From: Bacteroidota bacterium
GTDB lineage: Bacteria > Bacteroidota > Ignavibacteria > Ignavibacteriales > Ignavibacteriaceae
NCBI GenBank assembly: GCA_021824565.1
Contig: JAKAKL010000121.1
Span: forward strand, 1-64,000
Direction: 5' to 3'
Length of the DNA: 64,000 bases
Positions 1 to 64,000 of this stretch are shown here, piece after piece (position 1 is the stretch's first letter; each line of letters starts with the position of its first letter). Made by a program: the position numbers and the translations under genes. The notes under the pieces are model-generated. The model saw nothing but the letters and a program-made list of their open reading frames with translations. It did no database searches and was not told the origin of the DNA.

Positions 1-2999
1 TTCTTCTTCACTGCCGATAGATCATTAACAAAGTTCTGACTTGTTACGTTTTTTATTTCCGTAAATACTTTTTTGTCTGTACTTTGATTTTCTGACGATT
101 GCTTTTCATCTTGCTGAAAACTTTGCCTGTCTGACGAATCGGTTTTAGCAATATTTATATTTTTATTTTGAACATCCGGTGTTTCGTTCTGAATAGAATT
201 GTCGGCTGAATTTGAAATCTTTTGGGAAGTGTTAGTTGCAACCGTTTGCGGCTCGGCAGAAATAGTCTGAATATTTTTTTGATTGTCATTAATTTTTTCA
301 AAGGAACTATCCGCAAGTAGTTCCTGACTTGTCGAATTTAATTTATCTTCGGCATATGCTGCATGTTTCATCTGGACATTGGAAACATTATTGCCATTAT
401 TTGCCGAAGTAACTTTGATACTATCATTACGCGTTAAATTGCCGTTTGTATTATTTATTCTGCTTACATTTTCTTCAGAAACTTCTTTACCCGTATCGAC
501 TAAATTTTCTTTTAGATTTTTCAAGCCATTATTATCAGATGTAGAATCAGAGACTTTTTTTGAAATAGACTTCTGATTCTGTTCAGCTAAATGACGTCCA
601 TCTGTTTTTGATATTCCAGTTTCACTTAACGAATTCTTAACCGAATTATTTTCTATCTTCGTCGGATCTAGATTTTGTTTTGATGAAATGTTGTAAACGG
701 AATTTTTGTTATTAATTCTTAGCTGGCTATCGTAATTCCTTATTGATATTTCACTCCAATCATTATTACCGGCTTTGGAATACAAAGCGGTTATTGGATG
801 CTCAGTATTTATTCCAGTTATTGAATTGGCTTTTGATACAGTAACTAGAATCTTTGAAGTCTGGGTATTTAGGTATCCGAAATCTGCACTAACATTTGCA
901 GGTAAGCCAGTTTGGAAAGATTGAGCATTACTGTATTCAATATCTAGATTTTTGAAGCTTGAGCTGTTTGCAGTTGCATTAACATTTTCTTCTTGAAAAA
1001 ACGGCAACTGCTGTTTAGTTCCTGTCTGGACTTCCTCGGTGATAGGTTTATTCAAATCAATGTGAAACGCGACGGAATCTTTTTCTTCACTTGAAGATGC
1101 AGTACCCAACATTTCTTGCGAAATATATTTTTCTTCAGCGGTTAACGTTTGATTTGAAACTGAAGCTGGGTCGCTTGATGACAGTTTAATGTTATTATCC
1201 TGCGAAACATTTTTGTTGCCTTCGCTGTTTGTGTTTATAATTCTAATTTCAGGTTTTTGGTCTGAAGTTGAAATTTCTTTATCTACAATATTCTGCTGCG
1301 CTGTTTTATTTATTTGCGGACTTACTGAAGATGCTGGTTCCTTTTGACCACTGGAAGTAAGTAAAACGTCAGCTTTATTTGAGACCATTTTCCCTAGTGG
1401 ATCAGCATTTGTATTATTGTTTTGGTTTTCCGATCCCAGTTCTTCAATCAATTTTGCTGAAAGTTTTTCCTTCTGATTAACTCCGGATGAAGGAATTTCA
1501 TTATCAACAAATTTATCTGCAATATTCTGCTGAGCTGTTTTATTTATTTGCGGGCTTACTGAAGATGCTGGTTCCTTTTGATCGGTAGAAGTAAGTAAAA
1601 TGTCGACATTATTTGAGAACGTTTTTCCCGGCTGATCAGCGCTAAAACTATCGCTTTGGTTTTCCGAAACTAAATTTGCTGTAAGCTTTGATGAAATTTC
1701 TTTTTGTTGTTTAGCATCGAACGTTGGGCTTTCTTTTACAACAAATTTATCTGCATTATTCTGCTGCGCTGTATTGCTTGCTTGCTGATTTACGGAAGAT
1801 GCCGTTGGCGTACTTAAAGTTTTCTGTCTAGCAGAAATAAATAATGCGTCAGCTTTTTTTGCAGCCGAAGTTTGAAATGAAGCAGTAATTGTATGATCAC
1901 TTGAATCTTCAGGAAGTAAATCTTTAGCAAGTTCCGTGGAAAATTTTTCATGTTGATTAACAGGTGAATTTTTTATCTTACTTTTTGATAAGACTGTTTT
2001 TGCTAAATCATTCTTAACCGGCTCGGTTTCATTTTTTAAATTTAATTTAGTGTTTGAATTAGCAAGCACTGTGCTAATTTTACTATCGCCATTTCCTTTA
2101 ACCGGCTCTTTGCCGAATTGACCGTACAAATCAGTTTGCGAAGAAATTTCAGGCGGCGTTTTAACTGCGTTTGTCAAATCAAGTGTTCCTGATTCGCTTG
2201 ACGGAGATTGAGATACAACATTAACATCAGCGCCTTGAATAGAACCAGTCATTGCTGGCTGAGTGCTTAAAATATTTTGGGCATTATTATTTGAGACTTC
2301 CGAATTATCACTATACACTTTTTCAATTGATTTATTTTCTTCAGCTATATTTTTAAATGAAGCAGAAGAGTTAGTCTCCGAATTAACTGGCTGCAGTTTT
2401 ACAGTATAAGCTGAACCTTGAATATTAATATTTAATGCAACCGGATTACCTGCACTTAGTAGTTTTGTAAGGTTGTCCGCTAACTTTTTAAGTTTTGAAG
2501 AAGAGTTAATTTTAGTAGAAGACTCTACAGTGCTTGTATCTTCAGTTTTTATTATTTCGTCTGCGCCCGATTTCTTTAAATAATTTGGAGAAGAATCCGC
2601 ATTCAAATTTAACTCGGAAGATGCTGATAAAGTTCCCTGCTGCTGATTTGAGGCGCTTAAAATAAGGTTAAGAGCCTTTTCGATTTCTTGTCCAATGCTT
2701 GATAAATTTAAAGATGACTGGCTAAAATTTGCAGATTCAATATTACTTTTACTAACAGAGTCCGCTCCGTTTTGATTTGAAGTTAAATCTTCAATCATGC
2801 TTTGCAAATCGGTTTGAACAGAGTTTAAAAGTTTCTTATCGGGAATAGCTTCTGTCCCTGTACTTTCATTAGAACCTTCATTAACAATCTTGATTATATC
2901 CGAGAATAAATATGTCGGATTGTTCAGCTTTAATTGCTTTGGCAGATCGATGGTTTCTGTTAGACCGGAATTTTGAACAAAAATTGGATTAAAAAACAT
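1..2999 (-). CDS. fliK: Flagellar hook-length control protein FliK (partial, C-terminus beyond left edge)
   Basis: An open minus-strand frame starts with ATG at 2999 and stays open for 999 codons to the window edge. FliK is exported and measures hook length, then switches the export apparatus from hook to filament substrates. The visible part is low-complexity, rich in Ser, Asn, Gln, Lys and Thr with almost no aromatic residues, as expected of the disordered FliK ruler. The conserved C-terminal switch domain would lie outside the window. The call rests on composition and on position: the ATG directly abuts the stop of the motE-like gene at the end of a fliE-fliJ run. Three tandem 78-codon repeats (1279-1980) lengthen it. 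At over 999 residues it is far longer than the roughly 400 residues of enterobacterial FliK. Confidence 0.75.
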   Translation of the reverse strand, partial: MFFNPIFVQNSGLTETIDLPKQLKLNNPTYLFSDIIKIVNEGSNESTGTEAIPDKKLLNSVQTDLQSMIEDLTSNQNGADSVSKSNIESANFSQSSLNLSSIGQEIEKALNLILSASNQQQGTLSASSELNLNADSSPNYLKKSGADEIIKTEDTSTVESSTKINSSSKLKKLADNLTKLLSAGNPVALNINIQGSAYTVKLQPVNSETNSSASFKNIAEENKSIEKVYSDNSEVSNNNAQNILSTQPAMTGSIQGADVNVVSQSPSSESGTLDLTNAVKTPPEISSQTDLYGQFGKEPVKGNGDSKISTVLANSNTKLNLKNETEPVKNDLAKTVLSKSKIKNSPVNQHEKFSTELAKDLLPEDSSDHTITASFQTSAAKKADALFISARQKTLSTPTASSVNQQASNTAQQNNADKFVVKESPTFDAKQQKEISSKLTANLVSENQSDSFSADQPGKTFSNNVDILLTSTDQKEPASSVSPQINKTAQQNIADKFVDNEIPSSGVNQKEKLSAKLIEELGSENQNNNTNADPLGKMVSNKADVLLTSSGQKEPASSVSPQINKTAQQNIVDKEISTSDQKPEIRIINTNSEGNKNVSQDNNIKLSSSDPASVSNQTLTAEEKYISQEMLGTASSSEEKDSVAFHIDLNKPITEEVQTGTKQQLPFFQEENVNATANSSSFKNLDIEYSNAQSFQTGLPANVSADFGYLNTQTSKILVTVSKANSITGINTEHPITALYSKAGNNDWSEISIRNYDSQLRINNKNSVYNISSKQNLDPTKIENNSVKNSLSETGISKTDGRHLAEQNQKSISKKVSDSTSDNNGLKNLKENLVDTGKEVSEENVSRINNTNGNLTRNDSIKVTSANNGNNVSNVQMKHAAYAEDKLNSTSQELLADSSFEKINDNQKNIQTISAEPQTVATNTSQKISNSADNSIQNETPDVQNKNINIAKTDSSDRQSFQQDEKQSSENQSTDKKVFTEIKNVTSQNFVNDLSAVKK
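1279..1980 (-). repeat. Three tandem 234-bp (78-codon) repeats inside fliK
   Basis: Copies begin at 1279, 1513 and 1747 on the plus strand, each 234 bp, so the reading frame is kept. Copies 1 and 2 are close to identical over their first 70 bases (the stretch starting ttatctacaatattctgctg against ttatctgcaatattctgctg). Copy 3 is more diverged but aligns without a net length change. The repeats encode Ser/Gln/Lys-rich segments with a shared QINKTAQQN-like core. Confidence 0.8.
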
Positions 3000-3608
3000 T
3001 TATTTCGCCAGTGTTATTCTGTTAGCTGTTTCAGGATTTAATGCAGATAAAATTTCTGCAGCTTGCTTTTGTCTCATAGAATAAATAATATCTCTGGCTA
3101 CATTATCGGAATAACTCTGAATAATTTTAGCAGCCTGCACGGGATCCATAGATTCATATAATTTTGCAGTTCGCTTTGTCCACAAAATGTAACTGCTGTC
3201 AGGCTTTGTTTTAGTGGTAGAAGTTTGAGGTTGTTCAACTTGTTTTACCTTAGTTTGATTAGCCTTAGACTTTTGCATTTGCTTAAGAAATGATTCCAAT
3301 GATTTTAAGCTGTCGATCAAAACAGAATCCGGTTGTTGATTAGCATAAACAGTATCCTTTTGTTGAACCGTATATATGGTGCGCAGCGAATCCAGCAGTT
3401 CGTTCTTCATTTGATCTTGCAAATTTTTTAGCTGCCCGTATGTAATTTTAGCTGTATCGCTGACAGCTGGCAGGCTTTCTTTGCTAACAACGGGCGTAAA
3501 ATCAAATTTAAAGATATCTCTGTAGCTTGAATTCAAATAAATTATGCCGGCTGTCGTCAATAAAAACGCCGCAAGAAATGAAATGATATATATTATTTTA
3601 GATTTCAC
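3000..3608 (-). CDS. MotE-like flagellar protein (MgtE-N type C-terminal domain)
   Basis: This 202-aa protein has one N-terminal membrane segment (about residues 6-25), a charged coiled-coil-like middle (about 45-145) and a C-terminal module (about 153-202) with the DPVQAAKIIQ and AAEILSALNPETA motifs. That module is the MgtE-N type domain seen in MotE, a periplasmic chaperone of the flagellar motor protein MotC, and in proteins encoded between fliJ and fliK in many flagellar operons. It overlaps fliJ by 4 bases and ends one base before the fliK start, so the three are probably translationally coupled. A structural or motor-assembly role is inferred from position and family. Confidence 0.7.
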   Translation of the reverse strand: MKSKIIYIISFLAAFLLTTAGIIYLNSSYRDIFKFDFTPVVSKESLPAVSDTAKITYGQLKNLQDQMKNELLDSLRTIYTVQQKDTVYANQQPDSVLIDSLKSLESFLKQMQKSKANQTKVKQVEQPQTSTTKTKPDSSYILWTKRTAKLYESMDPVQAAKIIQSYSDNVARDIIYSMRQKQAAEILSALNPETANRITLAK

Positions 3609-4042
3609 TTTTTCTGTCTCACAAACTTCTGGGAAGCTAGTTCATCAATAAATATTTTTTCTTTCTGCTTTTCCTGCTGATTGAAATTTTCGTGCATTGT
3701 CTCTTCAAGCGTATCAAATATTTTGTGCTCTTTACTTTTTTGTAACAGCTCGGATAATTTTTTTTCTTTTTCAGCTTTCAGCTTATTTATATCCTCGATT
3801 ATTGCCATTCTCTTTTTGTACAAGAACATTTCATAATTTTTTTTGAACTTAATATCTGCCACAAGCATTTCCTTAGGAAGAAGATTTTTTCTGCTCAATG
3901 TTTCCTCGTTCAAAAGCTTGTCGTGTTCTTTCTGAAGTTTGTCTATTTCCAGCTGGATTAAAGCAACTTCTTTTTGCGCCTTTTTTTCCAGGCTTTCTTT
4001 TACGTGTTTGATGGCTTCAAACTTATAAATAAACTTTGCCAT
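3605..4042 (-). CDS. fliJ: Flagellar export chaperone FliJ
   Basis: The 145-aa product is almost entirely charged alpha-helical coiled coil, rich in Lys, Glu and Leu. It opens with the FliJ-like pattern MAKFIYKFEAIKHVKE and is close to the usual FliJ length (about 147 aa). FliJ forms the stalk-like central subunit of the FliI ATPase ring and escorts export chaperones. The gene lies 6 bases downstream of fliI and overlaps the motE-like gene by 4 bases. Sequence conservation in FliJ is weak, so position and coiled-coil character carry much of the call. Confidence 0.8.
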   Translation of the reverse strand: MAKFIYKFEAIKHVKESLEKKAQKEVALIQLEIDKLQKEHDKLLNEETLSRKNLLPKEMLVADIKFKKNYEMFLYKKRMAIIEDINKLKAEKEKKLSELLQKSKEHKIFDTLEETMHENFNQQEKQKEKIFIDELASQKFVRQKK

Positions 4043-4048
4043 AGCTTA

Positions 4049-5377
4049 TTACAATGGTTTTTCTATTATTTGATTTAATCGCGAAATACTTTCTTCAAAG
4101 ATTGCTTTCTCTGTCATATCCTGCTTAAGAAAATTTCTCAGTAAATTAATTTTTGAAAGTGCATGATCGATTTGCGGATTACTGCCTTTTACATAAGCGC
4201 CGATATTTATCAAGTCTTCAGCTTCTTTATAAGTTGCTAGAATCTCGTTGAAAGCAATCGATCGTTTTCTATGATCGCTGCTTACTATATCCGGCATAAC
4301 ACGGCTGATACTTTGCAGAGGATCAACAGCAGGAAACTGCCCTTTGTTTGCAAGCTGTCGCGACAGCACAACATGACCGTCAAGTATTGAACGCACAGCG
4401 TCTGCAATCGGCTCTGTCATATCATCGCCGTCAACAAGCACCGTATAAAAACCAGTTATCGAACCACGCTCGGTATTGCCTGCTCTTTCAAGTAGCTTTG
4501 GTAGAATTGCAAAAACCGAAGGAGTGTAGCCTTTTGTAGTTGGCGGTTCTCCGACAGTTAAACCGATTTCTCTCTGTGCCATCGCAAATCTTGTAATTGA
4601 GTCCATCATCAAAACTACATCCATACCCTGGTTTCTAAAATATTCGGCAATCGTGGTTCCGATGAACGCGCCTTTCATTCTTATCAAAGCGCTCTTGTCG
4701 CTTGTTGCAACAACAACAACCGATTTTTTTAATCCTTCCTCGCCTAAATCTTTTTCAATAAATTCTCTTACTTCTCTTCCTCTTTCACCTATCAATGTAA
4801 TAACGTTAACATCGGCATTGGTGTTTCGGGCAATCATTCCCATTGTAACACTTTTACCAACTCCGCTCCCGGCGAATATTCCAAGCCTTTGTCCTTTGCC
4901 AACAGTTAGCAGCCCGTCAATTGATCTTATGCCGGTTTGCAGCGGTTCAAGAATTCTAACTCTCTGAAGCGGATTCGGAGGCTCACTGTGAATAGACATT
5001 AAATTAGAACAGCCGATTTCTCCTTTGCCGTCAATAGGATTTCCTAACCCGTCTATTACGCGACCTAACAACTCCATGCCAACACAAACCTGGAAATTTT
5101 TTCCAAGCGCTTTTATTTCACAAGATGGAGAAATATTTTGAACTTCTCCTAAAGCAATCGATAAAACTTTTCCTTCTTTAAACCCAACAACTTCTGACTT
5201 GCAGACTTCTTTCCCTTCGCGGTCCGTCACTATACAGATTTCACCCAGCGATGCGTTTGGACCCATCGATACTATTACCAGACCAACAACGTCCGATACT
5301 TTCCCGCTGACAACAATCGGATCATAACCGTTGATTATTCGCTTATATTTTCTCGATATTTTTTCTGCTGCTTCCAA
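4049..5377 (-). CDS. fliI: Flagellum-specific ATPase FliI
   Basis: This is the 442-aa ATPase of the flagellar type III export apparatus, related to the F1 beta subunit. The Walker A motif GSGVGKS is at residues 170-176 and the Walker B strand VVLMMD at 254-259, followed by SITRFAMAQREIG. An ERGREVREF segment (about 198-206) and a SRVMPDI segment near the C-terminus are typical. Length matches the family (about 440 aa). It starts one base after the fliH stop and ends 6 bases before fliJ, in the canonical fliH-fliI-fliJ order. No catalytic residue appears to be missing. Confidence 0.96.
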   Translation of the reverse strand: MEAAEKISRKYKRIINGYDPIVVSGKVSDVVGLVIVSMGPNASLGEICIVTDREGKEVCKSEVVGFKEGKVLSIALGEVQNISPSCEIKALGKNFQVCVGMELLGRVIDGLGNPIDGKGEIGCSNLMSIHSEPPNPLQRVRILEPLQTGIRSIDGLLTVGKGQRLGIFAGSGVGKSVTMGMIARNTNADVNVITLIGERGREVREFIEKDLGEEGLKKSVVVVATSDKSALIRMKGAFIGTTIAEYFRNQGMDVVLMMDSITRFAMAQREIGLTVGEPPTTKGYTPSVFAILPKLLERAGNTERGSITGFYTVLVDGDDMTEPIADAVRSILDGHVVLSRQLANKGQFPAVDPLQSISRVMPDIVSSDHRKRSIAFNEILATYKEAEDLINIGAYVKGSNPQIDHALSKINLLRNFLKQDMTEKAIFEESISRLNQIIEKPL

Positions 5378-6007
5378 TTAAATATTTTCCGAAGATAAGT
5401 TTGCTTCAAATTGTTTTTTTAACTCATTCAATTGCGTTGAAATCCTTGCGTCTACGTTGCCAATTTCTGTTTCTACGAGGCAGCCGCCTTTATCAATTCT
5501 CTCATCCGATTCAAAATTTATTTTTGAAAGCGATCCTTCCGAAAAGAAATTTTTATTTTCAATATTAAAATTCTTTAGATCATCCGGATTCAGCTTAACA
5601 AGCACTTTGTTGGCTCCAATTACTCTCTTCAGAGCTTCTGTTAAAATATTTTCTATTATGGAGTCTTTAGAAATTTCTCTCTCCAAAATTTTTTCAGCAA
5701 TTGCAACTGATAATTGTATTACCAGATTTTCAAAAGTCTGGCTGTATTCGGCTGCTCGCGCCTCAAGAACACTAATAATATTATTAAGCTCAGCATATTT
5801 TCTTTCCAGCTTTTGATTGTATGCTTTTTCTGATTCTTCTAAAGCAGTCTTTCTGCCGTCATCAAATCCTCTTTCATAATGCTGTGCAAACTGAAGCTGC
5901 AGGAGATCTTCGCTATTTTCTTGTTTAATTTGACCGCTGCTATATTGATTTCGAAGCGATACGTTCATCTTTTTTGATTTCATATTCAGCTTGATAATGT
6001 CAGACAT
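5378..6007 (-). CDS. fliH: Flagellar assembly protein FliH
   Basis: The 209-aa protein has a charged N-terminus, a Glu/Ala/Lys-rich helical middle (about 45-90, including the ERGFDDGRKTALEE segment) and a C-terminal domain with ILEREISKD and VRLN-like segments typical of FliH/YscL. FliH dimers bind FliI, regulate its ATPase activity and tether it to the C ring. The start overlaps the fliG stop by 8 bases and the stop abuts fliI. FliH sequences diverge strongly, so gene order supports the call. Confidence 0.85.
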   Translation of the reverse strand: MSDIIKLNMKSKKMNVSLRNQYSSGQIKQENSEDLLQLQFAQHYERGFDDGRKTALEESEKAYNQKLERKYAELNNIISVLEARAAEYSQTFENLVIQLSVAIAEKILEREISKDSIIENILTEALKRVIGANKVLVKLNPDDLKNFNIENKNFFSEGSLSKINFESDERIDKGGCLVETEIGNVDARISTQLNELKKQFEANLSSENI

Positions 6008-7022
6008 AAACTTCTTCCGCCCCGCCTCTAAGATTCAAAACTATTTCTCCATTTTCTTCCAATGATTTTATTACGTCGATAATTTTTGCCTGAGCAGCCT
6101 CTACTTCTTTCAATTTTACCATTCCCATATACTGAAGTTCTTCTTTTAATAGATCAGAAGCTCTTTCAGACATGTTAGCAAATATTTTTTCTTTCAGCTT
6201 TTCGTCGGCAATTTTTAATGAAAGAGCAAGGTCTTTCCGATCAACTTCTCTCAGCAATTTCTGGATATCCTTATCCTGGATGTTAACGATGTCGTCAAAT
6301 AGGAACATTAATCTTTTTATTTCGTAGGCGACATCCGGATCGCGCTGTTCGATGCCGGCCATTATTTCTTTGCTTAGCCCAACGTTAGTTCTGTTCAATA
6401 CTGCGGCGATGCTTTTTGTCCCGCCAATCTTGCTTAAAGACTGCCCCATATTCAAACCCGCCATATCGTCGACAACTTTTTCTATCTGCTTTAAAGTCTG
6501 TGGAGAAATTTTACCAAGCGTGGCAATTCTAAAGGCAACGTCGGTTCGCAGCGGCTCAGGTAGCTCTTTTAATGCCGATGCAGTTTGATCTGGATGAAGA
6601 TGCGAAAGAATCAGTGCAATGGTTTGCGGATGTTCTTTATTTAAAAAACTAATCAACTGGCTTGAGTCAGCTTTTTTTAAAACATCAAAGCCGCGAAGTG
6701 TTGTAAGGTTTTTTACTTTTTCAATAATTTCCACTGCTTTATTTAGCCCGAAAGATTTCTCAAGAACTGCCTGGGCATATTCTATACCGCCTTCAAGAAC
6801 ATATTCGCGCGCAGTAACCATGTTGTAAAATTCTTCCATCACGGCATCAACAGTTTGCGACGGCACATTCCTTACTTTAGTTATTTCGGTTGAGATCATT
6901 TCAATCTCAGAAGAGTCGAGATGTTTAAATACTTCCGAAGCGTTTTCAACGTTTAGGGCGATCACAAGCATAGCAGCCTTTTGGACACCCGGCAGATCTA
7001 TTGATTTTCTTTCTTTAGCCAT
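6000..7022 (-). CDS. fliG: Flagellar motor switch protein FliG
   Basis: The 340-aa product is the rotor component of the C ring that interacts with MotA and sets torque. The N-terminal domain (PGVQKAAMLVIAL, about residues 10-22) binds FliF. The middle domain carries the signature EHPQTIALIL at 130-139, and the C-terminal domain holds the charged RKDLALSLKIADEKLKEKIF segment used for torque generation. Family length is about 330-340 aa. It lies between fliF (5-base gap) and fliH (8-base overlap). Confidence 0.96.
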   Translation of the reverse strand: MAKERKSIDLPGVQKAAMLVIALNVENASEVFKHLDSSEIEMISTEITKVRNVPSQTVDAVMEEFYNMVTAREYVLEGGIEYAQAVLEKSFGLNKAVEIIEKVKNLTTLRGFDVLKKADSSQLISFLNKEHPQTIALILSHLHPDQTASALKELPEPLRTDVAFRIATLGKISPQTLKQIEKVVDDMAGLNMGQSLSKIGGTKSIAAVLNRTNVGLSKEIMAGIEQRDPDVAYEIKRLMFLFDDIVNIQDKDIQKLLREVDRKDLALSLKIADEKLKEKIFANMSERASDLLKEELQYMGMVKLKEVEAAQAKIIDVIKSLEENGEIVLNLRGGAEEVYV

Positions 7023-7027
7023 AACAG

Positions 7028-8626
7028 TTAAATAAATTCATCTTCATGAAGCCACGCATTTATAAGCTTAGCGGCTTCTACTGGGTTTTTAGAAACGTAG
7101 TTACTGATTTTTTCTTGCTGAATTCTTTTACGCGCAGCTTCGTCTGATATTTCATCTTCCAGATCGCCAAGCGGCAGCAAATTCTTTTTCATATTCATTC
7201 CAAGCTGCGGCGCTTGTTTTACAGCTGCTAATTCGGGTGCGGCAAAATTACCAGCATCAAATCCGCCGCCGTTATAAGTACCGATTATTATTTTTTCATT
7301 CTTTAACTTTTTCATCAAACCTTTGAGTAAAAATATTGATGCGACAATAGCGCCAACCATCATTATAGGATTCATCCATTTGTTTGGGTCATCTAACACA
7401 CCGGGAGTTTTTACTTTTACGTCTTCAATGTCTTTTGTCTCGAAAGGAATATTTACAATAGATATTTGATCGTTTCTTGTAGAATCAAGACCGACAGCGC
7501 TTTTAATAATATCTTCGAGCTTTTTCATGTCGTTTGTTGATCGGGGCTGATATTCCGTTTTAACATTATCTCCTTTTTTAACTTCTTTAGGGACATCATT
7601 TACAACAGCGGCTACTGTCAGTCTTTTAATATTGCCAGTTCCTTCAACAACTTTTTGAATGGTCTTGCTTATTTCATAATTGGTAGTAGTGTTCTGACTG
7701 TTTTGAGCGGAAGAATCACCCATACTTTTTCCGTTGTTATCTGTTTTTATAGTTTGTTCGCTGATAGCAACTTGAGAATTCGGATCGTATGATTCCATTG
7801 TCTTTTCAACTTGATCAAAATTTATGTCCGCATTTACTTCGATCATTGAATTTCCATAGCCGAGAACATTATCAAGCATCGATTGAGCTTTCTCTGCAAG
7901 ATATTTCTCAATTGATTTTTTAATTTCATATTGTTTGGAACTTGCAATCGCAAGCGGATCGTCATCCTCTTCTTTCGATAAAAGCTTTCCCTGCGTATCT
8001 ATCAAAGTAACTTTTCCCGGTGTTAACCCTTCAACGCTGCTTGATACAAGATTAACTATTGCAGCAATATTATTTTTAGTAATCGAATAATTATCTTTTA
8101 ATTTCAAGACTACCGCCGCTGTCGGCTGTTTTTGTTCGTCCTTAAAAACAGACTTTTGCGGAATAACAATATGAACTCTTGCGCCTTGAACTCCGTCAAT
8201 TTCCATGATTGTTTTTGCAAGTTCACCTTCAAGCGCTCTTTTATAATCCAGCTTCTGCATAAAGTCGCTCATTCCCATTGTTGTCTTGTCAAAAATTTCA
8301 TATCCAACTACGCCGGAGCTTGGAATCCCTTTTGAGGCTAATGACAATCTTATTTGATAAACTTTATCTTTGGGAACAGAGATAGTTTTTCCATTATCGC
8401 CTATTTCGTATGGAATTTTTTCGTTTGTCAATTGGTCCACAATTTTTGAAGCATCATCCTGCGTAAGGTTAGTGTAAAGCGGAGAATAATTTGGCTGGTT
8501 CAGAAATGAAAAAAGCACGATGAATAAAACAGTGGTGATACCAACAGTAACGCCGATTACAACTTTTTGCTGAAGAGACAGCTTATTAAAAATACTTACA
8601 ATTGCGCTTAATGGATTTTCTTTCAT
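7028..8626 (-). CDS. fliF: Flagellar MS-ring protein FliF
   Basis: This 532-aa protein forms the MS ring in the inner membrane. Membrane segments flank a large periplasmic part: one near residues 22-43 and one near 420-440 (PIMMVGAIVASIFLLKGL). Ring-building motifs such as YSPLYTNLTQDDASKI and RVHIVIPQKSVF are typical of the YscJ/FliF domain. The cytoplasmic tail ends with VEAAKLINAWLHED, the FliG-binding pattern. It sits between fliE and fliG in the usual order. Confidence 0.96.
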   Translation of the reverse strand: MKENPLSAIVSIFNKLSLQQKVVIGVTVGITTVLFIVLFSFLNQPNYSPLYTNLTQDDASKIVDQLTNEKIPYEIGDNGKTISVPKDKVYQIRLSLASKGIPSSGVVGYEIFDKTTMGMSDFMQKLDYKRALEGELAKTIMEIDGVQGARVHIVIPQKSVFKDEQKQPTAAVVLKLKDNYSITKNNIAAIVNLVSSSVEGLTPGKVTLIDTQGKLLSKEEDDDPLAIASSKQYEIKKSIEKYLAEKAQSMLDNVLGYGNSMIEVNADINFDQVEKTMESYDPNSQVAISEQTIKTDNNGKSMGDSSAQNSQNTTTNYEISKTIQKVVEGTGNIKRLTVAAVVNDVPKEVKKGDNVKTEYQPRSTNDMKKLEDIIKSAVGLDSTRNDQISIVNIPFETKDIEDVKVKTPGVLDDPNKWMNPIMMVGAIVASIFLLKGLMKKLKNEKIIIGTYNGGGFDAGNFAAPELAAVKQAPQLGMNMKKNLLPLGDLEDEISDEAARKRIQQEKISNYVSKNPVEAAKLINAWLHEDEFI

Positions 8627-8631
8627 ATTCT

Positions 8632-8922
8632 TTACATTTGAATTTGAGTCAACTGTTTATACATGTCCAAAGCTTTGTTGCGGATTTCCATAAGTAAATC
8701 TAGACTCGTCTTGGCTTTTTCACCTGCAATCATTACGTCCTGAATTTGAACGTTGCCTCCAGTTATAAATTCTTTTGTCAGTTTGTCTTCATTTTCCTGA
8801 TCTTTATTTACCTGCCCGAGAAAATTCGTAAAAAGATTTCCAAAGCCTTCATCGTTTGTTGATTCAACTTTATTTGAATTTATTATTTCGGGAATTGTGT
8901 TTTGTATAGAACTTATCTGCAT
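8632..8922 (-). CDS. fliE: Flagellar hook-basal body complex protein FliE
   Basis: The 96-aa protein ends with the FliE pattern VQIQDVMIAGEKAKTSLDLL followed by MEIRNKALDMYKQLTQIQM, close to family consensus. FliE joins the MS ring to the rod and is among the first exported substrates. Length (about 100 aa) and position immediately before fliF agree. Confidence 0.94.
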   Translation of the reverse strand: MQISSIQNTIPEIINSNKVESTNDEGFGNLFTNFLGQVNKDQENEDKLTKEFITGGNVQIQDVMIAGEKAKTSLDLLMEIRNKALDMYKQLTQIQM

Positions 8923-8924
8923 AT

Positions 8925-9194
8925 CTAACCTCGCTTGTCAAACATTGATCCGATTTTTACACCGGACATTTTTCCTGATCTCTGATAAAAATGATAGCCG
9001 GCAATTTCCGTTTCATTTTTCGGATAAAGATTTACAAAATAATTTTTCTCGTCTGCGGACAGATTAGTGCCGGCTTTTTTATCCGGCGCTTTTGTTTCTA
9101 TTTTAAAAGAAGACTCGTCAGTCTTTGCCCGCTTTACGGAACTATTTGAAACTTGAGGATTATAATTTCCAATCATGTTAGTTGAAATTTTCAT
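8925..9194 (-). CDS. Small protein of unknown function between flgC and fliE
   Basis: An 89-aa frame fills the gap between flgC and fliE with only 2-3 bases on each side, so it is co-transcribed and probably translated. I do not recognise a family. The N-terminal half (MKISTNMIGNYNP, then a Lys/Ser/Asp-rich stretch) looks disordered and resembles the start of exported rod or hook-associated proteins. The C-terminal half is more structured, with EKNYFVNLYPKNETEIAGYH and a GVKIGSMFDKRG tail. There is no signal peptide, membrane segment or cysteine. Position suggests a rod or MS-ring accessory protein, which is inference only. Confidence 0.7.
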   Translation of the reverse strand: MKISTNMIGNYNPQVSNSSVKRAKTDESSFKIETKAPDKKAGTNLSADEKNYFVNLYPKNETEIAGYHFYQRSGKMSGVKIGSMFDKRG

Positions 9195-9197
9195 TTG

Positions 9198-9698
9198 TTA
9201 AATTCCTAAAGAATCTTTTACCATTTGCTTTGAAGAATTCAGTGCGGTTAAATTTGCTTCATAGCTGCGCGATGCGGAAATCATATCAACCATTTCGGTT
9301 ACTATATTTACATTAGATTGCTGCACATATCCCTGCGCATTCGCGTTAGGATTGTCGGGCATATAAACAACATCGCCTGACTTTTGGTCGGTAACTTCTT
9401 TGTAACTAAGCTCAGTGCCGTTGCCGCTATTATTATTTTGAGTATTGTCGATATTTGAAATATGAGCCTGGTCTGTAGCTTCCATTTGAAGGGTCGGCAT
9501 TTCCTGGACGGTATTATTTACAAATGGATTCTGCTTTGCAACAACTTCTAAAAATTTTCTTTTATAAGGCTGCCCGTCTGCTGTTTGAGTTACATCAGCA
9601 TTAGCAATATTTTCAGCAATAAGATTCATCCGTTTTCTTTGAATGCTTAAACCTTCTGCGCTTATATTGAAGCCTGGGAAATTGGTATTAATTTTCAT
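9198..9698 (-). CDS. flgC: Flagellar basal-body rod protein FlgC
   Basis: The 166-aa product carries the rod-protein N-terminal motif ISAEGLSIQRKRMNLIAENIANA, shortened here to its core NLIAENIANA at about residues 26-35. The C-terminus has NVNIVTEMVDMISASRSYEAN, whose core EMVDMISASRSYEAN is diagnostic for FlgC. FlgC is a proximal rod subunit. It overlaps flgB by 4 bases and is followed by the unknown 89-aa gene. Confidence 0.95.
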   Translation of the reverse strand: MKINTNFPGFNISAEGLSIQRKRMNLIAENIANADVTQTADGQPYKRKFLEVVAKQNPFVNNTVQEMPTLQMEATDQAHISNIDNTQNNNSGNGTELSYKEVTDQKSGDVVYMPDNPNANAQGYVQQSNVNIVTEMVDMISASRSYEANLTALNSSKQMVKDSLGI

Positions 9699-10084
9699 AA
9701 GCTGCTGCCTCCGTTAATTACGTTATCCAGTTCTTTATAATAGTCGCCGATTTTCTGTGCTGCAAAACTGAAGTTCAGATTATTCTCAGCAAGGTTTGCC
9801 ATCTCCTTATCAATATCAACATTATTTACACCTGAAACGTTATCCTGACTGTTATCAGTTACAATTTCATAGTTAGGCAACGTACTATTATTAACACCGG
9901 CAAATTGCCCGGTTCCCGAAGTATTAAGGTCGCTATTCATATTCTGATCCAGCAAGTCCTTAAATACCACATCTTGACGTTTGTAATTTTCAGTCCCCAC
10001 GTTTGCAATGTTTTGAGATATTATTTTATTTCTCTCGGCACAGTAACTTGCAAAATTTTCTAAAAGCTTAATTGTCTCTTGCAT
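9695..10084 (-). CDS. flgB: Flagellar basal-body rod protein FlgB
   Basis: FlgB is the innermost proximal rod subunit. The core CAERNKIISQNIANVGTENYK matches the rod-protein N-terminal motif, and the C-terminus (DIDKEMANLAENNLNFSFAA) matches the FlgB family. Two in-frame ATGs exist, at 10099 and 10084. I prefer 10084: it has an ATAGG-like ribosome site 8 bases upstream, leaves a family-like N-terminus (MQETIKLL), and gives a 22-base leader from the predicted sigma-54 start site, whereas 10099 would lie only 7 bases inside the transcript. This is the first gene of the basal-body operon. Confidence 0.92.
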   Translation of the reverse strand: MQETIKLLENFASYCAERNKIISQNIANVGTENYKRQDVVFKDLLDQNMNSDLNTSGTGQFAGVNNSTLPNYEIVTDNSQDNVSGVNNVDIDKEMANLAENNLNFSFAAQKIGDYYKELDNVINGGSSL

Positions 10085-10117
10085 ATTCAAACCTATCATT
10101 CGTTCGGAAATGAAAGT

Positions 10118-10132
10118 TCAAAATAGATGCCA
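10118..10132 (-). promoter_or_regulatory. Sigma-54-like promoter of the flgB-fliK operon
   Basis: Read on the minus strand, TGGCATCTATTTTGA compares with the consensus TGGCACG-N4-TTGC. The GG at -25/-24 and the G at -13 have the correct spacing, but the base at -12 is A instead of C. It lies upstream of flgB with a predicted start near 10106. The mismatch at -12 lowers confidence. Confidence 0.45.
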
Positions 10133-10180
10133 CTAAAAGGATTGCTGTTTTGGTTGGTAAGGAAGGTTGGTTTTTAAATT

Positions 10181-10198
10181 ATGGCTAAAATCGTGCAG
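10181..10198 (+). promoter_or_regulatory. Half-site of the TTGGCTAA dyad upstream of flgB
   Basis: The bases atggctaa at 10181-10188 match seven of eight positions of the left arm of the dyad seen at 48801 and 50201; the right arm is not preserved. It begins 49 bp from the outer edge of the flgB sigma-54-like element, between the 40 and 59-60 bp seen at the other sites. Confidence 0.3.
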
Positions 10199-10208
10199 TT
10201 GTAAATTA

Positions 10209-10454
10209 TTATTCAGTGTAGTCAAGAATTATCGATTTTGTTTGTCCGCATGAGCAAACAAATTTAATTTCTTTGATAGAGTCATTCGCATCTTTCTTTA
10301 AAATTATTTTCACTCCCTCATGATTTTCTTCTTCTACGCTGACTTTGGTTTTTCCGACTAACTCTGCTTTTGATGATTTTATTACATTCCCGTTAATATT
10401 TTTTTGGTCGAAGCCGAATTCTCTAAACAATTGTTCTTCAAAATTATTTTTCAT
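10209..10454 (-). CDS. Small unknown protein with a CxCG motif, downstream of cheB
   Basis: An 81-aa frame begins one base after the cheB stop, so it is probably the last gene of the chemotaxis operon. I do not recognise a family. The N-terminal half is acidic and polar, the C-terminal half predicts beta strands (GVKIILKKDAN, IKEIKFVCSCGQTKSIILDY) with a single CSCG motif. Two cysteines alone would not make a complete zinc site, so dimeric metal binding or redox chemistry is possible but unproven. A role in chemotaxis is inferred only from operon position. Confidence 0.65.
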   Translation of the reverse strand: MKNNFEEQLFREFGFDQKNINGNVIKSSKAELVGKTKVSVEEENHEGVKIILKKDANDSIKEIKFVCSCGQTKSIILDYTE

Positions 10455-10455
10455 T

Positions 10456-11541
10456 TTAAAATGCCTTGTTAATTATTTCCGAAATTTTTTCTAATGGCGC
10501 AATAACTTCCGGGAAACCGGCATCTACAATCGCCTTTGGCATGCCGTAAACCACACATGTATTTTCATCCTGCGCTATGCAATGTCCGCCGATGCTCTTT
10601 AATTTTTTTATCCCTTCAAAACCGTCTTTGCCCATGCCTGTCATTATAACACCGAGAGTGTTTTTGCCATACACTTCTACAACCGAATTCATCATAACAT
10701 CTACCGAAGGACAGTGCAGCGTGTCAGACGGCTCTTTGGAAATGTTGATAGATGTTTTCCCAAAGGAAGAGTTCAACAAAGTCATATGAAAACCGCCGGG
10801 AGCAATATAAACAACACCGCTGCGAACTTGCTCGCCGTGTTCTGCCTCTTTAACTTCCAGCTCACTGAGACTGTTCAATCTATCTGCTAAAGATTTCGTA
10901 AAATTCGGGGGCATGTGTTGAACTATAAAAACCGGGCAATTTATTTTTTTAGATAAAAGCGGAATAACTTTTTGCAGCGAAAACGGTCCGCCGGTTGAAA
11001 TACCGAGAGCAATTGCCGTGTATTTCATTTGCGGCAGTTCGCCGGTTGGAAAGCATTTTGTAACAGCAGGAGTTTCAAATAGATTTAAATTTAAAATTTT
11101 CCTAAGCCTATTACGAATAGCACTTTGCTTGACAATTTCTTTTATCTTCGCAATAAGCTCTTCTTTTATCTTGATAATGTTTACATTAACAAAAGATAAT
11201 TCCTTAGGAATAAAATCGACAGCTCCAAGTTCAAGAGCCTTAATTGTTACTTCAGCGCCTTCCGTTGTAAGCGAGCTTAACATTATTACCGAAGTCGGAC
11301 ATTCCTTCATTATTTTTTTTAACGCAGTCAGTCCGTCCATTCTCGGCATTTCGATATCGAGAGTAACAATATCAGGTCTTAAGGACTTGATTAAATTATA
11401 GCCTTCTAAACCATCTCTTGCGGTTCCGATTACTTTAATATCGGGATCGCTTTCAAGCATAATCGAAATTGATTTTCGCATGAAAGCCGAATCGTCAACA
11501 ACGACAGCTTTAATTGTATTATTTGAAAAATTAGTTGGCAA
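10456..11541 (-). CDS. cheB: Chemotaxis protein-glutamate methylesterase CheB
   Basis: This 361-aa enzyme removes methyl groups from chemoreceptors, and glutamine deamidation is also known in the family. The N-terminal receiver has the acidic pair at Asp16-Asp17 and the phosphorylation site Asp62 (TLDIEMPRMDG). The C-terminal methylesterase domain holds the catalytic triad Ser182 (ALGISTGGP), His209 (VQHMPPNFT) and Asp306 (MTGMGKDGFEG). The start overlaps the end of cheA by 11 bases, indicating translational coupling. Both domains look intact. Confidence 0.97.
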   Translation of the reverse strand: MPTNFSNNTIKAVVVDDSAFMRKSISIMLESDPDIKVIGTARDGLEGYNLIKSLRPDIVTLDIEMPRMDGLTALKKIMKECPTSVIMLSSLTTEGAEVTIKALELGAVDFIPKELSFVNVNIIKIKEELIAKIKEIVKQSAIRNRLRKILNLNLFETPAVTKCFPTGELPQMKYTAIALGISTGGPFSLQKVIPLLSKKINCPVFIVQHMPPNFTKSLADRLNSLSELEVKEAEHGEQVRSGVVYIAPGGFHMTLLNSSFGKTSINISKEPSDTLHCPSVDVMMNSVVEVYGKNTLGVIMTGMGKDGFEGIKKLKSIGGHCIAQDENTCVVYGMPKAIVDAGFPEVIAPLEKISEIINKAF

Positions 11542-13282
11542 GTTTATTTATCAGTTCGCTTATATCCACAATCATTACTACCGTACCATCGCCCATTATC
11601 GTTGAGCCTGCAATACCGTTAATATTTCCGAGGTAACTGCCTAAAGATTTTATCACGACTTCCTTCTGTCCGTCAAGTTCATCAACTTTAATTCCGAAAA
11701 TCTTTTCGGCAAGACCTACTACAACTATGTACTGCCATATCTTATCATCATTTCTTTGGCAGTCAGAATAAAGCAAAGAGTCTATTGCGACTAAAGGAAT
11801 AACATTGTCTCTTCTTCTAATTGCTTCGTGCTGGTTAATGGTATAAATTTCTTCAGTGTGAACTCTTAAAACTTCGATAACCGAATTCAAAGGAATGACG
11901 ACGGTTTCCGAATTAACTTTAACAACCATGCCCGGAATAATTGCTAATGTTAGAGGAAGCTTTACAATTATTTTAGTACCTTTTCCCACAACCGAATCAA
12001 TATTAATTATGCCGCGCAATTTAGTAACGTTGGTTTTAACCACGTCCATTCCAACGCCTCTTCCTGAAACGTTAGTTACAACTTCTGCCGTTGAAAAACC
12101 CGGCAGAAAAATTAGGTTATAACATTCCTGCTTGGATAATTCTTTGGCTCTTTCTCTAGTAATTAATCCTTTTGAAATTGCTTTTTCTTTTATGAATTCC
12201 GGATCAATTCCCTTTCCATCATCTTCGATCGTAATAATAATCTGGTTGCCTTCCTGCTCTGCCGATAAGATTACTGTACCGGCAGGATCTTTTCCGATTT
12301 CTTTTCTTTTTGCGGGAAGTTCTATTCCGTGGTCGGCAGAATTTCTTATAAGATGGACAAGCGGATCATTAATTTCTTCAATTAGAGTTTTGTCTAATTC
12401 TGTATCCTCTCCTCTGATTATTAAATTAATTTCTTTCTCTGTTTCCCTCGACAGGTCTCTTATTAATCTCGGGAAACGGTTGAAGACTTTGCCGATTTTA
12501 ACCATTCTTGTCTTCATCACAACAAGCTGAAGCTCATTGGTCATCAAATCGATTTGCTTTGTTGCATCCGCGAGGTCGCGCGACAACTTTGTTCCTTCAT
12601 GTTCTAATGCAACTTCTGAATTTACCTGTGCAAGTCTATTTCTGCCTAATACAAGCTCTGAGGCTATTGTTAAAAGTTCATCTAATCTTTCTACATCAAC
12701 TCTTATTGTGTTGTCAACTTTTTTAGCCGCCGCAACAGATGAGGGTTCCCTCGGCGCAGCAACATTAGGTGTAGTTTCCTTAGGCTCTATTTTTTCTTGA
12801 GGCTGTTCGTTTTTAACTTCATCTTTTTTCGGTTCTGCCGGCGATTCAGTATTTTCTTTGCCTTCAAGTTTATCAAGTAATACTGTAAGTATTTCCACCG
12901 TTTCGTCAATAGGAGTGTCTTCACTAAAGTCTGTTTCGATTGAAGAAAGCAGTTCTTTTATTTTATCAAACGCGACAAGAATTCCATCCATTAATTCGGG
13001 TGTAAGGACAGCTTCACCTTTACGCAGTTTGTTAAGAATATCTTCGCATCTGTGAGTTACCTGCGTCAGCTTATCTAATCCTAAAAATCCGGATGTTCCT
13101 TTTATCGTATGGAACGATCTAAAAACCTCATTCAGCAGATCGCTGTCTTTAGGCTTATTTTCAAGCTCAATAAGATTTAGGTCCAGTTTTTCAAGAATCT
13201 CTTTCGTCTCAATGATAAAGCTCTCAACTATCTCCTTCATTTCAGGATCGCGGAGCATAGAATATTTATTGTCCTGGCTCAT
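11531..13282 (-). CDS. cheA: Chemotaxis histidine kinase CheA
   Basis: This 583-aa kinase reads receptor-CheW arrays and phosphorylates CheY and CheB. The Hpt domain carries phospho-accepting His58 in FHTIKGTSGFLGL. A Pro/Glu/Lys-rich linker (about 140-190) stands where many CheAs have a P2 domain, which seems to be absent. Then come the dimerisation helices (about 195-260), the ATP-binding domain (N box HLIRNSADHGIE, G boxes IEDDGKGID and GRGVGMD) and a C-terminal CheW-like domain (from about 445). It starts one base after the cheZ-like gene. Confidence 0.96.
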   Translation of the reverse strand: MSQDNKYSMLRDPEMKEIVESFIIETKEILEKLDLNLIELENKPKDSDLLNEVFRSFHTIKGTSGFLGLDKLTQVTHRCEDILNKLRKGEAVLTPELMDGILVAFDKIKELLSSIETDFSEDTPIDETVEILTVLLDKLEGKENTESPAEPKKDEVKNEQPQEKIEPKETTPNVAAPREPSSVAAAKKVDNTIRVDVERLDELLTIASELVLGRNRLAQVNSEVALEHEGTKLSRDLADATKQIDLMTNELQLVVMKTRMVKIGKVFNRFPRLIRDLSRETEKEINLIIRGEDTELDKTLIEEINDPLVHLIRNSADHGIELPAKRKEIGKDPAGTVILSAEQEGNQIIITIEDDGKGIDPEFIKEKAISKGLITRERAKELSKQECYNLIFLPGFSTAEVVTNVSGRGVGMDVVKTNVTKLRGIINIDSVVGKGTKIIVKLPLTLAIIPGMVVKVNSETVVIPLNSVIEVLRVHTEEIYTINQHEAIRRRDNVIPLVAIDSLLYSDCQRNDDKIWQYIVVVGLAEKIFGIKVDELDGQKEVVIKSLGSYLGNINGIAGSTIMGDGTVVMIVDISELINKLAN

Positions 13283-13283
13283 A

Positions 13284-14042
13284 CTATGAAAATAATTTAT
13301 CTATTTCGTCTTGAGAAGTTTTAGTATAGTTATTATTAACAAGCACATCGGCAACATCCTGCTTCTCTTTTGATTTAGTATATTCCGCATCGGGATCGAA
13401 AGCTGCACCGGCAGGCGCAGATATTTTCACAAGGTCTACTTCTTTTCCTTCCGATTCGTTGAGGTGGAGTATAAGCGAAGTTAATTTTTCTCTCACCGAC
13501 TCAATCAGGTGATTAACTGCAGCAAGCTGCTGTGAAGTAATATCCTGTACTTGCAGAGAAAGAGCAATGTTATTAACGTCATTCCTGGTTTTGTTAAATA
13601 CTTCAAGAATTTTCTGAATTTCAGGTTGAACCGAATGATACTCCTCGTACTTTTGCACAAGGTTTTCCGATTCCGGATTTTTCTTTAATATTTCCTTTAT
13701 CTGAACCCAAATTTTTCTCTTCTCTTCTTCTTTAGTTAAAATCGCTTTAGCGTCGTTTTCTACTTTTTCAATTTCAAGCGAAATAGAATCTACGATATCC
13801 AATATTTCTGTGGTTGCTAATTCGGTTGCATTAGAAACGTTGTTTATTTGATCTTTTGCTTTAGGAATTTTATTTGTGGTATCGGAGATTGAAGAGTTTA
13901 TATTTTCAAGTAGAGGAACCGTTTCCTTCATGAAATCGATTATGCTTTGAATAATCGGAATATATTTTTCGCCGTAAGAGAAAGCAATTTTAAGATCGTT
14001 CAGCCTATCGAAGAGGTCCGTCATATTTTTTAGCTGCTTCAT
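13284..14042 (-). CDS. cheZ: CheZ-like CheY-P phosphatase
   Basis: The 252-aa protein is a long helical hairpin in predicted structure, with helices at about 10-100 and 105-195. The segment LQVQDITSQQL places Asp167 and Gln171 four residues apart, the same D-x3-Q arrangement as the catalytic Asp143/Gln147 region of E. coli CheZ. The flexible C-terminus ends SQDEIDKLFS, resembling the CheY-binding tail of CheZ. It would speed dephosphorylation of CheY-P. It sits between cheY and cheA. Overall similarity to proteobacterial CheZ is low, so the call rests on the active-site pattern, tail and context. Confidence 0.75.
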   Translation of the reverse strand: MKQLKNMTDLFDRLNDLKIAFSYGEKYIPIIQSIIDFMKETVPLLENINSSISDTTNKIPKAKDQINNVSNATELATTEILDIVDSISLEIEKVENDAKAILTKEEEKRKIWVQIKEILKKNPESENLVQKYEEYHSVQPEIQKILEVFNKTRNDVNNIALSLQVQDITSQQLAAVNHLIESVREKLTSLILHLNESEGKEVDLVKISAPAGAAFDPDAEYTKSKEKQDVADVLVNNNYTKTSQDEIDKLFS

Positions 14043-14052
14043 GATGAAATCC

Positions 14053-14430
14053 TTATGCTACTTGAATAATTTGATCAATTTTTTCTTTTAAAATTTGCGG
14101 CGTAAATGGTTTTACGACATAATTATTTACACGCGCCTGCAAAGCTTCAATAATATCCTCTTTAACACCGCGGGTGGTAACCATAAGAATAGCCATCTTA
14201 GAAAGAGTTTCGTGGCTTCGGATCGATTTTACCAATTCAAGCCCGGACAGCACCGGCATGTTCCAGTCGGTAATGACAAAATTTATTTCGCTGTCCGCAG
14301 TCAATTTTTCAAGAGCTTCTTTGCCGTCTCCGGCTTCAACAAAATTATTATACCCAAGACTGCGCAGTGAGTTAATAACTATTCTTCGCATCGTAACGGA
14401 GTCATCAACCACAAGAAATTTTAAATCCAT
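14053..14430 (-). CDS. cheY: Chemotaxis response regulator CheY
   Basis: A 125-aa stand-alone receiver with Asp9-Asp10, the phosphorylation site Asp55 (VITDWNMPVLSG), a conserved Thr in MVTTRGVKED, and the switch Lys in NYVVKPFTPQIL. The WNMP and VVKPFT patterns are those of motor-binding CheY. Phosphorylated by CheA, it would bind the motor switch. It lies 10 bases upstream of the cheZ-like gene. Confidence 0.93.
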   Translation of the reverse strand: MDLKFLVVDDSVTMRRIVINSLRSLGYNNFVEAGDGKEALEKLTADSEINFVITDWNMPVLSGLELVKSIRSHETLSKMAILMVTTRGVKEDIIEALQARVNNYVVKPFTPQILKEKIDQIIQVA

Positions 14431-14440
14431 ATTAGTAACC

Positions 14441-14806
14441 TCAGTTTAAATATTTTGAAACTTCATAAACAACTCTTTTAGGATCAAAAGGTTTTATCAA
14501 GTAAGAGTTTGCACCAAATTCGATACCCCGCTGAATTTCCTCGCTCCCGGCAAGAGAAGAAAGAATAATTATTGGAATTTCTTTCATCTCATCGTTGCTT
14601 CTGATCGCTTTAATTAATTCAAAGCCGTCAAGGTTAGGCATATTTAAGTCTGTAATTACCAGGTTGATTTTTTCAGTTGGCAATTTTTCAAGTGCCTCCA
14701 TACCATCAGCGCAAGAAATAATTTCAAATCCTTTCATGGTAAGAGCGAACGAAACAAACTTTCTAATAGACGGCGAATCGTCGGCTACAAGAATAACTTT
14801 TTTCAT
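14441..14806 (-). CDS. Second CheY-like single-domain response regulator
   Basis: The 121-aa receiver has Asp9-Asp10, the phosphorylation site Asp53 (VITDLNMPNLDG), a Ser in IILSSLAGSEE where CheY has Thr, and the conserved Lys in YLIKPFDPKRV. It has no output domain. It may be a second motor-binding CheY, a phosphate sink for CheA, or a regulator of another output; the sequence does not decide. It lies between cheR (9-base gap) and cheY. Confidence 0.88.
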   Translation of the reverse strand: MKKVILVADDSPSIRKFVSFALTMKGFEIISCADGMEALEKLPTEKINLVITDLNMPNLDGFELIKAIRSNDEMKEIPIIILSSLAGSEEIQRGIEFGANSYLIKPFDPKRVVYEVSKYLN

Positions 14807-14815
14807 GTTTTATAT

Positions 14816-15718
14816 TTACTCCTTTTTATAACCAATAGTTTTAGGAAAACTTACTACAGCAAAGGCTTTTGAAATCATGTGCAGCGTTTCAGCATAGCCG
14901 ATGAAAAAGAAGCCGCCTTTGTTTAGTGAATTATATATATTAGAAACGACTTTCATCTTTGAACGCATATCAAAATAGATAAGTACGTTCGCGCAAAATA
15001 TTATGTCAAAATTATTCATAGCTCTCATGCTAAGCTCATCAAACAAATTTGATATTTTAAACGTAACCATCTTTTTTATCTCGGGCTTTATCTCGTAAGT
15101 GTTTCCGTTAATTGTAAAATATTTTTTTAGATAATATACAGGAGTATTCCTTATAGAATATTCCCGGTACTTTCCTTCCTTCGCAATATCAATTACAGCG
15201 TGGTTAATATCCGTCCCGATAATTTCAATTTCGAGATCGGGAAATTTCGGCTTCACAAGATCTGTAAGAATGATAGCTATTGAATAAGCCTCCTCGCCGC
15301 TTGAAGAAGCCGCACTCCATATCCTAATTTTAGGCTTGCCAAATTTTCTTTTTGTTGCAACAATCTCAGGAACAATCGCTGCAACAAGCGCATCAAGCTG
15401 CGGCTGGTTTCTAAAAAAGAAAGTCTCATTAATTGTGATGGCTTCATACAGATATTTTTTCTCATCGCCGCTACCCGGATGAGTCTTAAGATAATTCAAA
15501 TAGTCTTCGTATGATTCCATCATTAAAAAATTTATTCTTTTCTGCAAACGGCTTTCCAGCAAATATTTTTTATTGTCCTGGAAATAAATTCCGCAATTAT
15601 CATAAATAAACTTTCTCAGGCTTTCAAATGATGCGTCCGAAAGCTTTAGATTGTTCGGGAGCTGCTTAACAAATGTTGAAGCCTCCGGTATTATTGAAGC
15701 ATTATTTAACTGGGTCAT
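14816..15718 (-). CDS. cheR: Chemotaxis protein methyltransferase CheR
   Basis: This 300-aa enzyme transfers methyl from S-adenosylmethionine to receptor glutamates. An N-terminal helical domain (about 25-90) precedes the SAM-binding domain, with the NETFFFRN motif, the IRIWSAASSSGEEAYSIAI SAM loop, and FCANVLIYFD near the end. Length is near the family norm. It opposes CheB in adaptation and is encoded in the same operon. Confidence 0.96.
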   Translation of the reverse strand: MTQLNNASIIPEASTFVKQLPNNLKLSDASFESLRKFIYDNCGIYFQDNKKYLLESRLQKRINFLMMESYEDYLNYLKTHPGSGDEKKYLYEAITINETFFFRNQPQLDALVAAIVPEIVATKRKFGKPKIRIWSAASSSGEEAYSIAIILTDLVKPKFPDLEIEIIGTDINHAVIDIAKEGKYREYSIRNTPVYYLKKYFTINGNTYEIKPEIKKMVTFKISNLFDELSMRAMNNFDIIFCANVLIYFDMRSKMKVVSNIYNSLNKGGFFFIGYAETLHMISKAFAVVSFPKTIGYKKE

Positions 15719-15743
15719 ATTCTATTTTCTAATTCTATTTAAG

Positions 15744-17126
15744 TTAAGCGACTGATTTATGAGCTTGAATAAATTTTGCCCGCTCGCTTACCATTTCTTC
15801 TTTATCGTTCGCTAATTTAGAAATGCCTTGCTCGGCTTCGGGGCTTTCAATATTACCTAAGATTTCAAGCAGTCTTAACTTGTTCCACACGTTATCATCT
15901 TCTAAAATTTTATCTAAGAAAAGCAGAGCTATTTTTTGATCAAAGGCAAAAAGTATTTCGGTTGCTAATTTTCTTACTTCTTCATCAGGATTATCCAAAC
16001 AGCGCGTAAAAGTATCTGTTAAATTTCTTATCTGGATGCTTGACAAATAATTCTTGAATGCTCCGTCTTCAATCGAAATGACCTCAAGAGTAAGTTCAAG
16101 CAGATTTTTCAAGTTGGTAGAACTTTGGTTTAAAGTTGATGAGAGAACTTCAAAAAAAGTTTTTGGCTTTTCAAATATTTTTGGTTTTATAATTTCATCC
16201 GTCTCATAATCATCGCCAAAAACTTTTAAGCATGCAACGTAAGTATCTTCGCCGTCAAATAATGTAAGAAGGTTGGCAGCAGCTTTTTTATACTTGTCGG
16301 ATGCTTCTTCGACGGTTTTCAAAACCATATTTTTCATTCTTTCATCGTAAGGAACATTCAGTGAGTATTTCTCTTTTAATAAATAAATCGATTCGACAGT
16401 TGGCCATGTTAAAGGTCCATCAATTTCATTTAATTCAGAAAGGAGAAAGAAAAATGCTTCCTCATTTCCTACAAGACCAAGACTTTCGATCATCGAAAAT
16501 TTGGTCAGCTCATCCTCTTCATTATATTTCAAAAAGATGAACTCGAGCGCCTTAGTAGTTCCGATCTTTCCTATAGCCTCAATTATGGTAGGCTTAAAAA
16601 GCTCATTGCGCTCGTATATTAAAAGTATTGTTTCAATGCCTTCGGTATAATGAAGGTTACCGAGCGCTTCGATACAAGCCATAACAACATTATCGTTGTA
16701 ATTATTTTTCAGCACGTCCAGAATGGCAGGACCGGCTTTCTCATCTCCAATAAGCCCAAGAATATCTATGAGAAATTTTTTGTCATCGTTGTTTGCAATC
16801 TTTAGATAATCTAACATTGCATCTATCGAGTTAACGCCGATCTTTAGCAGAATCTCTCCCGCTAAATTTCTTGTTGCAATTTCGCTCGAAGAAATATACC
16901 GGACTAGATGAAATGGAATAAGCGGACTTGGATTCAAAGAAAGCATCAAATCCACAGAGTTGCGAACGCCTTTATCCGGATCCTCTACTAAAGAACAAGC
17001 CGCCTGGGCGACTTCATCTGACAGCTCTTCGTTCATTAAAGATTCAATCGCCGTGCTTTTTACCGCCGGGTCATCAGACTTTAACTGCCTTAAAGCATTA
17101 CCGTATAAATTGTCTATTCGAACCAT
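15744..17126 (-). CDS. HEAT-repeat protein heading the chemotaxis operon
   Basis: The 460-aa protein is built almost wholly of paired-helix HEAT/PBS-lyase-like repeats of about 30-35 residues (examples: ATRNLAGEILLKIG, VVMACIEALGNLHY, PTIIEAIGKIG, EVRKLATEILFAF). There is no signal peptide, membrane segment or catalytic motif. Such repeats form protein-binding scaffolds. It is the first gene of the chemotaxis operon, 25 bases before cheR, so it may scaffold or localise chemotaxis proteins, which is inference. The predicted leader is about 97 bases. Confidence 0.85.
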   Translation of the reverse strand: MVRIDNLYGNALRQLKSDDPAVKSTAIESLMNEELSDEVAQAACSLVEDPDKGVRNSVDLMLSLNPSPLIPFHLVRYISSSEIATRNLAGEILLKIGVNSIDAMLDYLKIANNDDKKFLIDILGLIGDEKAGPAILDVLKNNYNDNVVMACIEALGNLHYTEGIETILLIYERNELFKPTIIEAIGKIGTTKALEFIFLKYNEEDELTKFSMIESLGLVGNEEAFFFLLSELNEIDGPLTWPTVESIYLLKEKYSLNVPYDERMKNMVLKTVEEASDKYKKAAANLLTLFDGEDTYVACLKVFGDDYETDEIIKPKIFEKPKTFFEVLSSTLNQSSTNLKNLLELTLEVISIEDGAFKNYLSSIQIRNLTDTFTRCLDNPDEEVRKLATEILFAFDQKIALLFLDKILEDDNVWNKLRLLEILGNIESPEAEQGISKLANDKEEMVSERAKFIQAHKSVA

Positions 17127-17234
17127 TAATAAAAGCTTCCCATATTTATTAAAGAATTTATATTTATTTTTTTCATAATTAAGTTTTATTCTTCTTGCTT
17201 TTAACTCAAACAGATATTTTTTTATTTAACAAAA

Positions 17235-17249
17235 ACAAAATTGGTGCCG
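17235..17249 (-). promoter_or_regulatory. Sigma-54-like promoter of the chemotaxis operon
   Basis: Minus-strand CGGCACCAATTTTGT matches the sigma-54 consensus at GGCAC and TTG with correct spacing. Position -12 is T instead of C, and the first base is C instead of T. It lies 109 bases upstream of the HEAT-gene start. Confidence 0.4.
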
Positions 17250-17288
17250 GATTAAAAAGCACTAAGTTTTCAAATGTTCTAAAATTAT

Positions 17289-17306
17289 CTGCCTAATATT
17301 AGCCAA
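17289..17306. promoter_or_regulatory. Degenerate copy of the TTGGCTAA dyad (candidate activator site)
   Basis: On the minus strand TTGGCTAATATTAGGCAG matches 15 of 18 positions of the perfect dyad found at 48801 and 50201. Its near edge lies 40 bp upstream of the sigma-54-like element and 163 bp upstream of the HEAT-gene start, the same distance as the dyad at 50201 to its gene. Confidence 0.45.
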
Positions 17307-17359
17307 CTGTTACAGCATGAACAGTCTAATAAGATGATGTTTTTCTTTTATTATAAAAA

Positions 17360-17767
17360 TTATGCTGCACCTTTTCCCGTCAACAATGAGCTGTATTGTT
17401 TATCTGCTGCAAGTATATGATCAACAAGCCATCTTTTTAAGAAATTTAGAATATCCTGAGATATAATTGTTTTACCTTCTCTAAAATTTTTTTCTATTTC
17501 CATAACTTGCTTTACAAGCTCATCATGAACAGCTTTATGTTTTAAGAATCCCGGATAGGAATACTTTTCCATTAAACTCTCTTCATGAGCAAAGTGCACT
17601 TTTGTATAAGAAATCAGATCGCGAATAACTATTTCAATCGCTTCTTTGCCTTTTCCCTGCTTCATCGCAGAATGCAAACTATTAATAAGCTCAACCAGCT
17701 TTTGATGTTGCTTATCTATACTTTGTACTTTTACACTGTAATCATCGGACCAATCTATAAGAGCCAT
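17360..17767 (-). CDS. Bacteriohemerythrin
   Basis: This 135-aa four-helix protein binds a di-iron centre that carries or senses O2. Visible ligand motifs are IDKQHQKLVELIN (His21), HFAHEESLM, HKAVHDEL and DHILAADKQY, together the full hemerythrin pattern. There is no membrane segment, so it is cytoplasmic. It follows a methyl-accepting protein gene, a frequent setting for hemerythrins linked to aerotaxis or oxygen supply. Confidence 0.92.
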   Translation of the reverse strand: MALIDWSDDYSVKVQSIDKQHQKLVELINSLHSAMKQGKGKEAIEIVIRDLISYTKVHFAHEESLMEKYSYPGFLKHKAVHDELVKQVMEIEKNFREGKTIISQDILNFLKRWLVDHILAADKQYSSLLTGKGAA

Positions 17768-17819
17768 ATTTTTTCCTGTAATTTATAAGTAATTATCCGT
17801 TTATCGGAACGTAAAATTT

Positions 17820-19904
17820 TTATGAATTAGCGTATTCGTATTCGAAATTTTTTCTTGATTTCTGTTCAAACTCTTCTGAAATTTTAAAGTGATGCATAAG
17901 CTTTTCAAGATTATTAGTTAGATTGCTTAAGTCCTCGGCGGATTTAGCAATTTGCTGTGCACCCGAAGCGCTTTGCTGAGTCACGCTGCTAATCGACTCA
18001 ACATTCTTACTGATCTCTTCTGCGGAAGCAGACTGTTCTTCGCTTGCGGCAGCTACAAGAGCAGCGACATCTGAAACTTTTTGTGCTTCTGTTATAATTT
18101 CTCTTAAAACTTCTCCTGCTTTATCTGCCAATTCTTTGCCTTTATCTACTTCGCGCTTACCTTGCTTCATTGATTCAACAGCATCGATAGTATCTTTCTG
18201 GATCTGCTTGATCATACCGGCAATTTCCTTTGTAGCTTTCGTAGTCCGCTCAGCTAATTTTCTTACTTCATCTGCAACAACTGCAAAACCGCGTCCTTGT
18301 TCGCCTGCGCGGGCTGCTTCAATCGCCGCATTCAATGCAAGCAGATTCGTCTGATCTGCTATATCATCAATAACCTGAATTATTTCCCCGATTGCATCGC
18401 TGCTCTTGCCAAGTGCTTCTACTGTTGTAGCCGATTTTTCTACAACTGAAGCGATGCGCATCATTCCTTTAATTGTGTCTTCAACAACTTGACCGCCGTT
18501 GGAAGCTTTATCACCAGAGCTTTTTGCGGTTTCGGCGGCTATAGTTGCATTTTTAGTATTATCGATAATTGTTTTTGTCATCTGCTCGATGGCTTGAGCA
18601 ACCTCCACTGTTTGATGAGTCTGCTCTCCGGCACCTGCAGCCATTTCCTCTACGCTAGCAGAAATTTGATTTGATGCGCTGGCTGTTGCAAGTATAGATT
18701 CAGTTACTTTTCTCAAGGCTTCTGAAAGCGATTGATTTACAGTATTAATGTTATTCTTAATTACCTGATGATCGCCTTTATAATCGCCGCTTACTCTAAT
18801 CGTGAAATCACCTTTAGCCATAACTTTCAAAACTTCGGCTGATTCATTCAGAGGTGCAACAATTGCATCAAGTATTGAATTAATTCCTTCAAGAAGCTTT
18901 CCCCACTCGCCTTCAAATTTAGCAGCGTCGCCGCGCAAGCTTAGGTTGCCTTCGCGGTTAGCATTAATAAGTTTGTCAGCTTCAGAAAGAAGATCACTGA
19001 TCGCATCAATTTCTTTATTGAATGCGATAGCAAGAGAATCTTTGTCAGAGATAAGCGGCACTCTTATAATTTTTCCTGAAGCAATCTGTTCCGCGGCTTT
19101 AATTTTTTCTACCTGCGCATTTTGAAGAACTTTTAACGATTCAGCAAGCTCGCCAATTTCATCTTTTGAATTCTCATTAATTTTTATATCATAATTGCCA
19201 AGCGCAAATTCTTTAACTATGTCTCTCAATTTATACAGCGGTTTTGTGATAGCCGGGGCAAGGTAAAACACACTCAGCAATAATACCAATGCGCCAATTA
19301 CCATAGCAATTGCCATAAATATAATTGAATTTGTAACGGACGCACTTGATGTAACGCTGATTTGCTGCGCTTCATCCGAAAGCACTTTTTGTACGTCGTC
19401 AAATTTGTTTTGTAATTTGGCGCCAACTTTTTCTCCCGAAGTTGTAGCAATATCGGACGCCATGTCATAAGCTTGCGTAACCGAAGCGCTCAATATTGCA
19501 TCTGCCACAAGGCTCTTGTAATCGCCCCAGGCATTTTTTACACTTGTCAATTCTTTTTTAATATTATCGCTCAAATCACTTTTCAAAAGCGAATCCAGAT
19601 TATTGTCGATTGATGCTTTAAGATTATTATACTCGGCGGCGTTGGCAGAAAATTGAGAAGAGAAGGCAGGCATCGACAGCTTCATCATAACAAATTGTGT
19701 TTTCTGGAAATCAGAATGAATTTTATTTATACGCCCTGCCGGATCAATATAAGTTTGAAAAATTTGGCTTTTAACATTTTCCATTTTGTTTAGTTGCAGC
19801 AAACCAATTACTGCGATTATTGTAGAAATAAAAGCCAGAGCAGCAAAGCCGCCTTGTATTTTCCTAACAAACTTTATATTTGCAAACCATTTCACTTTGA
19901 TCAC
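17820..19904 (-). CDS. Methyl-accepting chemotaxis protein 1
   Basis: The 694-aa receptor has membrane segments at about 18-40 and 192-216 flanking a periplasmic four-helix-bundle type sensor, then a HAMP domain and two further HAMP-like stretches (about 270-390). A long signalling coiled coil follows, whose tip contains [20 protein letters not shown] and [15 protein letters not shown]. It feeds CheW and CheA. Its signalling core is almost identical to that of the second receptor at 20400-22529, pointing to gene duplication with diverged sensors. There is no CheR-tethering pentapeptide at the C-terminus. Confidence 0.95.
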
Positions 19905-19938
19905 CTAATATTAAATTATAATTTGTAATTGAATAAAA

Positions 19939-20325
19939 TTAATTAAGCTTAAATGTAATCGGCAAAGACAGTTTTACCTTAACAGGCACTCCATTCTGCT
20001 TGCCGGGCGTAAACCTTACTTCCTTTATGCCGTTTACTGCGGCTTCATCACAGCCGCCGCCTATTCCCTTTAAAACTTTTACGTCATCTACCTTTCCTTT
20101 TTCATTAATATAAACCAGCAGATATACCTTTCCTTCAACTCCAGCTTTTTTAGCCATTTCGGGGTAAGAAATATTTTTATAAACTGCGTCAAAACCGCCA
20201 ACCGGCTGAGGCATTACTTCAGCATATGGTAAATACGGGTCTTGCTGCTGCGGATATATTTTTGCAGGTAGTAATACTAACATTAAGATTACGAAAGAGA
20301 ATGATGTCAGTATATATTTTTTCAT
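19939..20325 (-). CDS. Small TonB C-terminal domain protein
   Basis: The 128-aa protein has an N-terminal hydrophobic segment (about 3-22, signal peptide or anchor) followed directly by a TonB C-terminal domain: YPEMAKKAGVEGKVYLLVYI, then DDVKVLKGIGGGCDEAAV and VRFTPGKQNGVPVKVKLSLP. The Pro-rich spacer that spans the periplasm in true TonB is missing, so it is probably not an energy transducer by itself. It lies between two chemoreceptor genes in the same orientation. A link to receptor function is possible but inferred. Confidence 0.8.
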   Translation of the reverse strand: MKKYILTSFSFVILMLVLLPAKIYPQQQDPYLPYAEVMPQPVGGFDAVYKNISYPEMAKKAGVEGKVYLLVYINEKGKVDDVKVLKGIGGGCDEAAVNGIKEVRFTPGKQNGVPVKVKLSLPITFKLN

Positions 20326-20399
20326 TGTTGTTCCTTGTGTCTGTTTCTCAATTTTAATTATCGAAAATTTTTCATAGAAATTAAGATTATATTATTAAT

Positions 20400-22529
20400 T
20401 TATTTTTTGTAGCCATTACCATTTCCGTTGCCTGAATATGATAACCCAAAAGACTCATCTTTACTATGAAATGATTTGTCTTCCGGAATCTTTTTTTGTG
20501 ATGATTTACTTAATTTAAACTTGCCTATAAATTTCTCAATGTTTTCTGTTAGCCTATTTAAATTTTCTGAGGATCGGGCAATTTGCTGAATTCCTTGTGC
20601 AGTTTGCTGAGTAACCGTTGTAATTGCCTCAATGTTTTTGCTTATTTGTTCCGCCGTTGTTGATTGCTCTTCGCTTGCCGCAGCAACTTGCGCAACTATG
20701 TCCGATGTTTTTTCAGCGCCTTTTATTATGTCCACTAAGACTTCACCTGCTTTGTTTGCAAGTTCTTTTCCTCTATCCACTTCGTCAGTGCCTTGCTTCA
20801 TAGAACTGACGGCTTCGTTTGTATCTTTCTGTATTTTCTTTATCATCACTTCAATTTCTTTTGTCGCCTTGGTAGTTCTTTCAGCAAGCTTTCTTACCTC
20901 ATCAGCTACAACAGCGAAACCACGCCCTTGTTCGCCGGCGCGTGCAGCCTCAATAGCCGCATTAAGTGCAAGCAAGTTTGTTTGATCAGCTATATCATCT
21001 ATAACTTGAATTATTTCACCTATCTGGTCGCTGTTTTTACCAAGTGATTCAACTGTCTCGGCAGATTTTTTTACTACGTCTGCAATTTTTATTATTCCGG
21101 AAATTGTTTCTTTAACTACTTCACCGCCGTGCTTTGCTTTTTCCCCGGATTCTTTTGCAATTGAAGCAGCTAGAGTCGCATTGCGTGTATTTTCAAGAAT
21201 TGTTTTTGCCATCTGTTCAACAGAGCTTGCCACCTCAGTAGTTTGCTGCGATTGTTCTTCGGCGCCCGCTGCCATTTCCTCTGCGCTCGAGGATATTTCA
21301 TTTGATGCGCCGGATACCGAATTTATCGCCTCCGAAACTTTACCGACCAGGTCGTGCAATGATCCTCCAAGCTGATTAATATAGTTTTTATATCTTTCAA
21401 AATTTCCTTTATATTCGCCGTTCAGCCGCGCAGTTAAATCCCCTTCCGTAAGTTTATCCATTATTATATAACCGCTTCTAACGACATTAACAATTTCAGC
21501 GACAGAGTTATTCATTCCTTCAACAATTTTTTTATAGCCGCCGCTAAATTTTTCAATGTTGCCTTTCTCTTCTGTTTTACCCGCCATATATGCCGCTGTT
21601 AGAATATCAGTTTCATTTTTTAGATCTTTTAATGTGAACAATATTCTATTAATAGCGGGCGTGATTTCATCTTTATCGTCTTTTGATGAAAGCTCAAAAC
21701 TGAAATCGCCTTCGGAAATTTTCTTCATATTCCCGATGATATTTTTCTGGAGATTTTCGGCAAAATGATCTATTGACGAAGACATTTTCCCGATCTCGTC
21801 GCCTCTATTAAAATTTAGTCTGCTGCCAAGATGACCTTTTTCAATCTCCGAAAAAATTTCCATAACCTTGTTTAAGGGTTTATTGATCATGTGGTACATA
21901 AGAAAGCCGAGGAATATTGAAATCGCCATGAAAATTAGTGTTACTACCGACATATAAATCATTGACGATACAACATAAGATGAGCTTTGTTCAGAAATTT
22001 TCTTACCGCTTGTAATTTTTTGCGCGGTCATTCCCGTGATAAGTTGAGTTTCTCCCTGCAGAAGAGCGTTTGTTTGGGAATATAATAATGCAGAGGCATC
22101 TTGTTGTTTTCCCGAAGCTGCTAGATTTTCGACATCGTGAATTTGGTCTAATAGTTTTTCCCTGTTATCGGTAAATTCATTCAGAATAGTTTTGTCAGAA
22201 TCAGTATAAACATAATTTTCATAGAGCTTAATATTATCAGCGATATCCTGGGAAACGCTTTTTCGGTTAGAAATAAGGTTTACTATGGTCAATGAGTCGC
22301 TTGTCAGAGTCATCTGGGCTAAATCGCCTTTAACAATTTCTAAATCAGAGGAGATATTCTTTAAATATGCAAGAGGAACTGTTACATGTTCGTACAACAG
22401 GTTGCTATCGCTCTCAATATTTTTAAGATGAATAACTCCAACAACTCCTACCACAACCGGAGCAAGGACGAGAATAGAAAAAACAAGAATCAGCTTGTTT
22501 TTCATTTTTAGATTATCAAACCAGCTCAT
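20400..22529 (-). CDS. Methyl-accepting chemotaxis protein 2
   Basis: The 709-aa receptor has membrane segments at about 12-32 and 190-214, a periplasmic helical sensor between them, HAMP plus HAMP-like units (about 215-390), and a signalling domain with [20 protein letters not shown]. The C-terminus is a charged tail ending in a Gly/Asn-rich stretch ([11 protein letters not shown]). It is paralogous to the receptor at 17820-19904. It lies 26 bases downstream of cheW and probably shares the sigma-28 promoter in front of cheW. Confidence 0.95.
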
Positions 22530-22555
22530 AATTATTCCGTTTATTTAATGGAGGC

Positions 22556-23041
22556 TTAGGCAACCTCGCTTAGAGATTTTGTTTCATTTACCGTTAATAT
22601 TTTTTCAATATCGATTAGTGTAATAAGTCGGTCCTCAAGTTTTCCAACAGCCATAATAAATTCGGAGTTGATCCCGGTTACTATTTCCGGAGGCGGTTCG
22701 GTAATGTTTGTGGGAATCCTTAACACTTCTTTAACAGCATCTACAATAAAGCCGACAGTTTTTTCTTTCACCTCTACGACTACTATCCTGGTGTTTTTAT
22801 CGAACTCTTTTGGATTTAATCCGAGCTTCGTTCTCAAATCAATGACAGGTATTACCCTTCCACGAAGATTTACTACGCCGCTTACAAACGAAGGCGCATT
22901 TGGTACTTTTGTTATTTGAAGCATCCGGTTTATTTCCTGCACAAATAGAATATTAATTGCAAACTCTTCGTTTTCAATCATAAAGCTTACTAATTGCAGT
23001 AACTCAGAAGATTCTTTTTTGAATTCCTCCACTCCAGACAT
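22556..23041 (-). CDS. cheW: Chemotaxis coupling protein CheW
   Basis: A 161-aa single-domain CheW, which bridges receptors and CheA. Typical motifs are FAINILFVQEINRM, VSGVVNLRGRVIPVIDLR, GFIVDAVKEVLRIP and LITLIDIEKIL. A GAGGAG ribosome site lies just upstream of the ATG. It is first in a unit with receptor 2 and has its own sigma-28 promoter, separate from the main chemotaxis operon. Confidence 0.96.
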   Translation of the reverse strand: MSGVEEFKKESSELLQLVSFMIENEEFAINILFVQEINRMLQITKVPNAPSFVSGVVNLRGRVIPVIDLRTKLGLNPKEFDKNTRIVVVEVKEKTVGFIVDAVKEVLRIPTNITEPPPEIVTGINSEFIMAVGKLEDRLITLIDIEKILTVNETKSLSEVA

Positions 23042-23353
23042 ATTATACTCCTCGGCTTAAAATTATTTTGCTGATTTCTATTTTTGTTCCCCGGGACTAA
23101 ATAATTATCGGATTTTTTTTTGATTATTTTAGGGTTGACAGAAGAAATTTTTGCGGAATTCTATTTCATTTTGCTTTTATTTTTAGCATTTTGCTTTTAT
23201 AATTCAGCAGATATAAAGAAAAATTAAAATATTTCGATTATAAGTTGTTATGAACTGTATTTTTATCGTTTATGAAACGGAATTAACAACATATAAAATT
23301 TCTTTTAAGGCATTAAGAAAAAATATATCTTATTCAAAACAATAGAATATTAA
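23042..23353. promoter_or_regulatory. Divergent intergenic region between cheW and the hybrid kinase
   Basis: This 312-bp AT-rich stretch contains the sigma-28 promoter of cheW (23105-23131). On the plus strand I could not identify a convincing promoter for the kinase gene, nor a strong ribosome site. Confidence 0.5.
23105..23131 (-). promoter_or_regulatory. Sigma-28 promoter of cheW-receptor 2
   Basis: Minus strand: TAAA at 23131-23128, a 15-base spacer, and TCCGATAA at 23112-23105. This differs by one base from the FliA consensus TAAA-N15-GCCGATAA and is identical in both boxes to the flagellin promoter at 31656-31682. The predicted start is near 23098, giving a leader of about 57 bases. 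Confidence 0.75.
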
Positions 23354-25717
23354 ATGGGAAAGACAAGAATATTAATAGTTGAAGATGAGCAGAATGTAGC
23401 CGAAAGTATTAAAGATATACTCGATGGCTTAGGTTATGAAACTGTTGCAATGGTTAATACCGGTGAAGAAGCCGTTCAGAAAGTAAAGGACGGCGGAACC
23501 GACCTGGTATTGATGGATATTGTCTTGAGTAGCGAGATGCTTGGAACTGAAGCCGCAGATTTAATCTGGTCGCAATTCAACATTCCAATAATTTTTCTAA
23601 CCGGTTATTTAAACAAAAGCCTGCTTGAAAACGCTAAGGTATCCGAGCCGTTTGGATATATACTAAAGCCGTTCAATGAACGTGAGCTTTATGCTGTAAT
23701 CGAAATCGCCCTTTACAAATTTCAGATTGAGCAAAAAACTTCCCGCCTGAATTCGCTTTTAAAGACTGCCAGAAATATAGGGCAGCTCGTTAATAAAGAA
23801 GATAAAACCGACAAACTAATTAAAAAAATCTGCAAGGCTTTCTCCGCATCAGAAGAAATAAAGGGCGCGTGGATAATGTTGATCGATGATCTGAATAACA
23901 TTCTATCAATTGCCGAAGACGGACTTGGAAAGCATTTTAAGCCGATGGAAGCTCTTTTAAATAAAATAGAATTCCCTTCATGGATACGCAAGCTTCTTAT
24001 TGAAAAAGATTTTTTAATAACAGAATATTCAAAAAATGCAGTTAAAGATTTACCTTTCCTAAATGAAAACGAAGAATCAATAAGTATGAGGATCGAAGCG
24101 AAAAATAAAATTTTTGGGATCTTAAATCTGGTTATTGTAAACCGTAAAATGGAAGAAGAAGAAATATCGCTGCTAAAAAGTATTGTGTCCGACGTTGCCT
24201 TTGCGTTAAGCAATCTTGATATCAGGCAAAAAAATAAATTGACTGAAGAAGCTCTTGTTGAATCAGAAATGCGCTACAAACATTTTATTAAGACATCTCT
24301 TGATGCTATCGTTATTCATAAAGAAGGAAAAATAATTTTTGCCAACGATACTTGCCTCAGCTTAGTAAAAGCTTCAAATGAAATGGAACTTTTTAATAAA
24401 AAAATTTCAGACTTTCTTCTATTTAATACTTCATCTTTTGAAAACAGCGAAGGCGAAAAGAAAGAGCTAAAAATATTTCTTCAGGAGCAGAAGCTGATCC
24501 AGCTTGACGGTTCGATAATAGATGTTACTATAAGTTCAAGCCCGATAGTATTCCAAAATGAAAGCTGCGACCAGATTGTTATTCGGGATATAACAGAGCG
24601 AAGAAGAATTGAAGAAGAGTTAAAGAACGGGCAGCGGCAGGTAAATATATTGCTCGACAGTTTACCCGGTTATGCATTCTTTAAAGATATTAACTTCAGA
24701 TATATTATAGCTAATCAAAAATTTTGCGATTCGCTTAATTGTACCAAGCAAGAAATTATCGGCAAAACAGATTACGACCTGGTTTCAAAAGAAGAAGCTG
24801 ATAAATATCATGCTCACGATCTTAAAGTTCTCAAAGACGGAGAAATGATTTATATAAGCGAAGAGCAAAAGCTCGGTGATGGTACTTTAGCTACTATCGA
24901 TACAAGAAAAGTTCCGATAAAAGATGAAAATGGAAAAGTTAACGGCTTGATAGGTTTAAGTTTTGACGCCACTGAAAGAAAAGCCTCGGAAGAAGCTATT
25001 AAAAGATATTCCAAGGAACTTGAAGAATCTAATGCAAGCAAAGATAAATTCTTTTCAATAATATCTCACGATTTGCGAAGCCCGTTTCAAGGATTGCTGG
25101 GGCTTGCAAACATTGTTACAGATGAATTCGATACTTTATCCGAAGACGAGCTGAAAGAATTTTTGTTCAACATAAACAGCTCTGCGAAGAATTTATTTAA
25201 TCTTATTGAAAACCTGCTCCAGTGGTCGAGAATCCAGCGAGGGAAAATAGAAATAGAACTTACAAAGAATAATTTGTATTCCGAAGTTCATTATAACGTA
25301 AATCTTCTTACTCCTTATGCTATGTCAAAAAATATTAATCTGACTTGCGAGGTAGATAAAGACATAGAAGTTTACTCGGACTCAAACGCGTTTAATTCCG
25401 TACTGCAAAATCTAATTTCAAACGCAATAAAATTCACAAAGAAGGGCGGCAAAATTAAAATCGCTTCAGAAGTTAAAGAAAAATTTGTCGAACTTACAAT
25501 TTCAGATACCGGGGTTGGAATTCCTGACGACATAATCCCATTATTATTCAGGATAGACAGCCAGCATTCAACATTAGGCACCGAAAAAGAAAGCGGCACC
25601 GGGCTTGGTCTTGTAATCTGTAAGGAGTTAGTAGAAAAACAGGGAGGAAAAATCTGGGTGAAAAGCAAAAAGGATCATGGCACTTCTTTCACCTTTACTC
25701 TTCTTAAAGAAAATTAG
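23354..25717 (+). CDS. Receiver-GAF-PAS-PAS histidine kinase
   Basis: The 787-aa soluble kinase is the only large plus-strand gene of the left half. Domains in order: receiver (about 1-120, acidic residues in VEDEQ, phosphorylation site in VLMDIVLS), GAF-like (about 140-290), PAS (about 300-415, ending RDITERRRIEEEL), PAS (about 430-550, ending SFDATERKASEEA), HisKA with His572 in SIISHDLRSPFQG, and an ATPase domain with the NLISNAIKF N box and SDTGVGIPD. No membrane segment is seen. The N-terminal receiver suggests it sits downstream in a phosphorelay; its partner is unknown. Confidence 0.92.
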   Translation: MGKTRILIVEDEQNVAESIKDILDGLGYETVAMVNTGEEAVQKVKDGGTDLVLMDIVLSSEMLGTEAADLIWSQFNIPIIFLTGYLNKSLLENAKVSEPFGYILKPFNERELYAVIEIALYKFQIEQKTSRLNSLLKTARNIGQLVNKEDKTDKLIKKICKAFSASEEIKGAWIMLIDDLNNILSIAEDGLGKHFKPMEALLNKIEFPSWIRKLLIEKDFLITEYSKNAVKDLPFLNENEESISMRIEAKNKIFGILNLVIVNRKMEEEEISLLKSIVSDVAFALSNLDIRQKNKLTEEALVESEMRYKHFIKTSLDAIVIHKEGKIIFANDTCLSLVKASNEMELFNKKISDFLLFNTSSFENSEGEKKELKIFLQEQKLIQLDGSIIDVTISSSPIVFQNESCDQIVIRDITERRRIEEELKNGQRQVNILLDSLPGYAFFKDINFRYIIANQKFCDSLNCTKQEIIGKTDYDLVSKEEADKYHAHDLKVLKDGEMIYISEEQKLGDGTLATIDTRKVPIKDENGKVNGLIGLSFDATERKASEEAIKRYSKELEESNASKDKFFSIISHDLRSPFQGLLGLANIVTDEFDTLSEDELKEFLFNINSSAKNLFNLIENLLQWSRIQRGKIEIELTKNNLYSEVHYNVNLLTPYAMSKNINLTCEVDKDIEVYSDSNAFNSVLQNLISNAIKFTKKGGKIKIASEVKEKFVELTISDTGVGIPDDIIPLLFRIDSQHSTLGTEKESGTGLGLVICKELVEKQGGKIWVKSKKDHGTSFTFTLLKEN

Positions 25718-25725
25718 AATAAAAT

Positions 25726-27117
25726 TTATTTAATATTTTTAGTCACTTCTATTCCGAGCTGCTCCATACGGTACCGCAACTTTGATCTTGAAAGACCAAG
25801 AACTTTTGCAGCCTTAACCTGATTGCCGTTGGTAATCTTTAAAGTTTTTTGAATTAACATTTTTAAAACAATATCGATTGCAACGCCCTTTGGCGGGATT
25901 TGAAGAATAAATTTATTGTCTTCCTCTTTTCTCTGCTCGGAAGTATTTGTAAGAAAGTGCAGGTGATAATCTTTTAGTTCTTCTTCTTCGATCAGAAGAA
26001 CAGCGCGCTCAATTACGTTTCTTAATTCGCGGACGTTTCCTTTCCATGAATAAGATTCCAGCATTTCCATCGCTACGGGATCCACGCCGCGAATATTTTT
26101 GTTAAACTTAGTTGAAAACTCGGTTAAAAAAGAGTATACCAGAAGCGGAATATCTTCTTTTCTTTCTCTTAAAGGCGGAATTAAAACTCTTGCAACATTA
26201 AGCCTGTAAAATAAATCAGTACGAAAATTTCCTCGCTCCACTTCTTCTTCAAGATTACGGTTCGTAGCGGCAATAACCCTAACATCGACAGCAATTTCTT
26301 TTTCGCCGCCGAGACGATAAAATTTCTTTTCCTGGAGAACACGAAGTAATTTAACTTGAAGATCCAATGAAAGCTCGCCGATCTCGTCAAGTAAAATCGT
26401 TCCGCCGTTTGCAAGCTCAAATTTTCCAAGTTTTGTTTTCTGAGCTGCGCCGGTGAATGCGCCTTTTTCATGCCCGAACAATTCGCTCTCGGCTAATTCT
26501 TTAGGAATAGCAGAACAATTAATTTGAATAAACGGTCCTTCTTTACGCGGGCTGCTTTGATGAATATACTTTGCAAAGACTTCTTTGCCGGTACCGCTTT
26601 CGCCTTCCAATAAAATTGTTGTGTCAGAGCTTTGTGCAAGCTTTTCGACCGAATTAATTAAACGGCGAATCTTCGTGCTTTTTCCAAAAAAATCTTTATT
26701 CAGCTCATCGTTCTTTATTATTTGCTGAAGCTTTTCAACCTCCGCTCTTAATGTTAATCCATCCAACGCTTTTTTAAGAACCAATTGAAGCTGATCTACA
26801 TCAATTGGCTTTAGCAGAAAATCAAAAGCTCCGGATTTAATTGCGGTAACGGCTATCTTTACGTCGGAATAACCTGTAATCATTATTACAGGTATGTGGT
26901 AATATTTTTTCTGAAATTGTTTGAGAAGGTTCAATCCATTGTGTGTAGTCAGATAAATATCCAGCAGAATAATGTCCGGCTGAAATTCTTCAACACGGTC
27001 AAGAGCTTCGCCGCCGTCAAGGCAGGTTTCAACCGTATAACCAAGTTTTACAAGTAATTTCTTTAAAGAAATACAAACTAAATTATCATCATCAACAATT
27101 AATATCCTAAAGCCCAT
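25726..27117 (-). CDS. Sigma-54-dependent response regulator, FlgR-like
   Basis: The 463-aa NtrC-family activator has a receiver (Asp53), an AAA+ domain with Walker A GESGTGKE at 172-179 and the sigma-54 contact loop GAFTGA at 219-224, and a C-terminal Fis-type helix-turn-helix (about 425-455, NQVKAAKVLGLSRSKLRYRM). It remodels sigma-54 polymerase from a distant enhancer. Its location among flagellar genes and its partner kinase, overlapping by 11 bases, suggest it controls flagellar genes as FlgR or FleR do. Unlike H. pylori FlgR, it keeps the DNA-binding domain. The dyads described separately are candidate sites. Confidence 0.93.
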   Translation of the reverse strand: MGFRILIVDDDNLVCISLKKLLVKLGYTVETCLDGGEALDRVEEFQPDIILLDIYLTTHNGLNLLKQFQKKYYHIPVIMITGYSDVKIAVTAIKSGAFDFLLKPIDVDQLQLVLKKALDGLTLRAEVEKLQQIIKNDELNKDFFGKSTKIRRLINSVEKLAQSSDTTILLEGESGTGKEVFAKYIHQSSPRKEGPFIQINCSAIPKELAESELFGHEKGAFTGAAQKTKLGKFELANGGTILLDEIGELSLDLQVKLLRVLQEKKFYRLGGEKEIAVDVRVIAATNRNLEEEVERGNFRTDLFYRLNVARVLIPPLRERKEDIPLLVYSFLTEFSTKFNKNIRGVDPVAMEMLESYSWKGNVRELRNVIERAVLLIEEEELKDYHLHFLTNTSEQRKEEDNKFILQIPPKGVAIDIVLKMLIQKTLKITNGNQVKAAKVLGLSRSKLRYRMEQLGIEVTKNIK

Positions 27118-27829
27118 TTTCCTTCTGCATTAAGTTTGGATTAAATTTAATAAAAAACTTGGTACCGACACCTTGAGTACTTTCAAAATATAAATCAGCC
27201 TGATATTCCTGCAGGAGCATTTTGCAAACACTTAAGCCAAGTCCGGTTCCTTTTTCTTTGCTTGTAAAAAAATCTTGAAAGACTTTTTCTTTATCATCTT
27301 CGCTTATTCCGCTTCCGTTATCTTCAATTTTCCAGATTACAAAATCACCATCTTCCTTGTAAGTGTTTATTATTATCTTACCGCCGCTTTCACATGACTC
27401 AATTGCGTTTGTAATTAAATTCAAAAATACTTGCAGAAGTTTGCTTTTATCATAATGACCGTTCGGAATGCCGTTATCAAGGAAAACTTTTATATCTATA
27501 TTCTTCTTAAGCGCACTGGGAAGCATAATATTAACGGCGCTGTTCGTAATATCGTTAATAGAACAGTCATTCAAATTGTTCGCGCTTCTTCTTGCAAATG
27601 TTAAAACATTATCCATTAGATATTGAATGCGTGCTAAGGCATCCTTACATACTTCAATAGATTCATTGGCTTCGGCGGGAAGTTCGCCTTCTATCATATT
27701 AAGATAATCTAAATTTAATTTGATTGCGGAAAGAGGGTTTCTTATTTCATGCAGTAAGCTTGCTGTAAGCTTCCCCATGATTTGAAGTTTGTTGTCCTGG
27801 ATATTATCTAAAATTTGCGACATGGTCAT
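27107..27829 (-). CDS. Cytoplasmic histidine kinase, FlgS-like
   Basis: The 240-aa protein is a minimal kinase: HisKA with His27 in SLLHEIRNPLSAIKLN and an ATPase domain with the NLITNAIES N box and KGTGLGLSVCKMLL. It has no sensor domain, membrane segment or PAS domain. Its 3' end overlaps the sigma-54 activator gene, so the pair is translationally coupled. FlgS kinases are soluble and read flagellar export apparatus assembly; the same is inferred here, although this protein is shorter than Campylobacter FlgS. Confidence 0.88.
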   Translation of the reverse strand: MTMSQILDNIQDNKLQIMGKLTASLLHEIRNPLSAIKLNLDYLNMIEGELPAEANESIEVCKDALARIQYLMDNVLTFARRSANNLNDCSINDITNSAVNIMLPSALKKNIDIKVFLDNGIPNGHYDKSKLLQVFLNLITNAIESCESGGKIIINTYKEDGDFVIWKIEDNGSGISEDDKEKVFQDFFTSKEKGTGLGLSVCKMLLQEYQADLYFESTQGVGTKFFIKFNPNLMQKENGL

Positions 27830-27955
27830 TCATTAAAAGTGCACTTAGAAATAATTAATTTTTTGCTGCCTTATAATAAAAATTAGAATTATAATTAGCA
27901 AACAAACTTTTCCAAAGTATTTTTAATAAAATGAACTATCCCCTTTGATTTTTAA

Positions 27956-28213
27956 TTATTTTTTGACGTCTTTTAAAATTTTATTGGCAACAGTATTTAC
28001 AACGTCATCAGAGTCATAAAACTTACTGTTGACCTTCTCTTTGATTTCTTCAAGCTTGGGATCCAAACTTTGAGACTTTTGAATATTTTGAGCTTCAGCG
28101 GACAATTCTAATTTATCCTTTGGCTGAGATTGTGAATTATTTTTGGCATTCTGTGTGTTTCCCGGTAAATCCTTTGGGAAATACGGCGAGCCGCCTACTG
28201 ATTTAATTTGCAT
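27956..28213 (-). CDS. flgM: Anti-sigma-28 factor FlgM
   Basis: The 85-aa protein has a disordered, polar N-terminal half and a C-terminal part with the FlgM pattern DKLELSAEAQNIQKS and then IKEKVNSKFYDSDDVVNTVA. FlgM holds FliA inactive until it is exported through the finished hook. Length is typical (about 95 aa). It sits at the end of the flagellin-fliS-fliD group, 3 bases after the chaperone gene. No fliA gene is in the window. Confidence 0.85.
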   Translation of the reverse strand: MQIKSVGGSPYFPKDLPGNTQNAKNNSQSQPKDKLELSAEAQNIQKSQSLDPKLEEIKEKVNSKFYDSDDVVNTVANKILKDVKK

Positions 28214-28216
28214 CTT

Positions 28217-28549
28217 TCACCTGTAATAATTTACTAACTTCGATTTATTCCTTAAAACCGCTATTTGTTTGCCTACTTCGGCATAATCATTCTTTTTCTT
28301 CGTAAATAAATTATCGAAAGTTTCCTGAATTTGTTTAGTGATTTCAAACAAGGTCCCGTTATATTTTTTCAAAACCTCGTTTGGAAACGATTTTCTTAAT
28401 CTTTCTTTTGTAACATTTACTTCCTCCATCTTCAATTTTGCAGTGTTAAGATGGAGATCAAAATTATCATTATCCACAGACTTTAAAATACTAAGAACAT
28501 CTTCAAGTAATTGTTTAATATAACTTATTTCCTCTTCTAAACTTTTCAT
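28217..28549 (-). CDS. FlgN/FliT-like flagellar export chaperone
   Basis: The 110-aa protein is all-helical and charged (helices about 1-45, 48-80 and 85-105). It is encoded between fliD and flgM with gaps of only 2-3 bases. Size, helix content and position fit either FliT (chaperone of FliD, usually after fliS/fliD) or FlgN (chaperone of hook-junction proteins, usually beside flgM). Sequence similarity is too weak to choose, so no symbol is given. Confidence 0.65.
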   Translation of the reverse strand: MKSLEEEISYIKQLLEDVLSILKSVDNDNFDLHLNTAKLKMEEVNVTKERLRKSFPNEVLKKYNGTLFEITKQIQETFDNLFTKKKNDYAEVGKQIAVLRNKSKLVNYYR

Positions 28550-28551
28550 TT

Positions 28552-30333
28552 TTAGAACAATTGCCCGGTACTATTATAAAGTGATTGCATATTCGTTAAT
28601 GTTATTAACTGCGCTTGCAGCTGCTGATACTGATTCGTCAAATTATTTGCAGCAGTATTTATTGTATTCTGCGCGGTCGTTATTCTGTCGTTCAGGTAAG
28701 TAACATTATTTTGATAAGAATTTTGTGCTGATGCTAAATATCCGCCGGCGCCCAGATATGGTTTAATAAAATTACTTAATGTATTGGCAATTCCGTTGTT
28801 GGAGTTAAACAAAGCTTCTACCTGGCTTGGGTTATTTGCTATTGCTTGCTGAAGCTCCGTAGAATTTGAAACGCTCAATCCATTCGTTGGATCAAAAGAA
28901 ATTCCAATCTGCGTCAGGTATTGAATACTTCCCGCTGATAAACCGCTTACCGACGAATATCCAATCGCTCCCAAGCCGTTTAAGATCGAATAACCGTTTG
29001 CGTCCCCCATAAATACACCGCGATTAGTAGTGCCCGGAGTGCTGTTGGATTTTACGTAGGTATACGCAGTATTAAACTTGGTTATAAAGTTTTGTATCTC
29101 TGTTTGAATGGAATTTACATCTGTTCCAATGCTGACGTTGACTGTCGTATCGCTCGCCTGCATAACAGAGTTTAAATTATAAGTCACTCCGGAAACTAAA
29201 TTGCTAATTTTGTTTGAATCATTTTGAAGATTAATTCCATTATAAACATATTTTGCATTCAGCAAATTATTAGCAAGCGTTGTATCCGCGTATACATACC
29301 CTGCAGTATTCGGCGACGTTGTCTGATCAAAAACAGGTCTGCTTGATCCTAAATTTAAACCGACCGAACTTAGAGCCGAACTGCCCGTTACATCCGAAAT
29401 ATTCATAATCCTGTAATCAAGCCCAGTCTGAGCTGCGGTAATTGATAACTGCGATTGAGCGGAGGCAGGTGAAAATACAGAGGCGGTTGCAGAACCTGCC
29501 GCAGATTTTTCTTCATTAGCGGAAATTCCTAAATCGCCTACAATATTATAGCCAGAGGCGTTAGATATAGAAATATAATTTGAATTATTATTTACCGTTA
29601 ATTGAAGCATTTCATTTCCAGGTGTATTGGGGTCAGCAATTACTTTTGCCGATACACCCGCTATATTAGAATTAATTTGCGAAGCAATATCATTCATTAC
29701 CTGATCGTACGTTGTATCGCCGCTGTTCAAATTAATATTTGTTGTAATACCATTAAGGTTAACTGCTATTGCAGCGGCTCCTCCGGTATAAGCGGCAGTA
29801 GCTGACTTGGATGCGGATGTAACTACAGCCTGATTTGAATTTATTGCATTGGCAATTTTTTGCATAACGGTTTGATTTGTTTCATTAGAACCAAAGGTTA
29901 CGTATACATCGCTTTGTGTCTGTCCGCCGTTGCCGTCTCCGGCATTAATAATAAAATGATGTGTCCCGGTAATTGAGTTGGCTGTTGCCGAAGTCATATT
30001 TGGAGAAATTACAATATCGTTTTGTGCTAATTGATTTACTCTAAAACTTGCAACTCCTATTGCAGCAGATCCATCCGCAGTTGCAGTCACAAATGTTGAA
30101 TTGGAAGAAGTTGCTGTTTTATCTGCAAACACTGAAGAACTGTCATTTACTAGCAGATTTGATAATTCTGTATTAAGTGCGCTTAGGTTTGTGCTTAATG
30201 TTCCGTATGATGAAATAATATTTTGATAGTTCTGTACCTGCGTTTGCAGCGGAGTTACAGAAATGTCGGTTTGGTTTTGAACATAAGACTGCACTAAAGA
30301 AGTTATTGTCGAGGAAGATAAAATTCCGCTCAT
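28552..30333 (-). CDS. fliD: Flagellar filament cap protein FliD
   Basis: The 593-aa cap protein that folds flagellin onto the growing filament. The N-terminal coiled region (LVQSYVQNQTDISVTPLQTQ) and the C-terminal FliD domain (LNDRITTAQNTINTAANNL, then YQQLQAQLITLTNMQ) are typical. The middle is beta-rich and Asn/Ser/Thr-rich and represents the variable exposed domains. Composition is very rich in Asn, Ser and Thr, so O-linked glycosylation is conceivable. It lies 8 bases downstream of fliS. Confidence 0.94.
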   Translation of the reverse strand: MSGILSSSTITSLVQSYVQNQTDISVTPLQTQVQNYQNIISSYGTLSTNLSALNTELSNLLVNDSSSVFADKTATSSNSTFVTATADGSAAIGVASFRVNQLAQNDIVISPNMTSATANSITGTHHFIINAGDGNGGQTQSDVYVTFGSNETNQTVMQKIANAINSNQAVVTSASKSATAAYTGGAAAIAVNLNGITTNINLNSGDTTYDQVMNDIASQINSNIAGVSAKVIADPNTPGNEMLQLTVNNNSNYISISNASGYNIVGDLGISANEEKSAAGSATASVFSPASAQSQLSITAAQTGLDYRIMNISDVTGSSALSSVGLNLGSSRPVFDQTTSPNTAGYVYADTTLANNLLNAKYVYNGINLQNDSNKISNLVSGVTYNLNSVMQASDTTVNVSIGTDVNSIQTEIQNFITKFNTAYTYVKSNSTPGTTNRGVFMGDANGYSILNGLGAIGYSSVSGLSAGSIQYLTQIGISFDPTNGLSVSNSTELQQAIANNPSQVEALFNSNNGIANTLSNFIKPYLGAGGYLASAQNSYQNNVTYLNDRITTAQNTINTAANNLTNQYQQLQAQLITLTNMQSLYNSTGQLF

Positions 30334-30341
30334 ATTTCTAC

Positions 30342-30680
30342 CTACTTCATCTTAAAAGCATTCAGCCAGGTCTCTCGAAGTTCAGTTAAAATTTTATAAA
30401 CAATTTGAGTATTCTTTTTTCTCATCTGCTCCTGGCAAAATTCGTATAACCTAAATAAGCCCGTGTTGACTGCTTTGCTTTCCTCAGTATCCCAACGAAG
30501 AAAGTTCATTAATTCTTTTATTGCCTTATTCGTTTTTTCAAGATTATTTTTTTGACAGTTAAGGATGGCAAAATCGTAAATTTTGATAATTAATTGCTCA
30601 GGTGTTGCTTCCAAAACTTCCTTAACCAAATATTGATTAACTCTATTCGTATTATTCTTAGCTTGGGTCGGGTTGTACAT
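30342..30680 (-). CDS. fliS: Flagellin export chaperone FliS
   Basis: The 112-aa helical protein has the FliS opening pattern (NQYLVKEVLEATPEQLIIKIYD) and later NLEKTNKAIKELMNFLRWD, matching the family. FliS binds the C-terminus of flagellin to prevent premature polymerisation. It lies between the flagellin gene, past its terminator hairpin, and fliD. Confidence 0.92.
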   Translation of the reverse strand: MYNPTQAKNNTNRVNQYLVKEVLEATPEQLIIKIYDFAILNCQKNNLEKTNKAIKELMNFLRWDTEESKAVNTGLFRLYEFCQEQMRKKNTQIVYKILTELRETWLNAFKMK

Positions 30681-30709
30681 GTTTTATTCCAATAATCCGT
30701 TTATATTAA

Positions 30710-30741
30710 AATCCCTCTCCCGCTGTAACGGAAGAGGGATT
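30710..30741 (-). terminator. Hairpin downstream of flagellin (terminator or attenuator)
   Basis: AATCCCTCT at 30741-30733 and AGAGGGATT at 30718-30710 (minus strand) form a 9-bp stem, extended inward by CCG and CGG. The downstream minus-strand bases are T/A-rich but not a clean T-run. It lies 17 bases past the flagellin stop and before fliS, so it may end most flagellin transcripts and let some read on into fliS-fliD. Confidence 0.65.
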
Positions 30742-30757
30742 GTTGAAGATAATTTGA

Positions 30758-31567
30758 TTATCTAAAGAGCGCCAAAAGGTTTTGCGGAGCTGTGTTAATG
30801 TTGTATAACTGTGTAGTTCCGATTTGCTGTTGTATCTGACCTTTTGTTGAATTTAATTGTGCCATTGCCATATCAGCGTCAAACAGCCTGCTTACTGTTG
30901 AGTTAGCATTTGTTACTGCTGAAGTCAAATAATCACTCTTAACATTTAACCTCTGAACGTAGTTACCGATCGAACCAAGTGCATTTTGAACTGCATTTTG
31001 TAAGTTGGTAACGGTAGAACCTATGCTTGCAACTGTGCTTGAAGAGGCGCCGGTAATTGAAGAAAGATCTAAGGTACTCATTGTACCGAAGTTGATCGTT
31101 GTGGTTTCACCTACACCGGTCTGGAAGATAAAGTTAGCGTTGCTAGGTACTGAAGAACCGCTAAGAAGATTAGTGCTGTTGAACTGAGTATTTGAAAAGA
31201 TCGAGCTGATTTCTGAACCAAGAGCGTTGATATCGTTTGCAAGCGATGTCAGGTTTTTGGTCGGGTCGTTAGAATCCGTAACTTTTCCCTGTATCTGGAT
31301 CAAAAGATCGTTGACACTTGAAAGAGCGGATTCAGCCGTAGACAATATGTCTTTTGCCGAACCGACGTTGTTCTGAGCAGATTGCATGATTGCAATTTTT
31401 CCCTGCAAATCTTTACCAACTCTATAGCCTGATGTATCATCAGCAACTGAATTGATTCTTAACCCGGTAGCAAGCTGTAATTGAGCATTAGCAGTGTTCT
31501 GGGTTGTTTTAGCTAACGCATTGTAAGCTAACAATGCATTTACGTTTGTGTTGATTTGAAATGACAT
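30758..31567 (-). CDS. fliC: Flagellin
   Basis: The 269-aa filament subunit has conserved D0/D1 regions at both ends (MSFQINTNVNALLAYNAL, TGLRINSVADDTSGYRV; C-terminus NSTKGQIQQQIGTTQLYNIN). The intervening exposed part (about 140-190) is short and Ser/Thr-rich, for example LSSITGASSSTVASIGSTVT. The short Ser/Thr-rich surface region is the expected acceptor for O-glycosylation, relevant to the adjacent glycosyltransferase genes. A consensus GGAGG lies 6 bases before the ATG. Only one flagellin gene is in the window. Confidence 0.96.
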   Translation of the reverse strand: MSFQINTNVNALLAYNALAKTTQNTANAQLQLATGLRINSVADDTSGYRVGKDLQGKIAIMQSAQNNVGSAKDILSTAESALSSVNDLLIQIQGKVTDSNDPTKNLTSLANDINALGSEISSIFSNTQFNSTNLLSGSSVPSNANFIFQTGVGETTTINFGTMSTLDLSSITGASSSTVASIGSTVTNLQNAVQNALGSIGNYVQRLNVKSDYLTSAVTNANSTVSRLFDADMAMAQLNSTKGQIQQQIGTTQLYNINTAPQNLLALFR

Positions 31568-31599
31568 AAAATACCTCCGTGTATTTTAAATTGTTTATT

Positions 31600-31617
31600 C
31601 CGGGATTCCATTCCCGG
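31600..31617 (-). promoter_or_regulatory. Stem-loop in the flagellin 5' leader (near ribosome site)
   Basis: CCGGGA (31600-31605) and TCCCGG (31612-31617) form a GC-rich 6-bp stem with a 6-base loop within the predicted flagellin leader, about 22 bases upstream of the GGAGG. A second stem, TGAGG at 31632-31636 with CCTCA at 31644-31648, lies at the predicted 5' end. Such leaders often stabilise mRNA; the role here is inferred. Confidence 0.5.
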
Positions 31618-31655
31618 TGTTGTTAATTATTATGAGGATTAAAACCTCAACACCA

Positions 31656-31682
31656 TTATCGGAAGTTGATTTTAAAAGTTTA
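31656..31682 (-). promoter_or_regulatory. Sigma-28 promoter of flagellin
   Basis: Minus strand: TAAA at 31682-31679, 15-base spacer, TCCGATAA at 31663-31656. One base off the FliA consensus and identical in both boxes to the cheW promoter. The predicted start is near 31649, giving a leader of about 82 bases. Confidence 0.85.
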
Positions 31683-31698
31683 GCAGTTTATAAATTGA

Positions 31699-33207
31699 TT
31701 ATGCGGAGATTATGCTTTGCAGTTTTGTTTTGATGAGATTAATTCGTTCTAAAACTTCAGGCACGTCTTTGAATTTTTCTTCGGCATCTTTTAATAATAC
31801 TTTTATTTTATGAGCTTTATTACTTTTAAGATAGCTTGATATTAAATAAAAGATAGTCGAAGCTTCATAAGGATTTAATAGATAAGATTGTTCTAATATA
31901 TTTTCGGCTTCGTTTACTTTATTTTGAACCGATAAAATCAATCCGTAAGAATTTAGGAAATTATAATTCGATAAGAACTTCGGATAAAGTGATTTCATTA
32001 AATTAAATTTGCATTCGATATTTTGATAGTCCTTCAAAACATTTAGTACAACATTTATGTTACTTTCATCCACCGCAGAGACATATTTTTGTAGATCGTG
32101 TTCATTTATACTTTTATTATTAAATAAAGCGAAAAATAAATTTTGCAGTTCAGTAGAATCTTTTATGTAATTAGATCTTTTGATCAAGTCAAAGTAATAA
32201 TTATAAAGATTTTTATCTCTCGCTTGTACAGATATGCTCAAACCGTGGAATAGTATGCTCCTATCATCTGAAAGAGGAATTTGTGCGGAAAACTTTTTCT
32301 GAACCATTAATTTCTTATTTACAGAAAAAGCTTCTTTGCAAAATGTATCTGCTTTAATAACATCATTAACGAGAAGATATATTGAAGATGCAGCAAGCAG
32401 TGCTAATGGCTGTTCCCTATCGGCGGCAAGACATTTATTGATCGTTTCAATTGCGAGATTGTAATTTCTTTTTTTCGCGTGATCGACTGCGATATATCTA
32501 TACGCAGTTGAAATGTAATCGCTCGCAAGCCCAGAATCTTTCAATGCTTCAGAGAAATAATAAACAGCTTTATCTCTTTCTTCCAATATTCCATAAGTTT
32601 GTCCTAATTGATACGCATAGTAAGAAGACTTAGTACGATCATATTCTGAAGAAAGTATTTCAAGATTTCTTTTCGCTTTTGCATTCAGTTCGTCTTTTTG
32701 AATATTATAGCCAATGTGAATTATTTTAACATCAGCATTTTTGATTCCAATCTTATTCTTCAAAAGAGATGGCTCAATCTGTTCGTGAATTGCGCCTTCA
32801 AATCGTAATGCTTTATTGTTTGGAAAAAGTCTTGCGTATGCCATCAAGGCAGCACGATGACCAATTTCATCTATGTTGTCAACTATACAATAATAAGCTT
32901 CATCTTTTTTTGCTTTTGTCAGTTTCTTTATCTCCGCTCTAGAATCTGGAGATAATCTTTCGTCTGCATCAAGATAAAGGATCCAATCCCCGGATGAATT
33001 CTCAAGCGCATAATTTCTCGCGGCGGAAAAATCGTTTATCCAATTAAATTGAAAAATCTTTGCGCCGAATTTTTGTGCGATCTCAATTGTCCTGTCGGTC
33101 GAACCGGTATCAACCAAAACAATTTCATCGGCAACGCCTTGGACAGATTGAAGACAATCATTGAGATACTTTTCCTCGTTCTTTACAATCATGCTTAAAG
33201 TAAGCAT
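31699..33207 (-). CDS. GT2 glycosyltransferase with C-terminal TPR repeats
   Basis: The 502-aa protein begins with a family 2 glycosyltransferase domain (LTLSMIVKNEEKYLNDCLQS, VDTGSTDRT and DWILYLDADERL, where the DAD-type motif binds the sugar-nucleotide metal), covering about residues 1-200. The rest is TPR-like helical repeats. This architecture is common beside flagellin genes and in SunS-related enzymes. It lies downstream of the TPR-GT genes with a 3-base gap and just upstream of the flagellin promoter. Flagellin or another surface protein is the inferred acceptor. Confidence 0.85.
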   Translation of the reverse strand: MLTLSMIVKNEEKYLNDCLQSVQGVADEIVLVDTGSTDRTIEIAQKFGAKIFQFNWINDFSAARNYALENSSGDWILYLDADERLSPDSRAEIKKLTKAKKDEAYYCIVDNIDEIGHRAALMAYARLFPNNKALRFEGAIHEQIEPSLLKNKIGIKNADVKIIHIGYNIQKDELNAKAKRNLEILSSEYDRTKSSYYAYQLGQTYGILEERDKAVYYFSEALKDSGLASDYISTAYRYIAVDHAKKRNYNLAIETINKCLAADREQPLALLAASSIYLLVNDVIKADTFCKEAFSVNKKLMVQKKFSAQIPLSDDRSILFHGLSISVQARDKNLYNYYFDLIKRSNYIKDSTELQNLFFALFNNKSINEHDLQKYVSAVDESNINVVLNVLKDYQNIECKFNLMKSLYPKFLSNYNFLNSYGLILSVQNKVNEAENILEQSYLLNPYEASTIFYLISSYLKSNKAHKIKVLLKDAEEKFKDVPEVLERINLIKTKLQSIISA

Positions 33208-33210
33208 AAA

Positions 33211-34716
33211 TTACACAAATTCCTTTTGGTAAAATTTTTCTAATCTTTGATTTAGCTCATTATAAACTTTATTAAAGACATAATCCCAGTCATCCGGAAT
33301 AATTTGGCGAAATATTTTTATTGATGGATACCAGGGCGAAAACTCTTTGTTTAATTGCCATCGCCAGTCAGGATAGAAAGGTAAAAGCAGCCAGACCTCT
33401 TTTGCAAGCGCTCCAGCAAGGTGCGCAACCGATGTATCAACTGTTAGGATCAGATTTAAATTTTCTATGGCAGCCGCAGTATCCGACAAATCATTCAGCC
33501 GGGCTTCCAGATTGACTATTTCAAATTTTGCCGAAGATATTTCTTTAGTCCTTTCTCCTTTTTGCAGCGAAAACAATTTTACATGATTTATATTAGAAAT
33601 ATTTTCAAACCATTCTAATTGTGTTGAGCGCTTTTTATCAGCTTGATGAAATTGATTTCCTGCCCAGACTATACCGATATTAAAATTTGTTTTAGGAATT
33701 ATATTTTCCCAGTATCTTACCTTGCTTGTATCTGTTTTAAGATAAGGATACGATGAAGGAATAGTTTCAATTGTGGTTTGGAATAAATTCGGCAAACTTA
33801 ATAACGGTATTTGTAAATCATACTCGACTTCTGGTTCATCTAAATTTAATCTCGGAATTATTTTATCAATAAATGTCAGACCGGAAAATAATTTAACAAG
33901 CAGCGGATCAACTTCAAAGAAGATAAAACATCCGAGTTTTTTCAATCCTTCTAAAAACCTTACGAACTGGATTGCATCGCCAAGTCCCTGCTCGCTATAT
34001 ACATAAATTCTTTTACCGGCAATATGCAAATGATTTAGCCTTGGTTTACAAAAATTTCTATTGACTGATTCATTTCTCAGCAATCTCCATTCATATTCTT
34101 TAAATCCATTTAAGTAATCTCCGCTCAGCAGCAATAGAATGGACTTATTCCAATGCGCATTTACATGGCTGTTATCGCACTCAATAGCATGCTCATAGTT
34201 CTTTAAAGCAAAATCTAGAAGAAATGTCTTTTCGTAAACTACGCCGAGATTATAATACGCATCTGCAAAGTCATTTTTAATCTCAATAGCTTTTAAATAA
34301 CAGCTTGCCGACTGATCATAATTTTCCAGTTCACGATATGCATTACCAAGGTTATAATGCGCAAGATAAAGATTAGGATTTACTTCGAGCGCTATTTGAT
34401 AATAATTTACCGCTTCACTAATATTTCCTAGTTCTTGAAACAACAGCCCTAGGTTGTATGATGCTTCCCAGAAAGACGGCTGAATTTTTAAAGCATACTT
34501 ATAATTAATTTCAGCTTCATCAAACAAATTCATTTTTTTCTGGATTGTTGCCAGCGAAGAAAAATATTCGGGTTTTGTCGGGTTAATACTACTTAACTGC
34601 TGCATGCAACTTTCAGCGGAAGCGTAATCGCAGCTATTATAAGCCTGCTTGGCTCTTTCAAGTAATTGAGAAGTTATTTTGTTTAGACTTTTTTTTTCGA
34701 CGATATTATCAGCCAT
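33211..34716 (-). CDS. TPR protein with GT9-like glycosyltransferase domain
   Basis: The 501-aa product has about five TPR units in residues 15-190 (WEASYNLGLLFQELGNISEA, AHYNLGNAYRELENYDQ) and a C-terminal domain (about 215-490) with YVYSEQGLGDAIQFVRFL, GIVWAGNQFHQADKKRS and LTVDTSVAHLAGALAKEVW, which resembles heptosyltransferase-type (GT9) folds. TPR-GT9-like proteins often accompany flagellin glycosylation genes. It is paralogous to the N-terminal two-thirds of the next gene upstream (34725-37817), from which it is separated by 8 bases. Donor and acceptor are unknown. Confidence 0.82.
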   Translation of the reverse strand: MADNIVEKKSLNKITSQLLERAKQAYNSCDYASAESCMQQLSSINPTKPEYFSSLATIQKKMNLFDEAEINYKYALKIQPSFWEASYNLGLLFQELGNISEAVNYYQIALEVNPNLYLAHYNLGNAYRELENYDQSASCYLKAIEIKNDFADAYYNLGVVYEKTFLLDFALKNYEHAIECDNSHVNAHWNKSILLLLSGDYLNGFKEYEWRLLRNESVNRNFCKPRLNHLHIAGKRIYVYSEQGLGDAIQFVRFLEGLKKLGCFIFFEVDPLLVKLFSGLTFIDKIIPRLNLDEPEVEYDLQIPLLSLPNLFQTTIETIPSSYPYLKTDTSKVRYWENIIPKTNFNIGIVWAGNQFHQADKKRSTQLEWFENISNINHVKLFSLQKGERTKEISSAKFEIVNLEARLNDLSDTAAAIENLNLILTVDTSVAHLAGALAKEVWLLLPFYPDWRWQLNKEFSPWYPSIKIFRQIIPDDWDYVFNKVYNELNQRLEKFYQKEFV

Positions 34717-34724
34717 AAAATTTT

Positions 34725-37700
34725 TCAGGAATATTTAATATCAGAAATTTTCTTCAGAAGATTTTCTGCGGTGGCAGACCACGTATAACTTTTCATATCT
34801 TGAGCCGCACTTCGACCAATCATCTTAATTTCTTCGCGGTTAAAATATGCGTATTCCAGCTTTGAGATAACTTCATCAAAATCAGGTTCTTCCCAATCGC
34901 TAATTAATTTTTTGTCATTATCGTATACTTTAAATTCATTCATGTCGCTCAACAATATTGAATTGCCAGGCGTAAGAATATCTCTTTGACCGGTATTAAA
35001 AGATGCTATCGCGGGCTTTCCACAAGCCATATATTCCATCAACACTAAATTTGTCCCGCCTTCACACCGGTTAGGAAATAAGCCAACATCTGTTTGAGAA
35101 TAAATGCCGGCAAGCTCCGTATTTTGAACGAGAGGCAAAGTAATTACTCGGTTAAGGTCTAAGCCGTTAACCCTATAAATGCTGCTCATTACCTCCGTCC
35201 AGTTTTTGCCTTGATAGATATAACGTATATGCTTTGATAATTTCATTGACTCCATTGTGTATTCCCATCCGTTATACCAGGCGTTAAGCAGAACGACATC
35301 TTTATATTTTTGTTGAAGAACTTTTACTGCTCTTAAAACAATATCCTGACCTTTGCGAAGTTCGAATTTGCCGCCTGAGAAAATCACAAAAAGATCGCTG
35401 CTGGTTTTTTCATTGCGCAGGTAAAAAATTTCTGGATCGATTCCCTGCAAAAGCACATCACAATTTTTTATACCGCTGTCGTACATTTTTTCAAGACACC
35501 AGGAAGAGCCGGCAAAGATCAAATCATATTTTTTTGAATTCTGTATCGAAGTGTTTGTCAACTCATTTTCAAAAAATGTATATCCAAAATTCTTTTGCCC
35601 GGATATGTCGAACATTCTATTAAAGTTTAGGTCGGAAATAGTATGAAGTATTTTTCCGTCTATAAATTTTTGTGATAATAAATCCTTGTTGCCGTTAATA
35701 TCAATGACATTAATTTTCTTAGCCAATTCTCTTTTAATATAGTTGCTGCAAACTGCCCATCCGAAGTTTGCTCCGTTTGTCATTGCCAGGTACAAACTTT
35801 CATCCGTCTGATTTTTCTTCTTTGCAAACGGGGCGGTTTGGAAAGCCTTAATAGTATTATTTTTTTTATTTTCAATTGCTAAACTCAAATCATTATTAAT
35901 TTTTTCAATTACACTAACCCAATCATAAGGTCTTGTTTGTCTATAAAGTTTAATTGAAGGATACCAGGGCGTATCATCTCTGTCAAGCATCCAGCGCCAA
36001 TCCGGCGAGATAGAAATCAGCAGCCAGGTTTCTTTCCCAAGCGCGCCCGAGAGATGCGCAACAGAAGTATCGACAGTAATTAGTAAGTCAAGATTTAAGA
36101 TAGCTCCGGCGGCATCTTTTAAACCTTCGTTATAATTTTTTAAGTCAACAATTTTGTCTCTGTAATTTGATATTTGTTCCAGAGCCGGTCCAAGCTGTAG
36201 GCTAAATATTTCAACATCCTCTCTGTCAATAATCGGTTTAAATTTTTCCAGCGGACATGACCTTTCTTTGTCTCCTTTATGTTTTGGATTGCCAGCCCAA
36301 ACAAGCCCGATCTTAAATTTTGTATTATGGTTAATTATTTTCTCCCACTTTGAAGTAATTTCATTTTCGATTTTTATGTATGGGATTTTGCACGGTACCG
36401 AGTTTACTTCTGTTGAAAAGTAAAATGGCAGACTCAGTATCGGAATATGATAATCATAATCAACATCATCCTCGCTGACATTACTTGTATCAATCCGCTT
36501 ATCATAAACTGGTAAATCTTTGAACAGCTTAAAGAGATATTCGGCGCACTCAAATATTACGAATGCGCCTTTCTCTTTTAACATTGGTAAATATCTAACG
36601 AACTGTATCAAATCGCCAAGCCCTTGCTCTGAATACACCAGAATTTTTTTCCCAAGAATGTTTTGATTAGTCAATCTGGGCTTCTTTAAAGTTCTCACAG
36701 GAAATTCAGGTCTCTTAATGCGCCATTCATATTCTTCCCATCCGGTTTTAAAATTACCCAAGAGCAATAAGCAGTGAGCGCGTCCATAATGCAGTTCTAT
36801 ACTTTCCGGCTTAATTTTTAAAGCATCTTCAAAAAATTCCAGTGCGTCTTTAACATTGCCTCCTTTTAATTTTAAATATCCCATCTCGGTAAACGCCAGC
36901 TCTTTTTCATCGTCATTAAGCGGAAGTTCATTATATATTTTTTTAGCCTCGGAAATTTTATTTAGCTTAGATAATATATATGCCGATCTAATTGCGGCTG
37001 GAACTGAATCGGGAATGAAATATAAATATTTTTGATAGCAGCTTAGAGCCTGTGCGTACTTGCCTTGCTCTTCATAACAATATCCGAGATTAAAATATAT
37101 TTCCGGCTCCTCTTTATGAAGCGGAATTAAGTCGTTAAAAATCTTTTCAGCCTTTTCAAAGGACTTAAGCTTAGTCGCAATTACTCCGAGATTCAATATT
37201 GCAAACAGATGATTAGGCTTGGCTTGAAGAACCTTATTAAACGCCTGATAAGCAGATTCATAATAGTCCATCTTTAAGAAGCAAAGTCCCAGATTATATT
37301 GATAGTCATACTCACCGCTTAATTGCGTCGCTGCGTAGTAATTCTTGACTGCCTCATTAAAATTTCTCGACTTGAAATAATAATTGCCGAGATTGTTCTG
37401 CGCTTTTGCGTTCGACGGATTTTCTTCGACTAATTCTTTTAGAATCTTTTCAGCTTTATCGTAAATTCCCTGTTCCACATAAATCAAAGCCAGATTATTT
37501 TTCGCATCAAAATGCCCGGGCATAAACTCTAAAGCTTTTTGATATTGGCACTCAGCTTCGTCATACTTATTTAATTTTTGATAGCATAGACCTAGATTAT
37601 AATGTGCATCAATGTGAGTGTCGCATATTTTAATTACCTGCTCGAAATATTTTGAAGCGGCTTCGTATTCATTCAAATTTAATTTTATAATCCCCAGGAA

Positions 37701-37817
37701 ATTTAGTACGTCGTAGTCAAGCTGATTTAAACGGATTAAATCTTCCAGAATATTTTCGGCGTAAGAAAATTTTCTTTGGTTGAAATAAGCAACTGCTTCT
37801 TCATACAGGTCGGGCAT
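34725..37817 (-). CDS. TPR + GT9-like + GT4-like fusion glycosyltransferase
   Basis: The 1030-aa protein has about ten TPR units (1-370), a GT9-like domain (about 385-640; VYSEQGLGDLIQFVRYL, GLVWAGNPKHKGDKERS, ITVDTSVAHLSGALGKETW), then a GT4-like domain (about 660-1025; LQGIDPEIFYL, FSGGKFELRKGQDIVLRA, NRCEGGTNLVLMEYMACGKP). The E-x7-E type signature of GT4 enzymes is visible in the last motif. Two catalytic domains on one TPR scaffold suggest consecutive transfers to a bound protein. That is inference; no acceptor is known. Confidence 0.82.
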   Translation of the reverse strand: MPDLYEEAVAYFNQRKFSYAENILEDLIRLNQLDYDVLNFLGIIKLNLNEYEAASKYFEQVIKICDTHIDAHYNLGLCYQKLNKYDEAECQYQKALEFMPGHFDAKNNLALIYVEQGIYDKAEKILKELVEENPSNAKAQNNLGNYYFKSRNFNEAVKNYYAATQLSGEYDYQYNLGLCFLKMDYYESAYQAFNKVLQAKPNHLFAILNLGVIATKLKSFEKAEKIFNDLIPLHKEEPEIYFNLGYCYEEQGKYAQALSCYQKYLYFIPDSVPAAIRSAYILSKLNKISEAKKIYNELPLNDDEKELAFTEMGYLKLKGGNVKDALEFFEDALKIKPESIELHYGRAHCLLLLGNFKTGWEEYEWRIKRPEFPVRTLKKPRLTNQNILGKKILVYSEQGLGDLIQFVRYLPMLKEKGAFVIFECAEYLFKLFKDLPVYDKRIDTSNVSEDDVDYDYHIPILSLPFYFSTEVNSVPCKIPYIKIENEITSKWEKIINHNTKFKIGLVWAGNPKHKGDKERSCPLEKFKPIIDREDVEIFSLQLGPALEQISNYRDKIVDLKNYNEGLKDAAGAILNLDLLITVDTSVAHLSGALGKETWLLISISPDWRWMLDRDDTPWYPSIKLYRQTRPYDWVSVIEKINNDLSLAIENKKNNTIKAFQTAPFAKKKNQTDESLYLAMTNGANFGWAVCSNYIKRELAKKINVIDINGNKDLLSQKFIDGKILHTISDLNFNRMFDISGQKNFGYTFFENELTNTSIQNSKKYDLIFAGSSWCLEKMYDSGIKNCDVLLQGIDPEIFYLRNEKTSSDLFVIFSGGKFELRKGQDIVLRAVKVLQQKYKDVVLLNAWYNGWEYTMESMKLSKHIRYIYQGKNWTEVMSSIYRVNGLDLNRVITLPLVQNTELAGIYSQTDVGLFPNRCEGGTNLVLMEYMACGKPAIASFNTGQRDILTPGNSILLSDMNEFKVYDNDKKLISDWEEPDFDEVISKLEYAYFNREEIKMIGRSAAQDMKSYTWSATAENLLKKISDIKYS

Positions 37818-37832
37818 AATAGTAACCGCAGC

Positions 37833-38327
37833 TTAATTATTAAAAGATATTGAATAATGATCTGCAGGAAGCTGTAAAAGAGCATTTACTTTTTGAAGCC
37901 CGCCTTTAGCAAATAAATTGTTGCTGTCGTTCTTCAAGCTCCACTCAAACATTGTTTTAGCTTTTTCATCTTCGCTTTGAAGATAAAAAACCTCGCCGAG
38001 CCCTGCGCATGCTTGAGATGATTCGGGATTTAGATTAAGAGCGGTTTCAAATGAACTTCTTGCATCGCCGGTTTGATTTAGTCCGAGATAAATAAATCCC
38101 TTCAAGTTTTCGTAAGCTGATATAACATCGTTGCTGCCGTCTTCGCTGTATTGCGAATAGAAAAGCTGCTGATTGTCGTTAAGTGCCTGGAGAGCTTGGG
38201 TAAATTTTTTCATGTCAAAAATTTCATATATAGCGCTCAAAATTTTCAGAAGAATTTCACGAATGTTTTCTTCTTCGTTTTTCGCCGGATATGTTTTGCC
38301 TTCGTGAGTATTATTGTTGGTCAGCAT
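37833..38327 (-). CDS. Small TPR protein
   Basis: The 164-aa protein consists of about three TPR-like units (about 40-155) without signal peptide or membrane segment. Its segment SQACAGLGEVFYLQSEDEKA resembles NAYAGLGEVYYAAGDYKQA in the C-terminal TPR of the 1613-aa neighbour, so it is probably a duplicated, free-standing copy of that module. It may bridge the large glycosyltransferases or hold acceptors. It lies 15 bases upstream of the 1030-aa gene. Confidence 0.75.
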   Translation of the reverse strand: MLTNNNTHEGKTYPAKNEEENIREILLKILSAIYEIFDMKKFTQALQALNDNQQLFYSQYSEDGSNDVISAYENLKGFIYLGLNQTGDARSSFETALNLNPESSQACAGLGEVFYLQSEDEKAKTMFEWSLKNDSNNLFAKGGLQKVNALLQLPADHYSISFNN

Positions 38328-38351
38328 AATATTTTCCTTTCTTAGTACTGA

Positions 38352-41300
38352 TTATTTAAAACTTAGAATTCCGTCTTCTTTTGTTTTCTCGATCTTCAAT
38401 TCTTGATCATACTGCCCGTAAATATCTTTTATTTTGTTATTAGATTTAACAACACCGTTTAAAGCTATCTTATTATTCGGATCAATTTTTATTGCACGCT
38501 CAAAATAAATTAAGGCTTGTTTATAATCTCCCGCGGCATAGTAAACCTCTCCTAATCCGGCATAAGCATTTGTAGAATTTTTGTTTTCTAGCAATGCGTT
38601 CTCAAATTGTTTTTTTGCTTCGTTGAATTTTGTGGATTTAAATTCAGCTATAGCTAATATCAAATAAAAATTTTCGAGATACGCATGATCAATAATTGAA
38701 TTGTTGGTTCTAACCTGAGTTAAAATATTCGCGGACTCCTTAATTATATCCCCATAAGAATTATCATTCGACCGGCGTATAAATTCTGCAATTGATGCTT
38801 GAATAAATAATCCGTTTTCTCTTTTCTCCAACAAATCCATTGCCATCTTAAAATATTGCTCGCCATCGTTAGCGTTCTTGACCGGTGCTAATTTATTTTT
38901 GATCCTTATGATCTCATTAAAATCAGGTATATATTTTATAAAGTATTCATGCTGCACTTTAGTGTTTTCATCATCCGTCAGCGATTTGTTTTTATGCTCT
39001 GCACTTTCAGGCGAATAAAAATATAAACCAAGATTTTCATTTAAGTGCAAAAATTTTGCTGTACGGCTTATTCTAAGCCAAAACTCATAATCGCCCACAA
39101 TGCGGAGTTCTTCATTAAAATACCCGTATCTTTCATGCATGCTTTTTTTCCACATGGGCTGTGGTCCGAGAAAGCAGCCGAACAAAATTATATCCCTATC
39201 AAAAGAAGCCCAGCGTGTCACTGTCTTTGGAGTTTTTGAATTCCAATTGTCATTCGGTTTTGTTGTTAAATACGAATCAGCATACACTACATCTATTTCA
39301 GAGTTTTCAGCGAATGCTGCCGCCATAATTTCCAGAGCATCATGTCTATGCCTGTCATCAGTATTAGCATTAGTAATTAGATTTCCGCGGCAGGCTTTAA
39401 TACCAATATTCCAGGCGCTATAAATTGTCTGCCTATTTTCCGTTTCGATATAGTTTATGTTGGAATATCTTTTCTGAAACTCCGCTACAATATTTTTTTC
39501 ATTTTGCTCGGAACCTGTATTTACAACAACAATTTCGAGCTGCCCTTTTTTAAATAAAGTTTGGTTTATTAAATCTTCCAAACAGCCTCGTATAAATTTT
39601 TCAGAATTATACGTCGAAACAATTGCTGAAACTTTAAGTTTAGTACTTTTATCCTTTATCGAATCTAATAATTCTTTAGCTTCTGTATAATTAGGTTTAG
39701 CTTTTAATACTTCAGGTAGTACTTTTAAAGCAAAAGAATAATTTTTAATATTTACTGCCATAAGAGAGGCAAGGTACCCCGTTCTCCAATGTGACATACC
39801 CAGTTTAAAAGCTACAACATAATAATTAAAAGCTTCTTCCCATCTATTTTTATTTTGACAATATAGCCCCATGAAGAAAAATCTATACGCTTCTTGAGGA
39901 TTCTGCATAATATTTTCTAAGGTAATACTTTCAAACACCTCTGAGTCTAAGGATAAAAATTCATTTTCAGCATTTATGAATTTAGATAAATCAGCTTTTG
40001 GCCCTAAGAAAAATTGCTCTCCAAGCGTTTTATATGCATTCATTAATCTTGGTGTTGACCATATTTTATATATTAGCTTGTTGACATTATCTAAGTGAAC
40101 GATTTCATGATCAGTCAAGCCATTATGTGTTTTCAAAATTTCTTTTATCTTAGCTAATAAAAGATTAGCACTTGTCTTCCAAGAAAATCTTTTAGCATTT
40201 ATTATCCCTTTTTCTATAAGCGGGTCTCTAACTGATTTAGATCGAACTCTTATTAATATATCTTTCATCGCAGGAACATCATCCTCATTAACATAATAAG
40301 CAGCATTTCCAGCAACTTCAGGTATTGAAGAATTCTTACATGTTATAACAGGGCATCCGGATTTCATTGCTTCCAAAATCGGCAATCCAAAACCTTCGTA
40401 CTTTGATGGATAAACCATTGAAATTGCCCCACTTAATGCCACAGATAATTCCTGGTCTGATAAATAAAATATACTATATTTAATTCCTTTAAAAAATGGT
40501 TTAAACTCATCTTCCAGCTTCGGATTTCCACCTGTCAATACAATTTCAAATTTATTCTTATCCTTTAAAAGTGCAGCAGCCTTAAAAAATAAGATAAAAT
40601 TTTTATAGCCGGTTCGATTCCCGCATAAAATATAATAAGGCTTTATAATGTTATACTTCTTTTTAAATGCAGTTATTTCTTTTTCGCTATGTAATTTGAA
40701 ATTATCGCTAACTGCGTTATTTATTATTGATATGTTTTTATTTGCTTTATCAGGATAATTTTTAACGAAATCATTTTTTGTCGAAACGGAAATAGAAAAA
40801 TATTCTGAAGCTCTATTTATGGAATTAATTTTACTAATCCATTCCGGATTTGATAAATCCATACCTGTTATTTCCGGGATAAAATCATGAAGCATCATTA
40901 AATATCTTGTTTCGGTGGTATATGTATAGTATGTTGAAATAAACAGGTCGGCTTTCTCCTCATTGCAAATGTCTTCCAAATATTTGGCATCGGCATTAGG
41001 ATAATATTTATTATAAAAGTTTATTACTCTTTTTTCTATTCCTTCAATGTAAGGCGAAGTATTTTCTCTGTCTAAGAGTAAAATATTTTTCCTAAATTCC
41101 GTCTTCCCGATTTCTGACAAAAGCGATAGCCATACACGGCTTATTCCAACTGGTCTGTTTTGCTGTATCTGGAATATCACGCCATCAATAATAATTTTAT
41201 TTCCTTTTATATTACTTGTAATTGAAGTTTTTACACTATCATTGTTTTTTGCAGAAACTATGCTTTGTAGTTCCTTGAGTATTGCAAATAGATGCTTATC

Positions 41301-43193
41301 CAGTGTAAAATTTTCCTTCACATAATCACTGCCTTTTTGGGATATTCTTACTAATAAATTATTATCATTTTGTAATAAATCTATAGCGTCTCTAAGGCTC
41401 TCCTGGTCGTTGTAATATATTAAATGTTCCTTATCTTCAAATAGATCATCAATCTTTTTAATATTAGTTCGATTTGTAATTAGAGCATTTCCACAAGCCA
41501 AAGCTTCATAAACTCTAGTCGGATGATTTGAAAATATAGACGGCAAATTAATGGCTATTTTATATTTATTATAATCTGAGGCAATTTCCTCGACATTTAC
41601 AGGTTTGTCAGTATAAGGTATTAAATCAATTAAATGATTTTCGAACAAATACTTTAGTAATTTCCTTCGTTCTTCATAAGTTGCATCTGTGTAAAATGGG
41701 TTGTACTTCCCTCTAAAAAACGGTTTATGAATTCTATTTCCAAAATTTACTTTGGGATAAAATACCGAATCATCCACTCCAAATGGCTGCCATATTGAAG
41801 GAAGTTTTATACTTTCAATAAAATCCTTATCGGAAAAATCCGTATATACAATTAGATCGGCAATTTCAGCTGCTGATTGGAATGCTAATTTCATTTCATC
41901 TGTATTAAACAACCTACAATTATTAGCTAAAGACTCCTGAACGTATAAAACCTTTTTTGCATTGGAATTAAGAAACAATTCTTTCCAATAACCATTTTTA
42001 TGTAAAGCTTGAGAATGCCAGTCAAACCCTGCAAGAAATAAAATATCGCTGCTATTCTCTTTTAAATATTTCTCAAGACCATCATCGTATTGAAGATTAG
42101 AATCGTTCCAATTTGCTTTAGGAGCAAAAGTTTTATTATGAACGCCAATTTTTTTAGCAGCGTTTTCCCATCCTTTTCCAACTCCCCATGCATGTTCTCC
42201 TGTTACCTGTAGAACAATATCTAATTTTGGATTACTGCCATTTGACTTTAATATATTTATCGATGATATATTTGAGCTCTTATTATCTTTAATATTATTA
42301 TTGTTTTTCTGCGAAGAATAAATTTTTCCGTTCCCTTTTCTCGGTATGCACTCATCCATATTAAGCATTTGCTGCATAGTTTGATAAAACTGCATTTTTA
42401 CTTTGTTGGAAAAATCACTTATATCTAGCCCAAAATGATCTATGACTTCCTTTTCCTGCAGAACATTAAAAAATTCCACAAGTAATCCCGGAGTTATCTG
42501 CAAGTTGGAATATTTGTTTATTATTCCCCACTGCTCAACCCAGCGCTTTAAGCCGCCGGTTTTTGTTTTAATTTCATCATACCATCTATAAGCCGAAAGC
42601 TCTTCATTAACAGTTAAAACACCAAACTTACTGGCAACCCTAAACCAGTATTCCAGGTCCATTGCATAGTGCAGCGACTCGTCAAGATAACCTACTTCAT
42701 TGATTGCTTTTGCATTTATAAAAGTTGAGGGCTGTAGTATGTAATTAGATCCCTTTAAAAGCGTATCATAATCGAATATAATATTATGCGAATACCTTCT
42801 AATCCGATTTCCTTTTTTATCCGCAACAGCTCCGTTACCGATATAAAGCCCGGCTTTAGGATCAGACGAATACATCTCAGCAATTAGATTTAAAGCTCCC
42901 GGATAATAAAAATCATCTGAATTCAGCCATGCTATTATGTCCCCGGTAGCAATTTTAAAACCTTTGTTTATTGCAGCAGTCTGCCCGTTATCTTTTTCGC
43001 TTACCCAATAAGTAAGATGTGACTCATACTTTTTAATTATTTTAACACTTTTATCAGTAGAGCCGCCGTCAATAATTATATATTCAAGATTTGGGTAGTT
43101 TTGTTCGATAATACTTTTTATCGTATCTTCTAAAAATTCTCCTTGATTATATGAAGGGGTAATAATACTTATTTTGGGAAGTGTTGAATTCAT
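38352..43193 (-). CDS. Giant multidomain glycosyltransferase (GT2, CgeB-like, GT4, TPR, GT2, TPR)
   Basis: The 1613-aa frame has no internal stop or frameshift. Domains in order: GT2 (about 8-250; ISIITPSYNQGEFLEDTIKS, GDIIAWLNSDDFYYPG), a CgeB-like GT4 domain (about 320-640; ILFLAGFDWHSQALHKN, FSNHPTRVYEALACGNALI), a GT4 domain (about 670-1035; YYILCGNRTGYKNFILFFKA, YPSKYEGFGLPILEAMKSG), TPR-like helices (about 1100-1195), a second GT2 (about 1205-1430; VSAIVSTYNSEKFIRGCLED) and C-terminal TPR (about 1440-1600). Four apparent catalytic units on one chain suggest stepwise glycan assembly. Acceptor and sugars are unknown. Confidence 0.82.
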   Translation of the reverse strand: MNSTLPKISIITPSYNQGEFLEDTIKSIIEQNYPNLEYIIIDGGSTDKSVKIIKKYESHLTYWVSEKDNGQTAAINKGFKIATGDIIAWLNSDDFYYPGALNLIAEMYSSDPKAGLYIGNGAVADKKGNRIRRYSHNIIFDYDTLLKGSNYILQPSTFINAKAINEVGYLDESLHYAMDLEYWFRVASKFGVLTVNEELSAYRWYDEIKTKTGGLKRWVEQWGIINKYSNLQITPGLLVEFFNVLQEKEVIDHFGLDISDFSNKVKMQFYQTMQQMLNMDECIPRKGNGKIYSSQKNNNNIKDNKSSNISSINILKSNGSNPKLDIVLQVTGEHAWGVGKGWENAAKKIGVHNKTFAPKANWNDSNLQYDDGLEKYLKENSSDILFLAGFDWHSQALHKNGYWKELFLNSNAKKVLYVQESLANNCRLFNTDEMKLAFQSAAEIADLIVYTDFSDKDFIESIKLPSIWQPFGVDDSVFYPKVNFGNRIHKPFFRGKYNPFYTDATYEERRKLLKYLFENHLIDLIPYTDKPVNVEEIASDYNKYKIAINLPSIFSNHPTRVYEALACGNALITNRTNIKKIDDLFEDKEHLIYYNDQESLRDAIDLLQNDNNLLVRISQKGSDYVKENFTLDKHLFAILKELQSIVSAKNNDSVKTSITSNIKGNKIIIDGVIFQIQQNRPVGISRVWLSLLSEIGKTEFRKNILLLDRENTSPYIEGIEKRVINFYNKYYPNADAKYLEDICNEEKADLFISTYYTYTTETRYLMMLHDFIPEITGMDLSNPEWISKINSINRASEYFSISVSTKNDFVKNYPDKANKNISIINNAVSDNFKLHSEKEITAFKKKYNIIKPYYILCGNRTGYKNFILFFKAAALLKDKNKFEIVLTGGNPKLEDEFKPFFKGIKYSIFYLSDQELSVALSGAISMVYPSKYEGFGLPILEAMKSGCPVITCKNSSIPEVAGNAAYYVNEDDVPAMKDILIRVRSKSVRDPLIEKGIINAKRFSWKTSANLLLAKIKEILKTHNGLTDHEIVHLDNVNKLIYKIWSTPRLMNAYKTLGEQFFLGPKADLSKFINAENEFLSLDSEVFESITLENIMQNPQEAYRFFFMGLYCQNKNRWEEAFNYYVVAFKLGMSHWRTGYLASLMAVNIKNYSFALKVLPEVLKAKPNYTEAKELLDSIKDKSTKLKVSAIVSTYNSEKFIRGCLEDLINQTLFKKGQLEIVVVNTGSEQNEKNIVAEFQKRYSNINYIETENRQTIYSAWNIGIKACRGNLITNANTDDRHRHDALEIMAAAFAENSEIDVVYADSYLTTKPNDNWNSKTPKTVTRWASFDRDIILFGCFLGPQPMWKKSMHERYGYFNEELRIVGDYEFWLRISRTAKFLHLNENLGLYFYSPESAEHKNKSLTDDENTKVQHEYFIKYIPDFNEIIRIKNKLAPVKNANDGEQYFKMAMDLLEKRENGLFIQASIAEFIRRSNDNSYGDIIKESANILTQVRTNNSIIDHAYLENFYLILAIAEFKSTKFNEAKKQFENALLENKNSTNAYAGLGEVYYAAGDYKQALIYFERAIKIDPNNKIALNGVVKSNNKIKDIYGQYDQELKIEKTKEDGILSFK

Positions 43194-43202
43194 ATCAATA
43201 AA

Positions 43203-46200
43203 TTATTTTGTTATAAGTGCAACAAATTTTAAATAGCATGTGGAATGAACATCTTTTTGATTTACAACTCTATACAGCCGTATGCTCATGTCTCCAAGTC
43301 TGTTAATTATTCTTTTAGAAAAGCTATCTACATCATAGAATCTTCCATGTCGGTTATTCCAGCCTTTTATTCCGCATACTTTTGCTTCAGAATCAAATAC
43401 TACATTCTGTTCTACCGCAACTTCAGGCTCGGTTATTATACAATATTCTTCAGCCATATAAAGTGGAAGTATGCAAACACTGCCGCCTTTTTTCAGCACC
43501 CTATTAACTTCTTTAATAAACCGGATGTCTGCATCTCCTTCAAAGTGTTCTAACGAACAATGCAGCGCCATCTTGCTTGCAAACTCGGCGGGCAAAGGCA
43601 TATTTGCTGCGTCGCCTCCGATTGTATTGCCGTTTAGCCCTGCGGGATAATTTAGATCCTGTCTATACGTATTCACACCGTATAGTTTGCCGTATATCTC
43701 AGGAACGGGACTACCTTCACTTGCTATGTCTATATAAATGTCATTTTTGTTCATGTTTAACAGCTTTGCTGCAACGTAGTGTTCAAGCGATTTTTCATAT
43801 ATGTTGAATGAATAATAGCTGCTGTAAGTTTTACTATATCCTGCTTTTTCAAAATAATTTTTATAATCATCTATATCCACGACAAAGTCTATTACTTCCA
43901 GTCCTTTGGAATTAAATGTTTGAGTAATTTTTTCATCATTCAATCCGGGATAGCCTATTTGCTTCGGAAATCTCAATCTTCCAAAATATTCTTTAAAGGA
44001 ACTTGCCGCATCAATAGGAACTGTGGCCGATTTAATATTTTCTTTTAAATAACGGTAATTATCGTATGCTACTATATTTTCAGGCTCAATATTAAAAATC
44101 GAATTAAGAGTCTCTACCGCCGATTCGATTTTATTTTCGAGTATATCAACCACGGCCAGATTATTAAGTATCTCTACATTTTCTTTTCCCAGAGTTAACG
44201 TTTGGGAAAGTAAATTACGCGCAGATAAATAATCTTTATTCTTAATTAAAGACTCGGATAAATTTATTGCGTCTTTAACTAACATTCTATCATTTTTGTT
44301 CTGTTCAGAGCAGTTATTGTTTTTTTTTGTTTCCGATTGATTTACTAAACAAAGAGATGTATTCGATTCTATCCCGCCTTTTCTATTTACATAATAGACT
44401 TCAACTTCATTAAGATTTACAAAATTCGATACAATTTTCTCTTCTTCGGATCGAACAATGGACTCAACAAATATCCTAGACTTACTAGAATTTTTATTTA
44501 TGGTTTCGAATAAGGTTAATCCGATAAGTTCGGCTGAAATATTTTTTATACAGCGGGCTTCATTGAATTTGCAGTACCAGTTACATCCAAAACAATCCAT
44601 CGGGTTTACGATCAGCGATGTAAGGTTAGAGTAAGGCATAAACCTGCCGAAATGTCCTCCCCCTATAACTATAACGTTCGGGATTCCCACTGCACATGCT
44701 AAATGAGCTAAACCGGTTTCCGCACCGACGGCAACAGTACAGCGTCTTAAAATTGCAGCAGATTGTTTAATGGAAGTTTTACCTGACAAATCATATACAG
44801 GAACAGTAATGTCACATATGTTAATGCTGTTAGCTTGTGCATCGGCAGATGAGCCAAGTACAATAACGGAAAATCCATTTGCAACACAAAAATCATTAAT
44901 CCCTTTGCCGTATTTATCGTACATTCTTAGACTATGTTGTGCCCCGGCAAATAAAGCAATAGTTGATTCCTTTTTAAGATTTAATTTTGCAAACAATTCA
45001 TTTGCAAATAATTCATCTTCCTGATTAAACCATATGGAAGGTTCATTATTTTCCTCATTAATGTCCAACCCCTTTAAGAAGTCAGAATGCCTTTTAAGCT
45101 CTGATTTATAATAACCATCGCTTTTTATTAGCTTATTATATAGGCTGTTATATTTTTGAAGTTCTTCTTTCGGCATGTTGGAAGATGAGCCATCTAAAGC
45201 AATTTTTTCAACAGCAGGGGCTTCAGAAGCGAATAATTCGGAAACAACGGTTCTCGAATAAATCGAATTTAGTAGGAGATCATATTTTTTTGATCTTAAA
45301 TCATCGATAATTTTTATCTTATAATTTAAATCATCAAAAAGAAGTCTTTCATCAAACGAAAGTATCTTACTAACAAAAGGTACAGCTTCATAAAGTTCCG
45401 CAATATGATTTTGGCAGATTACATCTATCTCAGCTTTAGGGTATGCGTTGTGGATCTTTTCTAGAGTAGTCAATGCTATTAAATTATCGCCTATTGAATC
45501 GGTTCTTACAAATAGTATTTGCTTGGTTATTGTTTTATTTTGGTTCTGTTGTTCTACAGCCGGAGAAAACTTTGCAATACAAAATCCAAATTTTTCCTTC
45601 GAAGATATTATTATCTGAAAACGTGAATCATTTTGCATGTAAATAAAACTTTTATGATGCTTAATATGGTATATATCGTCTAGAGCTATTATACAATCTT
45701 TCTTCAAACGATCGATAACATATTTAAACTCTTCAAAACCTATATGCCCAGCACTGTCTAATAGAATAAAGTCTGGAGAATATTCAAACTGCCATAAGCA
45801 TTTATCCAGTAAATCGTCATCTATATCATTGAAATTTGTTTCGTTAAAATATTTTTCCGGTCTATTTGCTTCATGGTGATCAACAAAAATATTTTCATAC
45901 TCAACATTATCAACGGTATGATTTTTTATTTGATGAATCGACGGAAGTAAATTTCTTGGCATGGATAAGCCATTTAATAACGTTACATATTTTTCTAATC
46001 CTGCTTCCGCTATATTTTTCTTTGCTTCATTAAAATTCAGTGGATTAACTTCAATTGAGAAAAATTTAAAGTCATCATAACCCATTTTCTTAATAGTGGA
46101 AGCTATAATACTTGTAGTACCAGTCCCTAAATAAGTTCCGGTTTCGATAATTTTCTTTGGTCTATAATTCTGAAAAATATTTTCTATACTTGTTGCAAAC

Positions 46201-47588
46201 TCTGATTCAGTGTTTATTTCTGTAAGGTCCAGTTGTGCGGAGTAATCTTCTGCGACTTTTAATTTTTCATTATTTATATTTTTTACGGCTGAAATCTTCG
46301 AAAGTTCATTAAGATTTCTTTGTGGATTCAAATTATTTGGATCTAGCTGAACTGCTTTTTCAAATAAGGTCTTTGCAGATGGAAAATCAGCCTTTAAGAA
46401 AAATACTCCTCCTAACTGATTAAAGCCCTCGGAAGAATCCGGATTTAGTCCCAAATAAGTCAGACATAACTTTTCGGCTTCTAAAATATTTCCCTTACTG
46501 AGCAACTCGTCTGTTATACTAATAAATTCTGCTTCAGTAAGATTTTGAATATTGGAAATATCCTGGTTATCTCGAATTATTTCTCCCTCAAAATCACCGA
46601 AAGAATTACTCGCAGTTGCTTGAGAAGAAACTTCTTCTATGTTATTATTATTACTAAATACACTGCTTGCATATCCGATAGAAGAGTTGTTATTTATTAC
46701 AGAGTAGTTACCGGAACCGTACGCTGAATCGTAACAAAGCGCAGGTTCAGTATCGACATTTGAAATTACAGATAAGTTTTTATTCTCATTTAATATTGTG
46801 AGTCTCTGCTTAATAGTTGCAAAGTTTTTCTCATCTTCATAAGAAGGAATTATTTTATTTTTTACATATTTAGTTCTGCAAACTTCCTCTAAATCCAAAT
46901 CTATGTTAATTGCGTATGTCGGGATTGACTGGGCGGAACATAAACCGCGTCTATACAACTCCATTGCAAAAGGCCAATCGGCACCGAGTTCCCTGTCAGG
47001 TTTTTCACAATAAAGCTCCCAACTTTTTGCAACATCAACACCGAATGTTTCGTTATAAAACTTGTCAATCTTTTTAGCTGAAGTGTTCCCGTAATTTTGC
47101 AGTATAATTTCAGCCGCTTCGCGCGTAAATAATACTATTCCTGCTCCCATATTCCAGTTCAAAGAATAACCAAAACGGTTAACAAGTATTCTGCTTTCCG
47201 CCGATCTTACAGTTGCCGCTCCGCAGTTTAACCCTTCATTTTCGCAAAGCTGAAACAACTTCTCCAGCTCCGGAAACCAATCCGCGCTAAATTCTATATC
47301 ATTCTCAATCAGACCGCAATAATCATAACCTAAATCTAGTGCCCGCTTTAATCCAAATCTTATTGCATTATCAGGTCCGCCTGTTATATTTTTATTTATC
47401 TCAACAAATCGGGTATTTGTTAACTCAATTTGAGATGGTAAATTTTTACCCTCTTCAGTTATACTGCCATCAACCCATATTAAGTCAAAGCCCGAACATA
47501 GATCAATGCTTTTCAAAGATCGTCTTGAAAATTCAACTCTGTCTTTACTGCTGAAAGCAAATGCTATTCTAGGATTTGATTGGTTCAT
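43203..47588 (-). CDS. Giant glycosyltransferase-methyltransferase fusion with TPR
   Basis: The 1461-aa frame is continuous. Order: GT2-like domain (about 5-260; IAFAFSSKDRVEFSRRSLKS, DYCGLIENDIEFSADW), TPR (about 350-430), class I methyltransferase of CmcI-like type (about 450-680; KIIETGTYLGTGTTSI, CIIALDDIYHIKHHK), a GT9 heptosyltransferase-like domain (about 690-1050; ILFVRTDSIGDNLIALTTLE, AVGAETGLAHLACAVGIPNV), TPR (about 1110-1200) and a C-terminal methyltransferase-like domain (about 1230-1461; MALHCSLEHFEGDADIRFI). Sugar O-methylation during glycan build-up is the natural reading but is inference. It lies 37 bases downstream of the STELLO-like gene. Confidence 0.8.
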   Translation of the reverse strand: MNQSNPRIAFAFSSKDRVEFSRRSLKSIDLCSGFDLIWVDGSITEEGKNLPSQIELTNTRFVEINKNITGGPDNAIRFGLKRALDLGYDYCGLIENDIEFSADWFPELEKLFQLCENEGLNCGAATVRSAESRILVNRFGYSLNWNMGAGIVLFTREAAEIILQNYGNTSAKKIDKFYNETFGVDVAKSWELYCEKPDRELGADWPFAMELYRRGLCSAQSIPTYAINIDLDLEEVCRTKYVKNKIIPSYEDEKNFATIKQRLTILNENKNLSVISNVDTEPALCYDSAYGSGNYSVINNNSSIGYASSVFSNNNNIEEVSSQATASNSFGDFEGEIIRDNQDISNIQNLTEAEFISITDELLSKGNILEAEKLCLTYLGLNPDSSEGFNQLGGVFFLKADFPSAKTLFEKAVQLDPNNLNPQRNLNELSKISAVKNINNEKLKVAEDYSAQLDLTEINTESEFATSIENIFQNYRPKKIIETGTYLGTGTTSIIASTIKKMGYDDFKFFSIEVNPLNFNEAKKNIAEAGLEKYVTLLNGLSMPRNLLPSIHQIKNHTVDNVEYENIFVDHHEANRPEKYFNETNFNDIDDDLLDKCLWQFEYSPDFILLDSAGHIGFEEFKYVIDRLKKDCIIALDDIYHIKHHKSFIYMQNDSRFQIIISSKEKFGFCIAKFSPAVEQQNQNKTITKQILFVRTDSIGDNLIALTTLEKIHNAYPKAEIDVICQNHIAELYEAVPFVSKILSFDERLLFDDLNYKIKIIDDLRSKKYDLLLNSIYSRTVVSELFASEAPAVEKIALDGSSSNMPKEELQKYNSLYNKLIKSDGYYKSELKRHSDFLKGLDINEENNEPSIWFNQEDELFANELFAKLNLKKESTIALFAGAQHSLRMYDKYGKGINDFCVANGFSVIVLGSSADAQANSINICDITVPVYDLSGKTSIKQSAAILRRCTVAVGAETGLAHLACAVGIPNVIVIGGGHFGRFMPYSNLTSLIVNPMDCFGCNWYCKFNEARCIKNISAELIGLTLFETINKNSSKSRIFVESIVRSEEEKIVSNFVNLNEVEVYYVNRKGGIESNTSLCLVNQSETKKNNNCSEQNKNDRMLVKDAINLSESLIKNKDYLSARNLLSQTLTLGKENVEILNNLAVVDILENKIESAVETLNSIFNIEPENIVAYDNYRYLKENIKSATVPIDAASSFKEYFGRLRFPKQIGYPGLNDEKITQTFNSKGLEVIDFVVDIDDYKNYFEKAGYSKTYSSYYSFNIYEKSLEHYVAAKLLNMNKNDIYIDIASEGSPVPEIYGKLYGVNTYRQDLNYPAGLNGNTIGGDAANMPLPAEFASKMALHCSLEHFEGDADIRFIKEVNRVLKKGGSVCILPLYMAEEYCIITEPEVAVEQNVVFDSEAKVCGIKGWNNRHGRFYDVDSFSKRIINRLGDMSIRLYRVVNQKDVHSTCYLKFVALITK

Positions 47589-47625
47589 TAAAACTCCGAT
47601 ACACTTTTATAATCATTTTGATTGA

Positions 47626-48621
47626 TTAATTAAATTCATTTAGCCATAGATTTAGTAACTTTAATTCTTTTGCCTCTACAATAGAATGCTTATGCAGCTC
47701 TTCATAAGCTAAAAATAAATTATCCTTCATTGATAATTCTTTATTGATTTTATTTTTTACAAGATCAACTACCTTTTCAGAAAATAAATACACCGGCACT
47801 TCGGACTCAAAATCTTTTAGATAATCATGTTGGTTTCTATTTTGGAATACAGTTGCTTTCGTAAAACCGACTTTGTATCCGTATAACCACATAATCGGCT
47901 GGGCTATTAATCCTCTAAGAATATCTGTGAACCTAAAGCTGACATAAGCCGGTAAATACAAAAGTGGAAATAATTCTTTTCGTACAGCTGTATTTTGAGA
48001 GTTGAACGGGCATATTGTCCCAGTATTCAAAACTATCGGGGCACGATCATTAAAGTAACACGGTTCATTATTTGTCAATCTATATATTGCATCAACATCC
48101 GGATCCATATCCGCTAAACCCTGCCAAACACCAATGGAACTCATTTTAATTTCAAATTGACATGTTTGAAAACTATCAGCGCCTTTATTGATTTTGTTAA
48201 GTGGAAAACCTCTAGGCCAAATTTTTTTGCTGGAAAAAATTTTGTAAACGTTGAAATAATCCTCCCCATTATTTGTTGATTCAAAATAACCTTCAAACTC
48301 TGGAAAGCTCCAATCTGATTTTGGTATGTTATCATCGTCGGTATCAATAATAACCTCGGCATCTGCTTTAATAGCACTTAAATAACCCAGCATTTTTCTT
48401 GAATAATGGTTATAAGGTAATTCTGACGTAATTGGTAACTTGCTCTTAAATTGATCGTCAACCGAGATATAATGACAATTACTTAGCTCCCAGTTGGTCG
48501 GAGTTTTTTTATCGGCAACTACTATCAAATTACAGTCATCAATTTCGGAAAATTTTCTCACTGCCTCCGTTGGATGCGCTATCGTTGTTATAATTATATA
48601 TTTATTTTTCAGGCCTATCAA
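47626..48621 (-). CDS. STELLO-like (DUF288) putative glycosyltransferase
   Basis: The 331-aa protein opens with YIIITTIAHPTEAVRKFSE and LIVVADKKTPTNW and has a DDDN acidic cluster (VIIDTDDDNIPK), features of the STELLO/DUF288 family of glycosyltransferase-like proteins. A later segment FNSQNTAVRKELFPLLYLPA also fits. There is no membrane segment, unlike plant STELLO. It is the first gene of the large glycosyltransferase run, preceded by a long leader region with the dyad at 48801. Sugar specificity is unknown. Confidence 0.75.
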   Translation of the reverse strand: MIGLKNKYIIITTIAHPTEAVRKFSEIDDCNLIVVADKKTPTNWELSNCHYISVDDQFKSKLPITSELPYNHYSRKMLGYLSAIKADAEVIIDTDDDNIPKSDWSFPEFEGYFESTNNGEDYFNVYKIFSSKKIWPRGFPLNKINKGADSFQTCQFEIKMSSIGVWQGLADMDPDVDAIYRLTNNEPCYFNDRAPIVLNTGTICPFNSQNTAVRKELFPLLYLPAYVSFRFTDILRGLIAQPIMWLYGYKVGFTKATVFQNRNQHDYLKDFESEVPVYLFSEKVVDLVKNKINKELSMKDNLFLAYEELHKHSIVEAKELKLLNLWLNEFN

Positions 48622-48726
48622 TTCTATTTTATATTGTGTTTTTATGTTTCGCTAAAAAAACTTCTATTAACTTTTTTGTTTTACCTTATTCACATTTTCT
48701 TAAAAGATTATTTTGGCTAAGTAAGT

Positions 48727-48741
48727 CTAAAAACTATACCA
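48727..48741 (-). promoter_or_regulatory. Weak sigma-54-like element before the STELLO-like gene
   Basis: Minus-strand TGGTATAGTTTTTAG keeps the GG at -24 but lacks the GC at -12. It is reported because it shares TGGTAT with the element at 50128-50142 and sits at nearly the same distance (60 bp against 59 bp) from a perfect dyad. It would leave a leader of about 94 bases. Confidence 0.25.
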
Positions 48742-48800
48742 GTTTTAATTTTATTCATTTTAAGTTAATTCCCGGGATAAGAATGGTTTGTAATCTCACC

Positions 48801-48818
48801 TTGGCTAATTTTAGCCAA
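48801..48818. promoter_or_regulatory. Perfect 18-bp dyad TTGGCTAATTTTAGCCAA, copy 1
   Basis: Two 8-bp arms, TTGGCTAA and TTAGCCAA, are separated by 2 bp. The same 18 bp plus four more identical bases recur at 50201. It lies 180 bp upstream of the start of the STELLO-like gene. It is a candidate binding site for a dimeric regulator, most likely the FlgR-like protein. Confidence 0.6.
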
Positions 48819-48937
48819 TTTCCAATTTTGTTTCAATTAAGAATAAATATTAAAAAAAATTCTAGTCGAAACGTAAAAATCAAAATGTATTTGGAAAATT
48901 ATTCGACACGAAAAAAGAATCTAAGATAGAGTTCCTA

Positions 48938-49168
48938 GTAACTTGAAATGCAAAGTAAGAAAGTTTAAACGCTGTTAAAGAAACTTTAATTGCAATTCAT
49001 GATTCTTTAAAGAAAATTAAAGAAACTCAGAACACGATATAAGAAACTTGGAATGCGATGTAAGAAACTCTATACGCTGTTTAAGAAACACAAATTGCGA
49101 TGCAAGATTCTTAGAAGACAATTAAAGAAACTCAAATCGAGATGTAAGATTTTTTGAAGACGATCAAA
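48938..49168. repeat. Degenerate 21-bp tandem array, 11 units
   Basis: Eleven contiguous 21-bp units start at 48938, 48959, 48980, 49001, 49022, 49043, 49064, 49085, 49106, 49127 and 49148, without a single indel. Most begin GAAACT and end ATGTAA or similar (e.g. GAAACTTGGAATGCGATGTA); others begin GATTCT and end ATTAAA. Possible further diverged units flank it (48917-48937, 49169-49189). In-frame stops recur on both strands, so it is not coding. Confidence 0.85.
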
Positions 49169-49213
49169 GAAACGTTTCTTTTGTCGTATCAAATCGTTAG
49201 CCGTCCTATATCT

Positions 49214-49360
49214 TTAATCTAAGTCTAATTCGGTATTGCTAATTAAAGCCAAAACAGGTTCAATTTTAAAGTTTTGTTTCCAAATTTTTGAAACAACCGG
49301 CCAAAAAGCAAGATAATATGGATTTGAGTCTGAACTAAGAATGACTTTATCAATTTTCAT
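49214..49360 (-). pseudogene. Truncated N-terminal fragment of a glycosyltransferase-locus protein
   Basis: A 48-codon frame starts with ATG directly after the stop of the 225-aa gene. The text MKIDKVILSSDSNPYYLAFW and VVSKIWKQNFKIEPVLALIS looks like the conserved N-terminus of a larger protein family found in surface-glycan clusters (the pattern DKVI-SSD-NP-YL-FWP-V and EPVLALI is familiar, without a name). It stops after two secondary-structure units, and the 21-bp array follows 25-45 bases later. I read it as a gene truncated by deletion or by expansion of the repeat region; a genuine 48-aa peptide is less likely. Confidence 0.5.
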
Positions 49361-50038
49361 TTATTCTTTATAATCCTTAATAAATTTCCAATATTCATGA
49401 TGACGCAAATTCCGCTCATCGAAAACATCTCCTACAAATTCATAATCATTTCTTTTGGTAGGGAAAGAATGTATTTGCGCACCGTAAGAAATATTAAATT
49501 CAGAATGTTCAAAACAATTGCCTTGAACAAGCGGATATACAACTTGCCCTAGAAAATCTTGGTCAATTCCTTTTCTGTCATATCTTCCCCATTGCTTAAT
49601 CAAATGCTTAAGCCCGATTTCTTTCATTATTCCGTTTCTGCTACCCCACATTCCGCCTAGAATCGGAAATTGATGATTGGGGTGGTCTCTCATGATATGG
49701 AAATCTTTGTCTGAACTGAGCCACTCAATGATTGCCGCTATTTCTCTATCTGAAAACCTTGAATCACAATCTCTTGAAAGACAAATATTAACTTCAGGGT
49801 CAACCGAAGCTAAAAATCTCCAGAACATTCCATCATAATCGTTAATTTTTTCTACGAGAATTATTTCAGAATTTGGAGCAATAAGCGATTCTATTAATTC
49901 CTTATTACAATTCTTATCAACGTAAAACCTACATTTCCAACCGCGGAAATAGTTAACCGCAAGCTTTATATTCTCTTTAGCTCCAAACCAGTACATAGGT
50001 TCATTACCCCAAAGAGAAAATGATATTACATTTTTCAT
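49361..50038 (-). CDS. Putative glycosyltransferase with a DCD motif
   Basis: The 225-aa soluble protein has a nucleotide-sugar type N-terminus (VISFSLWGNEPMYWFGAKEN) and an acidic motif in NICLSRDCDSRFSDRE (about 95-110), resembling the DxD of glycosyltransferase family A folds. Then MRDHPNHQFPILGGMWGSR and KGIDQDFLGQVVYPL follow, both recurrent in small glycosyltransferase-like proteins of surface-glycan clusters. The exact family is not recognised. The start is preceded by a sigma-54-like element and a perfect dyad, so it is probably controlled with the flagellar genes. Confidence 0.7.
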   Translation of the reverse strand: MKNVISFSLWGNEPMYWFGAKENIKLAVNYFRGWKCRFYVDKNCNKELIESLIAPNSEIILVEKINDYDGMFWRFLASVDPEVNICLSRDCDSRFSDREIAAIIEWLSSDKDFHIMRDHPNHQFPILGGMWGSRNGIMKEIGLKHLIKQWGRYDRKGIDQDFLGQVVYPLVQGNCFEHSEFNISYGAQIHSFPTKRNDYEFVGDVFDERNLRHHEYWKFIKDYKE

Positions 50039-50127
50039 TTTTAAAAATTTTTCTTAATACAAAATTCCTATTTGAAATTCTTAAATAGAAATTTTGAAAT
50101 GACTAGATAATTTTATTTGTATATTGC

Positions 50128-50142
50128 GCTAATTTCATACCA
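50128..50142 (-). promoter_or_regulatory. Sigma-54-like promoter of the 225-aa glycosyltransferase gene
   Basis: Minus-strand TGGTATGAAATTAGC has the exact GG-N10-GC core of sigma-54 promoters and agrees with the consensus TGGCACG-N4-TTGC at eight of eleven defined positions. The predicted start is near 50116, giving a leader of about 78 bases. Confidence 0.5.
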
Positions 50143-50200
50143 TATCTGTAAGCTAAAAATTTTATAACATATTACTAAAGAAATTGATATTTATTTACAT

Positions 50201-50218
50201 TTGGCTAATTTTAGCCAA
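50201..50218. promoter_or_regulatory. Perfect 18-bp dyad TTGGCTAATTTTAGCCAA, copy 2
   Basis: Identical to the dyad at 48801. It lies 59 bp upstream of the sigma-54-like element and 163 bp upstream of the gene start at 50038. Surrounding sequence differs from copy 1 beyond 22 bp, so the motif, not a large duplication, is conserved. Confidence 0.6.
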
Positions 50219-50254
50219 TTTCTATTCATATAAAATCTTGGGTTATTGGAACCT

Positions 50255-50342
50255 CTGATTATACTCTGATTGGCTTCTAATTATACTCTGATTGGCTTCT
50301 GATTATACTCTGATTGGCTTCTAATTATACTCCTATTGTACT
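50255..50342. repeat. 22-bp tandem repeat, four units
   Basis: Units at 50255, 50277, 50299 and 50321. The first three differ only at the third base (CTGATT or CTAATT, followed by ATACTCTGATTGGCTT), and the fourth is degenerate in its second half. High identity suggests recent slippage. No function is apparent. Confidence 0.85.
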
Positions 50343-50643
50343 CTTGCCGGAAAGACGTTTTGTAAAAAAGCTTGCCCTTTTTAATAGAATTAAAAGATTA
50401 TAAGTAACTATAGTTTCGCAATATCTTACGATGGGAGTTGTCAAAACCTAATCAAAAGATATTTTTGAGTTAACTTTAATTTATAATTACGCGTTTTCAA
50501 GCAAGATTTTCAGCGTTCATATAAATTTGAGAGAGTTTCAAAGAAAGACAATATCGAATATCAAAATGCTTTTTGCATAACTTAAGTTAGTAACCAATTT
50601 AGTTTTGTCCAAGTCTAATCTATAAAACAAAGTAGGAACTATT

Positions 50644-51579
50644 ATGAAAAAGTATATTCTTAAAAACAGTTTGATCCTCATTCTTTTTGCAGCGCTGACA
50701 TTTAATTTATCAGCCTGCGGAACTTATCATGAATTTGGAGATGGATCCTTAAAGACACTTCAAGAAAAAACTTTCAATACATCTCCGGGAAAGAATTTTG
50801 TTCTTAAAGCAAGCTCGGGCGACGTTGTTGTCACTACGTCGGATGCACCAGAAGTTTATATTAAAATTCTCGGAAACGAACGAGCATCGCAAAAAATGAA
50901 ATTCGATTATGATGTCTCGGATAATGGTGTTAGTATTAGAGCAGAAAAAAAAGACGGATGGAATTTTTTCAACTTCGGCGAAAATATAAACCTAAGATTT
51001 GAAGTAAGGCTTCCTTCAAATTATAATGCTAAGATTTCAAGCAGCGGCGGAGATATTTTGATCAGCAATATAAACGGGAAAATAGATTTGCACTCCTCAG
51101 GCGGCGATGTTTCTTCAAAATATATTCAGGGCGCTTTAACCGTCTCTACTTCAGGTGGAGATATAAAATGCGAAAGTGTTAATGGTCCGATTAAGCTTGA
51201 AACTTCGGGCGGCGATGTTGTCTGCAATAATTTCGACGGCGATTTAGATGCGTCTACATCCGGCGGAGATATTTCCCTTAAAGGTAAAGATTCAAAAATA
51301 TATGCGACAACTTCCGGCGGAGAAATTGACTTAAATTATTCCGGCGCAAATAAAGGCATTAACCTTTCTTCATCGGGCGGAAGCATTAAACTAAGCCTGC
51401 CTTCTGATTTTAATGCCACCGCAAAAATGTATTCAACCGGCGGAGATATAAATTGCGCTTTCGGCGGCAATAATGCTACTTCTATTTCTTCATCAAAGTT
51501 TGAAGCCGATATTAACAACGGCGGCGAACCGCTTATCGTTAAAACTTCCGGCGGGGATATTGATGTAGTGAAGAATTAA
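50644..51579 (+). CDS. DUF4097-like beta-solenoid lipoprotein
   Basis: The 311-aa protein has a lipoprotein signal peptide with the lipobox LSAC (Cys25). The mature part carries many repeats of the type SSGGDI or TSGGDI at intervals of about 18-22 residues (e.g. SSGGDILISNINGKIDLHSS), forming a predicted right-handed beta-solenoid as in the DUF4097/adhesin-like family. It is probably anchored to the inner leaflet of the outer membrane or exposed. Family function is unknown. It stands alone, upstream of the TPM-domain gene by 63 bases. Confidence 0.85.
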   Translation: MKKYILKNSLILILFAALTFNLSACGTYHEFGDGSLKTLQEKTFNTSPGKNFVLKASSGDVVVTTSDAPEVYIKILGNERASQKMKFDYDVSDNGVSIRAEKKDGWNFFNFGENINLRFEVRLPSNYNAKISSSGGDILISNINGKIDLHSSGGDVSSKYIQGALTVSTSGGDIKCESVNGPIKLETSGGDVVCNNFDGDLDASTSGGDISLKGKDSKIYATTSGGEIDLNYSGANKGINLSSSGGSIKLSLPSDFNATAKMYSTGGDINCAFGGNNATSISSSKFEADINNGGEPLIVKTSGGDIDVVKN

Positions 51580-51642
51580 AAAATGACTCTTGTAATATTC
51601 TTTGTTCTTCTTTAGTTTTATTTTATAGATTTTAAAAAAAAG

Positions 51643-52098
51643 ATGCACGGCTTAATAAATCATTTTATCAGCGACGATGAGATGCTCCGCATTTCAAACA
51701 AGATTAAAGAAGTTGAAAAGACAACTGCCGGAGAAATTTGCGTTGCAGTTAAAGAACATATTCACTTTCTTCACAAAAACAAATCAGTTCATTGGCTTGC
51801 TGAAAAAGAATTTTTCAGACTCGGCATTGATAAAACTAAAGATAAAACCGGAGTCTTAATTTTTGTTCTCCTTCCCAAAAGACAATTTTATATAATGGCT
51901 GACAACGGGATACACACAAAGGTGGCGGACAATACTTGGGATTCAATTAAAGACGAAATGCAGAAAATGTTTTTATCCGGAGAATTTTCTAAAGGAATTA
52001 TTCACGGCGTGCAGAGAGTCGGCAAAATATTAAGCGAACATTTTCCAGCTAAACCTAACGATACGAACGAAATATCTAACCGCGTAATTTTAGAATGA
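51643..52098 (+). CDS. TPM-domain (TLP18.3/Psb32/MOLO-1) family protein
   Basis: The 151-aa protein matches the TPM domain: HGLINHFISDDEMLRISNKI, KTTAGEICVAVKEHIHF, LIFVLLPKRQFYIMADNGI and a C-terminal helix LSGEFSKGIIHGVQRVGKIL. There is no signal peptide or membrane segment, unlike many TPM proteins, so it is predicted to be cytoplasmic. Some TPM members have weak phosphatase activity; function here is unknown. The ribosome site is poor (AAAAAAAGATG). A terminator follows it. Confidence 0.85.
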   Translation: MHGLINHFISDDEMLRISNKIKEVEKTTAGEICVAVKEHIHFLHKNKSVHWLAEKEFFRLGIDKTKDKTGVLIFVLLPKRQFYIMADNGIHTKVADNTWDSIKDEMQKMFLSGEFSKGIIHGVQRVGKILSEHFPAKPNDTNEISNRVILE

Positions 52099-52125
52099 AG
52101 TTTTCATAATATTTAAAATGAAAAA

Positions 52126-52157
52126 GGCTGTTCTTAATTTTTTGAACAGCCTTTTTT
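52126..52157. terminator. Bidirectional terminator between the TPM-domain gene and trxA
   Basis: Stem GGCTGTTC (52126-52133) and GAACAGCC (52144-52151) with a 10-base loop, followed on the plus strand by six T and preceded by five A, which gives a T-run on the minus strand. It serves both convergent genes. Confidence 0.9.
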
Positions 52158-52176
52158 AATTTTAGGTTTCTTATCT

Positions 52177-52512
52177 TCAATTAGCAGCGTGAATAAATGG
52201 TTTAATTTTATTTTCAATCATCTGTTTTGGTACTGCGCCGATAATTCCATCAACGACCTGACCATTGTTAAATATGCCGAGAGTAGGAATGCTTCTAATT
52301 CCGTAACGGATAGCAACGTCCTGATTCTCATCGGTATTAAGCTTAACTACTTTTAATTTTCCTTCATACTCAGTTGCAATTTGTTCTACGATTGGCGAAA
52401 CCATTCTGCAAGGACCGCACCACGGCGCCCAAAAATCTACTAGGACAGGAACATCTGATTTTAAAACTTCCTGTTCAAAATTAAAGTCAGTTCCTTCAAT
52501 TACATTTTTCAT
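52177..52512 (-). CDS. trxA: Thioredoxin
   Basis: The 111-aa thioredoxin has the redox-active WCGPC at residues 31-35, the cis-proline Pro76 in RSIPT, and conserved DFWAP. It reduces protein disulphides in the cytoplasm using thioredoxin reductase. Length matches the family. It stands alone, with a 131-bp upstream gap likely holding its promoter. Confidence 0.97.
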
Positions 52513-52643
52513 AACTATTTCCTTCTTTTATATTCAACAAATATGATGTATATATAATACTAAAGATTCACAACATCAAATTAAGATTTTAATGTTGTGA
52601 CAAAAAATATTTTTAAAATAAATAAAAATAATTCAGCTCAATT

Positions 52644-52994
52644 TTATTTTCCTACTTCTTCAAGATGAGTGTGCTTGAAAGAGTCGCCGTATTTCAAACC
52701 GAATCCGAACAATCTATCAATGCTCGAATGTCCGAATATAATTATTCCCGCCAACATCAAAGGAGAATTGAATAATGATGCTCCCAGAAGATATATTATA
52801 ACGGCAATTCCCTTGTGATGAAATAGATTATAAACGAAAGCACCTGTCTTGCTGCCGAACTTATAAGCCATCATTGAAATGTCCGGCGTTAAAATAAAGA
52901 TTAAAAAAATCCACCATGGCATCGCGAGAAGCCCGAATAGAAATATCGAAAGTAGGAACATACCAAGTTCTTCAAGCCTTAACACATTTTTCAT
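52644..52994 (-). CDS. DUF4260 family membrane protein
   Basis: The 116-aa protein has about three membrane segments (about 11-36, 56-76, 78-92) and the family pattern FILTPDISMMAYKFGSKTG, FHHKGIAVIIYL, FGHSSIDRLFGFGLKYGDSF. The conserved DISM, HHK and HSSIDR motifs identify DUF4260. Function is unknown. It lies downstream of the RND operon but beyond a strong hairpin, so it is probably transcribed separately. Confidence 0.88.
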   Translation of the reverse strand: MKNVLRLEELGMFLLSIFLFGLLAMPWWIFLIFILTPDISMMAYKFGSKTGAFVYNLFHHKGIAVIIYLLGASLFNSPLMLAGIIIFGHSSIDRLFGFGLKYGDSFKHTHLEEVGK

Positions 52995-53046
52995 CGTAAT
53001 CTTTCTATTTTTTATGCGGGATAAAATAACGATTCGTGTTTAAAAC

Positions 53047-53079
53047 TTTTGTAGCACAGAATAAATCCGTGCTACAAAA
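53047..53079 (-). terminator. Hairpin terminator of the efflux operon
   Basis: TTTTGTAGCAC (53047-53057) and GTGCTACAAAA (53069-53079) form a perfect 11-bp stem 22 bases past the RND pump stop. The minus-strand bases downstream are only partly T-rich (AAAAGTTTTA). Confidence 0.65.
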
Positions 53080-53101
53080 TTTATTTGAATGAATATGGAA
53101 A

Positions 53102-56100
53102 TTACTCTTCCACAAGTTCAGGATAAAGCTGAGGCTCTTTGATGCGTTTTTTATTTAAGATAGCTTTGAACTTTGCCTGCCATCCTTCAACTTTAACATA
53201 CATAACCGGTACAAGAATCAACGTAAGGAACATCGAACTAAGCAAGCCGCCGATAATCGCCCAGGCAAGTCCGGATTTCCATTCCGAACCGGAGTCCGTA
53301 GACAACGCAAGCGGAAGCATCCCTATTACCATTGCAGTCGTTGTCATTAAGATCGGTCTAATCCTGCTTTCACCCGCTTCTATCAATGCGTCGAACGTGG
53401 ATGCGCCTTCCTCTTCTTTATTATGCTTTGCACGGTCGACAAGCAGAATAGCATTCTTGCCTACCAATCCCACAAGCATTATTATTCCTAAGATGGAAAA
53501 AATGTTAAGTGATTTCATAGTCAATGCTAACGCCAAAAATGCACCTACCATCGCAACCGGAATAGAAAAGAAAATTATAAACGGATCGACATACGAATCA
53601 TACAACGCAACCATGATCATGTATACAAAAATTAAAGCTGCAATCAGCGCAAGACCAAGGCTTCCGAAAGAATCCGACTGGTTTTTTAAATCTCCCCAAT
53701 AAGCAATATCAACACCGGCGGGAATTTTTTCCTTTGCCATAGCATTTTTAATATCCTGCCCGACACTTCCGCTCGGTCTACCAATTACCTGCGAAAATAC
53801 TGTAACTGCGCTGACCCGGTTCATTCTTTGTAATTCCGAAGGACCGGTAGACTGATACACATTTGCAAATTGTTGTAGCTGAATTGCCTGACCGCGGTTG
53901 TTTACAAATGTCATCTGTTTAAGATCCGATATTTTCGATCTGTCGAATTTGTCGAAAGAAACTAAAATATCATAATCATCATCGCCGTCTCTAAATTTAG
54001 CATCGTCATTTCCCTGCATTGCAACTTGCAAAGCAGCACCGACATCGGCTATAGAAAGTCCAAAGTCGGCAAGCTTTTGACGATCTATATCTACACGAGT
54101 TTCAGGGTTTCCAACTTCTGTTGACAAACGAACGTCCGCGGTGCCAGGAATTTTCTTAACAACATTTTCAAGTATCAATGCTGTCTTCATAACGTCATCA
54201 CGGTTTGGACCGTTAACTATTAATTGAATAGGAGTCTGATTAGCCGTACCGAAAATTCCTATAGGATTAACGCGCACTTTTAGTCCGGGAATTTTTTGCG
54301 CAAATTGTTTTATCTGTTCGCCAATCTGATCCGTTGAATAATTTCTTTGTTCCTTTGGAATAAGTTCGACGTCTAATTCCGAAGTATTGTTTGAGGACTG
54401 TCCTATAAGCCCTTCGTTAGAGGCGCCGACTTCAACAAAAACTTTTTTTACTTCAGGAAGATTATTAATATATCGTTCAACTTTTTGGGTAACAAAGTTT
54501 GTATTGTCAAGCGAATAGTCCGGCGGCAGTTCAAGAATAACCGCGAATTCACCTCTATCGGATTGCGTTATAAATTCGCTTCCTATAAATCCAAGCGGCA
54601 CCAGGGAAAGAGAAGCAATAAACAATACAAAAGAGAGAGTAATTACTTTCCATTTATTCTTAAGGCTCCACCTTAAAATAGAAATGTATTGCTTTACCAG
54701 CTTATGAAAATATTTTTCAAACAATACAGCGAACTTGCCGATCAATGTATTATCAGTAAGGCGTTCAAGCTTGCTTATTCTTGAAGCAAGAAGCGGCGTA
54801 ACTGTGAACGATACAAACAAACTTAGCAGCGTTGAAATAACAACAACAACGGCAAATTCTCTGATAATATTTCCGATCAGCCCGCCTGTCAATGCAAGCG
54901 GGACGTATATTACAACATCCACCATTGTAATTGATAGAGCCGCAAACCCGATTTCATTTCGTCCCTTTAGCGCAGCAGTTTTCGACTCTTCTCCTTTTTC
55001 AAGGTGATGATAAATATTTTCAATAACCACTATCGAGTCATCAACTAAAATTCCTACGACAAGAGATAATCCAAGAAGCGTCATTAAGTTTAATGTAAAT
55101 CCTGCAAGATACATTACTATAAACGTTGACAAGATCGAAGCAGGAATTGCAAGCATAACTATAAAAGAATTCCTTATGCTGTGAAGGAATAGAAGCATAA
55201 CTACTGCAACTAATACAACAGCAAGAAGCAAATCATATTTAACTCCATTAGCAGCATCTATAGTAAACTCAGAAGCATCTTGAGCAATATTAAACTTAAC
55301 ATTTTCCGGGCTGTAGTCTTTTTCAATTCTTTTTAATTCAGCACGGACAAGGCGGCTGACATCAACTGCGTTAGCATCAGTCTGTTTCTGCACCAGGATG
55401 CCAACGGAAGTTACTCCATTAATTCTGTTAATGGTTGAATACTCTTTATGTCCGTCTTCAACTTCGGCTATATCTGATAACTTAATATCTCCGCCGTCTT
55501 TCGATTTGGCAATGATTAAATTTCTGATCGAGTTAACCGATTGAAATTTTCCCGCCAGGCGAACTATTAATTGATTTTGCGTGTTCTCTAATTTTCCGGT
55601 TGGAAAATCAAGGTTGGCACTCTTAATGGCATTTAGAATTTGAAGAACAGATAGTCCATAATTCTGAACTTTATCTGCATCGAGATTTACTCTTATTTCT
55701 CTTTCATCTCCGCCGACTAACGTAACTTGACCAACGCCAGCAACCTTAGAAATTCTGGGTTGAATTCTATCAACAATAAATTGATAAAATTTTGTCGAAG
55801 GCATATTGCTTGTAACACCCATTCTTAATATCGGAACTTCATCAAGTGCAAACTTTGAAATAGACGGCGCTTTTACATCGACTGGAAAAGTGCTTAGAAT
55901 TTCGTTTACTTTTCTTTGCGCTGTTTGAAGTTCGAGATCAACATCTGCCGACTGATCGAATTGAATTGTAACAAAAGAAACTCCTTCCTGCGAAGTAGAA
56001 TTTATATTATCAATTTGATCGAGCGTCGATACGGCGTCTTCAATCGGCTTAGTAACAGAGTTTTCAACTTCATTGGGCGATGCGCCAGGATAAATTGTTG

Positions 56101-56242
56101 AAATTGTAATTATTGGCGGCGAAATTTTTGGAAGCAATTCATAATTCAATTGCGTATAACTGTATATGCCAAGCAAAGCCAGCGCTGCAAAAACTACTAC
56201 AACGAGCGTTGGTCTTTTTATGGCTAATTCTGTAATGGTCAT
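53102..56242 (-). CDS. RND efflux pump inner-membrane transporter (AcrB/HAE1 family)
   Basis: The 1046-aa protein has twelve predicted membrane segments and two large periplasmic loops, starting with the typical ITELAIKRPTLVVVVFAALA. The central helix carries the paired aspartates in GILVDDSIVVIENI used for proton translocation. It exports hydrophobic compounds with the adaptor and TolC-type protein encoded just upstream. Substrates cannot be told from sequence. It lies 46 bases downstream of the adaptor gene. Confidence 0.96.
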   Translation of the reverse strand: MTITELAIKRPTLVVVVFAALALLGIYSYTQLNYELLPKISPPIITISTIYPGASPNEVENSVTKPIEDAVSTLDQIDNINSTSQEGVSFVTIQFDQSADVDLELQTAQRKVNEILSTFPVDVKAPSISKFALDEVPILRMGVTSNMPSTKFYQFIVDRIQPRISKVAGVGQVTLVGGDEREIRVNLDADKVQNYGLSVLQILNAIKSANLDFPTGKLENTQNQLIVRLAGKFQSVNSIRNLIIAKSKDGGDIKLSDIAEVEDGHKEYSTINRINGVTSVGILVQKQTDANAVDVSRLVRAELKRIEKDYSPENVKFNIAQDASEFTIDAANGVKYDLLLAVVLVAVVMLLFLHSIRNSFIVMLAIPASILSTFIVMYLAGFTLNLMTLLGLSLVVGILVDDSIVVIENIYHHLEKGEESKTAALKGRNEIGFAALSITMVDVVIYVPLALTGGLIGNIIREFAVVVVISTLLSLFVSFTVTPLLASRISKLERLTDNTLIGKFAVLFEKYFHKLVKQYISILRWSLKNKWKVITLSFVLFIASLSLVPLGFIGSEFITQSDRGEFAVILELPPDYSLDNTNFVTQKVERYINNLPEVKKVFVEVGASNEGLIGQSSNNTSELDVELIPKEQRNYSTDQIGEQIKQFAQKIPGLKVRVNPIGIFGTANQTPIQLIVNGPNRDDVMKTALILENVVKKIPGTADVRLSTEVGNPETRVDIDRQKLADFGLSIADVGAALQVAMQGNDDAKFRDGDDDYDILVSFDKFDRSKISDLKQMTFVNNRGQAIQLQQFANVYQSTGPSELQRMNRVSAVTVFSQVIGRPSGSVGQDIKNAMAKEKIPAGVDIAYWGDLKNQSDSFGSLGLALIAALIFVYMIMVALYDSYVDPFIIFFSIPVAMVGAFLALALTMKSLNIFSILGIIMLVGLVGKNAILLVDRAKHNKEEEGASTFDALIEAGESRIRPILMTTTAMVIGMLPLALSTDSGSEWKSGLAWAIIGGLLSSMFLTLILVPVMYVKVEGWQAKFKAILNKKRIKEPQLYPELVEE

Positions 56243-56288
56243 TTTAAAAACTCCTTATAACTTTTATCATCATGGCAAGCAGCAGAAA

Positions 56289-57344
56289 TTAATTTACTAT
56301 GCTAACTTTGCTGCCGTCCTGCAAATTGTTTTGTCCGTTAATAACAATCGTATCGCCTTCATTCAGACCGTTGAGAACCTCAAGATAATCATTGTATGTT
56401 TTCCCGATTACTATATTTTTCAGCTTTGATATTCCATTTTCTACAACATAAACCTGAGCCTGCTTTACACTTCCCACGAGAGCAGTTCGGGGTATCACAA
56501 TAGAATTATCATTTGTGTGCGAAGTAAATGTAACTCTCGCAAACATTCCTGCTTTTAACGGATGTTCTTTTGAATTCAACAGATCGACTTCCACAGGGTA
56601 AGTATGAGCGGCATCTCCTTTTGCGCTTATGGTTCTAATTACTCCGGGAAAAACTACGCCGGGATAAATATCTGTTGTAACATCAACTTTGTCGCCGACT
56701 TTAAGATTAAAAACATCATGCTCGTCAACATTTATATTTATTTTTAATTTTGAAATATCGACAACATCAGCAACTACAGTTTTACTGAAGACATAATCTC
56801 CAAAGTCAGCCGTACGCGAAGTAACTATTCCTGAAATTGGAGTAGTAACTCTAGTATCATTATCTTGCTTTTGTGCAATTACATATTGATCATTAGCGGT
56901 TTGATAAGCAAGCTTCGCGCCTTCGAGCTGTGAGTCAGTTGCTGATTTATCCTTATACAACTGCTGGAATCTTTCATAATCCTTTTTTGATTTTTCAAGA
57001 TTTACTTTTGCCGCTTTCAGCGCAGCACTTGTAAGCTCATCATCAATCTGAATTAGTACTGAGCCGGCAGGTTTATAATCACCTACATTTGCCAGAACTT
57101 TAGTAACCTTGCCTTGAGCTTCGGACACAATCGGCACATCATTGTATGCAGTTATATTTCCGACAAGATCTAAATGAGTTGTAATCGATTTCTTTGTTAC
57201 GGCTGCAACGTTAACCGGAAATGAATCCAGTGTTTGATTTTTTGTTTCAGCTTTTATCTTTGCGCGGTTGTGAAATAAAATTGCGACAATAATAATTAAG
57301 ATAATTGTAACTGCTGAATATATTTTAAGTCTTTTCATTTTCAT
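56289..57344 (-). CDS. RND efflux periplasmic adaptor (AcrA-like)
   Basis: The 351-aa membrane fusion protein has an N-terminal hydrophobic segment (about 7-24), a barrel-sandwich lipoyl-type domain (VPIVSEAQGKVTKVLANVGD, then TPISGIVTSRTADFGDYV), a helical hairpin between them, and a beta-barrel region (EHDVFNLKVGDKVDVTTD). No lipobox is seen, so it is anchored by its N-terminal helix or free in the periplasm. It links pump and outer-membrane channel. Confidence 0.95.
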   Translation of the reverse strand: MKMKRLKIYSAVTIILIIIVAILFHNRAKIKAETKNQTLDSFPVNVAAVTKKSITTHLDLVGNITAYNDVPIVSEAQGKVTKVLANVGDYKPAGSVLIQIDDELTSAALKAAKVNLEKSKKDYERFQQLYKDKSATDSQLEGAKLAYQTANDQYVIAQKQDNDTRVTTPISGIVTSRTADFGDYVFSKTVVADVVDISKLKININVDEHDVFNLKVGDKVDVTTDIYPGVVFPGVIRTISAKGDAAHTYPVEVDLLNSKEHPLKAGMFARVTFTSHTNDNSIVIPRTALVGSVKQAQVYVVENGISKLKNIVIGKTYNDYLEVLNGLNEGDTIVINGQNNLQDGSKVSIVN

Positions 57345-57360
57345 CCTCTATAAAAAATTT

Positions 57361-58695
57361 TTATTTTATTCCTGTTCCGGTTGATCTTTCAATTTTCGCT
57401 GCTGCTAATTCGTAGTCAACCAAAGATTGAATTTGATTTGTCTTTGCCTGAAGCAAAGCTGTTTCAGCATCCAGCAAATCGGAATTTAATGCCATCCCTT
57501 GTTTAAATTTATCATCGGTGACACGGTAATTTTCTTCTGCCTGAGCGACTGTTTGATCTGCAACTAATACTTTTTCCTTTGCTTTAACCATATCGTAAAA
57601 ATCTTGGGTCACTTCCAGAGTAATAGCATCCTTCATAGTTTTAAGACCATCTGTCGACTGCTCGTACTGTGCTTCTGCCTGAGTTGTTTGATCTTTGGTG
57701 GCGCCCCAATTCCAAAGGTTAACTGAAAGACCTACGCCAACGTCCCATGTACCTTCAAATTTATTTTCACTTGGAAATATTCTTTGGTTCGGCTTTGAGT
57801 AATAGTAGTCGCCGGTTAAGTAAATTTGAGGATACCAGTTTGATTCTGCAAGCTTTATGCTTGATTTGCTTGCTTCAACTTGATAATTAAGAGCTTTTAA
57901 GTCAGGACGATTCTGCATTGCCTGATCTATTAGTTGATCGAGGTCGTATTCGGTATTCTCACTTACATTAACATTTTGCGGGATCATCAATTCTGTTGAA
58001 AGAGGAAGCCCGATAATATTATCAAGATTTACTACTGCTATTTTAACTGAATTTCTTGCGTCTATTTGTTGCAGTTGAATTTCAGAGAGTTGCACTTCAA
58101 CTTTTAACACGTCATTTTTTGTTGATAGACCTTGCTTAAAGAAGTTTTGAACGTCCGTTAAATGCGCCTTTACCTGCTGATAATTATCATTGATGGCTTC
58201 TTTAACTTTTTCTGCATTGAACAAACCCCAGTAAGCATTTTTAATGTTTAAAATTAAATCCTGCTGGTCCTGTGAATACTGCTGCCTTGCGGCAAGCGAA
58301 TTATATTTTGCAATATCGGAGCTGCTTGATAATTTAAATCCTGTGAACAGCGGCTGCTGCAGCGTTAGTTTAAGATTATAGTTATCAAGTATCGAAGGAG
58401 ATATTGTATACGTTCCGACAAATGGAAGTGTAAATGAAAATGGCGTGATCGGACTTAATCGCGTATAAGTTGCATTCAAAGAAAGCGAGGGAAGCCGCGA
58501 AGCATTAATCTCACTTAGGTTTGCTTCAGCAGAAACGACTTTCATTTTAGATGAGTGAAGAGTTTTACTATTTTTTAATCCAATTTGAATCCCTTCGTCG
58601 AGTGTAATTTCCTTTTGCTGGGCAATTGCCGCAGTTGAAAGTAAAATTCCCGAAAAGAGTACAATCATTATTTTTTCTATTTTTATTTTCATCAA
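57361..58695 (-). CDS. TolC-family outer membrane efflux protein
   Basis: The 444-aa protein has a signal peptide (about 1-25, ending STAAIAQQ) and two repeated OEP domains: helical stretches with VVSAEANLSEINASRLPSLS, YWGLFNAEKVKEAIND, and again ALNYQVEASKSSIKLAESNW, VGLSVNLWNWG. Trimeric TolC-type channels cross the outer membrane and periplasm. It lies between the TetR gene (3-base gap) and the adaptor. Confidence 0.95.
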   Translation of the reverse strand: MMKIKIEKIMIVLFSGILLSTAAIAQQKEITLDEGIQIGLKNSKTLHSSKMKVVSAEANLSEINASRLPSLSLNATYTRLSPITPFSFTLPFVGTYTISPSILDNYNLKLTLQQPLFTGFKLSSSSDIAKYNSLAARQQYSQDQQDLILNIKNAYWGLFNAEKVKEAINDNYQQVKAHLTDVQNFFKQGLSTKNDVLKVEVQLSEIQLQQIDARNSVKIAVVNLDNIIGLPLSTELMIPQNVNVSENTEYDLDQLIDQAMQNRPDLKALNYQVEASKSSIKLAESNWYPQIYLTGDYYYSKPNQRIFPSENKFEGTWDVGVGLSVNLWNWGATKDQTTQAEAQYEQSTDGLKTMKDAITLEVTQDFYDMVKAKEKVLVADQTVAQAEENYRVTDDKFKQGMALNSDLLDAETALLQAKTNQIQSLVDYELAAAKIERSTGTGIK

Positions 58696-58698
58696 CTA

Positions 58699-59334
58699 TT
58701 ACTCCTTAATTGCTGTATCATCGTGTTTATATGAAATATATTTTGATCTTCCCTCTTCAGTAAGAATCCCCTCAAAGAGAATTTTGAATACCGCTTCTAT
58801 TGCCTGGTTGACTGAATATGGAAGCTGGGATAAAATTTCAGGATTAATAATTCCCTGTACCGCATTGGTAAACATCAGCAGAACAATGTCCTTCCCAATA
58901 TCATTTCTGAAAACGCCGTTCTCTACGCCGCTGTTAAAAAGGTTCTCGGCTTTTTGAAGGCTTCTCATCCTTTTGTAATCATGAATTTCATTCCATAAAT
59001 CAGGAATATTTTTTTTAAGATCTTCAAACAAAGGTCCTGTAGATTTAGAAGTTTCCTTTCCAATAAAGTCCAGCATTTTTTTTAGTTTGCCGACGAAGTC
59101 TAAATTTTCTTCTGCCCAAATTTTATTAATTTGTTCTTCGCTGCTGCAAATCCTGTTGTTGGTTAACTCCCGAACTAAATTTTCTTTGCTTGAAAAAAAC
59201 TTATATAAAGTTTTTTTGCTCATTCCTAAACCGGCGGCGATCTCTTCCATCGTTACTTTTGCATATCCAAATTGAAGGAACATCTGCTCTGCCTTTTCCA
59301 GGATTTTTTCCTTCATTTCTCTTTCATCTAACAT
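58699..59334 (-). CDS. TetR/AcrR-family regulator of the efflux operon
   Basis: The 211-aa protein has an N-terminal helix-turn-helix (about 5-50; MFLQFGYAKVTMEEIAAGLG, MSKKTLYKFFSSKENLV) and an all-helical ligand domain. It is the first gene of the tetR-tolC-adaptor-pump unit, so it probably represses its own operon until a pump substrate binds. Inverted repeats just upstream are candidate operators. Confidence 0.93.
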   Translation of the reverse strand: MLDEREMKEKILEKAEQMFLQFGYAKVTMEEIAAGLGMSKKTLYKFFSSKENLVRELTNNRICSSEEQINKIWAEENLDFVGKLKKMLDFIGKETSKSTGPLFEDLKKNIPDLWNEIHDYKRMRSLQKAENLFNSGVENGVFRNDIGKDIVLLMFTNAVQGIINPEILSQLPYSVNQAIEAVFKILFEGILTEEGRSKYISYKHDDTAIKE

Positions 59335-59565
59335 TTTATTTTCCTTCCATCAGAAACGTTTTTCGTTTATTTGGTTTCCAAGTCTCAAAAAAAATTGCAG
59401 TCTGTGACTGCTTCTTATTAAAATTTCCACATTGGAAACTAATTATGTTTATCTGGTTTCCAAAATAAATATAAAATTATTATTTTGTCAAGAGCCTATT
59501 AAAAAAAATTCGATGCCGGCAAGACTTAGTGATAAATGTCAATATATTATTTTTCGTGAAAATTC
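59335..59565. promoter_or_regulatory. Control region upstream of the TetR-efflux operon
   Basis: This 231-bp stretch holds AAACG-N5-CGTTT at 59354-59368, and TTGGAAAC (59432-59439) opposed to GTTTCCAA (59456-59463), with a further GTTTCCAA at 59374-59381 (within TTGGTTTCCAA). They are candidate TetR operators. No hairpin terminator for the amidase gene was seen. Confidence 0.45.
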
Positions 59566-61122
59566 TTATTCAGATTGGAGATTTGCTTCGTACAAATTGC
59601 GGAATTTCTTTATTGCATCGAATATTCCTTCAGCAATTTGCGCCTGCCCATTTTTACTATTTAAATAACGTGCGTCTTTGGGATTTGATAGAAAGCCGGT
59701 TTCAATTAAAACGCTCGGCATAGACGCGCCGACAAGTACATAAAATCCAGCCTGCTTAACTCCGCGCGGTTCTTCAGAAACTTTTTTAGCCATTTCCTTA
59801 TCGACAAGGTCGGCAAACTGCTCTGAATACCTCATATACGCAGCTTGAGCCATGCTGACCAGTATAAAATTTTCGTCAGTAAGCTTTTTATAGCGAGCAG
59901 GATTATCCTCATATTTTATTACGCTGTTTTCCCGCTCAGCAATTGATATCGCTTCCTTGGTTCTGCCGGGGCGCAAAAGATAAACTTCAAATCCGTTGCT
60001 GCTGCTCGGTTTATGAGGCGTGGCATTGCAATGAATTGAAATAAAAAGTTTCCCGCCGTTTTCATTTGCAATTTGACCGCGTCTGTATAATTCGATAAAT
60101 TTATCTGTCTTTCTCGTGTAAACAACTTTTACGTCCTTCATATTTTTTTGTATGTCCTGCCCAAGTTTCAAAGCGATGGCAAGATTTACATTTTTTTCTT
60201 CTATTCCATCAACACCAATTGTCCCGGAATCTTTTCCGCCGTGCCCGGCGTCTATCACTATTACATTAAAATCCCATTTGGCTTTTTCTTTATTCAAATT
60301 GGTATTCTTATCAAAAATTTTATTATGAAGCGCAATAAGAATATCATTGCCGCTGTCGTCATTCATTACTTCACTGCTTGTATATTCTTTGCGAAGATAA
60401 AATTTTAACTCGCTGCCCGACGTTACATTTTTTGCATCAATTTTCTGGATTAAGCCCTGCCCGCCTGAACTTTTAATATTATCAACATCCGCATTAACAT
60501 TTTTAAAGATGATTGTAAGAATTCCATCCTTGAATGTACTACTATATGCGGGGATTCTTTTTCTGCTTTGAACCCGGACCAATGTTCCGTTCGCTTTTTC
60601 TTCAAGAGAAATTCCAGTTATATCAAACCCAGTGTTAAAAGCAGATTCATCAGTCGTTTTTACGTCTGTCAAGTTCTCCTTTTTGTTGAAGTCTTTCATT
60701 GTCAGAAGATCAGGCTTTGCTAAATTCAAATCTGCATCTAGAAATTCTGAGAGAATATTTAAGCAATACTTTGCCGGAATAAAGATTTGTCCTTCAATTG
60801 AATAAGTTGAAGTCGGAAGCTGAATAACTTTCGTTTTGTCTTTTTCTTTCGAGTAATAAACTATAAAAGGATTTCTTGCGGTTATATAAAGCTTGTTCCC
60901 CTGGTTTTCAATTTCAATCTTGTCTGTTTCTGAATAATATTTATAGTAAATTCCAAGCGCCTCAGCAAAAGGCTTTACGGCTATGTAAACAGTTCCTTCC
61001 CTGTCATACACTTGGATGACGTGCTTCTTACCATTCACTAAAAAATTAATTTTATCATTTGACTGGGCAAGTGAGGTTGAAGCGAGGATTAAAATCAAAT
61101 AGAAAAATATTTTCATTCTCAT
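59566..61122 (-). CDS. N-acetylmuramoyl-L-alanine amidase
   Basis: The 518-aa protein has a signal peptide (about 1-19), a copper-amine-oxidase-N-like domain (about 24-130, INFLVNGKKHVIQVYDREGT), an AMIN-like beta domain (about 170-260) and a C-terminal Amidase_3 domain. Zinc ligands and catalytic Glu appear in VIVIDAGHGGKDSG, GIEEKNVNLAIAL, FISIHCNATP and SVLIETGFLSNPKD. It cleaves the amide linking peptide and glycan in peptidoglycan, as in cell separation. It lies 17 bases downstream of the methyltransferase-like gene. Confidence 0.93.
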   Translation of the reverse strand: MRMKIFFYLILILASTSLAQSNDKINFLVNGKKHVIQVYDREGTVYIAVKPFAEALGIYYKYYSETDKIEIENQGNKLYITARNPFIVYYSKEKDKTKVIQLPTSTYSIEGQIFIPAKYCLNILSEFLDADLNLAKPDLLTMKDFNKKENLTDVKTTDESAFNTGFDITGISLEEKANGTLVRVQSRKRIPAYSSTFKDGILTIIFKNVNADVDNIKSSGGQGLIQKIDAKNVTSGSELKFYLRKEYTSSEVMNDDSGNDILIALHNKIFDKNTNLNKEKAKWDFNVIVIDAGHGGKDSGTIGVDGIEEKNVNLAIALKLGQDIQKNMKDVKVVYTRKTDKFIELYRRGQIANENGGKLFISIHCNATPHKPSSSNGFEVYLLRPGRTKEAISIAERENSVIKYEDNPARYKKLTDENFILVSMAQAAYMRYSEQFADLVDKEMAKKVSEEPRGVKQAGFYVLVGASMPSVLIETGFLSNPKDARYLNSKNGQAQIAEGIFDAIKKFRNLYEANLQSE

Positions 61123-61139
61123 TTACATACTTTAGAATA

Positions 61140-61718
61140 TCAACCGATAAACGGGATGAAAAATCCGCTCTTCTTTTTGTAATTCAAAAAAACTTCCTTA
61201 AAATTTTTCTCAAGAAGTTTTTCTTCTATTGAAGCGCGCAATATTAAAAAAGGTATTTCAATCAAAGCAAGAATTATCACAACGATACTGAGCGTCGCAA
61301 TTCCTCCGCCTATGTCTACTAATATTTGAGAGAGATACTGCGGATGCCTTATAAACTTGAACGGTCCTTTTGTTATTAGCTGGTGATTCTTAAATAGTAA
61401 AATATCCTGCGAATAGTTTTCACCGAGTGTTTTGAATGCTGCGATCTGAAACCACGAAAAAAATATATATACCGCTAATCCTATTAAACGAACCGCCTTG
61501 AAACTTTCCGAGTAGCCCAGTGTCCCGGCTTGGAAGACTGCGGCAATCAGTCCGAGCAAAGTAAAAATCGCTAATGCTACCGGAAGCGTTTGAAGATAAG
61601 TTACCGGCTTTTCTTTCGGTAATGTAATTTTAGTCTTGAAACTTTTTTTTGCCCCCGAAGCGTTGGCGGCAAACGTTGCAATTATATTTAATCCTACAAT
61701 AATGTTTATCGGATCCAT
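61140..61718 (-). CDS. Isoprenylcysteine methyltransferase-like membrane protein
   Basis: The 192-aa membrane protein has about four to five hydrophobic segments and the signature KGPFKFIRHPQYLSQILVDI, which is the RHPxY motif of the ICMT/PEMT-type phospholipid or isoprenoid methyltransferases. A C-terminal LRASIEEKLLEKNF (E-E pair) is also typical. The substrate of bacterial homologues is generally unknown. It lies 3 bases downstream of the Trm112-like gene. Confidence 0.85.
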   Translation of the reverse strand: MDPINIIVGLNIIATFAANASGAKKSFKTKITLPKEKPVTYLQTLPVALAIFTLLGLIAAVFQAGTLGYSESFKAVRLIGLAVYIFFSWFQIAAFKTLGENYSQDILLFKNHQLITKGPFKFIRHPQYLSQILVDIGGGIATLSIVVIILALIEIPFLILRASIEEKLLEKNFKEVFLNYKKKSGFFIPFIG

Positions 61719-61721
61719 ATG

Positions 61722-61937
61722 TTAATCTATGTTCCTGCCGTGTTTTTTCATTATTGCGTTCCACTCTTCCAGGCTTAATTGTTCGGATTCTTCTATAAGC
61801 ATGATAGGAATATCATCTTCAATTTTGTATCGGCGCCTTGTGTTCTTATCTACTGAAACCAAAGTATTTCCGTCAAGAACCAAATCTGCTTTCGTTTCGG
61901 GGCAACATAAAATATCTAACAAATCCTTGCTTATCAT
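61722..61937 (-). CDS. Trm112-family protein
   Basis: The 71-aa protein matches the small Trm112-like family: LLDILCCPETKADLVLDGN, RRRYKIEDDIPIMLIEES. Homologues activate methyltransferases. Of the usual zinc-binding cysteines only the first CCP site is present; the second Cys pair is missing, as in many bacterial members. It precedes a methyltransferase-like membrane protein gene by 3 bases. Confidence 0.88.
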   Translation of the reverse strand: MISKDLLDILCCPETKADLVLDGNTLVSVDKNTRRRYKIEDDIPIMLIEESEQLSLEEWNAIMKKHGRNID

Positions 61938-61973
61938 ATTACCTCATTTTTTTTAAATGACAAATTAATAAAA

Positions 61974-62537
61974 TTATTTAAATCTAAAACAGTCAATTGT
62001 ATGATCATTCACCATTCCCACAGCCTGCATGAAAGCATAACAGATTGTGGAGCCAACAAATTTGAATCCGCGTTTGATCAAATCTTTACTCATCGCATCC
62101 GACTCGGGAGTTTTCGCCGGTATATCTTTCAGATTCTTACGTGAATTTTTTTTAGTTTTTCCCGCGACAAACTGCCAGATGTATTTATCAAAACTGCCAA
62201 ACTCTTTCTGAACCCGTAGAAAAGCTTTCGCATTTTGAACAGCAGCGTTTATCTTCAATCTGTTTCTGATAATTCCTGCATCTGATAATAGCTTCTCAAT
62301 TTTCTTATCATCATAAACTGCAATTTTCTTTGCATCAAAATTGTTGAATGCTTTGCGATAGTTTTCTCTCTTTTTTAGAATCGTTATCCAGCTTAAGCCT
62401 GCTTGCGCTCCCTCGAGAATTAAGAATTCAAAAAGCAGCCGGTCGTCATGCACAGGCACGCCCCATTCTTCATCATGATACTTTATATAAAGCGGATCGT
62501 TTGTAGCCCAGCCGCAGCGAACAATTTGTTTACTCAT
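61974..62537 (-). CDS. tag: DNA-3-methyladenine glycosylase I
   Basis: The 187-aa repair enzyme removes 3-methyladenine from alkylated DNA. Zinc ligands are visible in RCGWATND (Cys8), KYHDEEWGVP (His21) and the C-terminal NDHTIDCFRF (His and Cys). The conserved EGAQAGLSWITILKKRENYR is the family signature. Length is standard. Confidence 0.97.
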   Translation of the reverse strand: MSKQIVRCGWATNDPLYIKYHDEEWGVPVHDDRLLFEFLILEGAQAGLSWITILKKRENYRKAFNNFDAKKIAVYDDKKIEKLLSDAGIIRNRLKINAAVQNAKAFLRVQKEFGSFDKYIWQFVAGKTKKNSRKNLKDIPAKTPESDAMSKDLIKRGFKFVGSTICYAFMQAVGMVNDHTIDCFRFK

Positions 62538-62755
62538 ATTAGACCTGAAATTCTCATTCGTAAAATTAGTAATTCCTGCAACATTAAGAAATTTTTTTGT
62601 TGATTTATAACATGGCGATCCATATTATTGCCTGCAGAAATATTTACCAGCATCGCGGATACAAATATTATTATCAGACTTTAATTTTCTTGTGCGGAAA
62701 GAAAACGCTTTACTATATTTAATTCTATTTTCATTCAACAATAACCGAGGTACAA

Positions 62756-63739
62756 ATGAAAAAATTTTTCAAAATTGCGGGTTATGTGGCAGCAGCAATT
62801 ATTGTCCTTATTCTAATAGCAATCGCTTATTTCGATTCGACATATCCCAAAGTTGATCCGGCGCCAAACATAAAAGTAGCAGTTACGCCTGCAAGAATTG
62901 CCAGAGGTGAATACCTTGCGAATCATGTTGCGGGATGCCTTGACTGCCATTCCCTAAGAGACTGGACAAAATATGCCGGACCAAGACTTCCAGGGACTTT
63001 AGGAAAAGGTGGAGAAGTTTTTAATGAACAAAACGCAGGAGTTCCCGGCACTGTGTATTCATACAATCTCACTCCTTACAATATCGGAAACTGGACCGAC
63101 GGAGAGCTGATAAGAGCTATTACTTGCGGCGTTAATAAGGATGGTCAGGCGCTTTTCCCATTAATGCCTTACATGAATTTCAATAATTTGTCGCAGGAAG
63201 ATCTCTATTCTATCGTTGCTTATGTTAGATCTCTCAAACCGATCCAAAACAATATTCCTAAAAGACATTTAGACTTCCCTATGAATTTTATTGTTAGAAC
63301 TATTCCTCCTAAATCATATACTCCGCAGCCGCAGCCCGATACTTCCAACATACTTGAGTATGGAAAATATTTAGTTACGATTGCTTCATGCGGTAACTGT
63401 CATACTCAAATGGTAAAAGGCGAACCTGTTAAAGGAATGGAATTCGCCGGCGGCTTTATTTTTCAAATGCCTGGCGGCGTTGTAAGATCGGCAAATATTA
63501 CTCCCGATTCTGCAACAGGAATCGGCATGTGGACTAAAGATCAGTTCGTTCAATTCTTTAAATCATTCGATTCAGACAGCATGAGAAATTTACCCGTTCA
63601 ACCGAAACAATTTAATACACCGATGCCTATTCTTTTTTACGCAGGAATGACTGAGCACGACCTTGGAGCAATCTATGCTTATTTAAGAAGCGTTAAACCA
63701 GTACATAATGCAGTTGTAAGATTCACTCCGAATGGTTGA
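62756..63739 (+). CDS. Diheme cytochrome c
   Basis: The 327-aa protein has an N-terminal membrane anchor (about 7-27) and two cytochrome c domains, each with a CxxCH motif: AGCLDCHS (near 58-64) and SCGNCHTQ (near 215-221). Possible axial Met residues include those in MPYMNFNN and MPILFY. It is probably periplasmic and anchored, carrying electrons to a terminal oxidase or reductase. A GAGGT ribosome site precedes the ATG, and a strong terminator follows. Confidence 0.93.
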   Translation: MKKFFKIAGYVAAAIIVLILIAIAYFDSTYPKVDPAPNIKVAVTPARIARGEYLANHVAGCLDCHSLRDWTKYAGPRLPGTLGKGGEVFNEQNAGVPGTVYSYNLTPYNIGNWTDGELIRAITCGVNKDGQALFPLMPYMNFNNLSQEDLYSIVAYVRSLKPIQNNIPKRHLDFPMNFIVRTIPPKSYTPQPQPDTSNILEYGKYLVTIASCGNCHTQMVKGEPVKGMEFAGGFIFQMPGGVVRSANITPDSATGIGMWTKDQFVQFFKSFDSDSMRNLPVQPKQFNTPMPILFYAGMTEHDLGAIYAYLRSVKPVHNAVVRFTPNG

Positions 63740-63763
63740 GCAGTAAAAATAATTTTCCTTCGA

Positions 63764-63799
63764 CCCCTTTGTTTGAAAAGACAAAGGGGTTTATTTTTG
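63764..63799 (+). terminator. Terminator downstream of the diheme cytochrome c
   Basis: Stem CCCCTTTGT (63764-63772) and ACAAAGGGG (63781-63789) with an 8-base loop, followed by a T-rich tract (TTTATTTTTG). Confidence 0.9.
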
Positions 63800-63856
63800 T
63801 TAAGAATTTAATTTCTTCATCGATAATTTTTTGTCATCAATCAATAAAGATGTTTT

Positions 63857-64000
63857 ATGAAAATATCAGACTTCAAAGCACAGCCGAATTCCAAAATTGA
63901 TCTATCAAAGATAAGCACTTCATATTCAGGGAAAATCAAATCTAAAGACGAAGCAAAGAAGCTTCTTAAGAAAAATGTCAAGGAGATGATCAATCTTCAG
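63857..64000 (+). CDS. Polyphosphate kinase 2-type protein, N-terminal fragment
   Basis: A frame starts with ATG at 63857 and runs 48 codons to the window edge. The text KIDLSKISTSYSGKIKSKDE and KKLLKKNVKEMINLQ resembles the N-terminus of PPK2 proteins, which typically have a KSK-EA-LLK-N--ELF-LQ pattern. PPK2 enzymes use polyphosphate to phosphorylate nucleotides. The catalytic part is outside the window, so this is tentative. Confidence 0.6.
   Translation, partial: MKISDFKAQPNSKIDLSKISTSYSGKIKSKDEAKKLLKKNVKEMINLQ

Follow-up and report, generated by a model that had tools for sequence, protein, structure and literature searches.

Why two perfect copies of an 18-bp dyad, TTGGCTAATTTTAGCCAA, stand in front of glycan genes in a region that also encodes flgB and flagellin is the question raised by this locus, a 64-kb stretch of an Ignavibacteriaceae genome (hereafter the window; all features named below lie on its minus strand). 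One copy (48801–48818) is found 5' of a STELLO-like glycosyltransferase gene (47626–48621, 331 aa, partial match to PF03385), which heads a run of glycosyltransferase genes ending at the flagellin gene (30758–31567), with TPR, glycosyltransferase and methyltransferase genes in between (31699–47588; members 31699–33207, 33211–34716, 34725–37817, 37833–38327, 38352–43193 and 43203–47588). The other copy (50201–50218) is located 5' of a gene for a 225-aa protein (49361–50038) that has no Pfam match; its homologue in the relative G001 (67% identity) is preceded by the same dyad and a sigma-54-like element. A sequence-only reading had tied these dyads, together with a 15/18 version at 17289 and a half-site at 10181, to the flagellar sigma-54 regulon.

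The sites and spacings of that reading are confirmed. A sequence search of the window returns both perfect copies, the degenerate dyad TGGCTAATATTAGGCA (17290–17305) 5' of the operon labelled HEAT/che, the first gene of which encodes a 460-aa HEAT-repeat protein (15744–17126), and a predicted enhancer half-site, TGCACGATTTTAGCCA (10182–10197; half-site TTTTAGCCA), 5' of flgB (9695–10099; TIGR01396 above cut-off). Measured from the 16-bp core to the TGG of the sigma-54-like element (CGG at HEAT/che), the distances of 60, 59, 40 and 49 bp at the STELLO-like gene, the 225-aa gene, HEAT/che and flgB are reproduced. The sigma-54 (-24/-12) consensus is GG-N10-GC within TGGCAY-N5-TTGC. Elements resembling it, with GG-N10-G, follow the dyad or half-site at the 225-aa gene (TGGTATGAAATTAGCG, 50127–50142, GG-N10-GC), HEAT/che (CGGCACCAATTTTGTT, 17234–17249) and flgB (TGGCATCTATTTTGAA, 10117–10132), whereas the element of the STELLO-like gene (TGGTATAGTTTTTAGA, 48726–48741) is poor, with GG-N11-G in place of the GG-N10-G found elsewhere.

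In the assembly (4,594,733 bases, 148 contigs) there are no perfect copies other than those at 48801 and 50201. When up to three mismatches are allowed, the window contains six strand-wise matches, corresponding to three places, against 0.27 expected, and none of 100 window shuffles reaches six. At the same stringency the two further places in the assembly are C60:503 and 17289; with 3+3 matches for the reversed pattern, the 17289 site is not significant alone and draws its support from relatives. A recent promoter duplication is ruled out as the origin of the two perfect copies, since their exact common repeat measures 22 bp and a same-orientation comparison of the two regions reveals no other comparable stretch. 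With a matrix built exclusively from the flgB sites of 26 other genomes, the same four sites rank highest in the window (flgB, 46.7; 50217, 27.0; 48817, 22.9; 17305, 20.1), ahead of the next-best locus at 14.7 and the reversed window at 9.6. Scattered dyads had been named as evidence against the link to sigma-54 promoters; they are not scattered, with two perfect copies in the assembly and no matrix match in 300 kb of other regions. Among 200 window shuffles the best chance pair scores 26.2, with 20.1 or more in 11 and 22.9 or more in three, and wrong-gap pairs in the real window score up to 21.5; the sites at 17305 and 48817 therefore rest on conservation.

Conservation in relatives, a check that had been proposed for the dyad, is borne out across the order Ignavibacteriales, where 27 composites of dyad and sigma-54-like element were found in 23 of 164 genomes and none with the reversed control. 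Within the search range of 54–66 bp, 26 of the 27 gaps measure 57–62 bp and one measures 66 bp; the 27 include two places that may be due to chance, G435:C87 and G021:C223 (gap 66). GG-N10-G was built into this search pattern; the C that completes the sigma-54 GC survives in just six of the 27. Selection by the dyad core alone places TGG-N-A-Y...T..G at 58–62 bp in 16 of 18 places (12 of 14 genomes), and the first 120 bp beyond these cores contain no second match; G038:C46, one of 13 places found, is outside the dyad-core pattern and was left out. GG-N10-G occurs in 15 of 16 elements downstream of dyad cores when G is allowed at three positions, the exception being the STELLO site. The exact core is present at 14 places in 11 of 391 genomes, the control giving none. 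Chance repeats in AT-rich DNA could account for reversed-pattern matches being about as many as real ones in the genome at three mismatches or fewer, but this explanation is refuted by the exact cores, the composites, the flgB conservation described below and the matrix ranking, and we consider its probability negligible.

PF04552, the RpoN family, is matched in G000 as well as in 154 of the 160 genomes of the order; among the 23 genomes that carry a composite, G021 (81% complete) is the sole one that gives no match. The composite is absent from the viral contigs searched, and a clear composite lies within 450 bp in only 14 of the 30 best TPR-family loci. Dyads in G252 and G214, from another family of the class, were rejected as members because they are without a sigma-54-like element; they are situated between a gene that by eye resembles PAS/histidine-kinase genes and a 311-aa gene. 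A match in the 'Alphaproteobacteria' MAG L111 is probably due to chance: it falls within an open reading frame, and the neighbourhood contains no TPR-family gene.

Wherever the next gene was identified in relatives, it is a surface-sugar gene in 12 of 13 composites; within the genus, the exact palindromes with an identified next gene stand before sugar genes and not before structural genes of the flagellum. The dyad might accordingly belong to a general regulator of surface polysaccharides, with the flagellar link a matter of neighbourhood. A polysaccharide-operon element without flagellar meaning was indeed the first working idea, and was rejected because the flgB promoters of relatives carry the element at about 50 bp. 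Of 98 genomes with a flgB match 30 were read, and in 29 of them the promoter-proximal TAGCCA half stands 49–52 bp before the flgB sigma-54 element, which in relatives is mostly TGGCA[TC]-N-TTTG[AG] and rarely keeps the C. The enhancer element of flgB is often present as one half, and full palindromes occur in G021 and G275. At fliL-fliM the element lies 50–51 bp before the sigma-54 element in seven of seven genomes. Furthermore, the genus member G003 (99% complete, 7% contamination) has no match for FlgB, flagellin, the activator or the TPR family, and no composite. Given the same element at fixed spacing before flgB and fliL-fliM, we regard a purely polysaccharide role as improbable. Within the genus, a search with a flgB-type pattern gave 11 places in nine of 13 genomes, eight of them at flgB by coordinates, against three control matches.

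Of the operons, HEAT/che has the weakest case outside the genus. Five of nine genomes score 16–26, a level reached by none of 177 control upstream regions; three weaker genomes score 2.9, 6.6 and 8.1, levels reached by 10, four and four of the 177, and the site was not found upstream of HEAT/che in G040. The promoter-distal half TGG[CT]TAATATT is present in seven of nine genomes and absent from 600 kb of control strands. The proposed link of the dyad to flagellar promoters is supported, in that the flgB, fliL-fliM, HEAT/che and glycan promoters carry one common element, set back by about 40, 50, 60 or 70 bp, in agreement with the steps of roughly one helical turn that had been claimed.

Antiterminators such as RfaH and LoaP act on long polysaccharide operons, and the dyad, often a few bases past a TPR-membrane gene and ahead of long glycan genes, could in principle act as RNA, either terminating transcription of the preceding gene or serving an antiterminator as a leader hairpin. 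A hairpin can form, and one terminator-like match falls at 50201; the region as a whole, however, has three such matches against 3.4 expected, which argues against an intrinsic terminator. Since flgB and HEAT/che mostly retain a single half of the dyad, no stem is preserved there. The spacing between dyad and promoter is fixed, the dyad is upstream of the predicted transcription start, and conservation covers the sequence itself beyond pairing. A function in RNA is on these grounds very improbable.

The candidate activator is an NtrC-type response regulator (25726–27117), for which an intact helix-turn-helix had been described; receiver, AAA+ domain with GAFTGA and Fis-type helix-turn-helix are all present. 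Its gene overlaps that of a 240-aa histidine kinase (27107–27829), the proposed partner. Across 109 good-quality genomes, activator and FlgB are both present in 70 and both absent in 34, an agreement of 104/109, the five discordant genomes being G183, G227, G408, G460 and G455; TPR-family matches in G371, G430 and G442 and FlgB matches in G012 and G441 (E 2e-6 to 7e-4) were excluded from this count. Both genes share a contig in 51 genomes, and in 50 of these they are no more than about 20 kb apart. In the 30 of 94 activator copies that were read, from three families, GAFTGA is intact and 12 of 13 positions of the recognition helix are invariant, which fits a protein that recognises one constant DNA sequence. 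The activator scores below the NCBIfam cut-offs for FlgR (NF049963, 326 vs 750 bits) and FlbD (NF050807, 337 vs 750 bits). The protein with TPR, coiled coil and two membrane helices encoded beside the dyad was rejected as an activator, having no sigma-54-activator or helix-turn-helix match; its predicted model is all-helical, with no solved structure matching at E 0.001 or better and weaker matches largely to TPR proteins.

The dyad may instead be bound by another flagellum-linked regulator, be it an enhancer-binding protein, a repressor or a DNA-bending protein. A first look for activator-type proteins in G000 gave 107 candidate places, of which 10 were scored, and FlgR of Helicobacter and Campylobacter is described as activating without enhancer binding (PMC3930126). 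In G056, probably M. roseus, 218 kb separate the activator gene from flgB, and in G010 (85% complete) flgB and flagellin are present and the activator was not found. G012 has three dyad/sigma-54 pairs, yet neither activator nor flgB was found there; a missing contig likely explains both absences, because FlgL-type and FlgG-like genes remain. Set against the tracking of FlgB by the activator and the proximity of the two genes, binding by another regulator seems unlikely. What sequence comparison establishes is that the elements exist, are conserved and keep their distances, and that activator and flgB occur together.

We therefore favor, with considerable confidence, the reading of the dyad as an enhancer of sigma-54 promoters that is bound by the 25726–27117 activator and drives flagellar and flagellin-glycan genes together. 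As the upstream activating sequence, the dyad would bind a dimer of the regulator, probably phosphorylated by the 27107–27829 kinase; the regulator would then oligomerise, loop onto sigma-54 RNA polymerase at the GG-N10-G element 40–70 bp downstream and open the promoter. One regulator would in this way drive flgB (rod/hook), fliL-fliM (motor switch), HEAT/che and the glycan genes leading to flagellin, the presumed substrate of the glycosyltransferases. The flagellin gene itself is preceded by TAAA...CCGATAA (31656–31682), a sigma-28-like promoter, and a similar box is present in nine of nine genus members read. The earlier proposal that glycosylation is switched on with early flagellar genes thus gains support for its first part, joint sigma-54 control, and needs amendment in its second: with flagellin on its own sigma-28-like promoter, the glycan genes group with the sigma-54 or 'middle' class, not the earliest genes. 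Owing to the common regulator, the flagellin-modifying enzymes would be made with the middle class and ahead of flagellin.

More tentatively, and in our estimate doubtful, the activator may read a graded enhancer code, in which the timing or strength of each flagellar class and of the sugar coat depends on what form a site has and how far off it lies: glycan genes have full palindromes at about 60–70 bp, rod and switch genes mainly promoter-proximal halves at 50 bp, and HEAT/che promoter-distal halves at 40–50 bp, in steps of about one helical turn.

Joint sigma-54 control of flagella and glycosylation is already known in Xanthomonas and Helicobacter. In the passages cited, RpoN2 and FleQ of Xanthomonas oryzae govern the gigX flagellin-glycosylation and chemotaxis genes as class II, and flagellin belongs to the FliA-dependent class III (PMC8657755). 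There, as proposed here, sigma-54 and an enhancer-binding protein place glycosylation and chemotaxis genes before the flagellin class; phylum and activator differ, the present candidate being a response regulator beside a kinase gene with a palindromic enhancer 40–70 bp off. The RpoN class under FlgS/FlgR in Helicobacter and Campylobacter is described as including flagellin-glycosylation enzymes, FlgR of H. pylori as having no DNA-binding domain and that of C. jejuni as having a dispensable one (PMC3930126, PMC5368276). A kinase and an NtrC-type response regulator are found here too, but with an intact, nearly invariant helix-turn-helix and a conserved enhancer, whereas FlgR, in these accounts, works without enhancer DNA. 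Similar by description is Caulobacter FlbD, a flagellum-specific enhancer-binding protein acting at ftr enhancers of sigma-54 flagellar promoters (PMC3930126, PMC3096577, PMC7064773), although the flagellin genes are reported there to be RpoN-dependent and the flagellin promoter here is sigma-28-like. Caulobacter glycosylation genes are described as being under CtrA, and its flagellin glycosyltransferase FlmG as combining TPR and glycosyltransferase domains (PMC7591256). The same combination is encoded near flagellin by 34725–37817, and slightly below cut-off by 33211–34716; compared with FlmG as described, the window proteins are larger and multi-domain.

The open-access literature, most subscription journals lying outside it, yielded no account of such an enhancer or regulon for this phylum, and in that literature flagellar gene control in Ignavibacteriota appears to be undescribed. 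For this order of environmental bacteria there is now a defined enhancer, a conserved set of target operons and a probable activator. Flagellum-linked sugar genes would thereby become predictable from sequence, and whether flagellum assembly and flagellin glycosylation are coupled could be tested outside Proteobacteria; Melioribacter roseus, which is motile and in culture, is probably a suitable organism.

The 18-bp inverted repeat proposed as an enhancer (the dyad) occurs perfectly at 48801, upstream of the STELLO-like gene (47626–48621), and at 50201, upstream of the 225-aa gene, in degenerate form (15/18) at 17289 before the HEAT/che operon, and as a half-site at 10181 before flgB, with gaps of 60, 59, 40 and 49 bp, respectively, to a downstream sigma-54-like element; the positions and spacings described in the sequence-only reading are thereby borne out. 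The exact repeat common to the two perfect sites is 22 bp long, on the minus strand, and these are the only perfect copies in the assembly of the window's genome (G000), where allowing up to three mismatches adds two further places and a reversed-pattern control gives at least as many. Degenerate tandem arrays, 105-bp and 22-bp, lie upstream of each of the two perfect dyads (48940–49173 and 50253–50344). On the plus strand, TGGCTTC copies within the 22-bp repeat follow the 50201 palindrome at 53 and 75 bp (stretch 50202 to 50332) and point towards a DUF4097 gene at 50644, an arrangement that may be coincidence. The HEAT-repeat protein heading the che operon (15744–17126) has weak similarity, below cut-off, to NblB.

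A matrix trained on the flgB sites of 26 other genomes, with which the window was scanned at gaps of 30–75 bp, returned the same four sites as the window's best four loci: flgB (46.7), 50217 (27.0), 48817 (22.9) and 17305 (20.1), the last three being the dyads at 50201, 48801 and 17289. The next independent locus scored 14.7 and the reversed window 9.6; the plus-strand 50201 palindrome with its tandem repeat scored 24.9, which is taken as a by-product. The maximum over 200 shuffles of the window was 26.2; three shuffles attained at least 22.9 and 11 at least 20.1, and wrong-gap pairs in the real sequence reach 21.5, so the weaker two sites (48817 and 17305) need comparative evidence. Across 35 flagellar and glycan loci (688 kb), 35 places exceed the matrix threshold, a set that includes several flgB training sites and a few reverse palindrome readings or intragenic places; none does so in 300 kb of other regions, and three do in the reversed 688 kb (best 22.3).

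FlgB was detected in 98 of 156 genomes, and among the best 30 of these loci a TAGCCA half-site ends 49–52 bp before a TGGCA/TGGTA sigma-54 element in 29, from 13 genera and three families (27 caught by script, L142 and L143 by reading the sequence). The sole exception, where the half-site is absent, is L155 (genome G326); L137 and L153 are full palindromes, L156 is nearly one, and G040, outside the 30, also carries the half-site. The fliL–fliM operon has the element, at a gap of 50–51 bp, in all seven genomes with fliL in the fetched stretch, including G000, on a contig other than the window's; FliM of G056 is above the NCBIfam cut-off and its FliL below, the other copies being named by similarity. 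Upstream of HEAT/che, readable in nine genomes, the matrix scores 16–26 in five (gap 40 in G000 and G006, 49 in G009, 50 in G007, 51 in G056) and 2.9–8.1 in three (49 in G309, 52 in G271, 41 in G004), and no site was found in G040. Not one of the 177 control upstream regions scores 16 or more; 2.9, 6.6 and 8.1 are reached by 10, 4 and 4 of them. TGG[CT]TAATATT, the distal half, occurs at 7/9 HEAT/che sites and nowhere in 600 kb of control strands.

The sequence-only reading had also called for a look at relatives, and there the dyad plus sigma-54-like element (the composite) proved conserved: the composite pattern, which allowed gaps of 54–66 bp, matched 27 places in 23/164 genomes of the order Ignavibacteriales, at gaps of 57–62 in 26 and 66 in one, with no match for the reversed control. 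The 22-mer with up to three mismatches was found in 11/59 genomes (13 places), 8 of the 11 being among the genus's 13 (reversed control, 4 genomes), and the exact core TGGCTAAARTTAGCCAA at 14 places in 11 of the 391 genomes of the class (control, 0). With the pattern TGGCTAAA[AG][AT]TAGCCA applied to the fetched loci and the window, TGG-N-A-Y followed by T and G lies at 58–62 bp from 16 of 18 dyad cores; the other two, in G252 and G214, lack a sigma-54-like element and belong to another family of the class and another context, the palindrome standing there between a histidine-kinase-like gene and a 311-aa gene (L046:9963 and L047:9925). A stricter composite, run against 84,980 species genomes, found 17 stretches with titles naming Melioribacteraceae (a family within Ignavibacteriales), Ignavibacteriales or unclassified Bacteroidetes/Bacteroidota, and one titled as Alphaproteobacteria.

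The next gene, identified for 13 composites outside the window's genome, encodes a TPR-glycosyltransferase (three), UDP-galactopyranose mutase (two), DegT aminotransferase (two), or, once each, a nucleotidyltransferase, a methyltransferase giant, a pyruvyltransferase/glycosyltransferase giant, UDP-GlcNAc 2-epimerase and a protein 67% identical to the 225-aa one of the window. The last of the 13, in G040, precedes the gene of a radical-SAM/methyltransferase giant that cannot clearly be counted among the sugar enzymes. In G009, G004 and G001 flagellin follows the composite after 17–28 kb, on the same strand of the same contig; in the window the distance is about 17 kb. Other glycan operons have larger gaps, 68 bp at a cytidylyltransferase (G309) and 71 bp at homologues of the window's TPR and TPR-glycosyltransferase genes (G040). 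Counting these two glycan operons (L170:15076, gap 71; L168:13924, gap 68) and a pair at L192:19726 (gap 70) before the gene of a 914-aa protein resembling the window's hybrid kinase, three dyad/sigma-54 pairs are spaced one helical turn wider than usual. The STELLO-like protein has no relative among the other 58 genomes searched, and its gene is therefore probably a recent arrival, placed behind one of the copies of this conserved enhancer.

Beside the dyad there is often a gene for a protein of about 615 aa with TPR, long coiled coils and two hydrophobic helices, probably membrane helices (L021:6024-7877 and relatives; G000:C34:444-2282), present in 101/160 genomes of the order. The first member had no Pfam match above cut-off, and an AlphaFold model (mean pLDDT 82) matched no solved structure at E ≤ 0.001. 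In 109 genomes the family and FlgB are both present in 70, both absent in 32 and discordant in 7, nearly as tight as for the activator. At the best 30 loci a composite within 450 bp downstream exceeds the script threshold at a gap of 58–62 bp in 14, two more pass at gaps of 49 and 35, and five show a weaker one by eye (57–64); scores in 180 control 3' regions were at least 12 in one and at least 8.5 in two. The composite is 0.6–5.5 kb further from the gene in G009, G007 and G002, and none lies in the available flank of the G000 copy, at a contig edge. This flagellum-linked family, whose genes often immediately precede the dyad and the glycan genes, is apparently undescribed.

The candidate activator is the window's NtrC-type regulator (25726–27117; receiver, AAA+ and Fis-type helix-turn-helix), with a kinase (27107–27829) as its proposed partner, and is below the NCBI cut-offs for FlgR and for FlbD. 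Close matches (E 1e-150 or better) occur in 94/152 genomes of the order, one each. In the 109 genomes with completeness of 90% or more and contamination of 5% or less, five weak hits having been dropped, activator and FlgB are both present in 70 and both absent in 34 (discordant, 2 + 3). Of the 51 genomes found to carry the two genes on a single contig, 50 have them within about 20 kb of each other, and G056 has them 218 kb apart. In the best 30 of the 94 copies GAFTGA is intact throughout, 12 of 13 positions of the recognition helix, as we delimited it, are invariant, and the mean majority is 0.97 in the helix-turn-helix vs 0.78 in the receiver. rpoN is present in 154/160 genomes. G012 has three dyad/sigma-54 pairs (two composites and one from the dyad-core search), and neither activator nor flgB was found there; we read this as a missing contig, because FlgL-type and FlgG-like genes remain. 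In G011 (89% complete) a composite lies at a contig edge, and FlgB, flagellin and activator were not found.

In the mechanism we propose, the kinase would phosphorylate the regulator, which would then bind the dyad and activate sigma-54 polymerase sited 40–70 bp downstream. Upstream of flagellin, all nine genus members read carry a sigma-28-like TAAA...CCGATAA box (TCGATAA in G010; window copy at 31656–31682), and visual inspection of 150 bp there revealed no full dyad. This would place the sugar genes in a class made before flagellin, their presumed substrate. The earlier proposal that glycosylation is switched on with early flagellar genes stands insofar as the sugar genes share the element with flgB and fliL–fliM; as to timing, it narrows to that pre-flagellin class, an order suggested by promoter type.

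RpoN2/FleQ control the gigX flagellin-glycosylation genes of Xanthomonas oryzae (PMC8657755), flagellin-glycosylation enzymes are listed among RpoN-dependent genes in Helicobacter/Campylobacter and FlbD/ftr enhancers are described in Caulobacter (PMC3930126), a putative flagellar glycosyltransferase gene is under RpoN control (PMC5368276), and FlmG, whose TPR-glycosyltransferase architecture neighbouring proteins of the window resemble, binds flagellins through its TPR domain (PMC7591256). The Xanthomonas and Helicobacter/Campylobacter precedents mean that sigma-54 control of flagellar glycosylation is known in principle. 'Ignavibacter' does not occur in the main text of a sigma-54 regulon survey (PMC12316311), and the open-access library searched yielded no paper that combines Ignavibacteria with flagella and sigma-54. 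The enhancer and its proposed regulon, in another phylum, appear to be new. G056, probably Melioribacter roseus, carries the element at flgB, fliL–fliM, HEAT/che and a UDP-GlcNAc 2-epimerase gene, and this cultured species with flagellar motility is offered as a test organism for the enhancer.
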